Positions 1 through 64,000 of a stretch of DNA of 64,000 nt are shown one piece after another. A program made the position numbers and the translations under genes. Numbering within the stretch: position 1 is the first letter of the stretch; the number at the start of each line of letters is the position of its first letter. The notes under the pieces were generated by a model. The model was not told the origin of the DNA. It saw nothing but the letters and a program-made list of their open reading frames with translations, and did not search any database. The stretch is taken from positions 434,001 to 498,000 of the forward strand of contig WHVD01000032.1 in NCBI GenBank assembly GCA_015178975.1. The letters are read 5' to 3'. The stretch comes from Hysterangium stoloniferum. Taxonomy: Eukaryota; Basidiomycota; Agaricomycetes; Hysterangiales; Hysterangiaceae.

Positions 1-151
1 CTCGTTTTCCCAAATACGGAATAGATTTTGAGTATAACTAACAAAGTAACATCCATCGCCATAATGAGCTAAATAGTAAACCATTTTTATCATAATATAA
101 ATATTTCATCTAGTTGAATCACCCGATTTTTGTGGAGCGAATGCGGTTGAA

Positions 152-909
152 TCACGGACGCAATGCATTTATGAAGCCAGCAATTTCAACAGTCTCCGTG
201 CGTTTGTATCCCTCCACAAACTCTTCCCCGACATAACCTAAAATGTTATCATATGTGGTCTCTGGCTTGTGTCGCACGATGGAACAAAAGCATTCCCTAA
301 TTTTATCCCGGATAGACAAGTCGGGGAAGGCTTCCGTGACAGCCTGCGTTACAGCAGAGGCGTGGGGAACATGCTCTAGACCTTGGCGCAAGACATCAAC
401 TGCGACTCCTCTAAAGCAATAAACGACCTCGGGTATTGAGTGTGATGCGAGGCTAGGTGTTGCATGTAAAGCGATCGAATCTCACACGGTCAGTTCTCTC
501 AGCCTGTGCTGACAAGAATCAGTCGATGGGGTACCCTCTACTTCCTGATGATATTTTTTTAAGAAAGAAACTGCGGCTGCTGCACCGTCAACTTCAAATC
601 GACGATCAGGCGTCATGTATTTATCGGCGAGTCCTAAATCCTAATGCATGTGAAAATTATCGGCCTTTAATGATAACGCAGGATCATTATGGGAACTTGA
701 CGTACATGTAGCAATGCTGCTACAGACAGGGTCTCCTCGTCAATAAGTGCATTTTCTGCTTGAACGAGCTTCAAGGCAAAAAGCCAAGATCGAACAACAT
801 GGTTAAAAAGCCACGGAGGGGATTCTGCTTGAGCATGCGCAAGGGCTGCTTTAACGAGCGGCGTGTCTGGAGTTGGAATCCCTGCAATGATTGCTATGGG
901 GAGAGTCAT
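152..909 (-). pseudogene. HD-domain protein (cyanamide-hydratase-like family), one nonsense codon
   Basis: Reads on the minus strand from an ATG at 909. Exon 1 (909-706) carries the 'FNHVVRSW' segment and ends at 'AALLH'; a 65-bp intron (705-641, GTACGT...TAG) separates the two halves of the HD metal-binding motif, and exon 2 resumes with 'DLGLADKYMTPDRRFEVDG'. The end of exon 2 contains 'KPETTYDNILGYVGEEFVEGY', typical of fungal HD-domain hydrolases of about 220 residues. An in-frame TGA at 482-484 stands where the family has Trp ('V-W-D-SIALH'), so the reading frame is broken by one G-to-A change; otherwise the frame is open to the stop at 152. Family assignment is from remembered motifs; the substrate is not inferable. 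Confidence 0.8.
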
Positions 910-2030
910 TGTATGTGAGAGACGAAGAATGGGTGAAGTCCTCTGCTGGTAGTATGTTGAGGCGATTGCATTCCCTATTTAAGCATACCCTTGAGTGTTG
1001 CGGAAGTTGAGCGAGACTCGGCTCTTCCTTTGTGCGACAGGGGGGCCGTGCCGACTGTCAACATCGACAGCCTGCTGACTGAAAATACATTTCATTACAT
1101 ATCCATTATCGACGGAAACGATTGACCATAGCGTCAATTTTCTTGTCTCCATTTCCCAATGGGGATTCAAACCCTATTATAAATTCCGATATTTCGGAGA
1201 CGTACCGGATCAGCGGAACCGTGTCAAAATCATGCCACGTTGTGGCGTCAATCAGAATACTTGAATACAAAGCAAAGTAGTAAATACTCAGTTTGATTCT
1301 TTGAAATCTTGAAATCTAGGGGAAGTGCAGTGGGCACGCATCTCGGTGGTCATGTCGGACTAGCTGATAACCCCGACCCAGGGCAGGCTGAATCCTACAT
1401 TATTACGAAATTATTCGAGAGGCTTAGTCACTTAGGATTTGGACGTTGAGACAATCACCGACATGCTCATTGAGTACTAGCAGCTATCTATCTGACTCCC
1501 CCCCCCCCTCAATTTCTTACTTTTACCATTTCGAACCCAAATACAGATGAGGTATACTACAAAAAACACTAGGCAGTTAAATACTAAAATATGACATACT
1601 TGAATAAATATTATTGAGAGTAACAACTGTGGCTGTACACCCTCCCTCTGTATGACAGTGGTTGGAAGGCTGCAGCCTCAGTGATCATGAGACTCTTGTG
1701 TCCTAACTAGCCTCATAATTCATCTATGGGCAAATTAATACTTCATTAAAAGAGGCAATTTCATATTCAACAGAGTTGAAGACATTCAATTACTCCTTTG
1801 ATATTTGTTGAGAACATTTGATCTGTGTCAGACTTTCATATTGTGAAAAAAATCATGGGAAACAATTCTTCATATTACATCCTACATGATGCAAAGTTGA
1901 ATGACCACTGGGACTTTTATTGGTATTCCAATTCTTTGTTAAGCCTGGAAAACCTGCTGGATCCTGGGTCCAACTCTATACATATCTCTTTATCTCTCTC
2001 TTGCAGTCTGACCTGTCTACCATGCCCTAC
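910..2030. other. no recognisable gene
   Basis: I see no convincing coding region. There is an 11-C homopolymer at 1498-1508. A short minus-strand reading frame (979-1170) has no recognisable motif. The sequence just before 2030 has no copy of the copia LTR found at 5251-5535, so the element that follows has lost its 5' end. Confidence 0.5.
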
Positions 2031-2040
2031 CACCTGGGTA

Positions 2041-5000
2041 TGTGAAACCAAATGGATGTTAGATTCAGGATGCTCACATCACATCACTCACGAAATATCG
2101 GACTTCTCAGAATACCGAGCTCTGCCAAGACCAGAAAACATTTGCCTGGCAGATGGGACCACATGAATCTCCTACATTGGAATTGGCACAGTTGCAGCCA
2201 CCACACAAATCGAAGGGATTGAAAAAAAAATTACAGTAACAAATGTCCTACACTTCCCCAACATTAATGGGAGGTTCATTTCAATATGGAAACTAGGAGA
2301 AAAAGGCATCTCTACTACCTTTTTCACAAACACTGTTACTCTCAGCAAGAATTCTGCTCCATGCACAAAAGGGATTTTAATTGGACAACAATACTGGATC
2401 ACACTTTATTCCTCACAGCCTACAGTTCACTCACTCCAGAAGAAAATCCCAATTGAGACTCTCCACGCCCAGTTGGGACACCTCTCCTGGACAACTCTTC
2501 AGAAGTTCAGCGATCACATAGATTCCACTTCTGTGCACAGGCTCTCTACACGCGAAGGCTGTTTACTTGGAAAATCCACGAGAAAGACCTTTAAATCTAG
2601 GCATACAAGGAGAACAAACCCCTTTGAACTAGTCTACATGGACCCTTCAGGACCAATGAACACAGGATCTATACAAAGGAATTCTTATCACTACATGCTT
2701 GTCGATGATTACACATGCTTTAAATGGACATTTTTCTTGCGCACCAAAGATCAAGCCTTTAACACATTTAAGTCTTTTGCTGCATATATATATTGACCCA
2801 CTTTCAAACAGACATACAGGCCATACATTCTGATCAAGGGGGGGAGTTTTTATTGAAAGACTTCATCAAATTCTTGGAAGAAAAAGGAATAAAACATGAA
2901 CTCAACCACACACCCACACACCACAGCAAAATGGCATAGCTGAGAGAGCGAAATAGGACAATAGCGGAAGCTGCCTGGGCCATGTTACAATCTGCCAGGT
3001 TGCCAAACACTTTTTGGGAGAGTGCTGTATCCACGGCCACCCACGTAAGAAATTGTGCACCCTCACGAGTCAATGAGTATATTCCCCCATATGAACGGCT
3101 CTTTAACCATCTGCCTGACCTATCTTACCTCCGTGTCTTTGGTTGCCTCACATATAGGCACATTACAACAGCAAGAACCAAACTTGCTGCTACATCAGAA
3201 AAACTTATATTCACAGGCTATGAACCAACTAAAAAAGGATATCAACTATGGAACCCCATGGCACGAAGATTCATAGCTTCAACTGATGTTACCTTTGAAG
3301 AAAGTATCTTCCCTTTTTGCCCTCACACAATCAATCCTGTCCAAACCGAACCATCATCTGTGACCCCACACAGCAACACTGAACTACTTGACCTCTTATT
3401 ACCTGAGAGTGACGATGAAGATCACATACCACCACATACAAGTGTGCATACACCTACATCGCCACGCTCAAATGCACCCCCTCCAACACCTCTGCCTGAA
3501 GAGCCACCTCCACCACTTCGTAGGTCCACCAGACTGAACTGGGGCATACAGTGAAACGATCAAATGAATGCACACCCTGATCAGGAACACATACAACAAG
3601 GGTTACGCCCCTGGGTTGCCAATGCCTGGGATGATTCTTCAGAGGCCTTCAGAGCTGCTGCGAGTATTACACCAACTGGAGATCCTAGCACCTACACTTA
3701 TGCCATGAAGACACCCGAAGCATACCTTTGGCAGCAAGCTATGAATGAAGAAATTACATCACTAGCAGATAATAAGACTTGGGAGCTGGTCAGTCTACCA
3801 GAAGGCCAGACCACCATTAAGAACAAATGGGTGTATGTGATGAAATGAAATACACAGGGAGAAGTCACAAGATATAAGGCCCGGCTTGATGCGAAAGGGT
3901 TCACACAAACTGAAGGAATTAACTATGAGGAAACGTTTGCTCCAGCTGCTCATCTGGACTCATTACGACTTTTATTATCATTGGCAGCTGTCTATGACTG
4001 GGATATCCACCAAATTGACATCAAGTCAGCCTATCTAAATGGGAATCTCAATGAAGAAATATACATGGATCAACCACAAGGCTTCACAGTACCTGGGAAG
4101 GAAACACTCGTGTGTCGTCTCCTGAAAGCGATCTATGGCTTGAGGCAAGCAGGGCGCCAATGGCATGAGGACCTGCAAGGGACTTTAGAAAGCTTCGGAT
4201 ACAGTAAGCTACTTTCAGGGGATGTCTCCCTCTTTTTCAAGAGTCACAATGAAGGGGGAGAGTTTACGATTATCCTAGTATATGTTGATGACATGGCGAT
4301 TTTTGGCAACTCAAAAAACATTCAAGATGTGAAAGCTTTCATTGGTTCCAAGTATAAATATACTGATCTAGGGGAAATCGAACAATTCCTGGGGCTTCAC
4401 ATTACCCGCAACCGTTCGAAAAGGACTATCACGATAGACCATACCTACTACATACAATGTATAGCTGATCGCTTCAATATGCAGAACTGCCGGCTGGCAT
4501 ACACCCCCTTTCCCGCAGGAACCAATCTTGTATCCAATACAGAGACAGGATTCGATCTTACGACTAGGTCACATTACCAACAACTTGTCGGGTCCCTCAT
4601 GTATGCCATGCTAGGGACACTACTAGATATATGCTATGCTGTGAACAAGCTATCACAATATGGATCGAACCCCACATCTGCTCACCTAGCCACTGCTCAG
4701 CACACCCTACGATACCTCATCACGACATGACATCGCAAACTTACATATGGAAAAAATGACTCTATAGAACTGGTCGGGTACAGTGACTCTGACTGGGCAG
4801 GAGATACAGACAGTTGTCGATCAACTACAAGATACACATTTGTTCTCACAGGAGGGTCGGTAACCTGTGCCACTCAGAGACAACGCACTGTCGCACTCTC
4901 TTCGGCCGAAGCAGAGTACATGGCCCTCACCAAATTCTCTAAACATGCACAGTGGATTGTATCCCTTCTCCAACAGCTCTATTTCGACATTGACTTCCCA

Positions 5001-5259
5001 ATTAATATCTTTAGTGACTCACTTGGTGCCCGCTCAATTGCTTCAAACAATGTCTATCACAAGAGGACAAAACACATCGATATTAAATACCACTACATCC
5101 GAGAAAACATTATGGATGGGACAGTTCAGTGTAAATGAAGTCAACACTAAGAATAATCTTGCCGATGTTTGCACGAAATCACTACCACGGGATCAACACA
5201 ACACTTTAATATCACGACTTGGACTCGTTGATAATTCGACTGAGGGGGAGTGTTGTAAA
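2041..5259 (+). pseudogene. copia pol (PR-IN-RT-RH), multiple stops and frameshifts
   Basis: Protease motif 'DSGCSHHIT' near 2065; GAG-pre-integrase 'HLSWTTLQKF' near 2475; integrase core with 'HSDQGGEF' near 2830 and 'GIAERA' near 2935 in another frame; integrase C-terminal part to 3554; reverse transcriptase start 'NKWVYVMK' near 3830 and 'IDIKSAYLNG', with the catalytic 'YVDD' near 4280; RNase H 'SDSDWAGD' near 4785 and 'ALSSAEAEYMAL' near 4895. Stops at about 2164 (ACA TGA ATC), 3846 (AAA TGA AAT) and 4728 (ACA TGA CAT) all look like former CGA codons. There are frameshifts around 2800-2940 and 5120. The family is copia because integrase precedes reverse transcriptase. Confidence 0.92.
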
Positions 5260-5535
5260 GAGGGAACAATAACGGTCGAATTACCTCCGAGCACAATGAC
5301 TACTTGAATCTATTATTAGATTCCTATTATGCCCCTTATTATAAGTGGCACACGACTGTGGATATATATGCCCATTGTTATACTCATTTATATAGAACAA
5401 TGGACGTAGATTAGTATAAAGTAAATAGGTATTGTATGATAGTAAAAAACAACAGAGTTAGTCTACTCGCACTCCTCTACTCGCACTCAGGAGTTTCCTG
5501 AGTGGCACTGCGTCTACAAGTTGCGACCTTTTACA
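5251..5535 (+). repeat. copia 3' LTR
   Basis: Begins TGTTGTAAAG directly after the purine tract and ends CCTTTTACA, so the ends are short inverted repeats (TG...CA). Length about 285 bp. There is no partner 5' LTR in the window. The end is placed at the CA; the next bases are ATAGG. Confidence 0.75.
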
Positions 5536-8302
5536 ATAGGGTCATCTGTCGTCGTTAATCGCGCAAAAAACAGCCGACCTCTTCGTTGGGTGGGGGTTGC
5601 ACCTGGGGGTTGTTTGTAAAGAATGAAGCGACAACACAGCTGCAACGGGTGAAAGTCTCAACAGATGAGGCGGATGCACCGCGTGGGTTATTGTCGTGTG
5701 TCTCTGGTTGGTATCTAGGACGGATTCCAACCATCCGTTTCCCAAGTGACACGACACCGTCACCGAGATGGATGTTCTTCCGATTATCCCCACCAGTTGC
5801 CTCGATGCTATGCCACCCGGCAATATCGCCATTGGCCTCCCATGATGCCGGACCACGTTAGCGCTCCTGCCTGGCTGGGGAGGCTCGTCAGACAGGGGGC
5901 GGGCTCTCGAAGGAGCAGCTTCTCCTGGGCGTGGGCGAATTGTGGAAGTCCAGCCTGCGCTACGATTGGGGCGGCGGGTACGATGACCGGACCAGAAGGT
6001 CTCTGGGGATGTTCCCTAGGTGAAGGGGAGCGAGAAAAGATACGGAAAGGCGGAGAAGCATCTAGAAGTTTATATTATGGGTCATCTGTCGTCGTGAATC
6101 GCGCAAAAAAGACAACGGACCTCTTGGTCGTATTCGTGGCTGTTGGACGCGTGTGTTCGAACTGGTGGAAGCCACCGTCGCTGTCGAGTATTATAATGGG
6201 TCGACTGCGTCGCCTGAAGTATCCTGAGAGAGGCGTGAACACGGGCAAAAAAATGGCTTAAAATTGGCGAACTAAGTGGTATTTTTTTTTACAACTGGTT
6301 GATGTATCCCGGTGTCCACTGGCCACCTAACTTTGTTCTAGGTGCTCTGGGGCCCCTATATCACAAGCTTTATATTTAATAATTTATTTTTATATTTACA
6401 AGCCATTTCGCAAGTAAACAATAATATATAAGGAACAAGCACAGTATTGGTATTATAGATAACCTCACCGCCAAACCCTGCCAGTGCTGCGGTGTCACTG
6501 AAAACACCACAGCACCTGAACTTCTTGAAAACACAGTCCTCCATCTGGCCGACACTATCCACCATCCATCCCCTGACCCTTTGACCAGGAAGAATATAAA
6601 AAATATGTTATGATCACACCATAAGCAACGAGACTACCACGTATAGCTGGCAATCCGGAATACTCATAGTTCTCGTATTACCATATATGCATATGTTACC
6701 CGGTGACAAAAGACACAGCAGCAATGCTGGTTCTTTCATCACATCAGATTCAGCCCAAGATATAAAATAAATAAATGAACAAACTATAAGTACCTTTATG
6801 GAGAATGTGGAAATGGAGCCGAAGGGGAGGGTGGAGATAATATGACGATAAGGGCAGTGATGAGGATACGTTGAAGGTGAAGAGGAGGGTCAGTCAAAAG
6901 AGTGAAAGTGAAAGTAAAGGCAAAGGGCAGAGGCACAGACAAGTAGTCGAAGTATGAGGGTGACTCGAAAGCGAAGTTGAAGGTAAAGGTGAGACGAAGG
7001 TGAGGGCCTGAAAACAGGACAACTTATAAATTTTATGTGACCACAACGTTACTATGGTAAATCTAGACGGCAAATGTCGCACTTCGTCCAGCTCAAAACT
7101 GTGGTACCGTGCCTCACACTCGTGGATGTTGTGCGTAAAGGCGTACGTGCGAATGTCGCTGCCAAACAATTCGGACGTCACTCTGGCCACGTCGCCGGGC
7201 GCCCACTCCGCTGTATGCTGACACGCAGAACACCATAGGCGGTGCAGCGTGTTCAAGGAGGGATAGCAGGGATAGCAGGGGCGTGCTCAAGAGCTGGGAA
7301 GAGGTGGCATAGTGGTGTGTTGGATATGCGTGTTGCAGCCATGAGGTGCGTTCGTCCATAGGGCTCTACAATTTGCAAGATATTCCAAGAACAAAAAAGA
7401 TACATTCAATTTGTGGTATAATGATATATGGCTGAGGGAAACTCACCAGGAAGTCAATACATCCATTCAGCCTCTCTCGTGAACCTAAATCCGTACGTAT
7501 ATGTAGTTCCATGCCTATCTTGTCATTTCTCTTTCCGCGACGGTCAATCGCATCGACGAAGACTTGCAGACGCCGTTCGAAACCGCCATTATCCCGCATC
7601 GGCCACCCCGTTCTTTTACCAGTAATGTTTCTACAAAGTGCGAAAAATCGGCAAGTGCGTGCGCAAAGGTATGATGGCTGAGCAGTAGCAGGAGGTCCCA
7701 CGCGGGCGAGCCGGGGAGCAGAGTCTGTGGCAGCAGCATTACGCCGAAACGTAATGGTGGCAGGGCGGCGGACGGCGGGACGAAAGGCCGCAGAGATGTG
7801 TGGGAGACGGTCCATGCTGCTGCTGGTAGTCTTGGCGCTGTCGTGATACTTGACAGAGAATCGGTGTAGTGTTTTATCACAAGTGCTAAAGCAACAGTGC
7901 TGCTGGCTGAGATTCGGTTGTATGGCAGTGATATGCGATATGCGGACTGGGTGGGGTATGGGTGATGTTTAAGTGTGAGAGATGGTTATCAATGCATCAA
8001 AACACACCTAAAACCTCCAGCCATGCTTGTTGCAATGAGCAGTCGTCCAACCGCAGAGAGAAAGCAGCGAAGACAAAGGCATCACGAACGACGAGCAAAA
8101 TGTGAGAATGCAGAAACGGAGAGATAATGTAACGTGCCGACTAATGAACCAACGAGTGATGAATGTGAATAGCTCCCATTCGATAAGAGGGCCACCCAAG
8201 GAGAAGAGCAGGGCAGAGTGAGGACTGACCAGAATCGTTGAAATAACATAGCGAAGCGTGTATGAGGACGAGGTCATCCGTGTGACAGTACATTTTATTA
8301 CC
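5536..8302. other. unassigned region with a 45-bp direct repeat
   Basis: A segment starting GGGTCATCTGTCGTCG at about 5538 recurs at about 6080 (both continue AATCGCGCAAAAAA and then a 'GACCTCTT' word), 542 bp apart. The first copy starts two bases after the copia LTR. A third, shorter echo (ATGGGTCGACTGCGTCG) is at about 6195. Between 6300 and 8300 there are several open frames on the minus strand (for example 7366-7815), but none shows a family motif and I do not call a gene. Confidence 0.5.
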
Positions 8303-9410
8303 TGTTATTATTGCTGTTTGATTCATGGCGGAGTCCAAAATCTTCATTTTTTGCCGCCGTTTTAAGTTGTAAAGGGCATATCTCCTCAATTACTGCGATT
8401 TAGATCAAGTGTAATAAATGAAAATTGACGTATTTTAGCCTCTAACGCAATTTCTTTTTGGGATAGGCGCTTGCGTATTCTATTAGTTCTCCTACATTTT
8501 TCATCAGCGTATAGGCAGTGGTTCTTCAGAAACTACATCCAATTACAATTATGGGAGGCACTAGAAAGACCATCAGAGGTTCCAGAGGCTGATTCATAGC
8601 CACCACCTGCTAACACTACTAAATGAGTAGTAATAAAGCACATACCTCTGAAGTGCCACACATATCTTCTAGGCTCTCCTTCAGCTCATCCAGGTAAATG
8701 TCAGATGCTTTTGTGATTGAACCAAGCAGAAACTAGAAAATAACATCAGGTAGTTATAATATGAACATCTACATGAGCACTCACCTCTCAATTGCCTTCA
8801 TCAAGTATTGACTTCCACCCTTTGCGTCTGCTAGGGGAGTGGACAACTTGTCCAGTGTGCTTATAGATAGACAATATATGTATGTTCAATTGTTCAATGC
8901 TGCTGACCTGTGTATTCCATAATTTTGGATATAGGTAAGTGTTTTGTCATGAATATAAGAGTCCACTATAAGTCATCGGACAAGGGTCGTTGTCACACTG
9001 GCATAGGAGGAGAGGAACTGTCACAGCACGAATTGTGACTGTGTGACAAAGTGAAACCATTTTTATACAACATTGAACTCATAGATTGCTTATTCCAACT
9101 GTAAAGAGTATCAATATAATGTCACAATTGGGAATTAAAAGGTCATCATTTATTTAAACCACTACATTTCTTGGAAAACTGTCTAACTCATGTGGGGTAA
9201 TCATACTGGCAGCACCAGCAGTGCATACTTTTTGTGACAATATAGCACCATAGGAAATAAGAGAAAATATATTAGATCAAATTTCATTTATTACACTTGA
9301 TCTAAATCACAGTATTTGAGGAGATATGCCCTTTATAACTTCTTACTTCAAAATGGCGGCAAAAAATGAAGATTTTGGACTCTACCATGAATTATGCAAA
9401 CAGCAATAAC
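8303..9410. mobile_element. non-autonomous DNA element with ~125-bp terminal inverted repeats
   Basis: The left arm (8303-8427) and the right arm (9275-9410) are reverse complements with scattered differences: both hold TTATTGCTGTTT (TTATTATTGCTGTTT on the left), CATGG, GAGTCCAAAATC, TTCATTTTTTGCCGCC, AAGGGCATATCTCCTCAA and ATTTAGATCAAGTG. About 850 bp lie between them with no transposase. I could not find a clear target duplication. Superfamily unknown. Confidence 0.75.
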
Positions 9411-9432
9411 CAATTGACAGTGTCTCATTTTT

Positions 9433-10266
9433 AGTGATTGGCAAGGCCCAGCCTGACCTGAAAGCCCTGGCTTGGGTCTTTCAATATCTCAGGCTGGGCT
9501 TTAAAAGACGGTTTGGGCTGGGCTTGGCCTGGATTAGGCCCAGACCACAGGTAGAGATGGTACAAGATGGGGTTTGTAAACTTGTAGTCTATTAATAAAA
9601 TCAAATAAACTTCTCAAAACATTATAAATGGATATAGGATAGCTCAACTTCAAGCAATATGGCCTCTAAATCCCCACTAGCCCAAATCTCCAGCACAAAC
9701 TTGTTTCAATTTCTTCGTCACTCTCAATATCCATCCCCAATACAGAATAAGGCATTTGAGGATGGATAAGGAGGTCCTTCCAAATCACACATTTGACAAC
9801 TTGAAGCACTTCAACAATGTCATTTTTTAAACAGTTTTGATGGCATGTGAGTGTAATGCCACCAGATGAAAATGCCCTCTCACTAGAGAGGAATACAATC
9901 CCCAAATATGAGAACAGATGCCACTGTGAAGGCATGATGGCATAGACATGAGCCAGTAAAATTCCTATTCTGATTTATGATCATATTCTCTTTATAACTC
10001 ATTTCGTACCTGAAAATAAAAAAACCCCTGATGAGCGTTGCAGAAGTCATAACCTTCAAGAATATGGAACAGCCACTAAGAGAAATCAATCAGATCAATT
10101 CCTTGTCTCACAGCTGTCAAGAGGGATTTAGTACTGAAAGGAAAGCTGTGAATATATAGGAGAGTGTACACAACAGGAAATACATACCTTTAGCCACAAT
10201 CCTCTGAAGGCCCAGATGAGGTAGAGAATTTGATACAAAAGCATAGATAGCCAAGCAGCAACATAT
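9433..10266 (-). pseudogene. hAT transposase C-terminal part (dimerisation domain)
   Basis: The minus-strand frame 9935-9666 holds 'SSERAFSSGG' followed by a stretch ending 'VVEVLQVVKC'-like residues, the signature of the hAT C-terminal dimerisation domain. Upstream (10150-9940) the frame continues in pieces with stops. Downstream, 9437-9550 is rich in GGCCCAG / GGGCTGGGC words, as in the terminal regions of fungal hAT elements. The gene is cut at 10266 by the family-F LTR; sequence at 24262-24544 and 25966-26640 may be its missing 5' part. Confidence 0.7.
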
Positions 10267-10446
10267 TGTAATGGCAACTATCTAGACTGCACTGACTCGC
10301 ACTGTGACCGAGTTGTGGCACTAGCAGAGGGAATCTGAAGTCTTACATATACCTATCTATTTATATATATGTAGAGTACAGTATTACTCACCTAGCAGAG
10401 GGTGTCTGAAGAGAAAAGTCTAAGGAATCCTTGGCTAGTGGGTGAC
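10267..10446 (+). repeat. LTR-F, left part (interrupted by gypsy A2)
   Basis: Matches the intact LTR-F at 49003-49304 from its first base (TGTAATGGCAAC) to ...GGCTAGTGGGTGAC. The right part is at 24134-24261. The five bases before it (CATAT, 10262-10266) nearly match those after the right part (CATAC, 24262-24266), so this was once a solo LTR with its target duplication. Gypsy A2 sits inside it, flanked by GTGAC. Confidence 0.85.
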
Positions 10447-10892
10447 TGTTATGAGTCATACACAGAGCTTATTGGAGGGTTTCCAGAGAAACCCATGGGA
10501 AAGCCAGTAGGACTTGGCTTCAGCTTATAGGCTGTGCCCTTGCAAGATTGTCTTGTCCAATTTCAAATGGGCAGACGGGAATCCCACGGAGTCTGGGAGG
10601 GGTTTGTGGGTTGTGAGGTCAGAGGGTCGAGATAGATAAGTCGGAGGTTGAGTGATAGATGGGTCAGAGCCTGTGGGCTCCAATGAGGTAAAGCAGTGTG
10701 TTTCAAAGAGGAGTTTAGAGTGGAAAATATACTTGAGATTACTAGGGGGAATCTAAGCTGATTTTCTGACTGGATTGTATGTACAACATCTGCCAGACTA
10801 TATAGACTGTGGAATGTAAAACATACCAAATCCAGTAATAATGAAAACTAAACTAGCAAAAATGAAACAAGATAAGTAAACACCAAACTTAG

Positions 10893-11523
10893 TGTGAAGA
10901 GTGGTAGAAGTTCTAACCGTTCTATATATGAAGAATATCGACCGTTGAAGTACGATACCACGATGTATTGACTGTCTAAGTCTAATATGGACTGAACACG
11001 TATTGACTACTTAGTTCAATATGGTAGAGAGAAGTAGCTATCTAAAGTAAGGTAGATAGCTAGAACGAATAAGCAGAATCGACTGGTTAAGTGCGATTCT
11101 GGACAACTGCTCGAGTGCAAGTAGAGTAGTTAGAGAGTTTAATAATAGAGTAGCGTGGATGTAGTCCACGCGAGTTGAGATAGGGATTGAGTTTCGACTG
11201 ATACAGTTCGAAACTCAGTTTGAATGAGTAGCTAAAGCCTGTCTGTGACGGTCGAGACGATACACCAATCACAACTTACAGGACACTAATGGGTGTCTGG
11301 GTAAGTCGTGGTTGCGGTGTAAAAAGTGTCTGAGTTCTAAACTACGGGCGCTAGAATACATAAGTCTGGCATGTGTGCGCCCACAAGAGTCGATGTACCG
11401 CATACATAGGTCGTCGAACTAATTATAGATATAATGAAAGAGAGAAAATAGAAATAATAAAGGAAATATAGTAAGAGCACATCCAACTATATTTCCTGAG
11501 TGTATTTCGCCATACCTCTCACA
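10893..11523. repeat. solo LTR-H
   Basis: Starts TGTGAAGAG and ends CTCTCACA (short inverted ends, TG...CA), 631 bp, flanked on both sides by CTTAG (10888-10892 and 11524-11528). The bases on either side join to give the uninterrupted A2 LTR. No internal region of this family is present in the window. Confidence 0.88.
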
Positions 11524-11862
11524 CTTAGTGTTAGGAACGGAACAGAGTGGAGTTGCACCCTATACACACCAATAGTCAGTTTACTGGAATTCCAACTGGA
11601 CTCCATATGTCAGACTTGTCCACATTTGACTTCGTTATGTTGTGTATCAGTCACTGGAATACCCGCTGGACTCTGACTCTGTCTATTTCTGACTTTGTTC
11701 CACATGTCAGTCACTGGACCCTGACTGGAAAACCTGTCATCCCTCTAACTGAGCCCCATTCCCATTTTAGTCAATGACTTGTCACGATTCAGACTCCACT
11801 CCTGCTCCATTTCCCGTTACGGTTTATGATTTGTCATGATTCAGACTCTGCTCTGTTCTGTC

Positions 11863-13710
11863 ATTCAAGAGTTTACCCATCTCAACGCATCCACTCTTCC
11901 GCATTCTGATTCATTTTTTATTAACCTTATGTCTAATATGATTCCAAAATTCATTTTTTCAGCTCTTATAGATTCCGGCTTGACTCATTTTTTTTAGATA
12001 CAAAATTCACAAAAAAAAATCTGTTGTCAACCTATCTGATAAATCCTGTCGGCCTCCGCCTCTTTGATGGCACAAGTAATTCGGTTGTTACCCAAGCTTG
12101 TGATTAACCCATCTGTTTCCTGTGTGGAACATCTCAGTTGGTCACTTTCTATGTCACCCAGTTAGACTCAAGTTGCTTGATGGTTCTAGGACACAACTGG
12201 CTTACCCGCTACAATCTGTTGATTGACTGGATAGCTAACAGTATAACATTACGGACTCCCGTGGCAGCCGAGGAAACTGCACCCAAAAACAGCCTCCACG
12301 GCACCCATGGCCTTCTTGGCACCTGCAGTCTCGAGGACTCCTGTGATCCCTATGGCACCCATGGCTTCCCCAGAACCCATGGCACCTCCATCAATTTTTC
12401 TGATTAATGCTGCAGCTTTTATTAGGGGTACAAAAATGGACAGGTCCCAGGCATTCACTATCAACTTAAAAATTGATGAAGCAACTGGACATTTTTCAAC
12501 CCCGTTATCTGCATCTGAGCAAGCCACTGACCTAGAAGGCATCCCACAGAAATATCATGACTTCATGGATGTTTTTAGCAAGCAGAAAGCTGACCAGCTT
12601 CCGCCCCACAGAGAATACAACTTAAAATTGATCTCGAAGAAGGCACCCAGCCACCCCTAGGACATATTTACCCGCTCTCGTCCATGGAACTCTCTGCAAT
12701 CCATGATTTCCTGGATGAACATTTGTCCATAGGTTTTATCAGACCCTCTAAGTCTCCTTTTGGAGCACCTGTTCTGTTTGTCAGAAAAAAGGATGGATCC
12801 CTTAGACTATGTGTTGATTTCGGAGGACTTAATGCTGTCACAAAAAAGGATAAGTATCCACTTCCACTTATATCTGATCTGCTCGATGCTCCATGGAATG
12901 CCCAGATTTACACCAAAATAGACCTCAAACATGCCTATCACTTGGTCTGGATCTCTGTGAGTGATGAATGGAAAACCACTTTTATAACCCACTATGGGGC
13001 CTTTGAGTGGTTGGTGATGCCCTTTGGACTCACCAATGCTCTATCTGTTTTTCAGCATTTTATCAGCGACATTTTCTCTGACATGCTCGATGTATGCATC
13101 ATTGTTTACTTGGACAACATTCTTATCTACTCTGAGAATCCTGCTGAACATGACAAACAAGTCTGTGAAGTTCTCCAGAGACTTAGACAACATGGTTTAT
13201 TTGTGAATAGTAAAAAATGTACTTTTGACACAGACTCCGTGGAATACCTGGGCTTCATAATGGGACCCGACGGACTCTGCATGGATGAAACTAAAGTACA
13301 AGTCATCAAAGATTGGCCGGAACCCTGAAAAGTTAAAGATATACAATCCTTCCTTGGCTTTGCCAATTGTTACAGATGGTTTATCTGCAGATATTCTGAC
13401 ATCACAGTTCCCCTTACCTGTCTGATGCATAAGGATACTCCGTGGAATTTTAATGATAAGTGTCAAAAAGCTTTCAATCTTTTAAAAAATTCATTTTCAT
13501 CAGCTCCAATTCTGTCCCATTGGAAACCAGACTTCCCACTCATTGTCAAAACGGATGCCTCAGACTATGCACTTGGAGCCATTCTGTCTATCCAGGACTT
13601 TGACAGAGAAGTCCACCCCATGGCTTTTCTGTCCCAGACTTTTACCGGAGCAGAGCTCAATTATGATGTTCATGATCAGGAACTCCTGGCAATTGTTTCA
13701 AACACTCCAC
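11863..13710 (+). pseudogene. A1 partial pol (PR-RT-RNase H start)
   Basis: Protease motif 'LIDSGLTH' near 11970, followed at once by a stop. The stretch at 12138-12250 matches the protease C-terminal part ('[20 protein letters not shown]'). Reverse transcriptase spans about 12640-13330 with '[20 protein letters not shown]' and 'LCVDF'; the catalytic box reads YLDN near 13110 instead of the YLDD seen in A2 and B. RNase H begins ('KTDASDYALGAILSI') near 13550 and breaks off near 13710, where the sequence jumps to the region that in A2 lies after the chromodomain. A frameshift lies near 12625 and a stop at about 13326. Confidence 0.88.
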
Positions 13711-13890
13711 AGACCCCGTGTTATGTTTGGACTCATTCTCATTATTCCCTGTCACCCTATGTCTCTCTTTGCTTTTACAGGTTCTGACATGTCTTTCAAG
13801 TCCTTAAGTGGATTTCCTGCAGACTTTGATCTATATGTTTTCATGCTTTACTTTTATTTTCAAAAAAACTATTATCAAGTTTTATATTTT

Positions 13891-14868
13891 CTATTCATCT
13901 ACATTTATGGGGCTGTCCTTTTTCCCCACCTCAGCTTTCTCCACCTCAGCCATCTCCTTAGGGAGCTCTGCTATCTCCACAGGCACCCTGTCCTCATCCA
14001 AACCAGTGTCCTCAGAACTCCCGACCTGCAGCTCCTCATAAACATAGCTGCCAAACTCTACCAGGAATTTGAAATATTCCGAGCAGAGCCCCCAGAGTTT
14101 GTTCGCCACCACAATTTGGACCTTGTTGCTCTTCTGGAGCAACTCATTCTGGGCCTCTATGCCCTCAGTGATCCATCCTAAAACCTCGTCCAAACCAGAG
14201 ATCCCATCTGACCCGCTAATGTCCCACGCCACAGACCCCATGGGCTGCTCATGAATGAGCGAGCACCTTACTTTGAGATGTGTGCACTGGTAGCAGCCCA
14301 GTCCCTGCCCGGACTTCCGATTGCATTCAGTGTTCCAGTCATTACAACTGGAACACCGCAGGTTGTTCCATGTAGGTAGGCAGACTGGTGCCGCTTTCCT
14401 TGCCTTCTGTTGATTTGGTTAGTTCCCCAGACTTCCCACAGACTTGAGACTTACCTTTTGGGGGCTCTCCAGCTCCCCCTCGGACTCTGATTCAATCTCT
14501 GTCACCTTGCATTGAAAATACCAAGTCAGTTAAACTCGACAAGTTGAAACTATGGGACTTACTTTGCCCACGGCAACTGCGGCCCTCTCCACAGCCACCC
14601 AGGCTTTCTCCATGGCAACCCGTGCAGCCTCCTCCTCATCCTTCTTCCTTTTCTCCTCAGCCACTTTCTCCGTTGCCAAGGCCACCTGGTATTCTCTATC
14701 CAGGGCCTCCTTGACCTCCCTGGCTTCCCTTTCCACCTCCTCTCACTGTCAACATTGTTCCTCCCGCTGCGCCAAAATTTGGGCAGTGGTGAGAGGTGCC
14801 CGGTATTGGTTGCCTGTGGAGGGCCCGGCAGTCAGCATTGGTCTTCTTGGCGTTGGCTTTGATCCCAT
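13891..14868 (-). pseudogene. antisense accessory gene of A1: coiled coil + Zn(2)-Cys(6) cluster, 3 exons
   Basis: Runs against gag-pol. Exon 1 14868-14563 (306 bp, ATG 'MGSKPTPRRP', then a charged, heptad-like Glu/Lys/Ala helix), intron 51 bp, exon 2 14511-14455 (57 bp, acidic, ends 'ESPQK'), intron 48 bp, exon 3 14406-13891 (open to its stop). Exon 3 contains CSSCNDWNTEC and CYQCTHLKVRC separated by nine residues: C-x2-C-x6-C-x9-C-x2-C-x6-C, the spacing of fungal binuclear zinc-cluster transcription factors. A helical segment 'GLDEVLGWITEGIEAQNELL' follows. Defects: TGA codons at 14751-14749 and two codons later, and an AA instead of AG acceptor before exon 2. It is homologous to 16997-17938 and 62835-63938. 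Role is inferred; no known family name. Confidence 0.8.
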
Positions 14869-14920
14869 TTGTGTCAAAGATGGGGGTAATAAAGAAGAAG
14901 AAATTTCATTTTTTCACATT

Positions 14921-14928
14921 TTTATATA
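14921..14928 (-). promoter_or_regulatory. TATA box of the A1 antisense gene
   Basis: Minus-strand TATATAAA within CCTATATAAAAA, about 53 bp before the ATG at 14868. The same box stands at the same distance in A2 and in B. Confidence 0.65.
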
Positions 14929-15078
14929 GGCTCATCGCATCTGAACCTTACTTTCCAGATCATGTGACTCTTTGACACATATGTGTAACCGACATGACTT
15001 TTGACACATGCACATGGCCGACAAGAACCTTATCAAGGTCTAGAGCCTCTTTGGGACTTTGGCATAAAGGGAGGGTAC

Positions 15079-15896
15079 TGTTACAACTGGAATTCCTGCT
15101 GGACTCCAGGCACTAACTTATACGCACCAATTGTCAGTTTACTGAAATCCCCCCCAGACTCCATACATCAGACTTGTCCTTGTTCAACTTCATTACATTG
15201 TGTATCAGTCACCAGAATACCAGCCAGACTCCATCCCTGTCTATGTCTGACTTTGTCCCACGTGTCAGTCACCAGACCCCGACTGGAAAACCCATCATCC
15301 CTCTAACTGAGCCCCATTCCCATTTTAGTCAATGACCTGTCACGATTTGGACTCCACTCCTGCTCTGTTTCCCATTATGGTTTATGATTTGTCACGATTT
15401 GGACTCCGCTCTGTTCTGTCCCATTCCTAACACCAAATTTGGTGTTTAATTATCCTGTTTTATGTTTTGCTAGTTTCATTTCATCATTACGGGATTTGGT
15501 ATGTTATTCATTACACAGTCTATGTAGTCTGACAGATGTTGTACATACAATCCAGTCAGAAAATTGGTTTAGATTCTCCCCAGTAATCTAGTACATTTTC
15601 CACTCTAAACTCCTCTTTGAATTACACCACTTCCACTAGTCAGAGCCCATGGGCTCCGATGCATCTATCTCTCAACCTCCAACTTAGTCATCTCAACTCC
15701 CCGACCTCTCGACCCATGACCTCTGACCTACGACCCCTCAACCCACTAACTCCACCCAGACTCCCTGGGATTCCTGTCTGCCTGTTTGAAAATGGACAAC
15801 ACGATCTCATGAGGGCACAGTTTATAAGCTGAAGCCAAGTCCTACCTGATTTCCTGCGGATTTCCCCGGAAACCCACTGTGTACGTACCCTTAACA
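15079..15896 (+). repeat. A1 3' LTR (LTR-A)
   Basis: Follows a purine-rich tract (AAAGGGAGGGTAC). Starts TGTTACAACTGG, ends CCCTTAACA, 818 bp. Contains a CTATGTAGTC box (the TATA position of sister LTRs) and the motif shared by all gypsy LTRs in this window (near 15816: ATAAGCTGAAGCCAAGTCC). Confidence 0.9.
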
Positions 15897-16129
15897 GGAG
15901 TCTGAATCATGACAGGTCGTAAAACCATAACGAGAACAGGGCGGGAGTGGAGTCTGAATCGTGACAGGTCATTTAACCATAATGGGAATGGGGCTCAGTT
16001 AGAGAGCTTTTGGGTTTTCTGAGTGGAGTCTGGTGACTGGTGTGTGGGACAGGGTCAGAGATAGACAGGAGCGGAGTCCAGCGGGTATTCCGGTGACTGA
16101 TACATGAAGTAATGAAGGTTGAGTGTGGA

Positions 16130-16672
16130 TGTTACGACCCGTTCCCAGATGTTTCAATATCCGACTTCTGATCCCCATCTACGGAACATCATGGTTACCG
16201 TATCATCCGCATTATTCCCTTGTTCCGCATTTGGTAATTTGTCTGTTGACAAGTATTCACTCGTTTGTTGTTGTATTCCCATTTCGGAATATTGTCTCCC
16301 TAATGTGTCTTATTGTATTTCCGTTTTAAGAACATTTCCATTTCCGTCTTATTATGGTCTTAGTTTGTAGTACAATAACAAGTAAACTTATATTAGTTTC
16401 TGCGAATTTGTACTTTACCTTAGATCTGATATTGACTTAGTTTCTTATTCCTTCTCCCGTCTTTCTGTACGCTCGATATTCGGAACTCTTCGGAACTCTG
16501 GATATCTGTATCTTCCATTGTAAGTCTCACCTCTGAAATTAAGGACTTTGAGTGTTTGCATAGAGGTGCAGCACATAAGCTGAAGCCGATGTCCTGACCC
16601 TATCCGACAGTTCCCAACTTCCCGGTGACTTTCTGATAGTTCTGGAATAAGTTCCTGACACGGCACTTAACA
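16130..16672 (+). repeat. solo LTR-B inside the A2 LTR
   Basis: 543 bp, TGTTACGACCCG...CACTTAACA, flanked by GTGGA (16125-16129 and 16673-16677). It matches the 5' LTR of element B (57233-57776). Confidence 0.92.
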
Positions 16673-16940
16673 GTGGACAGGTCTGACATATAGAGTATGG
16701 CGGGTATTCTGGTAAACTGATAATTTGTGTGTATAGGGTGTGGGTGCATTTAAGTTAGTGCCCGGAGTCTGGTGGGATTTCCAGTCGTAACAGTACCCTC
16801 CCTTTATGCCAAAGTCCCAAAGAGGCTCTAGAACTTGATAAGGTTTTGTTGGCTATGCACATGTGTTAGAAAGTCATGTCAGTTACACATGTGTCAAAGA
16901 GTCACATGATCTGGAAGGTAAGGTTCAGATGTGATGAGCC

Positions 16941-16949
16941 TATATAAAA
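16941..16949 (+). promoter_or_regulatory. TATA box of the A2 antisense gene
   Basis: TATATAAAA in the context GAGCCTATATAAAAA, 48 bp before the ATG at 16997. The surrounding 60 bp are almost identical to those upstream of the A1 copy. Confidence 0.65.
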
Positions 16950-16996
16950 AGTTGAAAAAATGAAGATTTCTTCTTCTTTATTACTCCCATCATCAA

Positions 16997-17938
16997 ATGG
17001 GCCCCAAGCCAATGCCGCACAAACCAATACCAACTGCTGGGCCCCCCACAGGCACTCCACATTGGGCTCCACTCACTGCTGCCCAAATCGTGGCACAGCA
17101 GGAGGAGCAGCACTGACAATGAGAGGAGGCAGAGAGGAAGGCCAAGGAGGCTGAGGAGGAATTGGACCGAGAGTACCAGGCGGCACTGGTTGTTGAGAAA
17201 GAGGCCAAGGAGCAGAGGAAGAGGGATGAGGAGGAGGCTGTGCGGGTTGCCATGGAGAAAGCCAAGGCAGCTGTGGAGAGAGCTGCAGTCGCCGTGGGTA
17301 AGGTAAGTACCAGTGATCCACAATGTCAACTTAACTGACTTTGCATTTTCAGTGCAAAGTGGCAGAGGTTGAGTTGGAGTCTGAGGGGGAGCCAGAGAGC
17401 CCCCAAAAGGTAAGTCTCGGGTCCATGGGTATTCAGGGGACTAACCACATCAACAGAAGGCAAGGAAAGCAGCTCCAGTCCACCTACAAGCAAAAAATGT
17501 GCTGCCGTGCTCCAGTTGTAATGACAGGAACACTGACTGCCATCAGAAGTCTGGGTGGGGACTGGGCTGCTGGCAATGTGTGCACCTCAAAATGAGGTGC
17601 TCACTTGTACGGGGTCCATGCGGGAAGTGAGTGGGTCGGACAGGCCCACAGGCTTGGATGAGGTCCTGGGGTGGATAGCTGAGGGCATAGAGGCCCAGAA
17701 TGAGTTGCTTGAGAAGAGCAACCAGGTGCAGGTGATCGTGGTGAAGGAAATGTGGGGGCTCTATGAGGAGTTTTAGAAATTCCTGGCAGAGTTCAGTAGT
17801 TATGTATATGAAGAACTGAAAATTGGGAGTTCCAAGGAGCTGGGATCGGATGAGGATGGGGTTCCCGTGGAGATAGCGGAGCTCACACAGGAGATGGCTG
17901 AGGTTGGGCAAAAACATAGCCCCATGAATGTAGATTGA
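16997..17938 (+). pseudogene. antisense accessory gene of A2: coiled coil + Zn(2)-Cys(6) cluster, 3 exons
   Basis: On the plus strand, opposite to A2's gag-pol, between the purine tract and the chromodomain. Exon 1 16997-17302 (306 bp, same length as in A1), intron 50 bp (GTAAGT...TTTCAG), exon 2 17353-17409 (57 bp), intron 47 bp (GTAAGT, CTAAC branch site, ACAG), exon 3 17457-17938. Exon 1 encodes a long Glu/Lys/Arg coiled coil ending 'VAVGK'. Exon 3 has CSSCNDRNTDC, nine residues, then CWQCVHLKMRC, a perfect Zn(2)-Cys(6) spacing, and a C-terminal helical part. Defects: TGA at 17114-17116 and two codons later, a frameshift after the zinc cluster (about 17615-17640), and a TAG in 'YEEF-stop-KFLAEF' near 17776. 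Confidence 0.82.
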
Positions 17939-18129
17939 CAATTAAATAATGAAGTTTAATAATTTTTGAAAATAAAAGTAAAATGTGAAAAGCATAAAAA
18001 GTCTATGGGAAAATCCACTAGGACTTGAAAACATGTCAGAAACCTGTCAAAGCAAAGAGAGACATAGGGTGACAGGGAAAAATGAAAATGAATCAAATCG
18101 TAACACGGGTTCCATGGAGTGTGGTCAGA

Positions 18130-21100
18130 GTGAGGATAGTGGTCCTTGTTTGAGCAGGTAAGCTGTGTGAAAGTCAGTAACAATCTCCATGGCATTACCG
18201 AGTTCTGTGGCCAAAATGCATGAAGTCTCTTCATCAGTGCCCTCGTAACCCATCCACTTGACCAAGTAAAGCAGTTTACAAGTGTATCAATACTTATCAA
18301 TTTTCGAATCTAAAATTTGTGAGATTTCAAACTCAGGTTCTCTGTCAATAATGACTGGAGGAGGTGGAGATTGCACACAATCTGGGATATTGTTAGCAGT
18401 ACGAGGTTCTAGTATAGAAACATGAAATACTGGGTGTACCACATGCATGCTATCCAGAAGCCGTAGGGTCCAAGAAACTGAACCTACTTGTGCTATTATT
18501 TCAAATGGATTTAAATATTTTTCAGCAAGTTTCTTTTGGATGGGTAGTCTGAAGAATTGAGCTTTGACAAAAACATGATCACCAATTTTGAAGTTGGGTG
18601 GCAGGATCCAGTTCTTGTCCGCTGAATGCTGGTATTGCTCTTGGGCAGATGTTATTGCAGTCCAGAGTTCCCTGTGGAGCTCGTGGAGGTCCATGATGAA
18701 CTCTTGAGCATGGGCAGAGGCAAGATTTCATTCTGGGTGTACTGTAATATTGGGATTATATCCTTTATTTGCAAAGAATGGGGAAATGCCAGTAGTGGCT
18801 AAAGGTGCATTGTTGTAAGCAAATCCTGCAAGTGGTAACAGGGATTTCCAATTGTCCTGTTGATAGTTGCAATATACACAGAGGTATTGTTCCAATGTCT
18901 GATTGACATGTTTGGTTTGTCCATCGCCTTCTGGGTGATGTCTGGATGTGAAGTGTAACTTCATGTCCAAGGATTTCCTGAGGGATATAAAGAAGTGAGA
19001 CACGAACTCTGATCCTCGATTGGAAGTTACATGGGACGGAACTCCATGCTTGGAAAATACGTGGATAATAAAAAGTTCCACTAACTGCATGGATGTAATG
19101 GTATCATACGTGGGAATGAATATACCTTGGTTCGAGAATCTGTCAACAATGACTAGAATGGTGGAGAAGCCTTTGGAGTCCAGTAGGTGTTCAATGAAAT
19201 CCATAGAGATGGAATTCCACGGGTATTCTGGTACCGGGAGTTGTTTCAAAAGGCCATATGGCTTGTGATGCTGTGATTTAGAGTGTGGACAAGTAATGTA
19301 AGATTTACAATAGTGCTTAATGAAGCCTCGGAGTCCAGGCCAAGTGTATTCTCTTCTTATTAATGATAGATCTTTGTTGAACCTGAAATGTCCTGAGAGT
19401 GGATGGTCATGTTTGTACTGAAGGATCCTGAGGTGGAGGCCAGCGGAGTCCAGTACATATATGTGATCATCAAGTCTAATGAAACCATGCTGATCGAGAG
19501 ACCGGGTTGACCAGAGTCCATGGGGTTCTCAAGGTGTGCTTTAGTTATTGGGTCTAGTGGAATTGCTGATAGAATATCTTGATGTAGCTTCTCAATACCC
19601 ATAATGAGAATTCCACGGACAATGGGATGTATGAGGAAAGTTGTGCAGACTGATGCAGCAAGTTGCTGATTTGTGAAAATAGGTTTCAAGTTGTGCGGGT
19701 TTACTGTGGCATAGTCATTGCTCCCCTTTTTAGGATAGATGTCCCATCATCTAGTTAAAGCATCAGGTTTGCTGCCGAGGTGACTGGGTCGAAGACAGAT
19801 AATCATATTGAAGGCTGATAGGTATTTGGACCAGCAGGCCTGCTGATGGGTCGAAAGTTTCATAGTAGAAAAGTATTCTAGGTTTTTGTGATCTGTTACA
19901 ACATCAATCGGAATTCCCGAGCCTTCCAAATAGTGTCACCACATTTTGAAAGCTGAAAAGATTGCTAGGAGTTCCTTATCATTAACATCATAATTGAGCT
20001 CTGCTCTGGTTAAAGTCTGGGACAGAAAACCCACAGGGTGAACTTCTCCATTAGAGTCCTGGATAGACAGAATGGCTCCAAGTGCATAGTCCAAGGCATC
20101 CCTTTCAACAATGAGCGGGAAGTCCAGTTTCCAATGTGACAGAATTGGAGCTGAAGAAAAAGAATCTTTTAAAAGATTGAAAGCTTTTTGAAGCTTATCA
20201 TTAAAATTCCACACAGTGTCCTTGCATTTAAGACAGGTAAGGGGAACCGTGATGTCAGAATATCTGTGAATAAACTGTCAGTAAAAATTGGCAAAGCTGA
20301 GGAAAGATTGTATATCTTTGACTTTTCTGGGTTCTGGCCAATCTTTGATGACTTGTGCTTTAGTTTCATCCATGTGGAGTCCACCGGGTCCCATTATGAA
20401 ATGTAAATACTCCACAGAGTCCATGTCAAAAGTACATTTTTTATCATTTGCGAATAAACCATGTTGTCTGAGTCTCCGGAGAACTTCACAGACTTGTTTG
20501 TTGTGTTCCACAGAGTCCTCAGAGTAGATAAGAATGTCATCCAAGTAAACAATGACACATACATCAAGCATGTCGGAGAAAATGTCATTGATAAAACATT
20601 GAAAAACAGATGGAGCATTGGTGAGTCCAAAGGGCATCACCAACCACTCAAAGGTGTTACGACTGGAATTCCCACCAGACTCCGGGTACTAACTTATATG
20701 CACCCGCACCCTATATGCACCAATTGTCAATTTACAGGAAAACCTGCCAGACTCCGTATGTCAGACCTGTCCACGTTTGTCCTCCATTACTTCATGTATC
20801 AGTCACTGGAATACCCGCCAGACTCCATCCCTGTCTATCTCCAACCCCATCCCACACATCAGTCACCAGACCCCACTTGAAAAACCCATCAGCCCTCTAA
20901 CTGAGCCCCATTCCCATTATGGTTAAATGACCTGTCACGATTCAGGCTCCGCTCCCACCCCATTCCCATTATGGTTTCATGACCTGTCATGATTCAGACT
21001 CTGCTCCATTCCATTCTGTTCCTAACACCAAGTTTGGTGTTTATTTATCTCATTTTACGTTTTCTAGTTTAGGTTTCATTATTACTGGATTTGGTATGTT

Positions 21101-21890
21101 ATTCATTCCACAGTCTATATAGTCTGGCAGATGTTGTACATACAATCCAGTCAGAAAATCAGCTTAGATTCTCCCCAGTAATCTTAGTATATTTTCCACT
21201 CTAAATTCCTCTTTGAAACACATCGCTCTTACTCATCGGAGCCCACAGGCTCTGACCCATCTATCACCCAACCTCCTACTTATCTATCTCGACTCCCCAA
21301 CCTCTCAACCCATGAACTCTGCCCAGACTCCCTGGGATTCCCATCCACCAATTTGAAATTGGACAAGACAATCTCACAAGGGTGCAGCATATAAGCTGAA
21401 GCCAAGTCCTACTGGCTTTCCCATGGGTTTCTCTGGAAACCCTCCGTGTACGCACCTTAACCAAAGGGCCCATAATGGGTTCTGAAAGTGGTTTTCCATT
21501 CATCTCCCATGGAGATCTGGACCAAATGGTAGGCATGTTTAGGTCTATTTTGGTATAAATCCGGGCATTCCGTGGAGCATCGAGCAAGTCAGATATAAGT
21601 GGGAGTGGATACTTATCCTTTTTTGTGACAGCATTGAGTCCTCTGAAATCAACACATAGTCTAAGGGATCCATCCTTCTTCTTGACAAACAGAACAGGTG
21701 CTCCAAAAGGAGACTTAAAGGGTCTGATAAAACCTATGGACAAATGTTCATCCAGGAATCCTGGATTGCAGAACATTCCGTGGACAAAAGGGTAAATATG
21801 TCCAAGGGGTGGCTGTCCAAGGGGTGGCTGGGCACCTTTTTCGAGGTCAATTTTCAAGTCATACTCTCTGTGGGGTGGAACCTGGTCAGC
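18130..21890 (-). pseudogene. A2 pol (RT-RNase H-integrase-chromodomain), interrupted
   Basis: Reverse transcriptase begins near 21890; '[15 protein letters not shown]' and 'DFRGLN' lie at about 21700-21640; a frameshift follows 'YTKIDL'. A solo LTR-A (20655-21462) interrupts it. It resumes with '[14 protein letters not shown]' and the intact catalytic YLDD near 20545. RNase H: 'ERDALDYALGAILSI' near 20110 (the usual first Asp context is altered) and '[10 protein letters not shown]' near 19890. Integrase: zinc-binding part about 19480-19260, core 'SISMDF' near 19200 and 'SNRGSEFVSHFF' near 19005, where the second catalytic Asp is Asn. C-terminal 'VFHVSILEP' and a chromodomain ('CKLLYLVKWMGYEGTDEE'-like) end near 18130. 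Several stops, for example after 'SFANFY'. Confidence 0.9.
20655..21462 (+). repeat. solo LTR-A inside A2 reverse transcriptase
   Basis: 808 bp, TGTTACGACTGG...ACCTTAACC, flanked by AAAGG (20650-20654 and 21463-21467). The reverse transcriptase frame joins across it. The last base is C where the family has A. Confidence 0.92.
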
Positions 21891-22138
21891 TTTTCACTTA
21901 CTACAAAGTTGTGATATTTCTCTGGGATGCCTTCTAGATTGGCGGTTTGCTCAAATGCAGATACCGGAGTTGAGAAATGACTGGTTGCTTCATCAATTTT
22001 TAAATTGATACTGAACACCTGGGACCTGTCCATTTTTGTAGCCCTAATAAATGCTGCAGCATTAATGAGAGAAATAGATGGAACACCTGGGACCCATCCA
22101 TTTTTGTAGCCCTAATAAATGCTGCAGCCATTCTGGAA

Positions 22139-23313
22139 CTCAATGACCAGGTTTTCTGCACAACAGACAAAGGTTATTGTCCATACGACATTGTCTTTCT
22201 TGTGGGGTCAATTTGCCATCAGGTTTGAGCTTGCCTGTGAGGTTGGGTTTTCCGGTTTTCTTTGCTGGACTGTTGACCTTTGTTGTTGTTGTTCTTGTTA
22301 GAAGACTTTTTATTGTTCTTGTTAGAAGACTTTTTATTGTTCTTCTTATCAGATTGCATGGTGTTTTGGTTGCTGGTGGATGAAGTGTTGTTGTTGGTTT
22401 TATTGGCCATGGAGTTGTTGACTTTGTCCATGGAGGTCTCATGGGCAACTTCCACACAATGTTCCCAATAGTGTGCATGCATTTTGAGCCTTAAGACACA
22501 TACGGGACAGTGTTTTTGGCTTACCATCTTCTCCTTTTGAGACTTTGTCTTTAAGGCAAAATGGCAGACTGGTATAGAACTGGTGGTGGAGAGCAGGATT
22601 GCCCCACTGACAATGAGCTGCAGGATTGTTGAACTGGACAATATAGTCCATGATGCTCTGGGTGTCCTTCATATGAAGATTAGTGAGACTATTCTCAGCT
22701 TCTCCAGTCAGGTCATATGGGCCAAAGTTGGTTTCTAGCTCCATAACAAAAGCATCCCAATCTTCAAGCCAAAGTGGCTCTTCCTCAGAAAGTCCACTAA
22801 AAGCTGGTTCGAACCATTTCAACGTGGATCCTGAGAGGTATGAAAGTGCATAATTGACTTTTCGGGAGTCTGTGGAGAATGTAGTGGATGGATCACAGAA
22901 ATTGAAGTGACATTGCATGAGGAAATTGGAAAGTTTGTTTGGGTTGGAACCTGTGAAGGGTTCCGGAGCATTGACGTTTGACTGCGGAGGTTCCAGATCC
23001 TTCTTACTGCCTTCTCCAAGCATGTGATTCATCAATCTCTCTAAATTGATTGCTAACAACTCAGAGGTGGGGTCTGAAAGTGGTGGTCGATTGTTAGACA
23101 GGGGATTTTCAGCACCTTTGCCCTTGTCAGGGGCCATGGACTCGTCCTTGTTCTTGGATTTTCCGGGACTTCTTCGATACAGGCTTCTTCCATGGTGTCT
23201 AGCTGGTTTGTGAGTGTTTGGCTGGTATACAAAGTAAGTGGGGAATGAAGAGTTGACAGTCCAGGTAATGATTCCTGTACATGTGCTTTTCTTCTTGGTG
23301 GCATATTGAACAA
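22139..23313 (-). pseudogene. A2 gag with CCHC knuckle
   Basis: Starts 'MPPRRKAHVQ' at 23304 (an upstream ATG at 23313 is also in frame). The capsid-like part includes 'PEPFTGSNPNKLSNFLMQC' and 'WFEPAFSGL' (about 22960-22780) and 'GPYDLTGEAE' near 22720. After a Asn/Lys-rich low-complexity part it ends with 'CLLCRKPGH' near 22150, the start of a retroviral-type zinc knuckle. A frameshift lies near 22520-22470. Directly after the knuckle the sequence jumps to reverse-transcriptase-proximal sequence, so the protease is deleted. A 45-bp local duplication follows (22017 and 22084). Confidence 0.88.
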
Positions 23314-23338
23314 TCTGCGAGTCTCAGTCAGAAAATAT

Positions 23339-24133
23339 AGTTATGTGTTGTGTGGAGCTTGTCAGAGGGTTTCTAGAGAAACCTGTGGGAAAGCTGGTAG
23401 GAGTTGGCTTCAGCTTATAGGTTGCACCCTCACGAGATCGTCTTGTCCAATTTCAAATGGGTGGATGGGAACCCTGGGGAGTCTGGGAGGGGTTCATGGG
23501 TTGTAAGGTCGGGGAGTCGAGATAGATAAGTCGGAGGTCAAGTGATAGATGGGTCAGAGCCCGTGGGCTCCGATGAGGTAAAGCAGTGTGTTTCAAAGAG
23601 GAGTTTAGAGTGGAAAATATACTTGAGATTACTAGGGGGAATCTAAGCTGATTTTCTGACTGGATTGTATGTACAACATCTGCCAGACTATATAGACTGT
23701 GGAATGAATAACATACCAAATCCAGTAATAATGAAAACTAAACTAGCAAACATGAAATGAGATAAGTAAACACCAAACTTGGTGTTAGGAACGGAACAGA
23801 GTGGAGTGGAGTCTAAAACCATAATGGGAACAGGGTGGGAGTGGAGTCCGAATCGTGACAGGTCATTTAACCATAATGGGAACGGGGCTCAGTTAGAGAG
23901 CTGTCAGGTTTTCCGAGGAGAGTCCAGTGACTGGTGTGTGGGACAGGGTCAGAGATAGACAGGAGTCCGGTGGGTATTCCAGTGACTGATACATGAAGTA
24001 ATGAAGGTCGAGTGTGGACAGGTCTGACATATGGAGTCTGGCAGGTATTCTGGTAAACTGATAATTGGTGTGTATAGGGTGCAGGTGCATTTAAGTTAGT
24101 GCCCGGAGTCCAGCGGAATTTCCAGTCATAACA
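23339..24133 (-). repeat. A2 5' LTR (LTR-A)
   Basis: In minus orientation it starts TGTTATGACTGG and runs 795 bp to ...CACACAACACATAAC; the inner end has lost its perfect CA. It holds CTATATAGTC and the shared LTR motif near 23410. Confidence 0.88.
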
Positions 24134-24261
24134 GTGACTAACTAAAAGTGCAGCGGAGTTTGAAAATATGATAAAGACAAGGTGCTCTCACCCTTGATTT
24201 ATAAGAGTATTTTAAGGTAGGTCAGGAGTGAATTTGGAAAAATTGAGATTGTCCCCTGACA
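24134..24261 (+). repeat. LTR-F, right part
   Basis: Continues LTR-F from GTGACTAACTAAAAGTGCAG to CCCCTGACA, matching 49176-49304. See the left part at 10267. Confidence 0.85.
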
Positions 24262-24544
24262 CATACATATAGAGCAGCTGTAGCGTGCAGTTTTCCTTTC
24301 CAAATATACCCTACTTCTGGATGCAATGTCAGAATTGTGTCATGAAACACAATTGCTAGACAAAATATCAATATATGTATGTGGGATTGAAAAGATATGT
24401 GTACTTGAACCAGCAACAATCCAGTAGTAAAAGAGCTGGCTAAAACCTGTCATGAGTTTCAATGAAGACATCTTGCCACCCATGCTTACTTGTCAATTTC
24501 TGTCTGAATGAAGTAAGAAATTTGAGCAGAGGTGCATGACATAG
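24262..24544 (-). pseudogene. possible hAT transposase upstream fragment
   Basis: Once the nested insertions are removed this sequence joins the hAT remnant at 10266. On the minus strand a short frame reads 'ILTLHPEVGYIWKGKLHATAALY', which has the look of the 'LHP...' region of hAT transposases. The fit is weak and the frame is short, so the call rests mostly on position. Confidence 0.35.
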
Positions 24545-25406
24545 TGTTATGACCAGAAAACCCACCAGACCCCAGAACCCATCCTATATGCACCCAACTC
24601 TCTATATGCACCCGACTCTCTGTATGCACCAAGTTTCAGTTACTGGAAAACCCACTGGGACCCAGACCTCACACTTGTCTTTGCTCGACTCTCTGTGTCT
24701 CAAGTATCAGTCAACACCTGCCGGACCCTGCACACTTGTCAAACTCTTTATGTCCAACTCTGCCCCATGCACCAGTCACTGGATTCTGCCCAGACAATCT
24801 GTCAGCCCATCTCAGCCCTATTCCCATTATGGTCTTATGACCTGTCATGTTTCTTTCTCCACTCTGTTCCATTCCATCCCTAACACCAGGATTGGTGTTT
24901 ACTTATCCTGTTTCATGATTTCCCATTTAGTCTCTCATTATTACCAGATTAGGTATGACATAGATTCCAAAGTCTATATAGTACAGACATATTTGTACAT
25001 ACAATCTGGTCAGAAAATCAACTAGGATTCCCCCAGTTAATTGACCTTCTAAATCCACTCTATCCTACCTCTCTTCATTGTAAACACTTCATCATCATCA
25101 TCCTGGGGCCCACAGGCCATCCTGACTCAGCCCCTGACCTATCACCCTCTGTGGACTCCCCAACCCAACCTCGACAACTCAACTCGACAGCTCAACTCGA
25201 CAATTTGACTGTTCAACTACTCAACCTCTCAACCAACCTGACTCCTCAGGGTTCCTGTCTGTCTGTCTGAAATTGGACACTGCAACCTGCAAGGTTGCAG
25301 CCTATAAGCTGAAGCCAAGTCCTACCAGCATCCACAGGTTTCTCTGGAAACCTTGTCTATAAGCCTCACGACTCAGTCTTACTCAATGTTGTAACAGTCC
25401 CTAACA
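24545..25406 (+). repeat. solo LTR-C (relative of LTR-A)
   Basis: 862 bp, TGTTATGACCAG...CCCTAACA, flanked by CATAG (24540-24544 and 25407-25411). Shares the CTATATAGT box (24977) and the common motif (25309) with LTR-A but is otherwise diverged. Confidence 0.9.
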
Positions 25407-25419
25407 CATAGTAACTGAC

Positions 25420-25965
25420 TGTTACGACCCGTTCCCGGATGTTTCAATATCTGACTTCCGATCTCCGACTTCCAACTTCCGATCTCCGACCGTATCATCC
25501 ACGTTCTTCCCTTGTTCCACATTTGGTAATTTGTCTGTTGACAAGTATTCACTTGTTTGTTTGTTATATTCCCGTTTCAGAATATTGTCTCCCTAATATG
25601 TCTTATTGTATTTCCGTTTTAAGAACACTTCCGTTTCCATCTTATTATGGTCTTAGTTTGTAGTACAATAATGAGTAGACTTATATTAGTTTCCGCGAAT
25701 TTGTACTTTACCTTAGATCTGATATCGACTTAGTTTCTTATTCCTCCTCCCATCTTTCTGTACGCTCGATATTCGGAACTCTTCAGAACTCTGAATATCC
25801 ATATCTTCCATCGTAAGCTTTACTTCTGAAATTAAGGACATTGAGTGTTTGCGTAGAGGCACAGCACATAAGCTGAAGCCGACGTCCTGACCCTATCTAA
25901 TAGTTTCCGACTTCCCGGTGACTTCCCGATAGTTCCGGAATAAGTTCCTGATACGGCACTTAACA
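25420..25965 (+). repeat. solo LTR-B
   Basis: 546 bp, TGTTACGACCCG...CACTTAACA, flanked by CTGAC (25415-25419) and CTGAT (25966-25970), a target duplication with one C-to-T change. It lies only 8 bp beyond the LTR-C target duplication. Confidence 0.9.
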
Positions 25966-25970
25966 CTGAT

Positions 25971-26640
25971 CAGAGAGGAAGTAATCTACAATTTCCATCA
26001 CAATTGGGGATAGATGATAAGGATGGGTATCTATCTAAATTAACTGAAGTAACAGTGAGTAAGCTACTACTGTAAAGTAAGAAAGATGTGTGTACCTCAG
26101 TGAGTGACAAACCTTCACAGAGAGGCTATGCAGTCAGTCTCCATTCATATAGTTCAGCAAAGACCAGTGAAGTACACAGTCATTCTATATCTAGCTACAA
26201 TTGATGTAAAAGATTTACCTGATGGTGCATGACCACTATTAGAAGGTGCCATTAAATTAAGAGGCACTAATTCAAAATATTTTTCAACTGAAGAAGATGA
26301 TAAACATCCTTGTCCATATGGTAATTGGCCTGGCTGAAATAATGGCTCTTAGTGATGTGCAGTGACCCTATTTCTGAGATGCATCTTTATAATGTATCTT
26401 CAATGATAGTACCAACTGTCAATTCCTTCCTCTCTTCTCCTCATTCAAAATGTCATACAATGCTACTCAAATTTCTTCACAGAAAGTGACCAGTCAGTGG
26501 ATGGCTTTGAAACTTGGGGTGCTCGGTTACTACAGGATCATTGCTCCTTCTAGTTTATTGTAGTCAAAAGTGTTAAAATATGTGTGTCTCTATCATGTAC
26601 TCGGGTAGCAGAAGACCCTCACAATCATGTAGGGAGCTAT
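25971..26640. other. no clear gene; possibly the 5' part of the hAT remnant
   Basis: Minus-strand splice-like sites are visible (for example GTACACAC and GTAAATC after coding-looking stretches), but no motif can be named. The word TTAGTGAT at 26352 also stands at 9432 just outside the hAT terminal region, which would fit an 8-bp hAT target duplication; terminal repeats do not match well. Confidence 0.3.
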
Positions 26641-26641
26641 A

Positions 26642-27919
26642 CAGTAGGCAACAAAACCCTTACAATGTTTTGCACTTTTTAAAAGACATGGCTATTCCTC
26701 CAGAAATAAATTCGGTAAATTGCTGAAAATATTATGTAATATACTTCAACATCATACCTTCCAGAAATGCACAACCACAAGGCATCATGTCCTTATTTGG
26801 TAAGTCCACATCACACACAAACCAATAGCTCATTGTAAGGGTTTTGTTGCACACTATTTTGAGACTATTATTACAAGAAATTAGTATTTAGTATGGCCCA
26901 TCTTTGCTCTAATCACTGCTGCAAGTCTTCTAGGCATACTCTCAATAAGCTCCTGACACTCCTCCTTTGGAATCTCTTCCTACACCTTCTGCACCCTCTC
27001 CCACAGTTCATGAACACTATTTGCAGGCTGTTCATACTCCCCCAGCTTCTTTTTGACATGATTCCACAGATGTTCGATAGGATTCATGTCAGAAGATTGT
27101 GCAGGCCACTTGAGGACTGTAACATCATGGTCAGTGAACCATTTCTGTTTGGGGTCATTGTTTTGTTGAAACACAATGTCAGCCACTGTTTTGTTGTAAT
27201 ATTTGAGGGTTTGCTGGAGTTCATCATCCAGGATCTCCACATAAAGTTCAGCATCCATCCTCCCATCAATTTTGGTTGCAAACCCAACCCCATCCCAGCC
27301 AATGCATCCCCACATCATCAGGTTTCCTCCTCCAAACTTGACTGTTTCCTCTACTAACCTATCATTTAAGCCATCACCCACATTTTTCCACACATATTTC
27401 CTTCCATCTGATCCCAGCCTATTAATATTAGTCTCATCAGACCATATGACCCTCTTCCAGTCCTCCAGGGTCATTCCAAATGCCTTTCTGCAAACTCCAA
27501 TTGAGATTTCTGATGATGAGGTTTGAGAAGTGGCCTTTTTCTCTTTACCACAGCCCTCATGCCTATGGTTTTGAGGTGGCAATGCACTGTTTGTGAAGTA
27601 ATAGGAGTGTTGATGATGTCTATACGTTTCTTGGTTGCCTGTGTGGCATTATCAACCTTCCCCATGCAAACTATTCTTCTAGCATAGGCAATATTGGCTG
27701 TAGTAAGCTTTGTAGGATGGCCACCAGAGCATTTGGGAGGTCAGGGTGATGCTCAGAGCGAATACGACTGATGGTGGCACTGCTGAGATGAGTTTGGTAA
27801 CATACTTGAGCTCCAGAAATGCCAGAGTCAAGTAGAGTAAGAACATGTTGGATTTGGCTGGAGGAGAGGTTTTTCATTGTGAGTAGGGTGATTGTGGGAT
27901 TCCAACTGGTTGCTTTCAT
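26642..27919 (-). pseudogene. Tc1/mariner transposase, inactive
   Basis: Left end TA + CAGTAGGCAACAAAACCC at 26640, as in Tc1/mariner ends; an inverted copy of the first 25 bases lies at about 26831-26860. The minus-strand gene starts at 27919 or 27874 with a helix-turn-helix part ('LSSSQIQHVLTLLDSGISGAQV', 'SSATISRIR'), then 'TVHCHLKTIGMRA' and the DDE domain 'RVIWSDETNI' near 27450, 'VFQQNNDPKQ' near 27170 and 'SSDMNPIEHLWN' near 27090. The second catalytic Asp of the usual 'FQQDNDPKH' is Asn. Two frameshifts (near 27670 and 27520) split it into three frames. The right terminal repeat was not found. Confidence 0.88.
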
Positions 27920-27935
27920 CTTATATACATTGAGG

Positions 27936-27996
27936 AAGAGTGGTCACATGATACAAATATATCAAAAAAAAAAAAAAAAAAAGAGTGGTCACATGA
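27936..27996 (+). repeat. 16-bp direct repeat flanking an A-tailed 29-bp insert
   Basis: AAGAGTGGTCACATGA occurs at 27936-27951 and again at 27981-27996. Between them are 12 bases and a run of about 17 A. This is the shape left by target-primed insertion of a very short poly(A) molecule. Confidence 0.6.
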
Positions 27997-28796
27997 CTTT
28001 GTTGATTTGGACAAAAATAATTTGTCCACGTTCTCTGAAGGAGGCACGTGATATGGACAACAATGCCCGATCACTTTTTACGCCACTCATCGTTCTTTTG
28101 TTCCCTTTTCTCTTTGTTCTCTCTCATTGTTCTTTATCCTATATATCCCGCATTCCTAGTTCCACACTCCCCATCTCGTCTCGTCTCAATTCCGCACTCG
28201 ATAGGTACTTGTTTTCCCTTTCTCTCATCTCGTCTCGTCTCAATTCCGCACTCGATAGTCTTCAAAGACTTCGAGTTCTGCTTATATTTTCGCACCCGCC
28301 CTTCCTCTTACCCTATTTACGCTGCATGTATTTCGCTTCCGCCGGCTTGAGCACGGCCCGATTTATTTCTGGTCGCGCAAAAGAGCGGTGGCGACGCAAT
28401 AGACTCTATTTGCTCGCCCAAACTCAAGAACGAACGCCAGAGATGAACTTTATAAAGAAAGTCATGTGACTAGGACCCATTTTGAACTTTAAAAATGTGT
28501 GCTGTTGGCGGTCAAAGCTTATTTCCATTGATGATCCAAGCTTTATCTGGGAAAAGGACTTTCCTCCTGTAGTGTCTTTTATTAACAAATACTGTTCTTT
28601 GAAGACCACGAAGAAACTGTTGTCGCTCGTGTTCTCACTTCGTTGACAAGTCTTTGTGAACTGGGTCTTTTCCAAAGAATGCGTCTGTGGGAACTCATGA
28701 GTGCTACTTTGGGCTTCATTTATCATTTGAATATATGAATCAGAGAAGGTGTGTCCTGCCAGTATTTTGTTGAATACAAATAACATTCAAGGAAAT
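27997..28796. other. no clear gene; pyrimidine-rich segment with a duplicated 33-bp unit
   Basis: 28060-28260 is C/T-rich and promoter-like, with CCTATATATCCC at 28138. A unit CATCTCGTCTCGTCTCAATT...CTCGATAG occurs twice (about 28170 and 28226). A minus-strand frame 28424-28786 has no recognised motif. Confidence 0.4.
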
Positions 28797-31394
28797 CTAG
28801 GCGCCTCCGCATTTATTGCAGGAGCAACGAAGAGGTTGCCCTCAACAGATGTCTGGTGTATACTATATCCTCCTTCAAAACATTTCTGGCGTTCTTATCT
28901 GCGAAGTATAAACGAGGGAAGTCTCCTTTAACGTTGAAAACTCCTGTCTGTTATTGGATCACTACAAATCGCTCCTATATCTATCAGCTCACCACATCTT
29001 TCATACAGCTTTCACGCCAAGTGTTCGATGCGGCAGTGCTTTGGGCGATAAAAGCCGATAAAACTATTTTCTGGAAAGCTCAAAGTTCAAAAGGCAAGGC
29101 CGTTCCGAAAGCTGAGACACGCAGGGAAACTTTGATATTCAATAGAAAGTCAGGAGCTATTTGTACAGCTGCAAACCGGACAGAAGAGTATGTGACCAGT
29201 TATTCTATTTTTTATATTCCTGAATGATAATACAGGGATGAAGCTGATATCTCCAAGCTTCAAAAGCTTGGGATGACTTCTACTGACGAGATCACACTTT
29301 TAGCACTTCGTGACTATATCATTAAACTTTCCAATGTGCTATCAAGGTGAGATATATCAAGGAAACTGGTCGACATATGAGACTGACATGATCTAGGTTT
29401 GCTACACGGTCGAAAGAACCAGAACCAGAAGCAATGGCGCACACGACGTCTGGCGTCGAGCTCCAGAAGCTCAGCGTTGTCCCACAAACTATATTCATCG
29501 CAACGAGGCCCTCCGAAGTTTCCACCAAAGGGGGTTCGTCACGGCGGTCAACACTCGATAGCCATGGACGTCACGGATTGTACAACAGTCCACGCCTACC
29601 TCGTGTGGGTAGCCTCGAGAACATGGGTGCACTGACTACCAGGAAGCGCCGGCGGCGGTGGGCTCGGTGAAGGCTAACGCGACTGGCTTGTTGGAAGCCC
29701 ATCTATTTAGCGGATGGGGATTGGGGTAGTGGAGGACGATACGGTTCTGTCGGGACAGTCTTCGCCTGTATCCAACGTCGGTACGGTGCGGTTTAGAGCC
29801 GCGAGACACAGGCATCAGTACCCTCCTGGGGCAACTCTACGATGAGAACTCCCGTGTTTTCAATGCAAGGAAGCTCTGATTTTGAATCTCTTATCGCACT
29901 CCGCAATGGTCTGGCGTGGCAGCGATGCCGTTCTTTGTGACGTGTTCAGATGATAAGACCTTGAAGGTGTGAGATACTGTGAGATTGGAAAGGGATGTGA
30001 CTAGTAAGCCGCGACAGACGTATTCGCAGCATCATGCGCGTGTGACACCGGTATGTATGCTTGAGGGTGCGCATTGTTTTGCAAGTGCAAGTGACGATGG
30101 GAGTCTCCATGTTGTGACAGTGCATGTATCATCGAATGGGTCTATGCCCAAGTATAGTGAACTTCAGATAGTGAGAGAGCATCGAGTGGACCATGCAAGG
30201 GAATACATCACATCTCTTGCGCATTGCAATAACAGGTAAAGTTTTATTTCTTTAATCAAGTCATCTTTCTAACTCGTGCCTTTTAGAAACTACCTCTAAC
30301 ATCATATATGCTGCTACACATGCTACTGTCGTCGTCCTCGACCTTCGCACGATGCGAATATCACAGGCCATGGAGAATCATCGGCACCATGGACCAATTG
30401 GTACTTTCTGCGCTGATAGGCGGACAGCATGGATTGTGGTTGCATCCATCACCGGAGTTCTCACGTTATGGGATGTAAATTTTGGCTTCCTTATCAAGAG
30501 CTGGAAGACTGGCGTCGTGTCGCCTGGCAAACCCCTTCGAATACATAAATGCATCATTCACCCTGGTGGGTAATGGTTGCTCCCGGGGTCCCACCTTCCC
30601 CTCAATCGGAGGGAATGGTATTGAGACATGAAACTCGGGAATTTTCCCCTGACACATCGACATCGACGGTGCAGATCGGGGCTGCTCCCTCGGTCATCTC
30701 CGGAATAGAGTCTGAAAAGATTCCCGCGGCTGCTATTGCGGTCCTTGTGCGCTCCCGCACTGCGCTCTCAAACCCCGACGATGCGACTCCGTCTGCTAGT
30801 GAGACGGATTTTTCGCGATAGACGTCTGCGTGGACACAGCCTGGTGGATGAGCAATGGTTAGGGGTGTGGATTTTTCAGGCCTTGCAGGTTCCACCCGAT
30901 CTGATGCGGGTATTGAACACATTGGAGAAGGTGGGGGATGTGTATTAAAAACAAGGGGAGGCGGTTTCATTGTGACAGGCTCGGAAGATAGAAAACTGCG
31001 GCTGTGTGATATGGGAGCGGTCTACTGTATTGACTGGATTTGATATATCGATGGCGATAAGGCATCATTCAGGAAAATCTATTTGGAACCCCTTGGTTCA
31101 TTTGCGGTATGTATTAACGATCATGCTCCACTTCTTCTTAGGGCGACGACTAATGACACCATCGGTTCCGAGACTATTACTCATGTCGAGACCACCAGTC
31201 GCCCTGGCGGCAGCCAGAATCAGCGGAGAGCCTCAAGGACGAATCTCATCATCAACCACCAGCAGCATCTGCTGAAGGCTCACCAAGACTGTATAACAGC
31301 CCTTGCGTGTATTGATTCACCCTTCTGCGGCGGGATCGTCAGCGGTGACAGGTCAGGTGTTGTGAAGGTGTGGCGCGTAGAGGAAGCCCAGTGA
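28797..31394 (+). pseudogene. VPS15: VPS15 (PI3-kinase regulatory subunit) C-terminal half, decayed
   Basis: Reads 'SAFIAGATKRLPSTDVWCILYP' at 28810, then 'RQVFDAAVLWAIKADKTIFW' after a probable intron (about 28947-29010), then 'LQKLGMTSTDE' and 'LLALRDYI' near 29270-29320, the linker, and a WD40 propeller: 'FFVTCSDDKTLKV' near 29935, 'FASASDDGSL' near 30080, 'TGVLTLWD' near 30450, 'FIVTGSEDRKLRL' near 30965 and 'GGIVSGDRSGVVKVWRVE' to the stop at 31394. Intron 30238-30295 (GTAAAG...TTTTAG). VPS15 normally also has an N-terminal kinase and HEAT repeats; these are absent, the match starting abruptly at 28797. Defects include a TGA at 29970-29972 and a Cys at 31005-31007 where WD40 has Trp, plus frameshifts near 28920 and 29660-29930. 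Confidence 0.87.
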
Positions 31395-31815
31395 CAGCAA
31401 AAATTCTTTGTATCTATTAGCGGTTTTTGCCGCCGGTCATGTATCTATTTCGCTTTTCAAATTCTCATCGACTGGCACTTTGTTCCGTTTGATGCGTAAC
31501 CACATTAGATTCAGGAATCTATGTAGAGATATATTGTGTGGGGAAACAGGGCGGAATGCATTCGCTACTCTTCTCAAGGATATGCATATGGACTTTAAGG
31601 AAGAGGGGACTGTGTGGTATGCAGCTTTTGCCGGCGTGGCTGTAGGATGGGTTTCTTGGCTCTCAGCCTAAACCACGTGCGTTTCAACTCCGACTTCAGT
31701 TCAAAACCCTGCATTCCCCTAATTTTGGTTGTTCTTAATATAGGTCAGTTAATTATTTCACCGGCGGGTTTTGTGTGTTTGCGGTCGGAGTGCGAATATT
31801 AGTGCGGCAACCCAA
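31395..31815. other. no recognisable gene
   Basis: A plus-strand frame 31408-31671 (87 residues, partly hydrophobic) has no motif I know. Nothing else is evident. Confidence 0.4.
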
Positions 31816-31819
31816 TCTC

Positions 31820-31904
31820 TTGCGTATAAATCCCTGCCAGGTTCCACCACTCTCTTCACGCCGCCCACCCCCTCCCCCTCCCCTCTCCCCCCAAACGCCA
31901 CATC
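31820..31904 (+). promoter_or_regulatory. promoter-like block, copy 1
   Basis: GCGTATAAATCCCTGCC is followed by CCACTCTCT and a long C/T-rich tract ending ACGCCACATCAA. The same order recurs at 32990-33057. TATA plus pyrimidine tract is common at strongly expressed basidiomycete genes. It stands directly upstream of the plus-strand frame in the palindrome's left arm. Confidence 0.45.
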
Positions 31905-32468
31905 AATGCAAACTGTAGCTTACTTGTTGCCTCATTGTCTCATTCTCTCTCAAGACTACCTTCAATCCCTATATCCGCCCCTCAATGTCATCAAGCGTTA
32001 TATCAAGTCCCTCAACATCATCAAGTATTATATCAAGCCCATCAAGGTCGTCAAGTGTTATATCAAGGTCAATCAGTTCAAGCCCAATAGTGTTACTTCA
32101 CTTGCTTTCTCTTGGCTGGGTTGCTTCCGCGGTCGCTGTCTGGTATGAGAATCACTGAGTTTTTTTATGGGGACAGTAGGGCGGTCGGGGTAGCGGTATC
32201 CCCCTGATGAGAGCTTTCGTCGGCTTCAAACGACCACGGAAGCAACTCAGCCAAGAGAAAGCAAGTGAAGTAACAATATTAGGCTTGAACTGATTGACCT
32301 TGATATAACGCTTGATGACCTTGAAGGGCTTGATATAACACTTGATGACGTTGAGGGACTTGATATAACACTTGATGACATTGAGGGGCGGATATAGCGC
32401 TTGAAGGTAGTCTTGAGAGAGAATGAGACAATGAGGCAACAAGTAAGTTACAGTTTGTGTTGATGTGG
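31905..32468. repeat. long palindrome with internal 30-bp repeats
   Basis: The left arm (31905 to about 32137) and right arm (about 32218 to 32468) are inverted copies around a spacer of about 80 bp. Each arm contains three units of about 30 bp with the core ATCAAG-GTTATATCAAG. Each arm keeps an open frame reading outside-in: left (plus) and right (minus) both encode 'YLLPHCLILSQDYLQ', a repeated 'IK-YIK' peptide, and 'FKPN-VTSLAFSWL'. Product unknown. Confidence 0.75.
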
Positions 32469-32989
32469 GGTTTGGGGGGAATATACATGGTAAATGTGGA
32501 GCATTAGGGAAGGAGAAGAAAGGGGGAACAAAGAGACAAGAGATATTTGGCATTGTGGGCTCTATCTAGGCTGCTGAATGCATGTGTCATGTCTCATCCA
32601 GAGAAACCGAACAAAGGCATTGTTCGATCTAATAGCCCTTGGCGTCAATGTTGTGGGAGGGACGGAATAAATCATAGACCACGCACAAGACGTTTTCTGC
32701 TGCTTTATATCTATCGGAAATATAGGATATTAACTATGTATATAGTCTGAATATTTGAATGCTGGTATTTATTTTATATGTAGGTGAAATTCAGGATTTT
32801 CGCAGTGGGACCTGCTTAATATATACTATTTTTTACCTCCAATAACAATAGTACGCAAAATCCGCGGGCATGGATCGATGGAGGGGCTAATCACTATAAT
32901 TAAATCCATCCAATGAATATAGTCTGGGAACGAAGTGAAATTGAAGGCACACGCCTGTATTCGGTTGGAGCAGTGCGACAACTCAACCT

Positions 32990-33060
32990 CCTATGTATAA
33001 AGCCCTGCCTTGTTCGACCACTCTCTCCACCCCCACCTCCCCAACGCCACATCAACTCAA
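32990..33060 (+). promoter_or_regulatory. promoter-like block, copy 2
   Basis: Contains TGTATAAAGCCCTGCC, CCACTCTCTCCACCCCC and ACGCCACATCAACTCAAA, in the same order as copy 1. No long open frame follows. Confidence 0.4.
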
Positions 33061-33286
33061 ACTCCAGCACACCGAGACATATATCTGTCAACGAGCTACT
33101 GCTATACTTGGTCGATCGTACATATATTATTTATGCAGGAGTAAGTGACCAAAAGAAATTATTCCAGGAGCTCTAGACCGTGAAGATTTGTATGCGTAGG
33201 ATTCCGTTTGACGTGTTATTTCCCCATTAAGCTATATCAACGATAAAATATTGAATAGTGTACTCTTTCAGTAATTTAATTTATGC

Positions 33287-35566
33287 ATAATCCGCCAATA
33301 CCCAACTGTCTTCCAAGTATCTCCCCGCGCCACCCCCAAGTCTCACCATTGCGTTGCCCCATATTTGACTATCCCACTGTTTTCGAAATACCAGCAACTG
33401 CGCGTTGATCACTTGCGAGTCAAATGATTGTACTGTCTGCGTTGTATTCTTCAAATAGGTTGTAAACATTGTCCACCTTGGGTGTCGAGATCGCAAAGAA
33501 TGGTGAGGAGAGGTTGGCTAGCTGCCGAGACTGCATCGGGTGGAGCCATTCGCTTGATAAACAGCAACAAGGTTTTGATATGCCTGGAGAAAACGATTGG
33601 CCAACAATTGTCGCCCGAGATCAACAACGTCATATGAGAACTCCGGAATCCTTTTCAACGCGGGGTGTTCTTTGCTCGCTTCGACCATAAGTTTCAAGGG
33701 AACAACAATACTGCTATTGGTATCATAGAATATCGTTGTGGGATGATGGCCAGTACAGTTGGTAAGTCCAGTCAAAGCCGGAGCAAGCTCCAAAATACTC
33801 TTAACAGTCGCCTAGGTATTAGGGTCTGTGTTATTGTACACCGTATTAGATAAGATGGACCAGGCTCGTTGGACGGTGACTGGTAGTTTTGAAATACGAT
33901 AACGGCGGCCTACCCAAGACGATACATATCTGGAGATGTTAAGTGGTGAAGAAGACCAAGCTTGGTCGAGAAAGATGTCGTAGATCATTTCATTTCCTTC
34001 CTGCCCCTCCATGGTAAGACCAAAGCCGCTCATCGAATTATTCGGAGAGTTGAGGGCCTCTATCGGCGCTACCGTCACATTCTTCATGTAACCTTCAAAT
34101 CCGTTGTTTCCTCCGTAGTCATGCAAGGCATACCAAACCCAAGGTCTTCCAAAGTACGACGATGTGCGCTGCCTGTGATAAAATGAGAACGTAAAGAAAA
34201 TAGAAATATGAGGGAGCAAGTCACCATTGTGGTTGGGCTTCAGTATAAAGATCCAAAATGAGTAGACCCTTTTCGTCCTCAACGCCCCCCAGATACGCAG
34301 AAATGCGATCATGGTTCCAGAAAGCGGAATCGCTGAAAAAAGCCAGACTTGAATCATCATTGTGGCCTGAGGATCGGCGGCAAGGAGACTATTGAACGTA
34401 TTGGAGGAGACATTCCGCAAATAATCGAGGGTATAGATGTGGGAGAAATTGCCGTAGGCGGCAATCTGCTTTGTGATGAATGATTTCTGGATCTGTTCAA
34501 AGATATCTTCGAAGGGGTCCATAAAGCGATCATTAGTTAAATTACTCGGGAAACCACTCCAGGCGCTGCCGTTAACGACTTTCAAATTGGGGTACAAGTT
34601 CGTTATCCCGCAAGGAACAAATCCTGTGAATGCCGGGAACACGGGAGTCATACGCAGCTCGACCATACGTTTAACAAGCTGTTTTTGGAGAGTGAACTGA
34701 TCATTGACCCCATTGTTGAGGCAATGTCCCGTTCCAGCTCCAACTTCCATGGATATTCCCGAAGTGATTCCAGGCTAAAAATGCGGGACTGGAGAGGAAG
34801 CTTGAGATATCCGCCTCGCTAAGACCAATCTCTTGAAAAACATCAACGAGAATGAATTAGTATCCGACCCATGACAAAGGCAAATTAATGCCAGGTAGTA
34901 CCATCCAATCGAGCAAAAGCGACCATTGATCAAAGTCGTAAAATGCTGTCGTATAACTGAATGTGACAGTATTAAAATAATACTTGTAAGGTACAATGGA
35001 GCTGGCTTTTATGGGTTTTCCTATGCGGGGGAGATGTTTCGCCAATTGATCAAGGTGTGAACCTGTCCAATGTATGTCGACATTCCCGAACTCCGTTAGA
35101 TACCTTGGGATATGTCGTCAATGTTTGCACAACGGTCCTCAAATGGCTTACTTACATATAAGCCACGGGCACATGCACTGACTGATATACATTTTATGTC
35201 AATGGTTGAGGTTGGCTGGTGCGCGTTTGACTTGGGGTCTGCCAAAATAAACGAGTCATTATCACCGTCAACCAGTTCGAATTTGAAAGAATTCGCGTGA
35301 GAAGGTATGCACCGTTTGACGAGCGCATGAATTCCATCCAGGCTACCAGTGATATCCCCGCACTCGACAACGTCGCGGTGGTTACACCGAGCAACAAAAA
35401 GATAGAGACTCTCGTGGTGAAAGCCACTAGACGAAGCCCAAAGCAAACCAAGAGAGTAGCTTATAAGCATGACAGAGTGATATTGGTGGGGACAGCTGAT
35501 GAACGTCGAATGCTTCGAAAATGCGCTAGAACTTGTAGCCATATAAAGATGCACGTGGCTTGCCAT
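33287..35566 (-). pseudogene. alpha-N-acetylglucosaminidase (GH89), frameshifted and truncated
   Basis: GH89 hydrolases remove terminal alpha-linked N-acetylglucosamine; fungal members are usually secreted. Visible in order: N-terminal 'IPSHANSFKFELVDGDNDSF' near 35290 and 'VSACARGLY' near 35165; an intron (about 35152-35105); 'LDWMVLPGINLPLSW' near 34880; 'DVFQEIGLSEADI' near 34835; 'LAWNHFGNIHGSW' near 34770; 'GMTPVFPAFTGFVP' type segment near 34650; 'SDSAFWNHDRI' near 34320; an intron (34214-34165); 'LHDYGGNNGFEG' near 34125; 'GFGLTMEGQEGNEMIYDIFL' near 34015. Defects: an extra G in a GGGG run (34708-34711), a missing T in a T6 run (34336-34341), TAG for Gln at 33814-33812, a frameshift near 33560, and an unrecognisable C-terminus after about 33450. 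Confidence 0.9.
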
Positions 35567-35859
35567 TGCTTATAGTCCATTATTCTCTATCAAAATTCAG
35601 GTGGCGCTGGAAATTTTTATAATATTCGTTTCAACAATTTGACTCACAAGGATCGGGCGCTTTGAGAAACAGACAAACTATAGCTAACGCTACAAAAGCC
35701 CCGATCGGACGGTGTGGTTTGAATATTCGAAACCTTACTTGATGGCATATGGTCAATATTACGTAAACGATCGACAAATTACAGCGCTTTCATAAAATGT
35801 GTTTGATGACGTGACATACGTCACCAATGGTATCCACAATTTCCCAGCCCTGATCCTGT

Positions 35860-36062
35860 AGTCAAAGGATGATAATATTATTATATTTGAGATGTTATCG
35901 AGTCTTTTATACTAAATAAATACTAGCTAATTACTAATATTTCCGGATACGGGATATTGAGTTGCCGACCCCACAACATACCATTAGTGAGCCGCTGACT
36001 CGTTACAATGGAATGTGATGGAGTCATCAGGAACATTTACTAATATTATATTTTATTACCAA
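35860..36062 (-). repeat. probable copia 3' end and LTR remnant
   Basis: On the minus strand the tract TGAGGGGGAG at about 36077-36068, identical to the copia purine tract at 5241-5250, is followed by TATTGGTAATAA, which would be an LTR start with TG changed to TA. The sequence is AT-rich and the far LTR end is uncertain. Confidence 0.4.
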
Positions 36063-36084
36063 TACTCCCCCTCAATGAGATATC

Positions 36085-36757
36085 CCCATTATTAATAAAA
36101 TCCCAATTTCTTCTTTAAATAATTATGCTGGTTTAAGTCCAGCCTTTCATGCAACACGGAGACGGTTCATGTCAAGATCCAGGGGAATATGAATAAAATG
36201 ATAGGATCCATATTTTCCTGTTTGCATGTAACAAATCGCTGTATTCATTCTACTTGAAGATGCGCTCTTGACGTAGTGAGAAACGAAGTCAATACTTTAA
36301 CAAGACTCGGAAACCACCTACGTCCATTCATAAACGGTCCATATCCTCATCATGTACCAGAGAACTGGAATCAATTAATCACCAACAAGGTTTGTCAATC
36401 TAGGCGGTGGAAGGAGTCTATGGCGTGTAAAAGCTCACTGTTGCTCAAATGTGTAATATTGTCTAGACCCAGCTAGGAGAGCCAGCCAGCTCGGCTAGAC
36501 ACACTACCTTTGCGAGATCTTTATTTACTAGTTGGTATAAAAGCTTACTATGCATCTAGGGAGTCTACATAATAGGTGTAGAAATTCCCATATCCCTGAT
36601 GTTGTTTAGTCCTTCCATCCTGATTGGTTCTGCATCCCTCATCTCAAATAGGGTCCACTCAAAGATGTCTCATGCACCAGATCAACCTTGCATATGGTGT
36701 ACAAGTGACCCTTGGCAGCAATGTGGATGTGAACACTTATGGCTACAATTTTCCTTC
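36085..36757. other. no recognisable gene
   Basis: 36090-36180 may be the tail of the same copia fragment. The remainder shows no long frame or repeat that I can name. Confidence 0.4.
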
Positions 36758-36762
36758 ATGGT

Positions 36763-37512
36763 TGTTATGACTGTGTCGCAACCCGACAGTCTCCAAGGAT
36801 ATCTCCACCTATTGATGTTTCAAGATCATCGCTCAAGTCATCACATCAGAAACCGTCGGTCTCCCAACACTGACATATGCTTTCACAGTGATCAAACTCT
36901 GTTTACTCCCCTGTCAAAATATACTCGTACTATCTGGTTATACTCTGATACGTCCCCTTTTTTATTATGATGATCCATTCTACTCTATGTTTCACAGATG
37001 CCTATATATACCTGTAACCCTCAGACTATTTCCTTTTCTCATAATCCCACTCTCGGTTATTTCATGGCCTCTGAACTAATTGTAACCTTCCCATTCCTAG
37101 TCAAGTTTATTTGTCAATAATGTTTTCCGCTCTTCCCTTAGTTAGTATTTTCTAGATGTCAAATACTTGTATATGAACCCACTGTAGTTGTAGTTACTAG
37201 GCAATCAGAAGATCGACTCAGAACACCCTCATACTTCTCTAGAAGTCCTATACTAAGTATCCTGCTATCCACCTTTGCGTGCACTCGCCCACTCTCATTC
37301 CCCGACCTCTTGGCCCGACACTCAACTTATCCTTCGGTCCCGATCAGTAACTCAACTCACTGAGAGGTACTTGTTAGGACTAGTTTTCACCCATCCAAAA
37401 TTTAAGGACATCTGACAGTTATTTGTGAGGGCACAGCATACAAGCTGAAGCCAAGTCCTTCCGATCAGTCCCCATCAGCCTACCGACATTAGTCAGTTTT
37501 CAGTTCTTAACA
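36763..37512 (+). repeat. solo LTR-E
   Basis: 750 bp, TGTTATGACTGTG...GTTCTTAACA, flanked by ATGGT (36758-36762 and 37513-37517). Holds CTATATATACC near 36992 and the shared motif (ACAAGCTGAAGCCAAGTCC) near 37440. Diverged from A-D elsewhere. Confidence 0.88.
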
Positions 37513-37517
37513 ATGGT

Positions 37518-37993
37518 GTTCCCTCCAGAAATCTAACTGCATTGTTTTTCTATCAAGAAGGGACTTTTTAACTGTGATACAGTCCATCAACTCTGTTGTA
37601 TGACTAGGTATATCCAATGATGTGATAGTCTTAGCCATGTGATGGAAGTGCTGATAAGGTTATGGGACACCTCAAAATACTTTCTGTACGGAATGTGAAC
37701 CCCTGCAGCTGGCTGATTTCTGTTTATTTTTTATTCCCGAGTGCGATACTCAATATCCATGGCCATATGGATCGTTCCCCTGGTGTAAGTTCAGGAAGGC
37801 CTTATTAATAATGAGCATTCCAGATACACCTTCCTATTCTCTGCCAGTGATGTTCTGGAAGACCACATTCTGAAGTATATCAGGTGGCACATTAACAGAG
37901 TGTAATCCCATTGTCAATTGGGATCACTGGTGGTCACACAAGTTGACAGGACCACAGTGTATTGTCCAGAACAGAACAGGATACATGCAAGTG
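37518..37993. other. unassigned; coding-looking fragment
   Basis: Around 37790-37980 plus-strand frames read stretches such as 'YTFLFSASDVLEDHILKYIRWH', which look protein-like, but I cannot name a family and stops interrupt them. Confidence 0.3.
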
Positions 37994-37998
37994 CAGCA

Positions 37999-38852
37999 TG
38001 TTATGAGTCGTGCACGAAGCTTATCAGAGGGTTTCCGGAGAAACCTGCAGGAAAGCTGGTAGGACTTGGCTTCAGCTTATAGGCTGTGCCCTCGCAAGAT
38101 TGTGTCATCCAATTTCAGATGTGTGGACAGGAATCCCGGGGAGTCTGAGGGTAGTTGGTGGGTTGTGAGGTTGAGGGTTGACTGTGGGAATCCTGCAGAA
38201 GTTGAGGGGTCAGGCAGAGATGAGTCAGAGGTCATGTGATAGATAGGTCAGAGCCTGTGGGCCCCAATGAGGTAAATAGTGGTGTGTTTCAAAGAGGAGA
38301 TTAGAGTGGAAAATGTATTGAGATTACTGGGGGGAGAATCTAAGCTGATGTTCTGACTGGATTGTATGTACAACATCTGCCAGACTATATAGACTGTGGA
38401 ATGTATAACATACCAAATCTAGTAATAATGAAATCCAAACTGGTAATAATGAAATGAGATAAGTAAACACCATGTTTGGTGTTAGAAACAGGATGGAGTG
38501 GAGTGGAGTCCAAATTGTGACAGGTTGTTAGACCATAATGGGAATGGGGCAGGAGTGGAGTCCAAAATGTGACAGGTCATTTGACCATAATGGGAATGGG
38601 GCTCAGTTAGAGAGCTGTCGGGTTTTCCGAGTGGGGTCCAGTGACTGGTATGTGGGACAGGGTTGGAGATAGATAGGTGCAGGTTCTGGTGGGTATTCCG
38701 GTGACTGATACACAAAGTGATGAAGGTTGGGCATGGACAGGTCTGATTTCTGGAGTCCAGCAGGTATTCCAGTAAACCAATAACTGGTGCATGTAGGGTG
38801 CAGGTGCATATAAGTTAGTGCCCGGATTCCAGCGGGTTTTCTGGTCGTAACA
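37999..38852 (-). repeat. solo LTR-A, minus orientation
   Basis: 854 bp, TGTTATGAGTCG...GGTCGTAACA on the plus strand, flanked by CAGCA (37994-37998 and 38853-38857). Shared motif near 38070. Confidence 0.92.
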
Positions 38853-38857
38853 CAGCA

Positions 38858-40589
38858 TACAGTAAGGAAAGAGAAGGAAAACCACCTAGGCTTTATATGC
38901 TGTGATCACAGGGTAGAACACAAGGAGTGGAACAAAAGGACAATGAGTAAGTCACTATATTTGCCAAGATTTATGCATTTGGTGGCATAAATCCCACTGG
39001 TCCATGTAAATTGCAGCATCATGCCAGCATGATGGCCATGCCATGTCGCATGGCAGTGGCATCTGGGGACTTAGCTCAGAGATCCTGCCACAGTGGTGCT
39101 GTGCTGTGCACGCTTGCACATGCATAACACCACTTCTACACTGCCACTCACAGCAGGTTCTGCACTTGCACACACACACTCTTTTGGTTTGTTGTAGTAG
39201 ATAGCACCACCAACAAACAAAGAAAGTCACAGCATTATTTATATATATCTATATATATATATATATATGTAATTATTATTATTCGATTCACACCACCAAG
39301 AAAATAATTTTTTTCTTTTTCAAGTGAGGTAGGGTACTTTGTAACTTGGTTGTAGGAAGACTCTTGTGATTATTTGTCCCCCCCCCCCTCCTCTTCCATA
39401 AATTTATTAATTCCATTATTTTACTGCAGACCATTTATGAGTTACGAGGGGATATCTGCTACCATTTTTTAGCCTTATAAACCAGGGGGCAATGGGTTTT
39501 GTTATAGCATTTATGAGACATATAGACTGCCCACACTCAAAATTACCAATATAAATTACACGAGTCATTTCTGGGAGACCATGGCATGTTCCTCAATTTT
39601 TTATATAGCTATATGTTTTCATTTTGGCTAGATTTATGGTGGTAAGAGCAGGTAATATAGGAGGTAAGTGAGTGCTTAGCGAGATTTACAGGTGGATTGG
39701 ATTTATGGTGGATTTACAGTGGATTTACCTAGATTTTCACATCTGGGTGGCACACTTCCAAATGGTTTTTCAATAAATTGGAGCTTCAAAAAATTTATAA
39801 TTATAACAAAAAAATAAATTCTATTCTATACAAAGAACCAATTAATCTAGTACAAGTTTCGTCGTTGCCCGCCCTCCCTCAGTCAGCGGTCAAGGTCACA
39901 ACCATTGCTTACATAATGGTTCAAGCCCACCCACAACCACCTGGGACATCTTCATCCCATGTACGCAGTGTCGAGAACGGATATACTGTAAATGCTGCTA
40001 AGACAGAGTATCACCTTACCATGGCAAGATGGTACATCCTCTGTGATCACTGTCTTACATACCTATATACTTCTGTCTGTGTCTCCCCCCTCTCTCTGTC
40101 TCCCTTATGGGAGGTTTCGTGATGGAATCAATACAACGGTTGTGATGTGATATAATTTTACATTCCAACCAATAGCAACAAATGAATGTAATCTTGATTC
40201 TGTTACTTGGGTTTGCTGATGTCAATCGACGACAATATTTTAAATTTGCCCTAACTCCCCCCTAACTCTCACTGCGTCCACTGTCCACGAGATTTCCTCT
40301 CGCATCTTCGTAATCTACTTGCCACCACCCACCGCACAAATTTGCAAAATTTTGATACTCCTCATCATTTTAAAAATGCATACCCTACTCAACAAGAACA
40401 TGTCGTGAGTCGTTGCCCTACGGGTTTTGCAAGGTTGTCAACGACTGTCCTTGATTGTATGATTGTAGTGAAGCAAGTTGTAATGATAATCTACACACGG
40501 ATGTTGTCAATCCCAACTACACATGAGTCTCATTTATGGCTATAGTTAAGCTTAGTCTAATATATTTGTCTACTAATAGGACTGCGATG
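38858..40589. other. no recognisable gene; AT microsatellite
   Basis: An (AT)n microsatellite lies at about 39238-39270, a C10 run at 39381-39390. Frames at 38955-39230 (minus) and 39778-40122 (plus) have no motif I recognise. Confidence 0.4.
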
Positions 40590-41697
40590 GCGGATGGCAT
40601 GTTACTCATGCTCGGGCGTTCCTCCGCAGACGGAAACCATGGCGGTCATTTTGGGTCCGTATTATGCTGTTGACATCGTCTGCAGTGTAATCTCATCGAT
40701 CGTCGTATAGTCACGTCTTGCACACATCAGCTGATGGGAACAATCTGACTCCCGCGTCTCTGTTTCAGCGCGCACATCTTGACACCATGCACATGCCAAA
40801 GTCTTCGGGACTGCAATATATCATTGAAGGTCCCTGCTCTCTCACTCCATATCCTGAGTTCAAGATGCTACCACAAGAAACGGCGGTAACACTCGGAAAA
40901 TTTATATTTAACGACATTCTGTCGTTGGGGTGCGCTTTCAGAAATCATCACCGATAACGGCACCCCCCTTCATTGCGGCGTTGGGTTGGCTAGCTACGAA
41001 ATATCATATTCATCACATTCGCATCTCTGCTTACAATAAACAAGCTAACGGCATCGTTGAACGCAGCCATTGCACCATTCGGGAATCTATAGTCAAAGCT
41101 TGTGAAGGAAACATTTATCATTGGCCAGAAATCACTCCTCATATCTTTTGGGCCGATCGTGCCATGGTCAGAAAGAATACGGGTTATTCGCCATTTTACT
41201 TGGCTCATGGAATCGAGCCAATTTTGCCTTTTGACGTTGTAGAAGCTACTTACCTCGTACCGAAAATCGACATGCCTCTTTCCACTAGCGAACTTGTTGG
41301 CCTCCGTGCTCGACAACTTGAAAAACGACCGGCGGATATTGCAGCCATCAGGGAACGAGTCTTGAAGTCTCGCTATGAATCTATCACCCAGTTTGAGAAG
41401 GATCACGAACACCTCATTGTTGATTATGATTTTAAGGAAGCTTGTGAGGAACTCACGATGGATTTATCACGCAAGACAAAACCGCGCTATTTGGGCTCGC
41501 TTATCGTCATTCTTCGGACTCAAAAAAAGGCCTATATATTAGCTGAGCTTGATGGCGCGGTGAGAAAACAACCTTACGCTGTGTTTCGCTTTATCCCCTA
41601 CCACCCACGGTCTCGCACGATCATACCAGTCACGTCCCTTGTGGATCCCAATGATATCCCTTCTGATGATGTTTGTCCTTCAAACTCTAACGAGTAG
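40590..41697 (+). pseudogene. integrase end of a different Ty3/gypsy family (G)
   Basis: From about 40718: 'TMHMPKSSGLQYII' and 'CSLTPYPEF' (integrase core start), 'IITDNGTP' near 40940-40962 with the second catalytic Asp, 'SAYNKQANGIVERSH' near 41030 with the catalytic Glu, 'GYSPFYLAHGIEP' near 41185, and a C-terminal part ending 'AELDGAVRKQPYAVFRFIPY'. The last 255 codons are open. Two frameshifts: one near 40921 and one in the C6 run 40963-40968. Upstream of 40718 only scraps of the zinc-binding domain are visible. It is less decayed than families A and B and clearly a separate lineage. Confidence 0.87.
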
Positions 41698-41760
41698 GTT
41701 GACCGGGGACGGTCAACATTTAAGCCCCGATGAGGTGTAAGGGAGTGAGACTCCCTACAC
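41698..41760 (+). other. two adjacent stem-loops after the integrase stop
   Basis: 41698-41717 is GTTGACCG-GGGA-CGGTCAAC, an 8-bp perfect stem with a GNRA-type loop. 41735-41760 is GTGTAAGGGAGT-GAG-ACTCCCTACAC, a stem with one bulge. The first lies one base after the integrase TAG. Confidence 0.6.
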
Positions 41761-42343
41761 TGCGATCTTGAATGGCTACATGGGTCCATTGTTCCCTGTG
41801 CCTTTATTTCCTTATCGTTCACAGATTATATTCTTGCTTTTCCCAAAAGCCTATTGTTTCCTTTGTTCCCTTTTGTTTGCAACATTCCCTTTGTTCCACA
41901 TCACAGTGCCACTCGCACATCCACTGTATATCACTGGGAAAACCCCTCTCTCCAAATGATTTTAGGATCTGTAGTAGAGCCTTATCTTATATAAACTCCA
42001 ATAATCTCTATTGGATCTTTATAAGATTTAAAATTGGTTAAGGATCCAAAAGGTAGATGGAGGGTGATCAGGTGTACATAGGATCTTTTAAGCATCAACC
42101 ATATTATGGAATATGAACTCCTTCAATTTTGTATAGTCCAGTGGGATTCTGTATCCCTTTATCTTTCCTATGACTTGTCAGAGGATGATCCAATTAAAAA
42201 TCCACAAAACTCCCAGATGTGGTTGCAGGATTTAACATCATAGAACATGTATGTAATCAATCAATTTAAAATCCCATTCACATCCCTGAATTTGATGGAT
42301 TTACAAAATGATATAGAATCTGTTAGATGGTCCACAATTGAGT
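41761..42343. other. no gene; downstream region of the family G fragment
   Basis: No LTR border, repeat or frame with motifs could be recognised here. Confidence 0.35.
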
Positions 42344-42348
42344 TAAAC

Positions 42349-43438
42349 TGTCAGGAACCAGAAAACCCGCCGGCCTCCGGGCCCTCGGACCCTGTCCTAC
42401 ATGCTCCCGCCCCTCTATATTGTATAGTTACAACCGGAGTTCCTGCCAGAGCCCACACATCAACTTGTTTATGCCTGACTCTCTGTATGCATCCCACCTG
42501 TCTGCACCTAACCCTCCATGTCTCATACACCAGTCCTCGGACTCCACCAGACTCCAGACTCCACTCTATATACACCCGACACTCTGTGTCTTATGTACCC
42601 GTCACCGGACTCTGACCGGACTCCTGGAACCCCTCTAACAGAGCATAGAACCCCACTCCTGTTATGATCTGTCTCTACATCTCACACACCAGTCATCAGA
42701 AAACCCACCGGACTCTGCCAGACCTCCTGCACATCAAACCTGTCTATACCCGACACTATCTTGTGCACCAAGTCACCGGACTCCGATCGGACTTCCAGAA
42801 CCCCTCTAACTGAGCCCCACTCCAGTCATGGTTAAATGACCTGTCATGATTTGTTCTCTGCTCCCGTTCCGTTCCGTCCCTAATTCCCAGTTTAGTATTT
42901 ACTTGTTTCCTTTTATGTTTAATAGTTCTGCCCCTCATTAATACCAGATTTGGTATTATTACATTTCACAGTCTATATAAGTCTGCTATATTCATGTACT
43001 TAGTTTCCAGTTTCAATCTCGAACTAGTTTTCCCCCGAACAAGTTTGACCCTTGAACAAGTTTGACCCTTGAACAAGTTTTCCTTCGATCCCAGTCTCTA
43101 GTCCTTTTCTGTCTGCACGCTCGATTCCCGGAACTCCAATGGGAACTCCGGAATCTATATTTCCTTGCATGCATTCTGTCAGTTCGAAATATGGACACCT
43201 GAATGAGTGTACAAGGGTGCAGCCTATAAGCTGAAGCCAAGTCCATCTCAGTCATACCCATTCTCTGGTAACTATTCTGATATGACACTCCCTTGTACTA
43301 CTATTATTCCCGGAAACTCCCCGGACCTATTACCCGGGGAGTCTGTGGGACTATTACCCGGAAAGTGTGTGTTCAGAATATAGTTACCGGAGAAACCTCC
43401 ACAGGACTATCTGTGGAGCATTGTTTGCGAACTTAACA
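42349..43438 (+). repeat. solo LTR-D (1090 bp)
   Basis: TGTCAGGAACCAG...CGAACTTAACA, flanked by TAAAC (42344-42348 and 43439-43443). Holds CTATATAAGTC at 42972 and the shared motif (ATAAGCTGAAGCCAAGTCC) near 43226. Its last 58 bases are also part of the palindrome that follows. Confidence 0.85.
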
Positions 43439-43700
43439 TAAACTCTCCTTTGTTCCAACTGCTTGGAAAATATAAACTCCCTTTGTTCCTCCACATGATA
43501 AAAAGAGGCTAAATCACACCAGCTCCATGTTTTGTGTAACAATTGTGAGGAGCCAGTGTGATTTAGCCTCTTTTGATCATGTGGAGAACAAAGGGAGTTT
43601 ATATTTGCCAAGCAGTTGGAACAAAGGAGAGTTTATGTTAAGTTCGCAAACAAAGCTCCATGGATAGTCCCGTGGAGGTTTCTCTGGGGGGTCCAATATA
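43381..43700. repeat. long palindrome formed by LTR-D end and its flank
   Basis: The left arm (43381 to about 43532) is repeated in reverse complement at about 43550-43700, with a spacer of about 20 bp. The right arm includes TGTTAAGTTCGCAAACAAAGC, the LTR-D end in reverse, and its TAAAC flank. Arms are nearly identical, with a few differences (for example CCATGGATAGTCCCG against CACAGGACTATCTGT). Confidence 0.8.
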
Positions 43701-44316
43701 CTGGGTGTTGGGTGCATTATAACTGGTCCCCTCTTAAGGCAGACATCCCATTATCTAGCCATAGGTCAGTATGTCAAAAAGAGATGAGATGCAAGTGGGT
43801 TTGAAGAGAGCATAGAGGGAGTATGGAACTAACCTAAAAATAAAAAGAAGGGTGTCTGAAGTGTTTAGCATGTTGTTTACCCAAAGTCATGAGATTTCAT
43901 CAGAATGCCATTTGTTAACAGTTGCTTCTAAAAAGGGTAGTCATGTGTATTGAAGTACCAGACTGGTGGGTGTTCAGTGGAGCTCTAAAGGTAGCTTGTG
44001 TACATAGGTCACCAAACTGAGAGAGTGTCCAGAATGAACCTAAAGATGGGTGGCCAGCAGTGCCTCTGTGTACTGGCTGAGCTAAAGAGAAGGAAATTGA
44101 CTATCAGGAGGCCAGACTAAATGATAACCTAATACCCAACAATCAATGGATCTCACTGTTCTCGAGGAATACAGTTTGGTCCTATCAACATCTGGACCGA
44201 TGCCAATGTAAGGCTGCATTAGACAGCAGCCTTTCACTAATGCACCAGCAGCCTTTTAGCATTTTATGAATGACATCCTTGGTGACCTCCTTGATGTTTG
44301 TATTATCATATACAGT
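43701..44316. pseudogene. scraps of gypsy pol
   Basis: 43725-43770 resembles the minus-strand RNase H-integrase linker of A2 (CCTCTTAAGG-AGACATCCCATTATCTAG). 44220-44316 on the plus strand reads 'TNAPAAF' and 'HFMNDILGDLLDVCIIIY', the reverse-transcriptase palm just before the catalytic Asp pair, with a TAG inside. Between them nothing is recognisable. Confidence 0.6.
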
Positions 44317-44490
44317 ATGTGCTGTGCCCTTGCAAGATCACATTGTCCAACTTCAGACAGGAGCAGATGGGAAACCCATGGGTTCTGGGAATATGCTGAG
44401 GCATGTACTAAGGTGAAGCTAAGTTGATTTTCTGCTTGGATTATAAGTACAGATAGTAGCTAGACTATATACTGTAGACTAGTAGATTAT
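44317..44490 (-). repeat. LTR-A fragment
   Basis: GCTGTGCCCTTGCAAGATCA and the following bases match the LTR-A stretch at 10530-10800 in minus orientation, with a deletion between about 44400 and 44410. Both ends are lost. Confidence 0.7.
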
Positions 44491-44576
44491 TGTACTACAT
44501 ATTCAGAGATACATACAAAAAGGCATAACAGGCATACAATAAGACAATAAACCAGTTGCCAAACTGGTTTGGAACA

Positions 44577-45115
44577 AGGGGGCAGACTGAACCAAATGGT
44601 ACATGCACTGGCTGGAGGAAAGAGAGAGGAGGACAATCAGAGGAGGATGGAGAGAGAAGGAAATGGTACATGCACTCACTGGAAGGAAGAGAGAGGAGGC
44701 CAATCAGAGGAGGGAGAGAGAGGGAAACTGTACACACTTGCTGGGGGAAAGAGAGAGGAGAATGATTAGAGGAGGAGAGAGAGAGAAGGAGATGGTACAC
44801 ACACCAACTGGAGGAAAGAGAGAGGAGGATGGAGAGAGAAGGAAATGGTACACACACCAACTGGAAGAAAGAGAGGAGGCTGATCAGAGGAGGATGGAGA
44901 GAGAAGGAATGGTACATGCACCAACTGGAGGAAAGAGAGGAGGCTGATCAGAGGAGGACAGAGAGAGAAGGAAACAGTACATGCACTCACTGGAGGAAAG
45001 AGAGGAGGCCAACCAGAGGAAGATGGAGAGAGAAGGAAATGGTACATGTACCAACTGGAGGAAATAGAGAGGAGGCCAATCAGAGCAGGATGAACAGAGC
45101 AGAAAATGGTACATG
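44577..45115. repeat. degenerate ~62-66-bp tandem repeat, about 9 units
   Basis: Unit core: GGTACATGCAC-AACTGGAGGAAAGAGAGAGGAGG followed by CAATCAGAGGAGGATGGAGAG. Strongly purine-rich on the plus strand. Open frames on both strands reflect the repeat, not a gene. Confidence 0.8.
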
Positions 45116-45239
45116 CACAGAGAAAGGAGCATGATTGAGAAACAAACTGGTGACAAGCACAACATCTGTGTGACCATAACACCGTGTGAAAGCTAAGGCT
45201 CGCTTCACTTGCAGATGCTGACCAATGCTGACAAATAGT

Positions 45240-45430
45240 GACTAAGCAGTGCCATGGACCCACCAAGGAGAATTCACTTATATGACAAGTCTGGGAACCC
45301 TTGCTATGCTGCGGGGTGGTTGCTTTGTGAGCTGCCCCACTGCTTGCTGTGGGCTCTGGCTTGTTGGGGGCAAAGCCCCCCAAAGCCCCCCACATCAACA
45401 ACTTTTAATTATTTCTAAAGCTCATTGTTT
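45240..45430 (+). repeat. dispersed ~180-bp 'head' repeat, copy 1
   Basis: From TCACTTATATGACAAG to GGGGGCAAAGCCCCCCAAAG and AGAAAGGAAAGTC. A second copy is at 47640-47815. Both are directly followed by ~18-bp minisatellites of GTTACAAAAGGAAACAAC type. Confidence 0.75.
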
Positions 45431-45454
45431 GAGAAAGGAAAGTCTTTAAAGAAC

Positions 45455-45630
45455 GGAAAGTCAAACAATGTTCACAAAGGTTACAAATGGAAACAACTGT
45501 TACAAAAGGGAACAACTGTTACAAATGGAAACAACTGTTACATAAAGGAACAACTGTTACAAAAGGAAACAACTGTTACAAAAGGAACAAAGGTCACAAA
45601 AGGTTACAAAGAAATAACAGTTCCAATGGT
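45455..45630 (+). repeat. ~18-20-bp minisatellite (ACAAAAGGAAACAACTGTT)
   Basis: About nine imperfect units in which GTTACAAA alternates with GGAAACAACT. The same unit family occurs at 47860-48180 and, inverted, at 49930-50030. Confidence 0.75.
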
Positions 45631-45664
45631 TAAATTGACTGTCAACTGCAACTAATTACTGTGG

Positions 45665-45890
45665 TCACCTGATTTATTGATTCAATTTAATGTATTTTAT
45701 TTTGATTTAATGTATCTTATTTTGATTTAATATATTTTATTTTGATTTACTGTATTTTAATTTATTGTATTTTATTTTGATTTACTGTATTTTATTTTGA
45801 TTCAATAGATTTTATTTTGATTTACAGTATTTTATTTTGATTTATTGTATTTTATTTTGATTTATTTTATTTTATTTTGGGAGGATAACC
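45665..45890 (+). repeat. AT-rich ~20-bp minisatellite (TGATTTAATGTATTTTATTT)
   Basis: About eleven units of 18-22 bp. A related short run stands at about 49430-49545. Confidence 0.75.
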
Positions 45891-46480
45891 CAAAACTTTA
45901 AAAGTTATTTATCCACTACAAAGTGTATTTGTTTGTTGTAAAATTAATATTTAATCAAATTCAGTTGATTAGGTATCACTCTGAAGAATGTAAAAATATT
46001 AATATTTATCCTATATCTGACAAAATTTAGTCAAACAATTATTTGTAGATTATTCTTTTGGAATAAATTGCACAATGGGGATTGGTACCCCAGATAGTTC
46101 TGGTTAACTCTCTAAACCAACTAAATTTAAATTATATGAAATATATTTGAAAGTTTGCTTGTATACAAGAGAATACATCATAACCCAAAGATTGAGTCAT
46201 AACCCAAATAATCTAGGTTAACCCAAATAATCATGTGTAACTATGTCATTTGTGTGTATTTTAAAAGGGCATGCATATTTTAAAGATGAAATTTCAGGTA
46301 ATTAAATATAAACTCATAGAATAAGTTGACATGGCCAGAAGGAATAGTCTCACTTGGAAAATATGAGGATTATTCAGTAAAATTTTGTATATTCAATAAA
46401 GTGTGACCATCCTCCTTGATTCATTGTTTTTTCTTTATTTATCATACTTTATTTCAATTTAGTTTACTTTATTTAAATTA
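45891..46480. other. AT-rich, no gene
   Basis: No open frame of note and no repeat apart from AT-rich TTTATTT runs near 46430-46480. Confidence 0.5.
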
Positions 46481-46564
46481 TTCTCTCTGGTTGTATTGAG
46501 GCTTTCCTGGGATATGGGATCCTTGTCCAAGGAACTAGTGTGTCGAATTGTCTCCATTGAAGGG

Positions 46565-47098
46565 GGCACGGGAAATGCTTCTGTGAAGGGCACGGGAAAT
46601 GCTTCTGTGAAGGGCACGGGAAATGCTTCTGTGAAGGGCACGGGAAATGCTTCTGTGAAGGGCACGGGAAATGCTTCTGTGAAGGGCACGGGAAATGCTT
46701 CTGTGAAGGGCACGGGAAATGCTTCTGTGAAGGGCACGGGAAATGCTTCTGTGAAGGGCACGGGAAATGCTTCTGTGAAGGGCACGGGAAATGCTTCTGT
46801 GAAGGGCACGGGAAATGCTTCTGTGAAGGGCACGGGAAATGCTTCTGTGAAGGGCACGGGAAATGCTTCTGTGAAGGGCACGGGAAATGCTTCTGTGAAG
46901 GGCACGGGAAATGCTTCTGTGAAGGGCACGGGAAATGCTTCTGTGAAGGGCACGGGAAATGCTTCTGTGAAGGGCACGGGAAATGCTTCTGTGAAGGGCA
47001 CGGGAAATGCTTCTGTGAAGGGCACGGGAAATGCTTCTGTGAAGGGCACGGGAAATGCTTACTGTATGTCAAGGGCACGGGAAATGCTTACTGTATGT
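46565..47098 (+). repeat. 24-bp minisatellite, 20 near-perfect units
   Basis: Unit GGCACGGGAAATGCTTCTGT + GAAG, identical from 46565 to 47044, then two 31-bp variants (with TACTGTATGTCAAG). Because 24 is divisible by three, three frames stay open across the array (for example repeated 'GTGNASVK' on plus and 'PFTEAFPV' on minus). I do not regard these as genes. Confidence 0.95.
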
Positions 47099-47639
47099 CA
47101 AGGGTGCAGGAAATTCCACTGGGAGAGTCATGGGACATGTGTCCATTAGGGGCACATGAAATGGTGAAAAATACTCCCATGGCATCACAACATACCTCTG
47201 TGCATCACAAAATACTTCTGCACCAGTCACAAAGTACTCCCACAAGTTTGGAAATGCTTCCATGGTGTCAAAGAAACTTCCATGAATGCAAAAAAGCCTC
47301 TGGGTTTGCTCCCGTGATGACTAATATGAAAGCTTAGTCACACTCTCCCACACAGAACATCCTCATAAAGATGTTTAAGTACTAAATACACAGATACATT
47401 TTGCTTCATGATGAGGCAATAGACATATCACTTACTCTCAGTGATTAAACGTTCACTGAGAGATTCACTAGCTATACTATGTGTATATAATAGTACATTC
47501 GAGAGGAGTTTGAACAATACAACACATTGCATCTTTTCAAGACATTCTGTCTCACCTTCTTCATAAGTACAAGTGCTTACTTCTTTAATACTCATTATAC
47601 CTAATACCTCAGCATCTATTCTTGCCCACAACCCACGAA
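47099..47639. other. decayed flank of the 24-bp array; otherwise empty
   Basis: 47100-47290 keeps diverged units (GGCACATGAAATGG, CATCACAAAATACTTCTG, TTGGAAATGCTTCC), showing the array was once longer. 47340-47630 has no recognised feature. Confidence 0.5.
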
Positions 47640-47815
47640 GCAAAATTCATTTATATGGATGACAAGCCTGGGAACCCTTGCTACACTGTGGGGCAGTCAC
47701 TTCATGACCTGCCCCACTGCTCACTGCAGGCTCCAGCTTGTTGGGGGGCAAAGCCCTCCAAACCTCCCTGCATCGACAACTCTTCAGTATTTCTGAGACT
47801 CAGTTGTTGAGAAAG
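47640..47815 (+). repeat. dispersed 'head' repeat, copy 2
   Basis: TTCATTTATATGGATGACAAG through GGGGGGCAAAGCCCTCCAAA; about 80 percent identical by eye to 45240-45430 and likewise followed by an 18-bp minisatellite. Confidence 0.75.
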
Positions 47816-47859
47816 AAATCCTTTTACAGAATGGAAAGTGTTCAGAGAATGGAAAGTAT

Positions 47860-48180
47860 TCAGAGGAAACACGCATTACAGAGGAAACATGCATTACAAA
47901 GGAAACACACATTACAAAGGAAACACCTGTTACAGAGGAAACACCCATTACAGAGGAAACACCTGTTAAAAGGAAACACCCATTACAAAGGAAGAAAACA
48001 AAGCTTAAAAAAGAAACTCCCATTACAAAGGAAAACAATGGTTACAAAAGAAAACAAAGGTTACAAAAGAAAACAACAGTTACAAAAGAAAACAATAGTT
48101 ACAAAATCAAACAACAGTCACAAATAGAAACAAAAGTCAAAAGGAACAGCAGTTACAAAAGGAACAATGTTTACAAAAGT
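47860..48180 (+). repeat. 18-bp minisatellite (ATTACAGAGGAAACACCC)
   Basis: About sixteen imperfect units drifting from ATTACAGAGGAAACACCC to GTTACAAAAGAAAACAAC along the array. Confidence 0.8.
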
Positions 48181-48264
48181 GTAAGAATGGAAACTGGTTA
48201 AAGAACAGAAACCATTACAAAAGGCATTACAAAAGACAGAAAGAAATATCACAAATGGAACAAT

Positions 48265-48440
48265 GGGTACAAAAGTAGCAACAGTTTCAAAAGGAGCAAT
48301 GGTTTCAAAAGGAGTAATGGTTTCAAAAGGAGTAATGGTTTCAAAAGGAGTAATGGTTTCAAAAGGAGTAATGGTTTCAAAAGGAGTAATGGTTTCAAAA
48401 GGAGTAATGGTTTCAAAAGGAGTAATGGTTTCACAAAAGC
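48265..48440 (+). repeat. 18-bp minisatellite (AGTAATGGTTTCAAAAGG), ~8 units
   Basis: Units are nearly identical; open frames on both strands again result from the 18-bp period. Confidence 0.9.
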
Positions 48441-48997
48441 AATGGTTTCAGAAGAACTGTACAGTTCTGAGTAGAAATTGAGTTGATTCTACTGGAATTC
48501 ATTTACAAATAATACAGCCTTGATTGAGAAGAGGAGAACATTCATTAAGGATTCATGGAGCATTGATTGAGAATTGATGAGTATTGAAGAAACATTAATA
48601 GAGTATGGATTGAGCATTGATATATTGGATTGTGTCATGAACTTACAAGCTCAAATTCTAATAATATTCAATTTAACTTTCCTTCGACTTTCCTTCGACT
48701 TTCCAACTCAATTTCCGACTTGACTATTCTTTGACAATATCTTCGACAATCTCAAATATCGTCAACTTGTCTCAGTTTGACATCATTGATGATTTCACTT
48801 TGATATCATATTATCATCATAGGTAAATGATATATAGTATAAAAGGGCAATGATAGGAATGAAGGAAGTCAGTCAGAAAACCTATACAATAATTATATTA
48901 TTAACTGTATTATATAATTATCGAACTTTTCCAAGCCTTTATTCGACTTAATTATTCATGAGCCTCTGTGTCCTATATTTGCCTCACACTTTATCAA
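48441..48997. other. no gene
   Basis: AT-rich sequence with a short GACTTTCCTTC repeat near 48680; no coding motif. Confidence 0.5.
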
Positions 48998-49002
48998 CAG
49001 GA

Positions 49003-49304
49003 TGTAAGGGCAACTCTCTAGACTGCACTGACTCGCACTATGACTGAGTTGGGGCACTAGCAGAAGGAATCCGAAGTAAGCTTTATATCTATCTATTATA
49101 TACATACAGTGTACAGTTTTACTTACCTAGCAGAGGGAATCCAAAGAGAAAAGTCTAAGGAATCCTTGGCTAGCGAGTGACTAACTAAAGGTGCAGCGGA
49201 GTTTGAAAATGTGATAAAGACAAGGTACTCTCATCCTTGACTTATGAGACTATATTAAGGAAGGTCAGGGATGAATTTGGAAAACTTGAGATTGTCCCCT
49301 GACA
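49003..49304 (+). repeat. solo LTR-F, intact
   Basis: 302 bp, TGTAAGGGCAAC...GTCCCCTGACA, flanked by CAGGA (48998-49002 and 49305-49309). Reference copy for the split LTR at 10267/24134. No internal region of this family is seen. Confidence 0.9.
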
Positions 49305-49309
49305 CAGGA

Positions 49310-49928
49310 TGAATTAATACTTTGTCAAATGAGGCATCTGTATTCAATATTGTTGAATATTCTTCGATTTTTTATTTGACTTTATTGAAGAAAATTCGAT
49401 TTGTGACAGATTGTCTTTTGATATATTGTATTTTATTTTGAAGCATTTTATTTTCATTTACTGTATTTTATTTCGATTTATTCTATTCTATTTTTATTTT
49501 TCTGATTTTATTTTATTTTGAAGCATTTTATGGTGCCGACTTTGTCTGTAGTGGCAGGGCACACATCCGTGCACAGGGACAACTTTAGACACACAGTGCT
49601 TCACACTGTGTGTCAACCAGGCTATGGGCAGTGGCAGCGACCTTGTGATGACAATGGCTGTGATGGCCTTGCAATGACAGCAGATACGGCGACCTCGCAA
49701 TGACAATGGCTGTGATGGCCTTGTGACGACAATGGATATGGCCATGCAATGACAGTGACTTTGCAATGGTGGTGCAGCCTTTTGATGGTGGTGTGATTAC
49801 ATAATTGCATTCACACCTGTATCTGTGTGTAGGTGCATATATGCACCTTATGGAATATAGAGAAAAATATAATAAATTTAAATAAAATAAATGGCAACCA
49901 TATATTATATATATTGCCCTGACACTTT
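49310..49928. other. AT-rich run, then short GC-richer tandem repeats
   Basis: 49430-49545 holds TTTTATTTTGAAGCATTTTA runs. 49630-49790 holds several imperfect units of TGTGATGACAATGGCTGTGA / CCTTGCAATGACA (about 18-36 bp). No gene. Confidence 0.6.
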
Positions 49929-49929
49929 A

Positions 49930-50128
49930 TAACCATGGTTTTCTTTTGTAACTGGTGTTTTCTGTTTCCTTTGCAATGTTTGTTTCTTTTTGTTTCCCTT
50001 TCTCACAATTGTTTCCTTTGTAACACTTTCTGTTCCCTGACATTACTTTCCATTCTAATGTGACTTTCCATTCTGACATGACTTTCTGTTCTAATATGGC
50101 TTTCTGTTCTAACATGACTTTCTGTTCT
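49930..50128 (-). repeat. inverted GTTACAAAGGAAAC minisatellite and ~20-bp TTTCTGTTCTAACATGAC repeat
   Basis: 49930-50030 on the minus strand is the same unit family as 45455-45630. 50035-50125 holds five units of about 18 bp (GACTTTCTGTTCTAACAT). Confidence 0.7.
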
Positions 50129-50205
50129 TGTTACAACCAGAACTCCCACTGGACTCTGGGCACCAACCTACTGTATATGCACCTGCACTCTAGATACACA
50201 GAGAT
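50129..50205 (+). repeat. LTR-A start, truncated by rDNA
   Basis: TGTTACAACCAGAACTCCCA and the following 55 bases are the first part of LTR-A; at about 50205 it passes abruptly into 28S sequence. Confidence 0.7.
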
Positions 50206-50431
50206 GGGATTCTCACCCTCTACGACACCCCTGTTCCAAGGGACTTGTACATGGTCTGGCATAGAAGATGCTTCTCCAGACTACAACTCAGACAGCCAGA
50301 GACAGCCAGATTACAAATTTGAGCTCTTCCCACTTTGCTCGCTGTTACTAGGGGAATCCTTGTTAGTTTCTTTTCCTCCACTTATTGATATGCTTAAGTT
50401 CAGTGGGTAGTCCTACCTGATTTGAGGTCAG
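50206..50431 (-). rRNA. 28S rRNA 5' end, pseudo-copy
   Basis: On the minus strand: GACCTCAAATCAGGTAGGAC, CTTAAGCATATCAATAAG, GGAGGAAAAGAAACTAACAA, AGCTCAAATTTGTAATCTGG, the conserved large-subunit start. Several C-to-T/G-to-A differences from the universal sequence (for example ACCCACTGAACTTAAGC instead of ACCCGCTGAACTTAAGC). Confidence 0.9.
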
Positions 50432-50636
50432 ATGACATGTGTATTGTCCAAAAAGGATGACTGTGAGCCGTCCCTCATTTTTGTTACCACAAGATGCGAG
50501 TGAGTTTCATTTATCACATCATTGTCTGTGGAAATGGGAATGGCTAATGCATTTCTTCAAGACAAGCTGTCCTTGTGAGATGGTAAACATCCAAATCCAA
50601 ACCCCAAGTCAAAAGAGACTTGGACTCAAGAGACTT
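50432..50636 (-). other. ITS2 spacer (pseudo-copy)
   Basis: Lies between the 5.8S 3' end and the 28S start; about 205 bp. Confidence 0.8.
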
Positions 50637-50793
50637 CACAACACTCAAACAGGCATGCTCCTTGGAATACCAAGGAGTGCAAGATGTGTGCAAAGATTTG
50701 ATGATTCACTCAATTCTGCAATTCACATTACGTTTCACACTTTCACGGCATTCTTCATCAATGTGAAAGCCAAGAGATCCATTGTTGAAAGTT
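50637..50793 (-). rRNA. 5.8S rRNA, pseudo-copy
   Basis: AACTTTCAACAATGGATCTC at the start and GAGCATGCCTGTTTGAGTGT at the end, about 157 nt. Many CpG sites of normal 5.8S are TpG or CpA here (CAACGGATC became CAATGGATC, ATCGATG became ATTGATG). Confidence 0.92.
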
Positions 50794-50939
50794 GTATTAA
50801 CATTGTTTGCACTCCGTAGAGCTGTTTTAGTTACAGGCATCATTGTAAAACATGTAATGAATGCCTCGAGAGTCGCAAGATGTCCACTGGGTGCACAGGT
50901 GTGAGATATCATGCCTCAAGGGCACTTTAGTTCATTCAT
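50794..50939 (-). other. ITS1 spacer (pseudo-copy)
   Basis: 146 bp between 18S and 5.8S; contains CACACCTGTGCACC, a word typical of Agaricomycete ITS1. Confidence 0.8.
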
Positions 50940-51770
50940 TAATGATCCTTCCACAGGTTCACCTACAGAAACCTTGTTATGACTTTTACTTCCTCTAAAT
51001 GACCATGTTTGATGTTCGATTGACTTCTCGGCAACAGGGTGCCGTCTCCCGCTCCCCAAAGCCAATCCGAAGACCTCACTAAGCTTCAATTGGTAGTAGT
51101 GATGGGCAGTGTGTACAAAGGACAGGGACATAATCAATGTGAGCTGATGACTCACACCTACTAGGAATTTCTTGTTGAAGAGCAATTAATTGCAATGCTC
51201 TATCCCCAGCACGACAGAGTTTCACAAGATTGCCCAGACCTTCCAGCCTAGGTGATAAACTCGCTGGCTCTGTCAGTGTAGTGTGCATGTGGCCCAGAAC
51301 ATCTAAGGGCATCAGAGACCTGTTATTGCCTCCAACTTCCATCAGCTAGTCACTGATAGTCCATCTAAGAAGCTGACGACCAGCGAAAGCCAGCCAGGCT
51401 ATTTAACATGGGAAGGTCTCATTCGTTATCGGAATTAACCAGAAGAATCACTCCACCAAATAAGAACAGCCATGCACCACACATAAAATTAAGAAAGAGC
51501 TATCAATCTGTCAATCCTAGTTATGTCTGGACCTGGTGAGGTTCCTCATGTTGAGTCAAATTAAGCCACAGGCTCCACTCCTGGTGGTGCCCTTCCATCA
51601 ATTCCTTTAAGTTTCAGCCATGCAACCATACTCCCCCCTGAACCCAAAGACGTTGATTTCTCATAAGGTGCCAAACGACACATCAAATTGAGGTCGTCCA
51701 ATCCCTAGTTGGCATAGTTTACTGTTAAGACTACAACTGTATCTGATCATTTTCGATCCCCTAACCTTCA

Positions 51771-51808
<38 letters not shown>

Positions 51809-51906
51809 TAGTAGTTAGTCTTCAGTAAATCCAAGAATTTCACTTCGAGCAACTGAATACTAATGCCCCCAACTATCCCTATTAATCATTATGGCAACTC
51901 TAAAAA
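50940..51906 (-). rRNA. 18S rRNA 3' half, pseudo-copy
   Basis: Minus strand ends ...GGATCATTA at 50940 and contains CTACCGATTGAA-equivalent, AACAAGGTTTCTGTAGGTGA and GAATTGATGGAAGGGCACCA versions of the universal 3' half. About 967 nt are present; the 5' half is missing, cut at 51906 by an LTR. Frequent C-to-T/G-to-A changes at former CpG sites and small deletions show it is not under selection. Confidence 0.93.
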
Positions 51907-52417
51907 TGTTACAACCAGAAATCCTGCCAGACTCCAGGTACTAACTTATATGCACCCACACCCTACATACACCAATTATCAGTTTACTGGAATACCCACT
52001 GGACTCCATATGTCAGACCTGTCCATGCTTGATCTTCATTACTTCATGTATCAGTCACTGGAATACCCACCGGACCCTGCTCAGAAAACCCAACAGCTCT
52101 CTAACTGAGCCCCATTCCTATTATGGTCAAATGACTTGTCACGATTTGGACTCCACTCCGTTCTGTTCTATTCCTAACACCAAGTTTGGTATTTATTTAT
52201 CTCATTTCATGTTTGCTAGTTTATTTTTCATTATTACTGGATTTGGTATGTTATTCATTGCACAGTCTATATAGTCTGGCAGATGTTGTATATACAATCC
52301 AGTCAGAAAATCAGCTTAGATTCCCCCCAGTAATCTCAAGTACATTTTCCACTCTAATCTCCTCTTTGAAACACACTGCTTGACCTCATCGGAGCCCACA
52401 GGCTCTGACCCATCTAC
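51907..52417 (+). repeat. LTR-A, 3'-truncated
   Basis: Starts TGTTACAACCAGAAATCC exactly at the end of the 18S fragment, includes CTATATAGTC (52267), and stops near 52417 where sequence changes to pol. Confidence 0.85.
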
Positions 52418-52948
52418 TGTATCCTAAAGAGGGGAGTAATGACTACACCACAGTTAATCTGCATAACTTTAAGCCTATGTTTTCATCTGAACAACTGTCC
52501 ATGTCTATCCGAGCCACTTACCTCATTTACCCAGTCTTTCAAAGTGTTATCCTTATGGACACCAAAAAGTTACATCAAGACATATATACTATCAGCAATT
52601 CCATTAGACCCAGTCACCAAAGCACACCTCAATAACCCATCTGACCCCAATCAACCCTGATGGTCACTAGACTTGCAGTGTTTCATTAGACTTGATGACC
52701 ACATCTATGTACTGGATTCCAACACCCTTCAGCTGGGAATCCTACAACATAAGCAGATCTCGGGACATTTTGGCCTCAACAAGACTCTTGCACTCATTAG
52801 AAGAGAATACATGGCCCAGCATCTGAGATTTCACCAAACACTACTGCAAATCCTGCACAACCTGTTTACACTCTAAATCACAGTGACACAAACCATATGG
52901 CCTACTCAAACAGTTACCGGTACTGGAAAAACCCTGGAACTCTGTCAT
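52418..52948 (+). pseudogene. gypsy A pol scrap (RNase H-integrase junction)
   Basis: Begins ATCCTAAAGAGGGGAG, matching element B at 61111. Continues with 'LDDHIYVLDSNTLQLGILQHKQ-ISGHFGLNKT' type sequence, the integrase zinc-binding region, up to 'LLKQLPVLEKPWN' near 52930. The LTR joined directly to mid-pol shows a large deletion. Confidence 0.82.
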
Positions 52949-54539
<1,591 letters not shown>

Positions 54540-56326
54540 TGAGCATGAAGACACTGCACATACATAGGAGCCCATTTGTTTAGGTTCAGCATGTATTCGT
54601 GTCTGTCCATGCTTCAGCATACTCATCACGTCTGCTATTATATCCACCATCCTTCGACATCTCTTTCAACTTTTTACCTCTTCACTTTGGCATGTAATCG
54701 CATCTGCTTCATTGTCTCATTGCTACCACATCTATTAGGTCTGTGCATTGTCAGCTTGTCTGTCCTGTTCATTGATGATGCAATAGCATCTGCTATCAAT
54801 TCCAGTGGCATCGATTTCAAAATATTTGTCAGCAACACTGCGATGCATAACCATCATCTCACTGTTGCCTCTTAGCAAATACTTTGTGTCACTCTACTCT
54901 GCACTGACATCTTACCCTCACCTCTGAGCACATTTTTACCTCACCACTACCATGAAGGTTTTTTTTGTGTCTCCACTATCATCATACTACATATCACATA
55001 TGGGTGAACTTTACCACCATCATTCCTCTAACGGCTATGTTTATTCTTTTGGTGACCACCTTTTCCAATGTCTACCGCAACCACTCATCAAAGGGGAAAT
55101 GGACTGAACCATCTCTGAATGGTCATTTCAGGTACAAAAATAATAGCACATTTATTGAGTATAACATTCAAATTTAATTTTCTTGACATGTGACTCCTTT
55201 GTTTTGTTGGTGCATGCATAATCGAGGGGCAACATCCACTGCCAGGAACAAGACCTTACACCATGACAAGCCAGAAAGCTTTGAAATCTCACACTACGGA
55301 GTTTTTGTTTAGGCCAAATCCGACTCTGGACCATATTAACAACCTAGTTGTTACTAGTTGAATAACAGTACATTGATACACCTCAGTGCATTCTATATTG
55401 GTGGGATTATGTCCTAGAAGCTCAACTTACTTAGAGTTCTTTAATGGCTCTATCATGATGCTGGCAAGTGATCATTTCACATCTGCCCATACATTCACGA
55501 AATGTATGTATATTCACTCTATATTCCATTCTTTCACTACCATTGACATGTTCATAACAAACACATTATCTAACCCCAAATATCAATAGTTGGCACCACC
55601 CAAGGAGTCAACCAAGCAGGCCAGTGCATGGGAGCAATTCTCATTGGCCCCCTTGTCAAGCAATGCCTAATCTCATAGATTGTGTCAGCTACATGTATTA
55701 GGAGGTGGTGGTATGTTAATAGAGCTTGCTTTGAGAGGTATAGATATTGCCTATGGAATGGTTGAGTTTGATTGATGCATCATGTACGTCTGCTTTCATT
55801 TCTGTAGCTGTTCAATTCTACTTCATGACTTATAATAACACATCCCAGTCCCACTAACATCATCGGTGGTGATGTTCAGAAATGATGTCGAATGGATGCT
55901 ACCGTTGTATGTCTATTTACCATCATTTCCTACTCTCATGAAATTTAGTCAACATTTAAGCACATGTTCTATGGTCTGTCATTTTGCATCCTAAATTCAT
56001 GATCAATGCCAATAACCATCAACAGAAGTAGCAGGAACAATAGGTGCATTTGCCTCATCCTCTGCAACCAGTCGATAAGGGAATAATTATAGTTTCTTCT
56101 TTATCCTGGTATGTACACATTTCTCATTTTATTGTAATTCGTAACCGTTATCATTCTGACATGACCAACAACAACAACCACAAATAGTCTTCTTTGCTTT
56201 TCCAGGTGTAAGTCATAATCTCAAAAGCCATGTTTAGCATCGTCCACACTTCACTGAAACTATAATCTATAAGGCTTTCTGTGAGTACTATTATTTCCAA
56301 CCACTTCTGAACCAGAAATTGAAATT
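54540..56326. other. no recognisable gene
   Basis: Short frames only; none has a nameable motif. Confidence 0.45.
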
Positions 56327-57232
56327 ATGTTGTTCAGCATCCCTCTCACCTGCTGTCAACTTGGCTCCTCCGCTTCTGTCCTGAACAGTTTCCCTATCAA
56401 CAGTTGTTGGTCCAACATGGCAAATGAGACGAGCCCTGACACTATTGGACAATCAACCAACGGAACCCTGCCTGAGGTCAGTACAATGAATGTTGTGTAC
56501 CATAGTTATGATCATGTTGAAGCTGGTGTTGTCGTTTTAGAACCCACTACCAGATGGCATGCTCATCTGTCTAGATGTGGACTGGCAAGCCTGTAACCAC
56601 ACCATCCTCACTCTTGGCACTTGTCACAACCTTAGGGAAAACTGGGACAATATGATTTCCAGTATTGGGCCTGACAATGGCACAGTTGTAAGTTATGTGT
56701 ATTGTGGCTATTTATGGATACCGATTGAGATCCAATAATGTATTCGCAGATTCTGACTATGGTTGGCCATGCCAACTCTTTAACATTTCGACCCAGGTCA
56801 GGTAAGGATAATCAAGATGCAAACCTTGATACGCCCCCTATGGCAAAGCAAGGATACATACTGCAATTCTTAGTACCGATTATAGGATTTACAGAGTCCT
56901 TAATTTATAGTGTGAGGTTGGATTTTGGGCATTGGAAATTCATCTGTAGATTAAGATTTCATTGTTTTGTTTTGTTGTCTACCCAATGTATATATATATA
57001 TTCAACAATACTACTCAATGCAGTACATGGGAGCAAAATTTAAATTGCACATTCAGATTTTCTGAGTAAATCTTTTATTGACGCATTCTACAATGACTGG
57101 CTGCTCAATTCCACAACAAAGTACTGTAGAACAAATGTCAAAGGCAACTCTGTGGCCAATACTGAACGATTCAAACAAACCTTGAAAGGAAAGCACGGTA
57201 TGGTGAGTAATAGCTCTAATGGGGGGAGGTAC
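56327..57232 (+). pseudogene. possible fragment of a small secreted protein gene
   Basis: Around 56560-56690 a plus-strand frame reads 'TLGTCHNL' then 'MISSIGPDNGT' before GTAAGT, reminiscent of small cysteine-containing fungal secreted (crystallin-like) proteins. The frame is interrupted and the rest (56730-57220) is not recognisable. The last 14 bases (57219-57232) are a purine tract like those that precede the gypsy LTRs. Confidence 0.25.
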
Positions 57233-57776
57233 TGTTACGACCCGTTCCCGGATGTTTCAATATCCGACTTCCGATCTCCGACTACAGAACATCATAGGTA
57301 CTGTATCATCCGCGTTCTTCCCTTGTCCCGCATTTGGTAATTTGTCCGTTGACAAGTATTCACTTGTTTGTTTGTTGTATTCCCGTTTCGGAATATTGTC
57401 TCCCTAATATGTCTTATTGTATTTCCGTTTTAAGAACATTTCCATTTCCGTCTTATTATGGTCTTAGTTTGTAGTACAATAACAAGAAGACTTATATTAG
57501 TTTCCGCGAATTTGTACTTTACTTTAGATCTGATATTGACTTAGTTTCTTATTCCTTCTCCCGTCTTTCTGTACGCTCGATATTCGGAACTCTTCAGAAC
57601 TCTGAATATCCGTATCTTCCATTGTAAGTCTCACCTCTGAAATTAAGGACTTTGAGTGTTTGCATAGAGGCGCAGCACATAAGCTGAAGCTGACGTCCTG
57701 ACCCCATCCGATAGTTCCCAATTTCCCGGTGACTTTCCGATAGTTCCCGAATAAGTTCCCGACACGGCACTTAACA
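57233..57776 (+). repeat. element B 5' LTR (LTR-B)
   Basis: 544 bp, TGTTACGACCCG...CACTTAACA. Same family as the solo LTRs at 16130 and 25420. Shared motif near 57678 (ATAAGCTGAAGCTGACGTCC). Confidence 0.92.
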
Positions 57777-57810
57777 GTATATCAGATCTCAACTCTGCGA
57801 CTTGCTCATC

Positions 57811-58960
57811 ATGGGTCCCAAATGCAAAGCTGCCAAAGGACCATCCCAACTTCAATCCCCATTGCAACTTTACACCACTCAACCCGAAACCCCTTTTCAG
57901 CCGACAACATCAGCTTGAGTCGAAGAAGTTACCGAGGAGGTTACTGAGGTAACAAAGGACACCAATGTTCCCCACACTTCCGACAACGAAGCAGAAGATC
58001 AGCTGGAGACATCGAAAAAGAAATCTTCCGACGAACCGACTGAAATGTTGTTTATCAACTCCATTGTGAAATTTGCTGACTACTTGAAATCTGCTGAGGA
58101 CAGTAAAGAATCATCCCGCACCGGAGTCAAAGAACCCGAACCATTTACCGGCAAGGATCCGAAAAAATTGAAGAATTTCCTTCTCCGATGCCGTTTCAGT
58201 TTCCGTGATCGACCCACTGTATTTAAATCCGACAGTCGAAAAGTCAATTTTGTGCTCTCTTATCTCAAGGATACCGCTCAAGATTGGTTCGAACCTGGAC
58301 TATCTGGAATATCTGATGAGACACCCGTATGGCTCGACGACTGGGACGCTTTTGTGGAAGAACTGGAAACTAATTTTGGACCTTACGATTAAACTGGTGA
58401 AGCGGAAAATGAATTAATGATGCTCAAGATGAAGGACAATCAACGAGTTTCCGATTATCTCGTCAAGTTCAATACCCTCGCCGCACGATGTGGATGGGAT
58501 GATTCCGCCCTCAGACACCATTTCTATATGGGACTTCCATCACGCCTTAAAGACAAGATCTGCAAAGATGGAAAGCAGAAAACTCTCCAACTCATGCGGA
58601 TTAAAGCTCAAACATCTGATGCCCATTATTGGGAATGAAAAGCTGAGGTCTCTCGTGAGAACCCAACGGAACATTCTCAGAATAACAAGGCGTCGACTAG
58701 CAAGTCTTCCGGCAACAACTCAGGCAATAACACTGGCAACTCTGGCACTAATACTGGCAAATCAAACTCCGACCGGAAGAAAGACAAGAAATCCAACAAG
58801 GAAAAACAGTCAACTTCCGACAAACCTGACATTTCCCATTTGTTGGGTACTGACGGTAAACTCACCCCGAAGGAGAAACAACGATGTATGGACAATGACC
58901 TCTGCCTTTTCTGCGGGAAAGGCGGACACAAGGTTTCCGACTGCACCGTTAAATCTATGT
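57811..58960 (+). pseudogene. element B gag with CCHC knuckle
   Basis: Starts 'MGPKCKAAKG' 34 bp after the LTR. Capsid-like core 'PEPFTGKDPKKLKNFLLRC', 'DWFEPGLSGI' and 'LRHHFYMGLPSRLKDKI'; a Ser/Asn/Gly/Lys-rich part; then 'CLFCGKGGHKVSDC', a complete CCHC zinc knuckle near 58905. In-frame stops: TGA at about 57916 (CGA expected), TAA near 58390 (after 'GPYD'), TGA near 58636 (after 'YWE'), TAA near 58960. Confidence 0.9.
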
Positions 58961-59040
58961 AACTCTTCCAAGGCCCGCACAGCAACTTCCACTACGACTA
59001 CAATGTCCAAGGAAAAACCTGCCACAGAGTCGAAAAAAGA

Positions 59041-62000
59041 GTAAGCAACCCTCCAGAAACTGCACGGACAGAAGGTGGTGTTGACTCTCTCCGTGTTTCC
59101 AAGGTTATCCATCTCAACGCGTCCGCTCTCTCTAATCCCGATTCATTATTTGTAAAACTCGTTTCTGACTTTCTTGGAAATTTAGTGTTCCGAGCTCTGA
59201 TAGATTCCGGCTCCACACACTGTTTTGTAGATGCCACCTTTTCCACGAAACATAATCTGAAACTCCATTCTGTTCCCGCAATTTCCTTACGTTTGTTTGA
59301 CGGCACTAGCAATACGGCAATTACCCAAGCCTGCGACATGTCTATCCGGTTCCCTTGTGGAACATCTCAGACGGTTACTTTTTTCATAACACAGTTAGAC
59401 TCTAGCTGTTCGGTAGTTCTTGGATACAACTGGCTCACCCAATATAATCCGTTGATTGACTGGGTATTGGGGAGTATTAATTTCTGGATTCCCGACACTT
59501 CGGTTCCTCCTGCAGCGTCTTTTCCGGCCAACACCTTTTTGGCATCTACAGCACCTCCGGCTTCTACCGAAACCTCCATGCCTCCAAAAATCTCTCTCAT
59601 CAATGCTTCAGCATTTGTTAGGGCAAGTAAACTGGATGGCTCACAGTGTTTTTCAATCAGCTTAAAAGTTGATGAAGCATGTGGACGTTTTGCGACTCCA
59701 GAATTATCCAAGCTAAAAGCTGACCTGGAAGGAGTTCCCGAGAAATACCATGATTTCGCAGACATTTTCAGTAAGCAAAAAGCTGACAGGCTTGCACCAC
59801 ATAGGCCCTACGACTTCAAAATCGATATTGAGCCTGGTTCAAACCCTCCGTTAGGACCTATTTACTCATTATCCCAATCAGAACTTTCGTCTATTCGGGA
59901 GTTCCTGGATGAACATCTGTCGATAGGTTTTATCCGTCCCTCAAAGTCTCTGTATGGAGCACCCGTCCTTTTCGTCAGAAAGAAGGATGGTTCCCTTCAA
60001 CTCTGTGTTGATTTCAGAGGATTAAATTCCATCACACGGAAAGATAAGTATCCACTTCCACTCATTACTGATTTACTCGATGCCCCACGGAAAGCTCGGA
60101 TCTACACCAAAATAGACCTCAAACACACCTATCATTTGGTCCGAATTGCCGAGGGCGACGAATGGAAAACTGCTTTTCGAACTCGCTATGGATCCTTTGA
60201 ATGGTTGGTTATGCCATTCGGCCTTACCAACACCCCTTCCGCTTTTCAACATTTTGTTAATGACATATTTTCCGACATGCTTGATGTATGTGTCATAGTC
60301 TATTTGGACGACATTTTGGTATTTTCCGAGGATCCCGCTCTCCACGATGAACAGGTCCGTGAAGTCTTCTGAAGACTCCGTAAAAATGGTCTTTTCGCTA
60401 ACGGTAAAAAATGCTACTTTGACATGGATTCTATTGAATACTTAGGTTTCATTATTGGACCTGATGGTCTCCATATGGATGAAGCCAAGGTTCAAGTTGT
60501 CTGTGACTGGCCCGAACCACAGAAAGTCAAGGATATTCAATCATTTTTAGGTTTCGCCAACTTTTACCGTCGTTTTATTCAGAACTACTCGGATATTACA
60601 GTACTACTCACTCGTCTTACCTGTAAAACTCAACCATGGGTCTTTGATGACAAATGCCGCTCTGCCTTCCAGACTTTAAAAAATGCTTTCACTTCTGCCC
60701 CGATTCTTTCCCATTGGAAACCTGATGTTCCGATTATTGTGGAAACCGATGCTTCCGATTATGCAATTGCCGCAATTCTTTCCATTCAAGATTCCGACGG
60801 TGAAATTCATTCAGTCGCATTCCTTTCTCAGACACTGAAAGTGTCCAAACTCAACTATGACGTTCATGATAAGGAGCTTTTGGCAATTTTTGAAGCTTTC
60901 AAACATTGGCACCATTATCTTGAAGGTTCTGCAACTCCCATTGATGTTGTTACTGATCACAAAAATCTCAAATATTTTTCTACCACTAAACGTTTAACCC
61001 GCCGGCAGGCCCACTGGTCTGAATTCCTTTCTGCTTTCAACATGATTATCTGTTTCTGACCCGGACATCTTGGTGGAAAACTGGATGCCATGACTCGATG
61101 ATGGGACATCTATCCTAAAGAGGGGGAAAGTAACTATGCCGTTGTTAATCCACATACTGTAACTTGAAACCAGTTTTTATGATGCAACAACTTTCTGCAT
61201 CTATTTGAGCAACTTCCCTCTACTATCCAATTATGCGTAGCGTCATGATTATGGACATTGAGCAATTACATCAAGAAATCCTTTCCGCACTCACTTCCGA
61301 TCCAGTTGTCAAGCCACACCTAGAAGCTCCTGATAATCCCGACCAACCCCGATGGTCACAAGACTCTCAAGGTTTTATCTGTCTTGATAGACGTATCTAC
61401 GTCCCAGATTCCAACAATCTCCGACTCCGCGTACTTCAGTATAAACACGATCATCTGATCTCTGGACATTACGGCATTAATAATACTGTTGGTTTATTCC
61501 GTAGAGAATACACTTGGCCCAACCTCCGAGATTTCGTAACCCAGTTCTGTAAGTCATGCACCACCTCCTTATGCTCCAAAACCCAGAGGCATAAGCCGTA
61601 TGGCCTTCTCAAGCAACTCCCGATACCAGAAAAACCCTGGAACTCAATTTCCATGGATTTTATCGAACAACTCCCAACTTCCGAAGGCTTTACATCCATT
61701 CTAGTTGTTGTGGATCGGTTCTCGAAACAAGGCATTTTCATACCCACTCATGATACAATCATGTCCTTACAATTAGTGGAACTTTTCATTATTCACGTAT
61801 TTTCCAAACATGGAGTTCCATCTCATGTAACTTAACTTCCAATCGAGGCTCCAAGTTCGTCTCCCATTTCTTCCAGGCCTTAGGAAAAGCCCTCAACATG
61901 AAACTACACTTCACCTCGGGATATCACCTGGAAGGTGATGGACAAACGGAACGTGTAAATCAAACATTGGAACAATACCTCCACATCTATTGCAATTATC

Positions 62001-62740
62001 AACAGGACATCTGGAAATCCCTTCTCCCGATCGCGGAATTCGCTTACAATAACTCTCTGAATGCAACTACCAGTGTATCTCCTTTTTTTGCCTACAAAGG
62101 CTATAATCTGAATCTCACTGTACATTCCGAACAAGATTTGGCTTCTGTCCGTGCTCAAAAATTTATTACCGACCTCGACAAATTACATCAAGAACTTCGG
62201 AAAGCTATTTCTTCCGCAGAGGAATATTATCAACGTTCCGCAGACAAAAACAGGATCCCGCCTCCTAATTTTAAAATCAGTGATCAGGTTTTTGTAAAAG
62301 CTCAATTCTTCCATACTACCCAACCTTCTAAAAAACTTGCTGAGAAATTCTTAGGCCCTTTTGAAATTATAGCACAAGCCAGCTCACTCTCATGGACTCT
62401 CCAACTTCCCGATAGTATGCAAGCAGTTCATCCCATTTTCCATGTTTCCATGTTAGAACCCTGTGTTCCTAACAAAATCCCGGAACGTATTCAACCTCCA
62501 TCCCCTCTGGTCATTATTGATGGAGAACCCAAATTTGAAGTTTCCGAAATTTTGGATTCTAAAATCAACAATCGCCGACGTACTTGTAAATTGCTCTATT
62601 TAGTCAAATGGGCAGGTTATGAAGGTACTGACAGGGAAACTTCATGGATATTGGCCACGGAACTCAGACACGCTATGGAAATTGTCACTGATTTCCACAC
62701 GGCTTATCCAAACAAACCCGGACCTTTATCATCACTCTGA
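59041..62740 (+). pseudogene. element B pol (PR-RT-RNase H-integrase-chromodomain)
   Basis: Protease 'ALIDSGSTHCFVD' near 59200; reverse transcriptase '[20 protein letters not shown]' to the catalytic 'YLDD' near 60300; TGA at 60370 in place of CGA ('EVF-stop-RLRK'); 'FLGFANFYRRFI'; RNase H 'ETDASDYAIAAIL' near 60740; 'TDHKNLKYFS'; two more TGA stops around 61057 and 61079. Integrase from about 61230 with its zinc-binding part, 'SISMDFIEQL' and 'SNRGSKFVSHFF', where the second catalytic Asp is Asn. A tandem AACTT duplication at about 61830 shifts the frame. The chromodomain ('LLYLVKWAGYEGTDRETSWI') ends at the TGA at 62738-62740. Confidence 0.93.
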
Positions 62741-62834
62741 CCATTTCTGTTTTCTTTCTGTTCAGTTTCCAACACTTCCGTTACTTCCGATATCACACTC
62801 GTTTTGAAATCATACAAGTCAAATTTATTTGCAT

Positions 62835-63938
62835 CTAGTTCAAAGTCTCTGACACTCCGAATCCACCTTCCATTTCCACTCCCATATCATCTGCAATCTC
62901 CACACTCTCCACCACATCCTGTACCTCTTCATCTTCACTTTCCAGCCCTTTCACTGACTCCCATCTCTTTTTGACATATTCTGCCAACGGATCGTTAGGC
63001 TGTTCCCTTGCCTTATCAGAAAATCTCTCAGAATCTGCGATCACACCGATGCTAACCATTACCTTCTCCAGGAATTCATTTTGTCTCCGGAAATTTCAGA
63101 CCAATGAACAGAAACCTTTTTCCTGGATCTCATTATGGTGATCTAGAGTATCCCGCATTTTCATGACTTCCATCCCGATAAAAACTAACGCATCAACGGT
63201 ATCCTTGAGGAGCTCCATGCCCGTACTGTCCATTTTCAGTACCTCAGTTTCCGCAGCCTTGGCAGCTCCCGAACTTTCCGCATCATTAGTTCTCTGAGGC
63301 TTCTCACCTTTTGGAACCCTTTTCGAGGTGAGAGTGCACGGAAGTTTGAGAACCGCACAGGGATAGCAAGTTCCCCCCCATTTCACCTTCTGTTTCCAAC
63401 ATGTCATACTCCGTATGGAACATCGATAATACAGATTTTCATGGACCACTTCCATCCGTTCCGGAGCCTGGACCTTTGGCTTCTGTTTCGGAAGTTAATC
63501 AATTATTGATCCTTTTGTAGATGCACTTACTTTAGGACTCGAAGGTCCAGCCTCTCCCTCTACCTCCACCTCCACGGCTTTTTGCTGTACCCAATAGTTA
63601 TCAGTTGAAAACACGGAATTTATGGGTAACACTTACCTTTCCTTCCCTTATCTCCTCACATTTTTTCGCCGCTTCTGACTCCCACTGTAACCTTTCCACC
63701 TCTTCCTTCCTTTTCTGAGCCTCCGCCTTTGCCCACTCCAACTCCCATTTTTCCGCCTCTTCCGCATCTTTCAACTCCTGCATCAAGTTTTCTCCTCCTC
63801 CTCCTGTCATCGCTTCAACTCCTCCATCCTTTGTCATTTTTGTTGAAGTTCTGTGACCTTCGACATTTTTTGTAGAATGGCAATTTCGGTATCTGAATCT
63901 TCCGGGGTAGTGATGAACAGTGGCCGACGTATCGACAT
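62835..63938 (-). pseudogene. antisense accessory gene of element B: coiled coil + Zn(2)-Cys(6)-like cluster, 3 exons
   Basis: Opposite to gag-pol, 95 bp beyond the pol stop. Exon 1 63938-63637 (ATG 'MSIRRPLFIT'; long Glu/Lys coiled coil ending 'EIREGK'), intron 52 bp, exon 2 63584-63531 (54 bp, acidic, ends 'SSPK'), intron 48 bp, exon 3 63482-62835. Exon 3 has the C-x6-C, ten residues, then CYPCAVLKLPC; the first Cys of the cluster is Tyr here, otherwise the spacing equals that of A1 and A2. 'QNEFLEK' near 63075 aligns with 'QNELLEK' of family A. Defects: TGA at 63836-63834, further TGAs and a frameshift in exon 1, TGA at 63098-63096. Confidence 0.78.
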
Positions 63939-63986
63939 GCAAGTTGTGGATGAAGAAACAAAAACATTAATTCAAATATTTGGAGG

Positions 63987-63994
63987 TTTTTATA
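63987..63994 (-). promoter_or_regulatory. TATA box of the element B antisense gene
   Basis: Minus-strand TATAAAAA, about 49 bp before the ATG at 63938, the same spacing as in A1 and A2 although the surrounding sequence differs. Confidence 0.6.
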
Positions 63995-64000
63995 CTCAGA

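Follow-up and report, generated by a model that had tools for sequence, protein, structure and literature searches.

The window analysed here is a stretch of 64,000 nucleotides, G000:C246:434001-498000, from the 111-Mb genome assembly of the truffle-like fungus Hysterangium stoloniferum (Agaricomycetes, Hysterangiales). It contains three copies, A1, A2 and B, of two Ty3/gypsy families (A and B) of this fungus that carry an antisense gene of three exons with its own TATA box. In each copy, the gene is encoded on the strand opposite to pol and is placed between pol and the 3' LTR (Table 1); the three loci, their orientation and their position are as reported in the first-pass annotation of the window. 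Gag, protease, reverse transcriptase and integrase were detected with Pfam in the window pieces of A2 and B, with the gag and integrase domains matched in the A2 pieces, and these domains, together with the LTRs, are those of Ty3/gypsy chromoviruses. The chromodomain (PF00385) was found in B, the element covered by the Pfam scan for this domain, and the A pol end is 77% identical to that of B across the same part. A1 and A2 are copies of one family related to B and are placed end to end; part of pol seems to be missing from A1.

Table 1. Retroelement features of the window (positions refer to the 64,000-nucleotide stretch)
Feature	Position	Strand	Remarks
Antisense gene of A1, broken copy	13891-14868	-	exon 1 14868-14563, exon 2 14511-14455, exon 3 14406-13891 (open)
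Six-cysteine cluster of A1	14263-14355	-	
Antisense gene of A2, broken copy	16997-17938	+	exon 1 16997-17302, exon 2 17353-17409, exon 3 17457-17938 (out of frame)
Six-cysteine cluster of A2	17508-17600	+	
Remains of A2 pol and gag	18122-23323	-	Pfam; solo A-type LTR inside pol at 20655-21461
Probable 5' LTR of A2	23363-24135	-	similarity to A1 3' LTR region 15079-15879
5' LTR of B	57224-57757	+	self-comparison with the following contig sequence
CCG-N4-CCG-N4-CCG array near 5' end of B LTR	57263-57281	+	candidate target site
B pol piece, protease and reverse transcriptase	58963-60372	+	PF08284 and PF00078 above cut-offs
B pol end, integrase SH3 domain and chromodomain	61754-62740	+	PF24626; PF00385 27.0 bits (cut-off 25.1)
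Antisense gene of B, broken copy	62835-63938	-	GT/AG exon borders; intact relatives L010, L030, L105, L107, L108
Exons and introns of B gene	63938-63637 (exon 1), 63636-63585 (intron 1), 63584-63531 (exon 2), 63530-63483 (intron 2), 63482-62835 (exon 3)	-	
Zinc-cluster region of B	63336-63431	-	first cysteine is Tyr in the window copy (translation)
TATA box of B antisense gene	63989-63994	-	56 bp before ATG, outside LTR
3' LTR of B	64114-64647 (just past the window end)		94.4% identical to 5' LTR

Several other repeats lie in the window. Two B-type LTR copies (16130-16674 and 25420-25968) have no adjoining B element, and the first of them sits within the A2 LTR region. A 293-residue open frame at 3849-4730 resembles, as judged by eye, the reverse transcriptase of Ty1/copia elements. 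Tandem arrays are formed by a 24-bp unit at 46444-47163 (at least 21 registers, with one frame repeating GHGKCFCE within a 258-residue open frame) and by an 18-bp unit at 54258-54563, and an inverted repeat at 31886-32480 consists of two 250-nt arms, 94% complementary and separated by 95 nt.

The antisense gene is built alike in the three copies: exon 1 measures 306, 306 and 302 bp and exon 2 measures 57, 57 and 54 bp in A1, A2 and B, respectively, and two introns of 47-52 bp interrupt the gene at matching places, all in agreement with the first-pass annotation. The TATA box that it reported 48-53 bp before the ATG is present in each copy and starts 56-60 bp upstream (54-60 bp for the clade as a whole), and the ATG is separated from the LTR by 174 bp in B and by about 203 bp in A. 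All three window copies are broken. In A1 and A2, exon 1 contains a stop codon at the same place; furthermore, intron 1 of A1 has lost its AG acceptor, which reads CAA, and the frame of exon 3 is lost in A2. The B copy contains stops, its exon 1 lacks one of the 303 bp present in close relatives, and a tyrosine replaces the first cysteine of the cluster, so that the six-cysteine spacing, which the first-pass annotation had assigned to all three copies, holds for A1 and A2 and is absent from B. The damage pattern of the dead copies, including their stop codons, fits CpG decay (two sites compared).

Intact copies, selection and age of the gene

The H. stoloniferum assembly contains many further copies of the gene in both families, which disposes of the concern, raised at the outset, that homologs in other element copies might be lacking. 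In 30 B loci retrieved through their match to exon 3 of the window copy, the GT and AG of both introns are conserved throughout (30/30), the ATG is kept in 29, a TATA box occurs within 75 alignment columns upstream in 28, and the length of exon 1 is divisible by three in 23. The spliced frame is complete in two of these loci, L010 (334 amino acids) and L030 (339 amino acids), open with an altered tail in L027 and interrupted in the other 27. Four more B loci (L105-L108) were taken from the best matches to P0002, a metagenomic homolog described below, among 150 listed; L105, L107 and L108 yield spliced products of 350, 347 and 350 amino acids, and no solution was obtained for L106. Altogether, five B loci encode an uninterrupted spliced protein of 334-350 amino acids.

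In family A, 17 of 23 loci (all except L070, L071, L087, L088, L089 and L091) yield an uninterrupted spliced protein of 294 amino acids, with exons 1 and 2 of 327 and 57 bp, a fraction that is biased upwards because the loci were picked from matches with an open exon 3. A separate set of 38 A loci similar to the window copies was reduced to 37 after L067, which was too long, was dropped; all four splice dinucleotides are kept in 30 of these and not in the remaining 7, and none is complete, with L007 and L057 open for 257 and 264 residues. One example, L072, is a young complete element of family A that carries an intact antisense gene: its two 822-bp LTRs are 99.6% identical, gag and pol are open for 437 and 1304 residues, and the antisense gene encodes the 294-residue spliced product.

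The position of the gene within the element, that of the antisense accessory genes termed aORF-3R, is equally constant. A pol-end probe and an LTR probe both matched, each on its expected side, in 25 of 30 loci of family B and in 24 of 38 of family A. The ATG is 173-175 bp from the LTR in 27 of the 30 B loci (the exceptions are L011 with 1001 bp, L024 with 184 bp and L021, where the LTR was not matched); in A, most distances are close to 203 bp. Seen from the other side, all of the best 40 matches to the B pol end adjoin at least the 3' part of the gene: 28 have a listed opposite-strand match to the gene within 1.5 kb, and each of the remaining 12 shows part of it by tblastn (only the last 111-138 residues in L093, L094 and L102). 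About 30 of the approximately 150 exon 3 matches listed lie below coordinate 7,000 of their contig, which may be due to breaks of the assembly within young repeats or to a preference for subtelomeric regions. In addition, the annotated host protein BU17DRAFT_80596 (P0001) overlaps part of the A-type antisense gene L070 (G000:C334:95402-95812), with a 99% match to this contig over residues 65-201, and is therefore probably part of a transposon that was taken for a host gene in the annotation.

The dN/dS ratios, estimated with the Nei-Gojobori method, range from 0.13 to 0.38 over all within-family pairs computed. Within family A, the ratio is 0.14 for L072/L083 (bootstrap 0.07-0.25), 0.24 for L072/L084, 0.15 for L072/L007 and 0.15-0.34 for further pairs; within family B, it is 0.13-0.23 without L027 and 0.27-0.38 with this locus, whose tail is altered. 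Silent sites are saturated in A-B pairs. Shifted frames of the spliced gene gave ratios of 1.2-2.5, and when exons and strands were taken separately, every other frame reached 0.80 or more except for the sense-strand mirror frame (0.18-0.34), where the ratio is low because its silent sites are shared with the gene. The mirror frame has two or three stops in exon 3 and none in exon 1, where its dN/dS equals that of the gene, so that exon 1 alone cannot distinguish the strands. Small, frame-free indels distinguish the introns, in which GTAAG or GTAGG, an ACTGAC branch-like motif and CAG are conserved. Frames open by chance are ruled out by the conservation of the splice sites together with dN/dS. 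The antisense gene is under purifying selection at the protein level, in its spliced frame; this is the outcome of the comparison among copies that the first-pass annotation had suggested, with a lack of such selection named as counting against its proposal.

The antisense gene occupies the same site and has the same two introns in A and B, and the encoded proteins are 32-34% identical (BLASTP 7e-15, default composition statistics), which places its origin before the A-B split, as the first-pass annotation had it. The metagenomic homolog P0002 was found on two contigs, the longest of 7,663 bases; it is 41% identical to the B protein over 203 residues and contains all six cysteines. Its best matches listed in the H. 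stoloniferum assembly do not exceed 45% identity, which indicates that it comes from another organism, and the gene itself is probably older than the species H. stoloniferum. That the three window copies instead go back to a single gene captured recently and passed between A and B by recombination is highly improbable: the adjacency of A1 and A2 in the window might favor such a scenario, but it is contradicted by the 68-77% identity of the A and B pol pieces, far above that of the antisense proteins, by the agreement of gene and pol-end distances in 21 of the 30 B copies (Pearson 0.61, reached in 0 of 999 Mantel permutations), and by the older origin to which P0002 points.

An ancient capture from a host gene is possible. 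In two regions of the assembly (G000:C56:27459-45410 and G000:C115:74483-75050), several host matches to Zn_clus (PF00172) are adjacent, some of them about 100 bp apart; these groups look like one protein with several clusters and, speculatively, such a protein could have been the source of the cluster in the elements. Database searches yielded few relatives. An alignment of exon 3 retrieved four proteins from the protein database, three of which are BU17DRAFT entries of H. stoloniferum; the full-length B protein had no match in this database, P0002 alone matched only itself, and two PDB sequence searches produced no relevant relative.

The protein and its candidate targets

The exon 1 product is rich in Glu, Lys and Ala and, read by eye, coiled-coil-like. 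Exon 2 and the start of exon 3 encode KRKATEVESESEGEPESPQKKARK in A and KRKAVEVEVEGEAGPSSPKKPKVK in B, a pattern that, as judged by eye, is bipartite nuclear-signal-like around an acidic patch. The rest of exon 3 encodes, in this order, a six-cysteine module, a long helix and an acidic tail. A structure model of A1 exon 3 from the single sequence was uninformative (mean pLDDT 41), and a model of P0002 based on seven sequences was confident for the long helix only (block means of pLDDT 89-95, residues 101-160), with low confidence for the cluster.

The consensus of Zn(2)-Cys(6) clusters is C-x2-C-x6-C-x5-12-C-x2-C-x6-8-C. The spacing in family A is C-x2-C-x6-C-x9-C-x2-C-x6-C, with x10 in the middle in intact B and P0002, and the six cysteines of PF00172 are all kept in A, in the intact B loci (L010, L030, L105, L107 and L108) and in P0002; the tyrosine of the window B copy breaks this set. 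The best Pfam score against Zn_clus (PF00172), obtained with A1 exon 3, is 15.6 bits and does not reach the gathering cut-off of 21, which rules out canonical membership in this family. In the best partial matches, the start of the model aligns to loop 2 of A1 and its second half to loop 1 of young A copies. For reference, 20 host Zn_clus loci were fetched, 13 of which contain a full six-cysteine cluster; these have K/R averages of 3.15 (loop 1) and 0.69 (loop 2), and loop 1 of the element cluster contains 0-2 K/R and so lacks the basic character of PF00172. A loop-order score built from 11 distinct host clusters favors the swapped order for three A sequences, whose values were reached by 11, 0 and 5 of 500 shuffles, and gives no preference for two B sequences and P0002. 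Given the Pfam score below the cut-off, the few K/R in loop 1 and the fit to a swapped order in A only, we refer to the module as zinc-cluster-like. A Zn(2)-Cys(6) transcription factor, in line with the transcription-factor-like protein inferred in the first-pass annotation, is a candidate identity for the product, which the Pfam score, under the cut-off, and the two PDB searches, with no relevant relative, do not support.

A post hoc motif search of the LTRs showed an excess of CGG/CCG triplets relative to dinucleotide shuffles, with 54 versus 39.8 in LTR A (z 3.4) and 22 versus 12.4 in LTR B (z 4.0); in 51 background segments of the window, the median z is about 0 and one segment reaches the value of LTR B. 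The element bodies are also enriched in CGG, so the excess is not LTR-specific. The CCG-N4 array at the start of the B LTR is seen, in various states of decay, in 24 of 30 B loci with a located LTR start, and is longer in L105, L106 and L107 and not in L108. The A LTR has its triplets arranged differently from B and shows no enrichment of TCCGA-type motifs.

Possible functions and known counterparts

Because selection keeps the gene working and its product resembles a DNA-binding regulator, these elements may control their own activity. We consider it somewhat probable that the product is an element-encoded nuclear, dimeric DNA-binding regulator that acts on the LTRs of its own element and is encoded by a permanent accessory gene of a Ty3/gypsy clade. 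The TATA box and splice signals predict expression of the antisense gene from its own promoter. The protein would then enter the nucleus, dimerize and bind CGG-type triplets, including the CCG-N4 array at the 5' end of the B LTR, and would tune transcription of the genomic RNA from the 5' LTR as well as that of its own gene; since the antisense promoter adjoins the 3' LTR, the same LTR sites could serve both transcripts. Such feedback by a nuclear dimeric DNA-binding protein is the simplest reading of the data, in which we infer all steps after translation, including the direction of regulation. The two introns would be retained through retrotransposition, as splicing should not remove them from the genomic RNA, which is the opposite strand. 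This offers a reason for the antisense placement: a retroelement might be able to keep introns solely on the strand that does not form the genomic RNA. More tentatively, and with less confidence, one could envisage that an entire lineage of fungal retrotransposons makes a sequence-specific transcription factor of its own. The zinc cluster of this factor would be loop-reversed in A, and the factor would be expressed from a spliced antisense gene and read CCG-N4-type arrays at the LTR ends, in a self-contained circuit comparable to that of a complex retrovirus.

Other functions have to be weighed against LTR regulation. The VANC protein of plant VANDAL transposons provides a precedent for counter-silencing, and the product of the antisense gene could likewise bind element DNA and keep host methylation or heterochromatin off, rather than being a promoter-specific regulator. 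In dead copies, the fit of the stops to CpG decay would agree with methylation of old copies, a high CpG ratio (1.34) is retained in the young A LTR and the protein looks nuclear, but the observations made here fit LTR regulation equally, and we regard counter-silencing as unlikely. A role in replication or integration, as a nucleic-acid chaperone or as a factor that tethers the pre-integration complex or brings it into the nucleus, appears rather unlikely too. Zinc knuckles, coiled coils and nuclear signals occur in proteins with such roles, but the spacing of the cluster differs from that of a CCHC knuckle, pol already supplies integrase and, in B, a chromodomain, and the predicted promoter of the gene would give it a transcript separate from the genomic RNA. 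For antisense genes, roles in nuclear translocation and as accessory proteins are discussed in a review (PMC7264820). Finally, the antisense RNA rather than the protein might matter, through dsRNA or interference with the genomic RNA, the frame being incidental. Antisense transcription of elements is described as a possible source of siRNA (PMC7264820), but selection at the protein level in the spliced frame, an exon 1 that is a multiple of three in most B loci next to introns with frame-free indels, and the retention of six cysteines at 32-41% identity make this explanation very unlikely.

The role of antisense accessory genes in LTR retrotransposons is called undetermined or unknown in the accounts cited (PMC7264820, PMC11963269). 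The genes described here make this function directly testable, as they are under purifying selection, occur in many young and intact copies, and combine a DNA-binding-like cluster and two clear introns with a candidate target array in the LTR. Conserved antisense genes between pol and the 3' LTR are reported for the plant elements Grande (gene23), RIRE2 and PvRetro13 (PMC7264820) and Retand, with TRP28 (PMC11963269). In line with what is proposed for the fungal families, the products are described as nuclear proteins or predicted to bind DNA, and Grande has a promoter of its own for the gene; the passages cited mention neither a zinc cluster nor an intron, and TRP28 belongs to another Pfam domain. 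The closest fungal counterpart is Boty, or BcGypsy1, of Botrytis cinerea, a chromodomain gypsy element with the antisense gene brtn (PMC7264820, PMC8365987, PMC4227169, PMC5987419) that is grouped with the genes between pol and the 3' LTR. By these descriptions, on which our comparison is based, Boty differs in coming from an ascomycete, and neither splicing nor a zinc cluster is mentioned for brtn. The view of the first-pass annotation that such a gene was not known in fungal gypsy elements goes too far, given brtn, which is classed as the same kind (PMC7264820, PMC8365987). Among the best matches listed from open-licence PMC literature, none describes an antisense gene of a fungal retroelement that is spliced and has a zinc cluster. 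This is weak evidence of absence, and the spliced zinc-cluster-like form is, on that footing, apparently new.

With the fungal Zn(2)-Cys(6) factors of the Gal4 type (PF00172), the element module shares six cysteines, a family-like spacing and a helix after the cluster; it differs in its score below the Pfam cut-off, a loop 1 that is not basic, the swapped loops of A and its residence in a retroelement. HBZ of HTLV-1 is encoded by a spliced antisense gene at the 3' end of a retroelement and is considered a nuclear bZIP regulator with a coiled coil. The fungal gene resembles it in predicted splicing, location, putative coiled coil and presumed nuclear regulatory role, and differs in having a zinc-cluster-like module rather than a bZIP and a predicted promoter outside the LTR, whereas the antisense promoter of HTLV-1 is placed in the 3' LTR (PMC7264820); homology is not claimed. 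If the proposed regulation of the LTRs is correct, fungal elements, like complex retroviruses, would run their own regulation.
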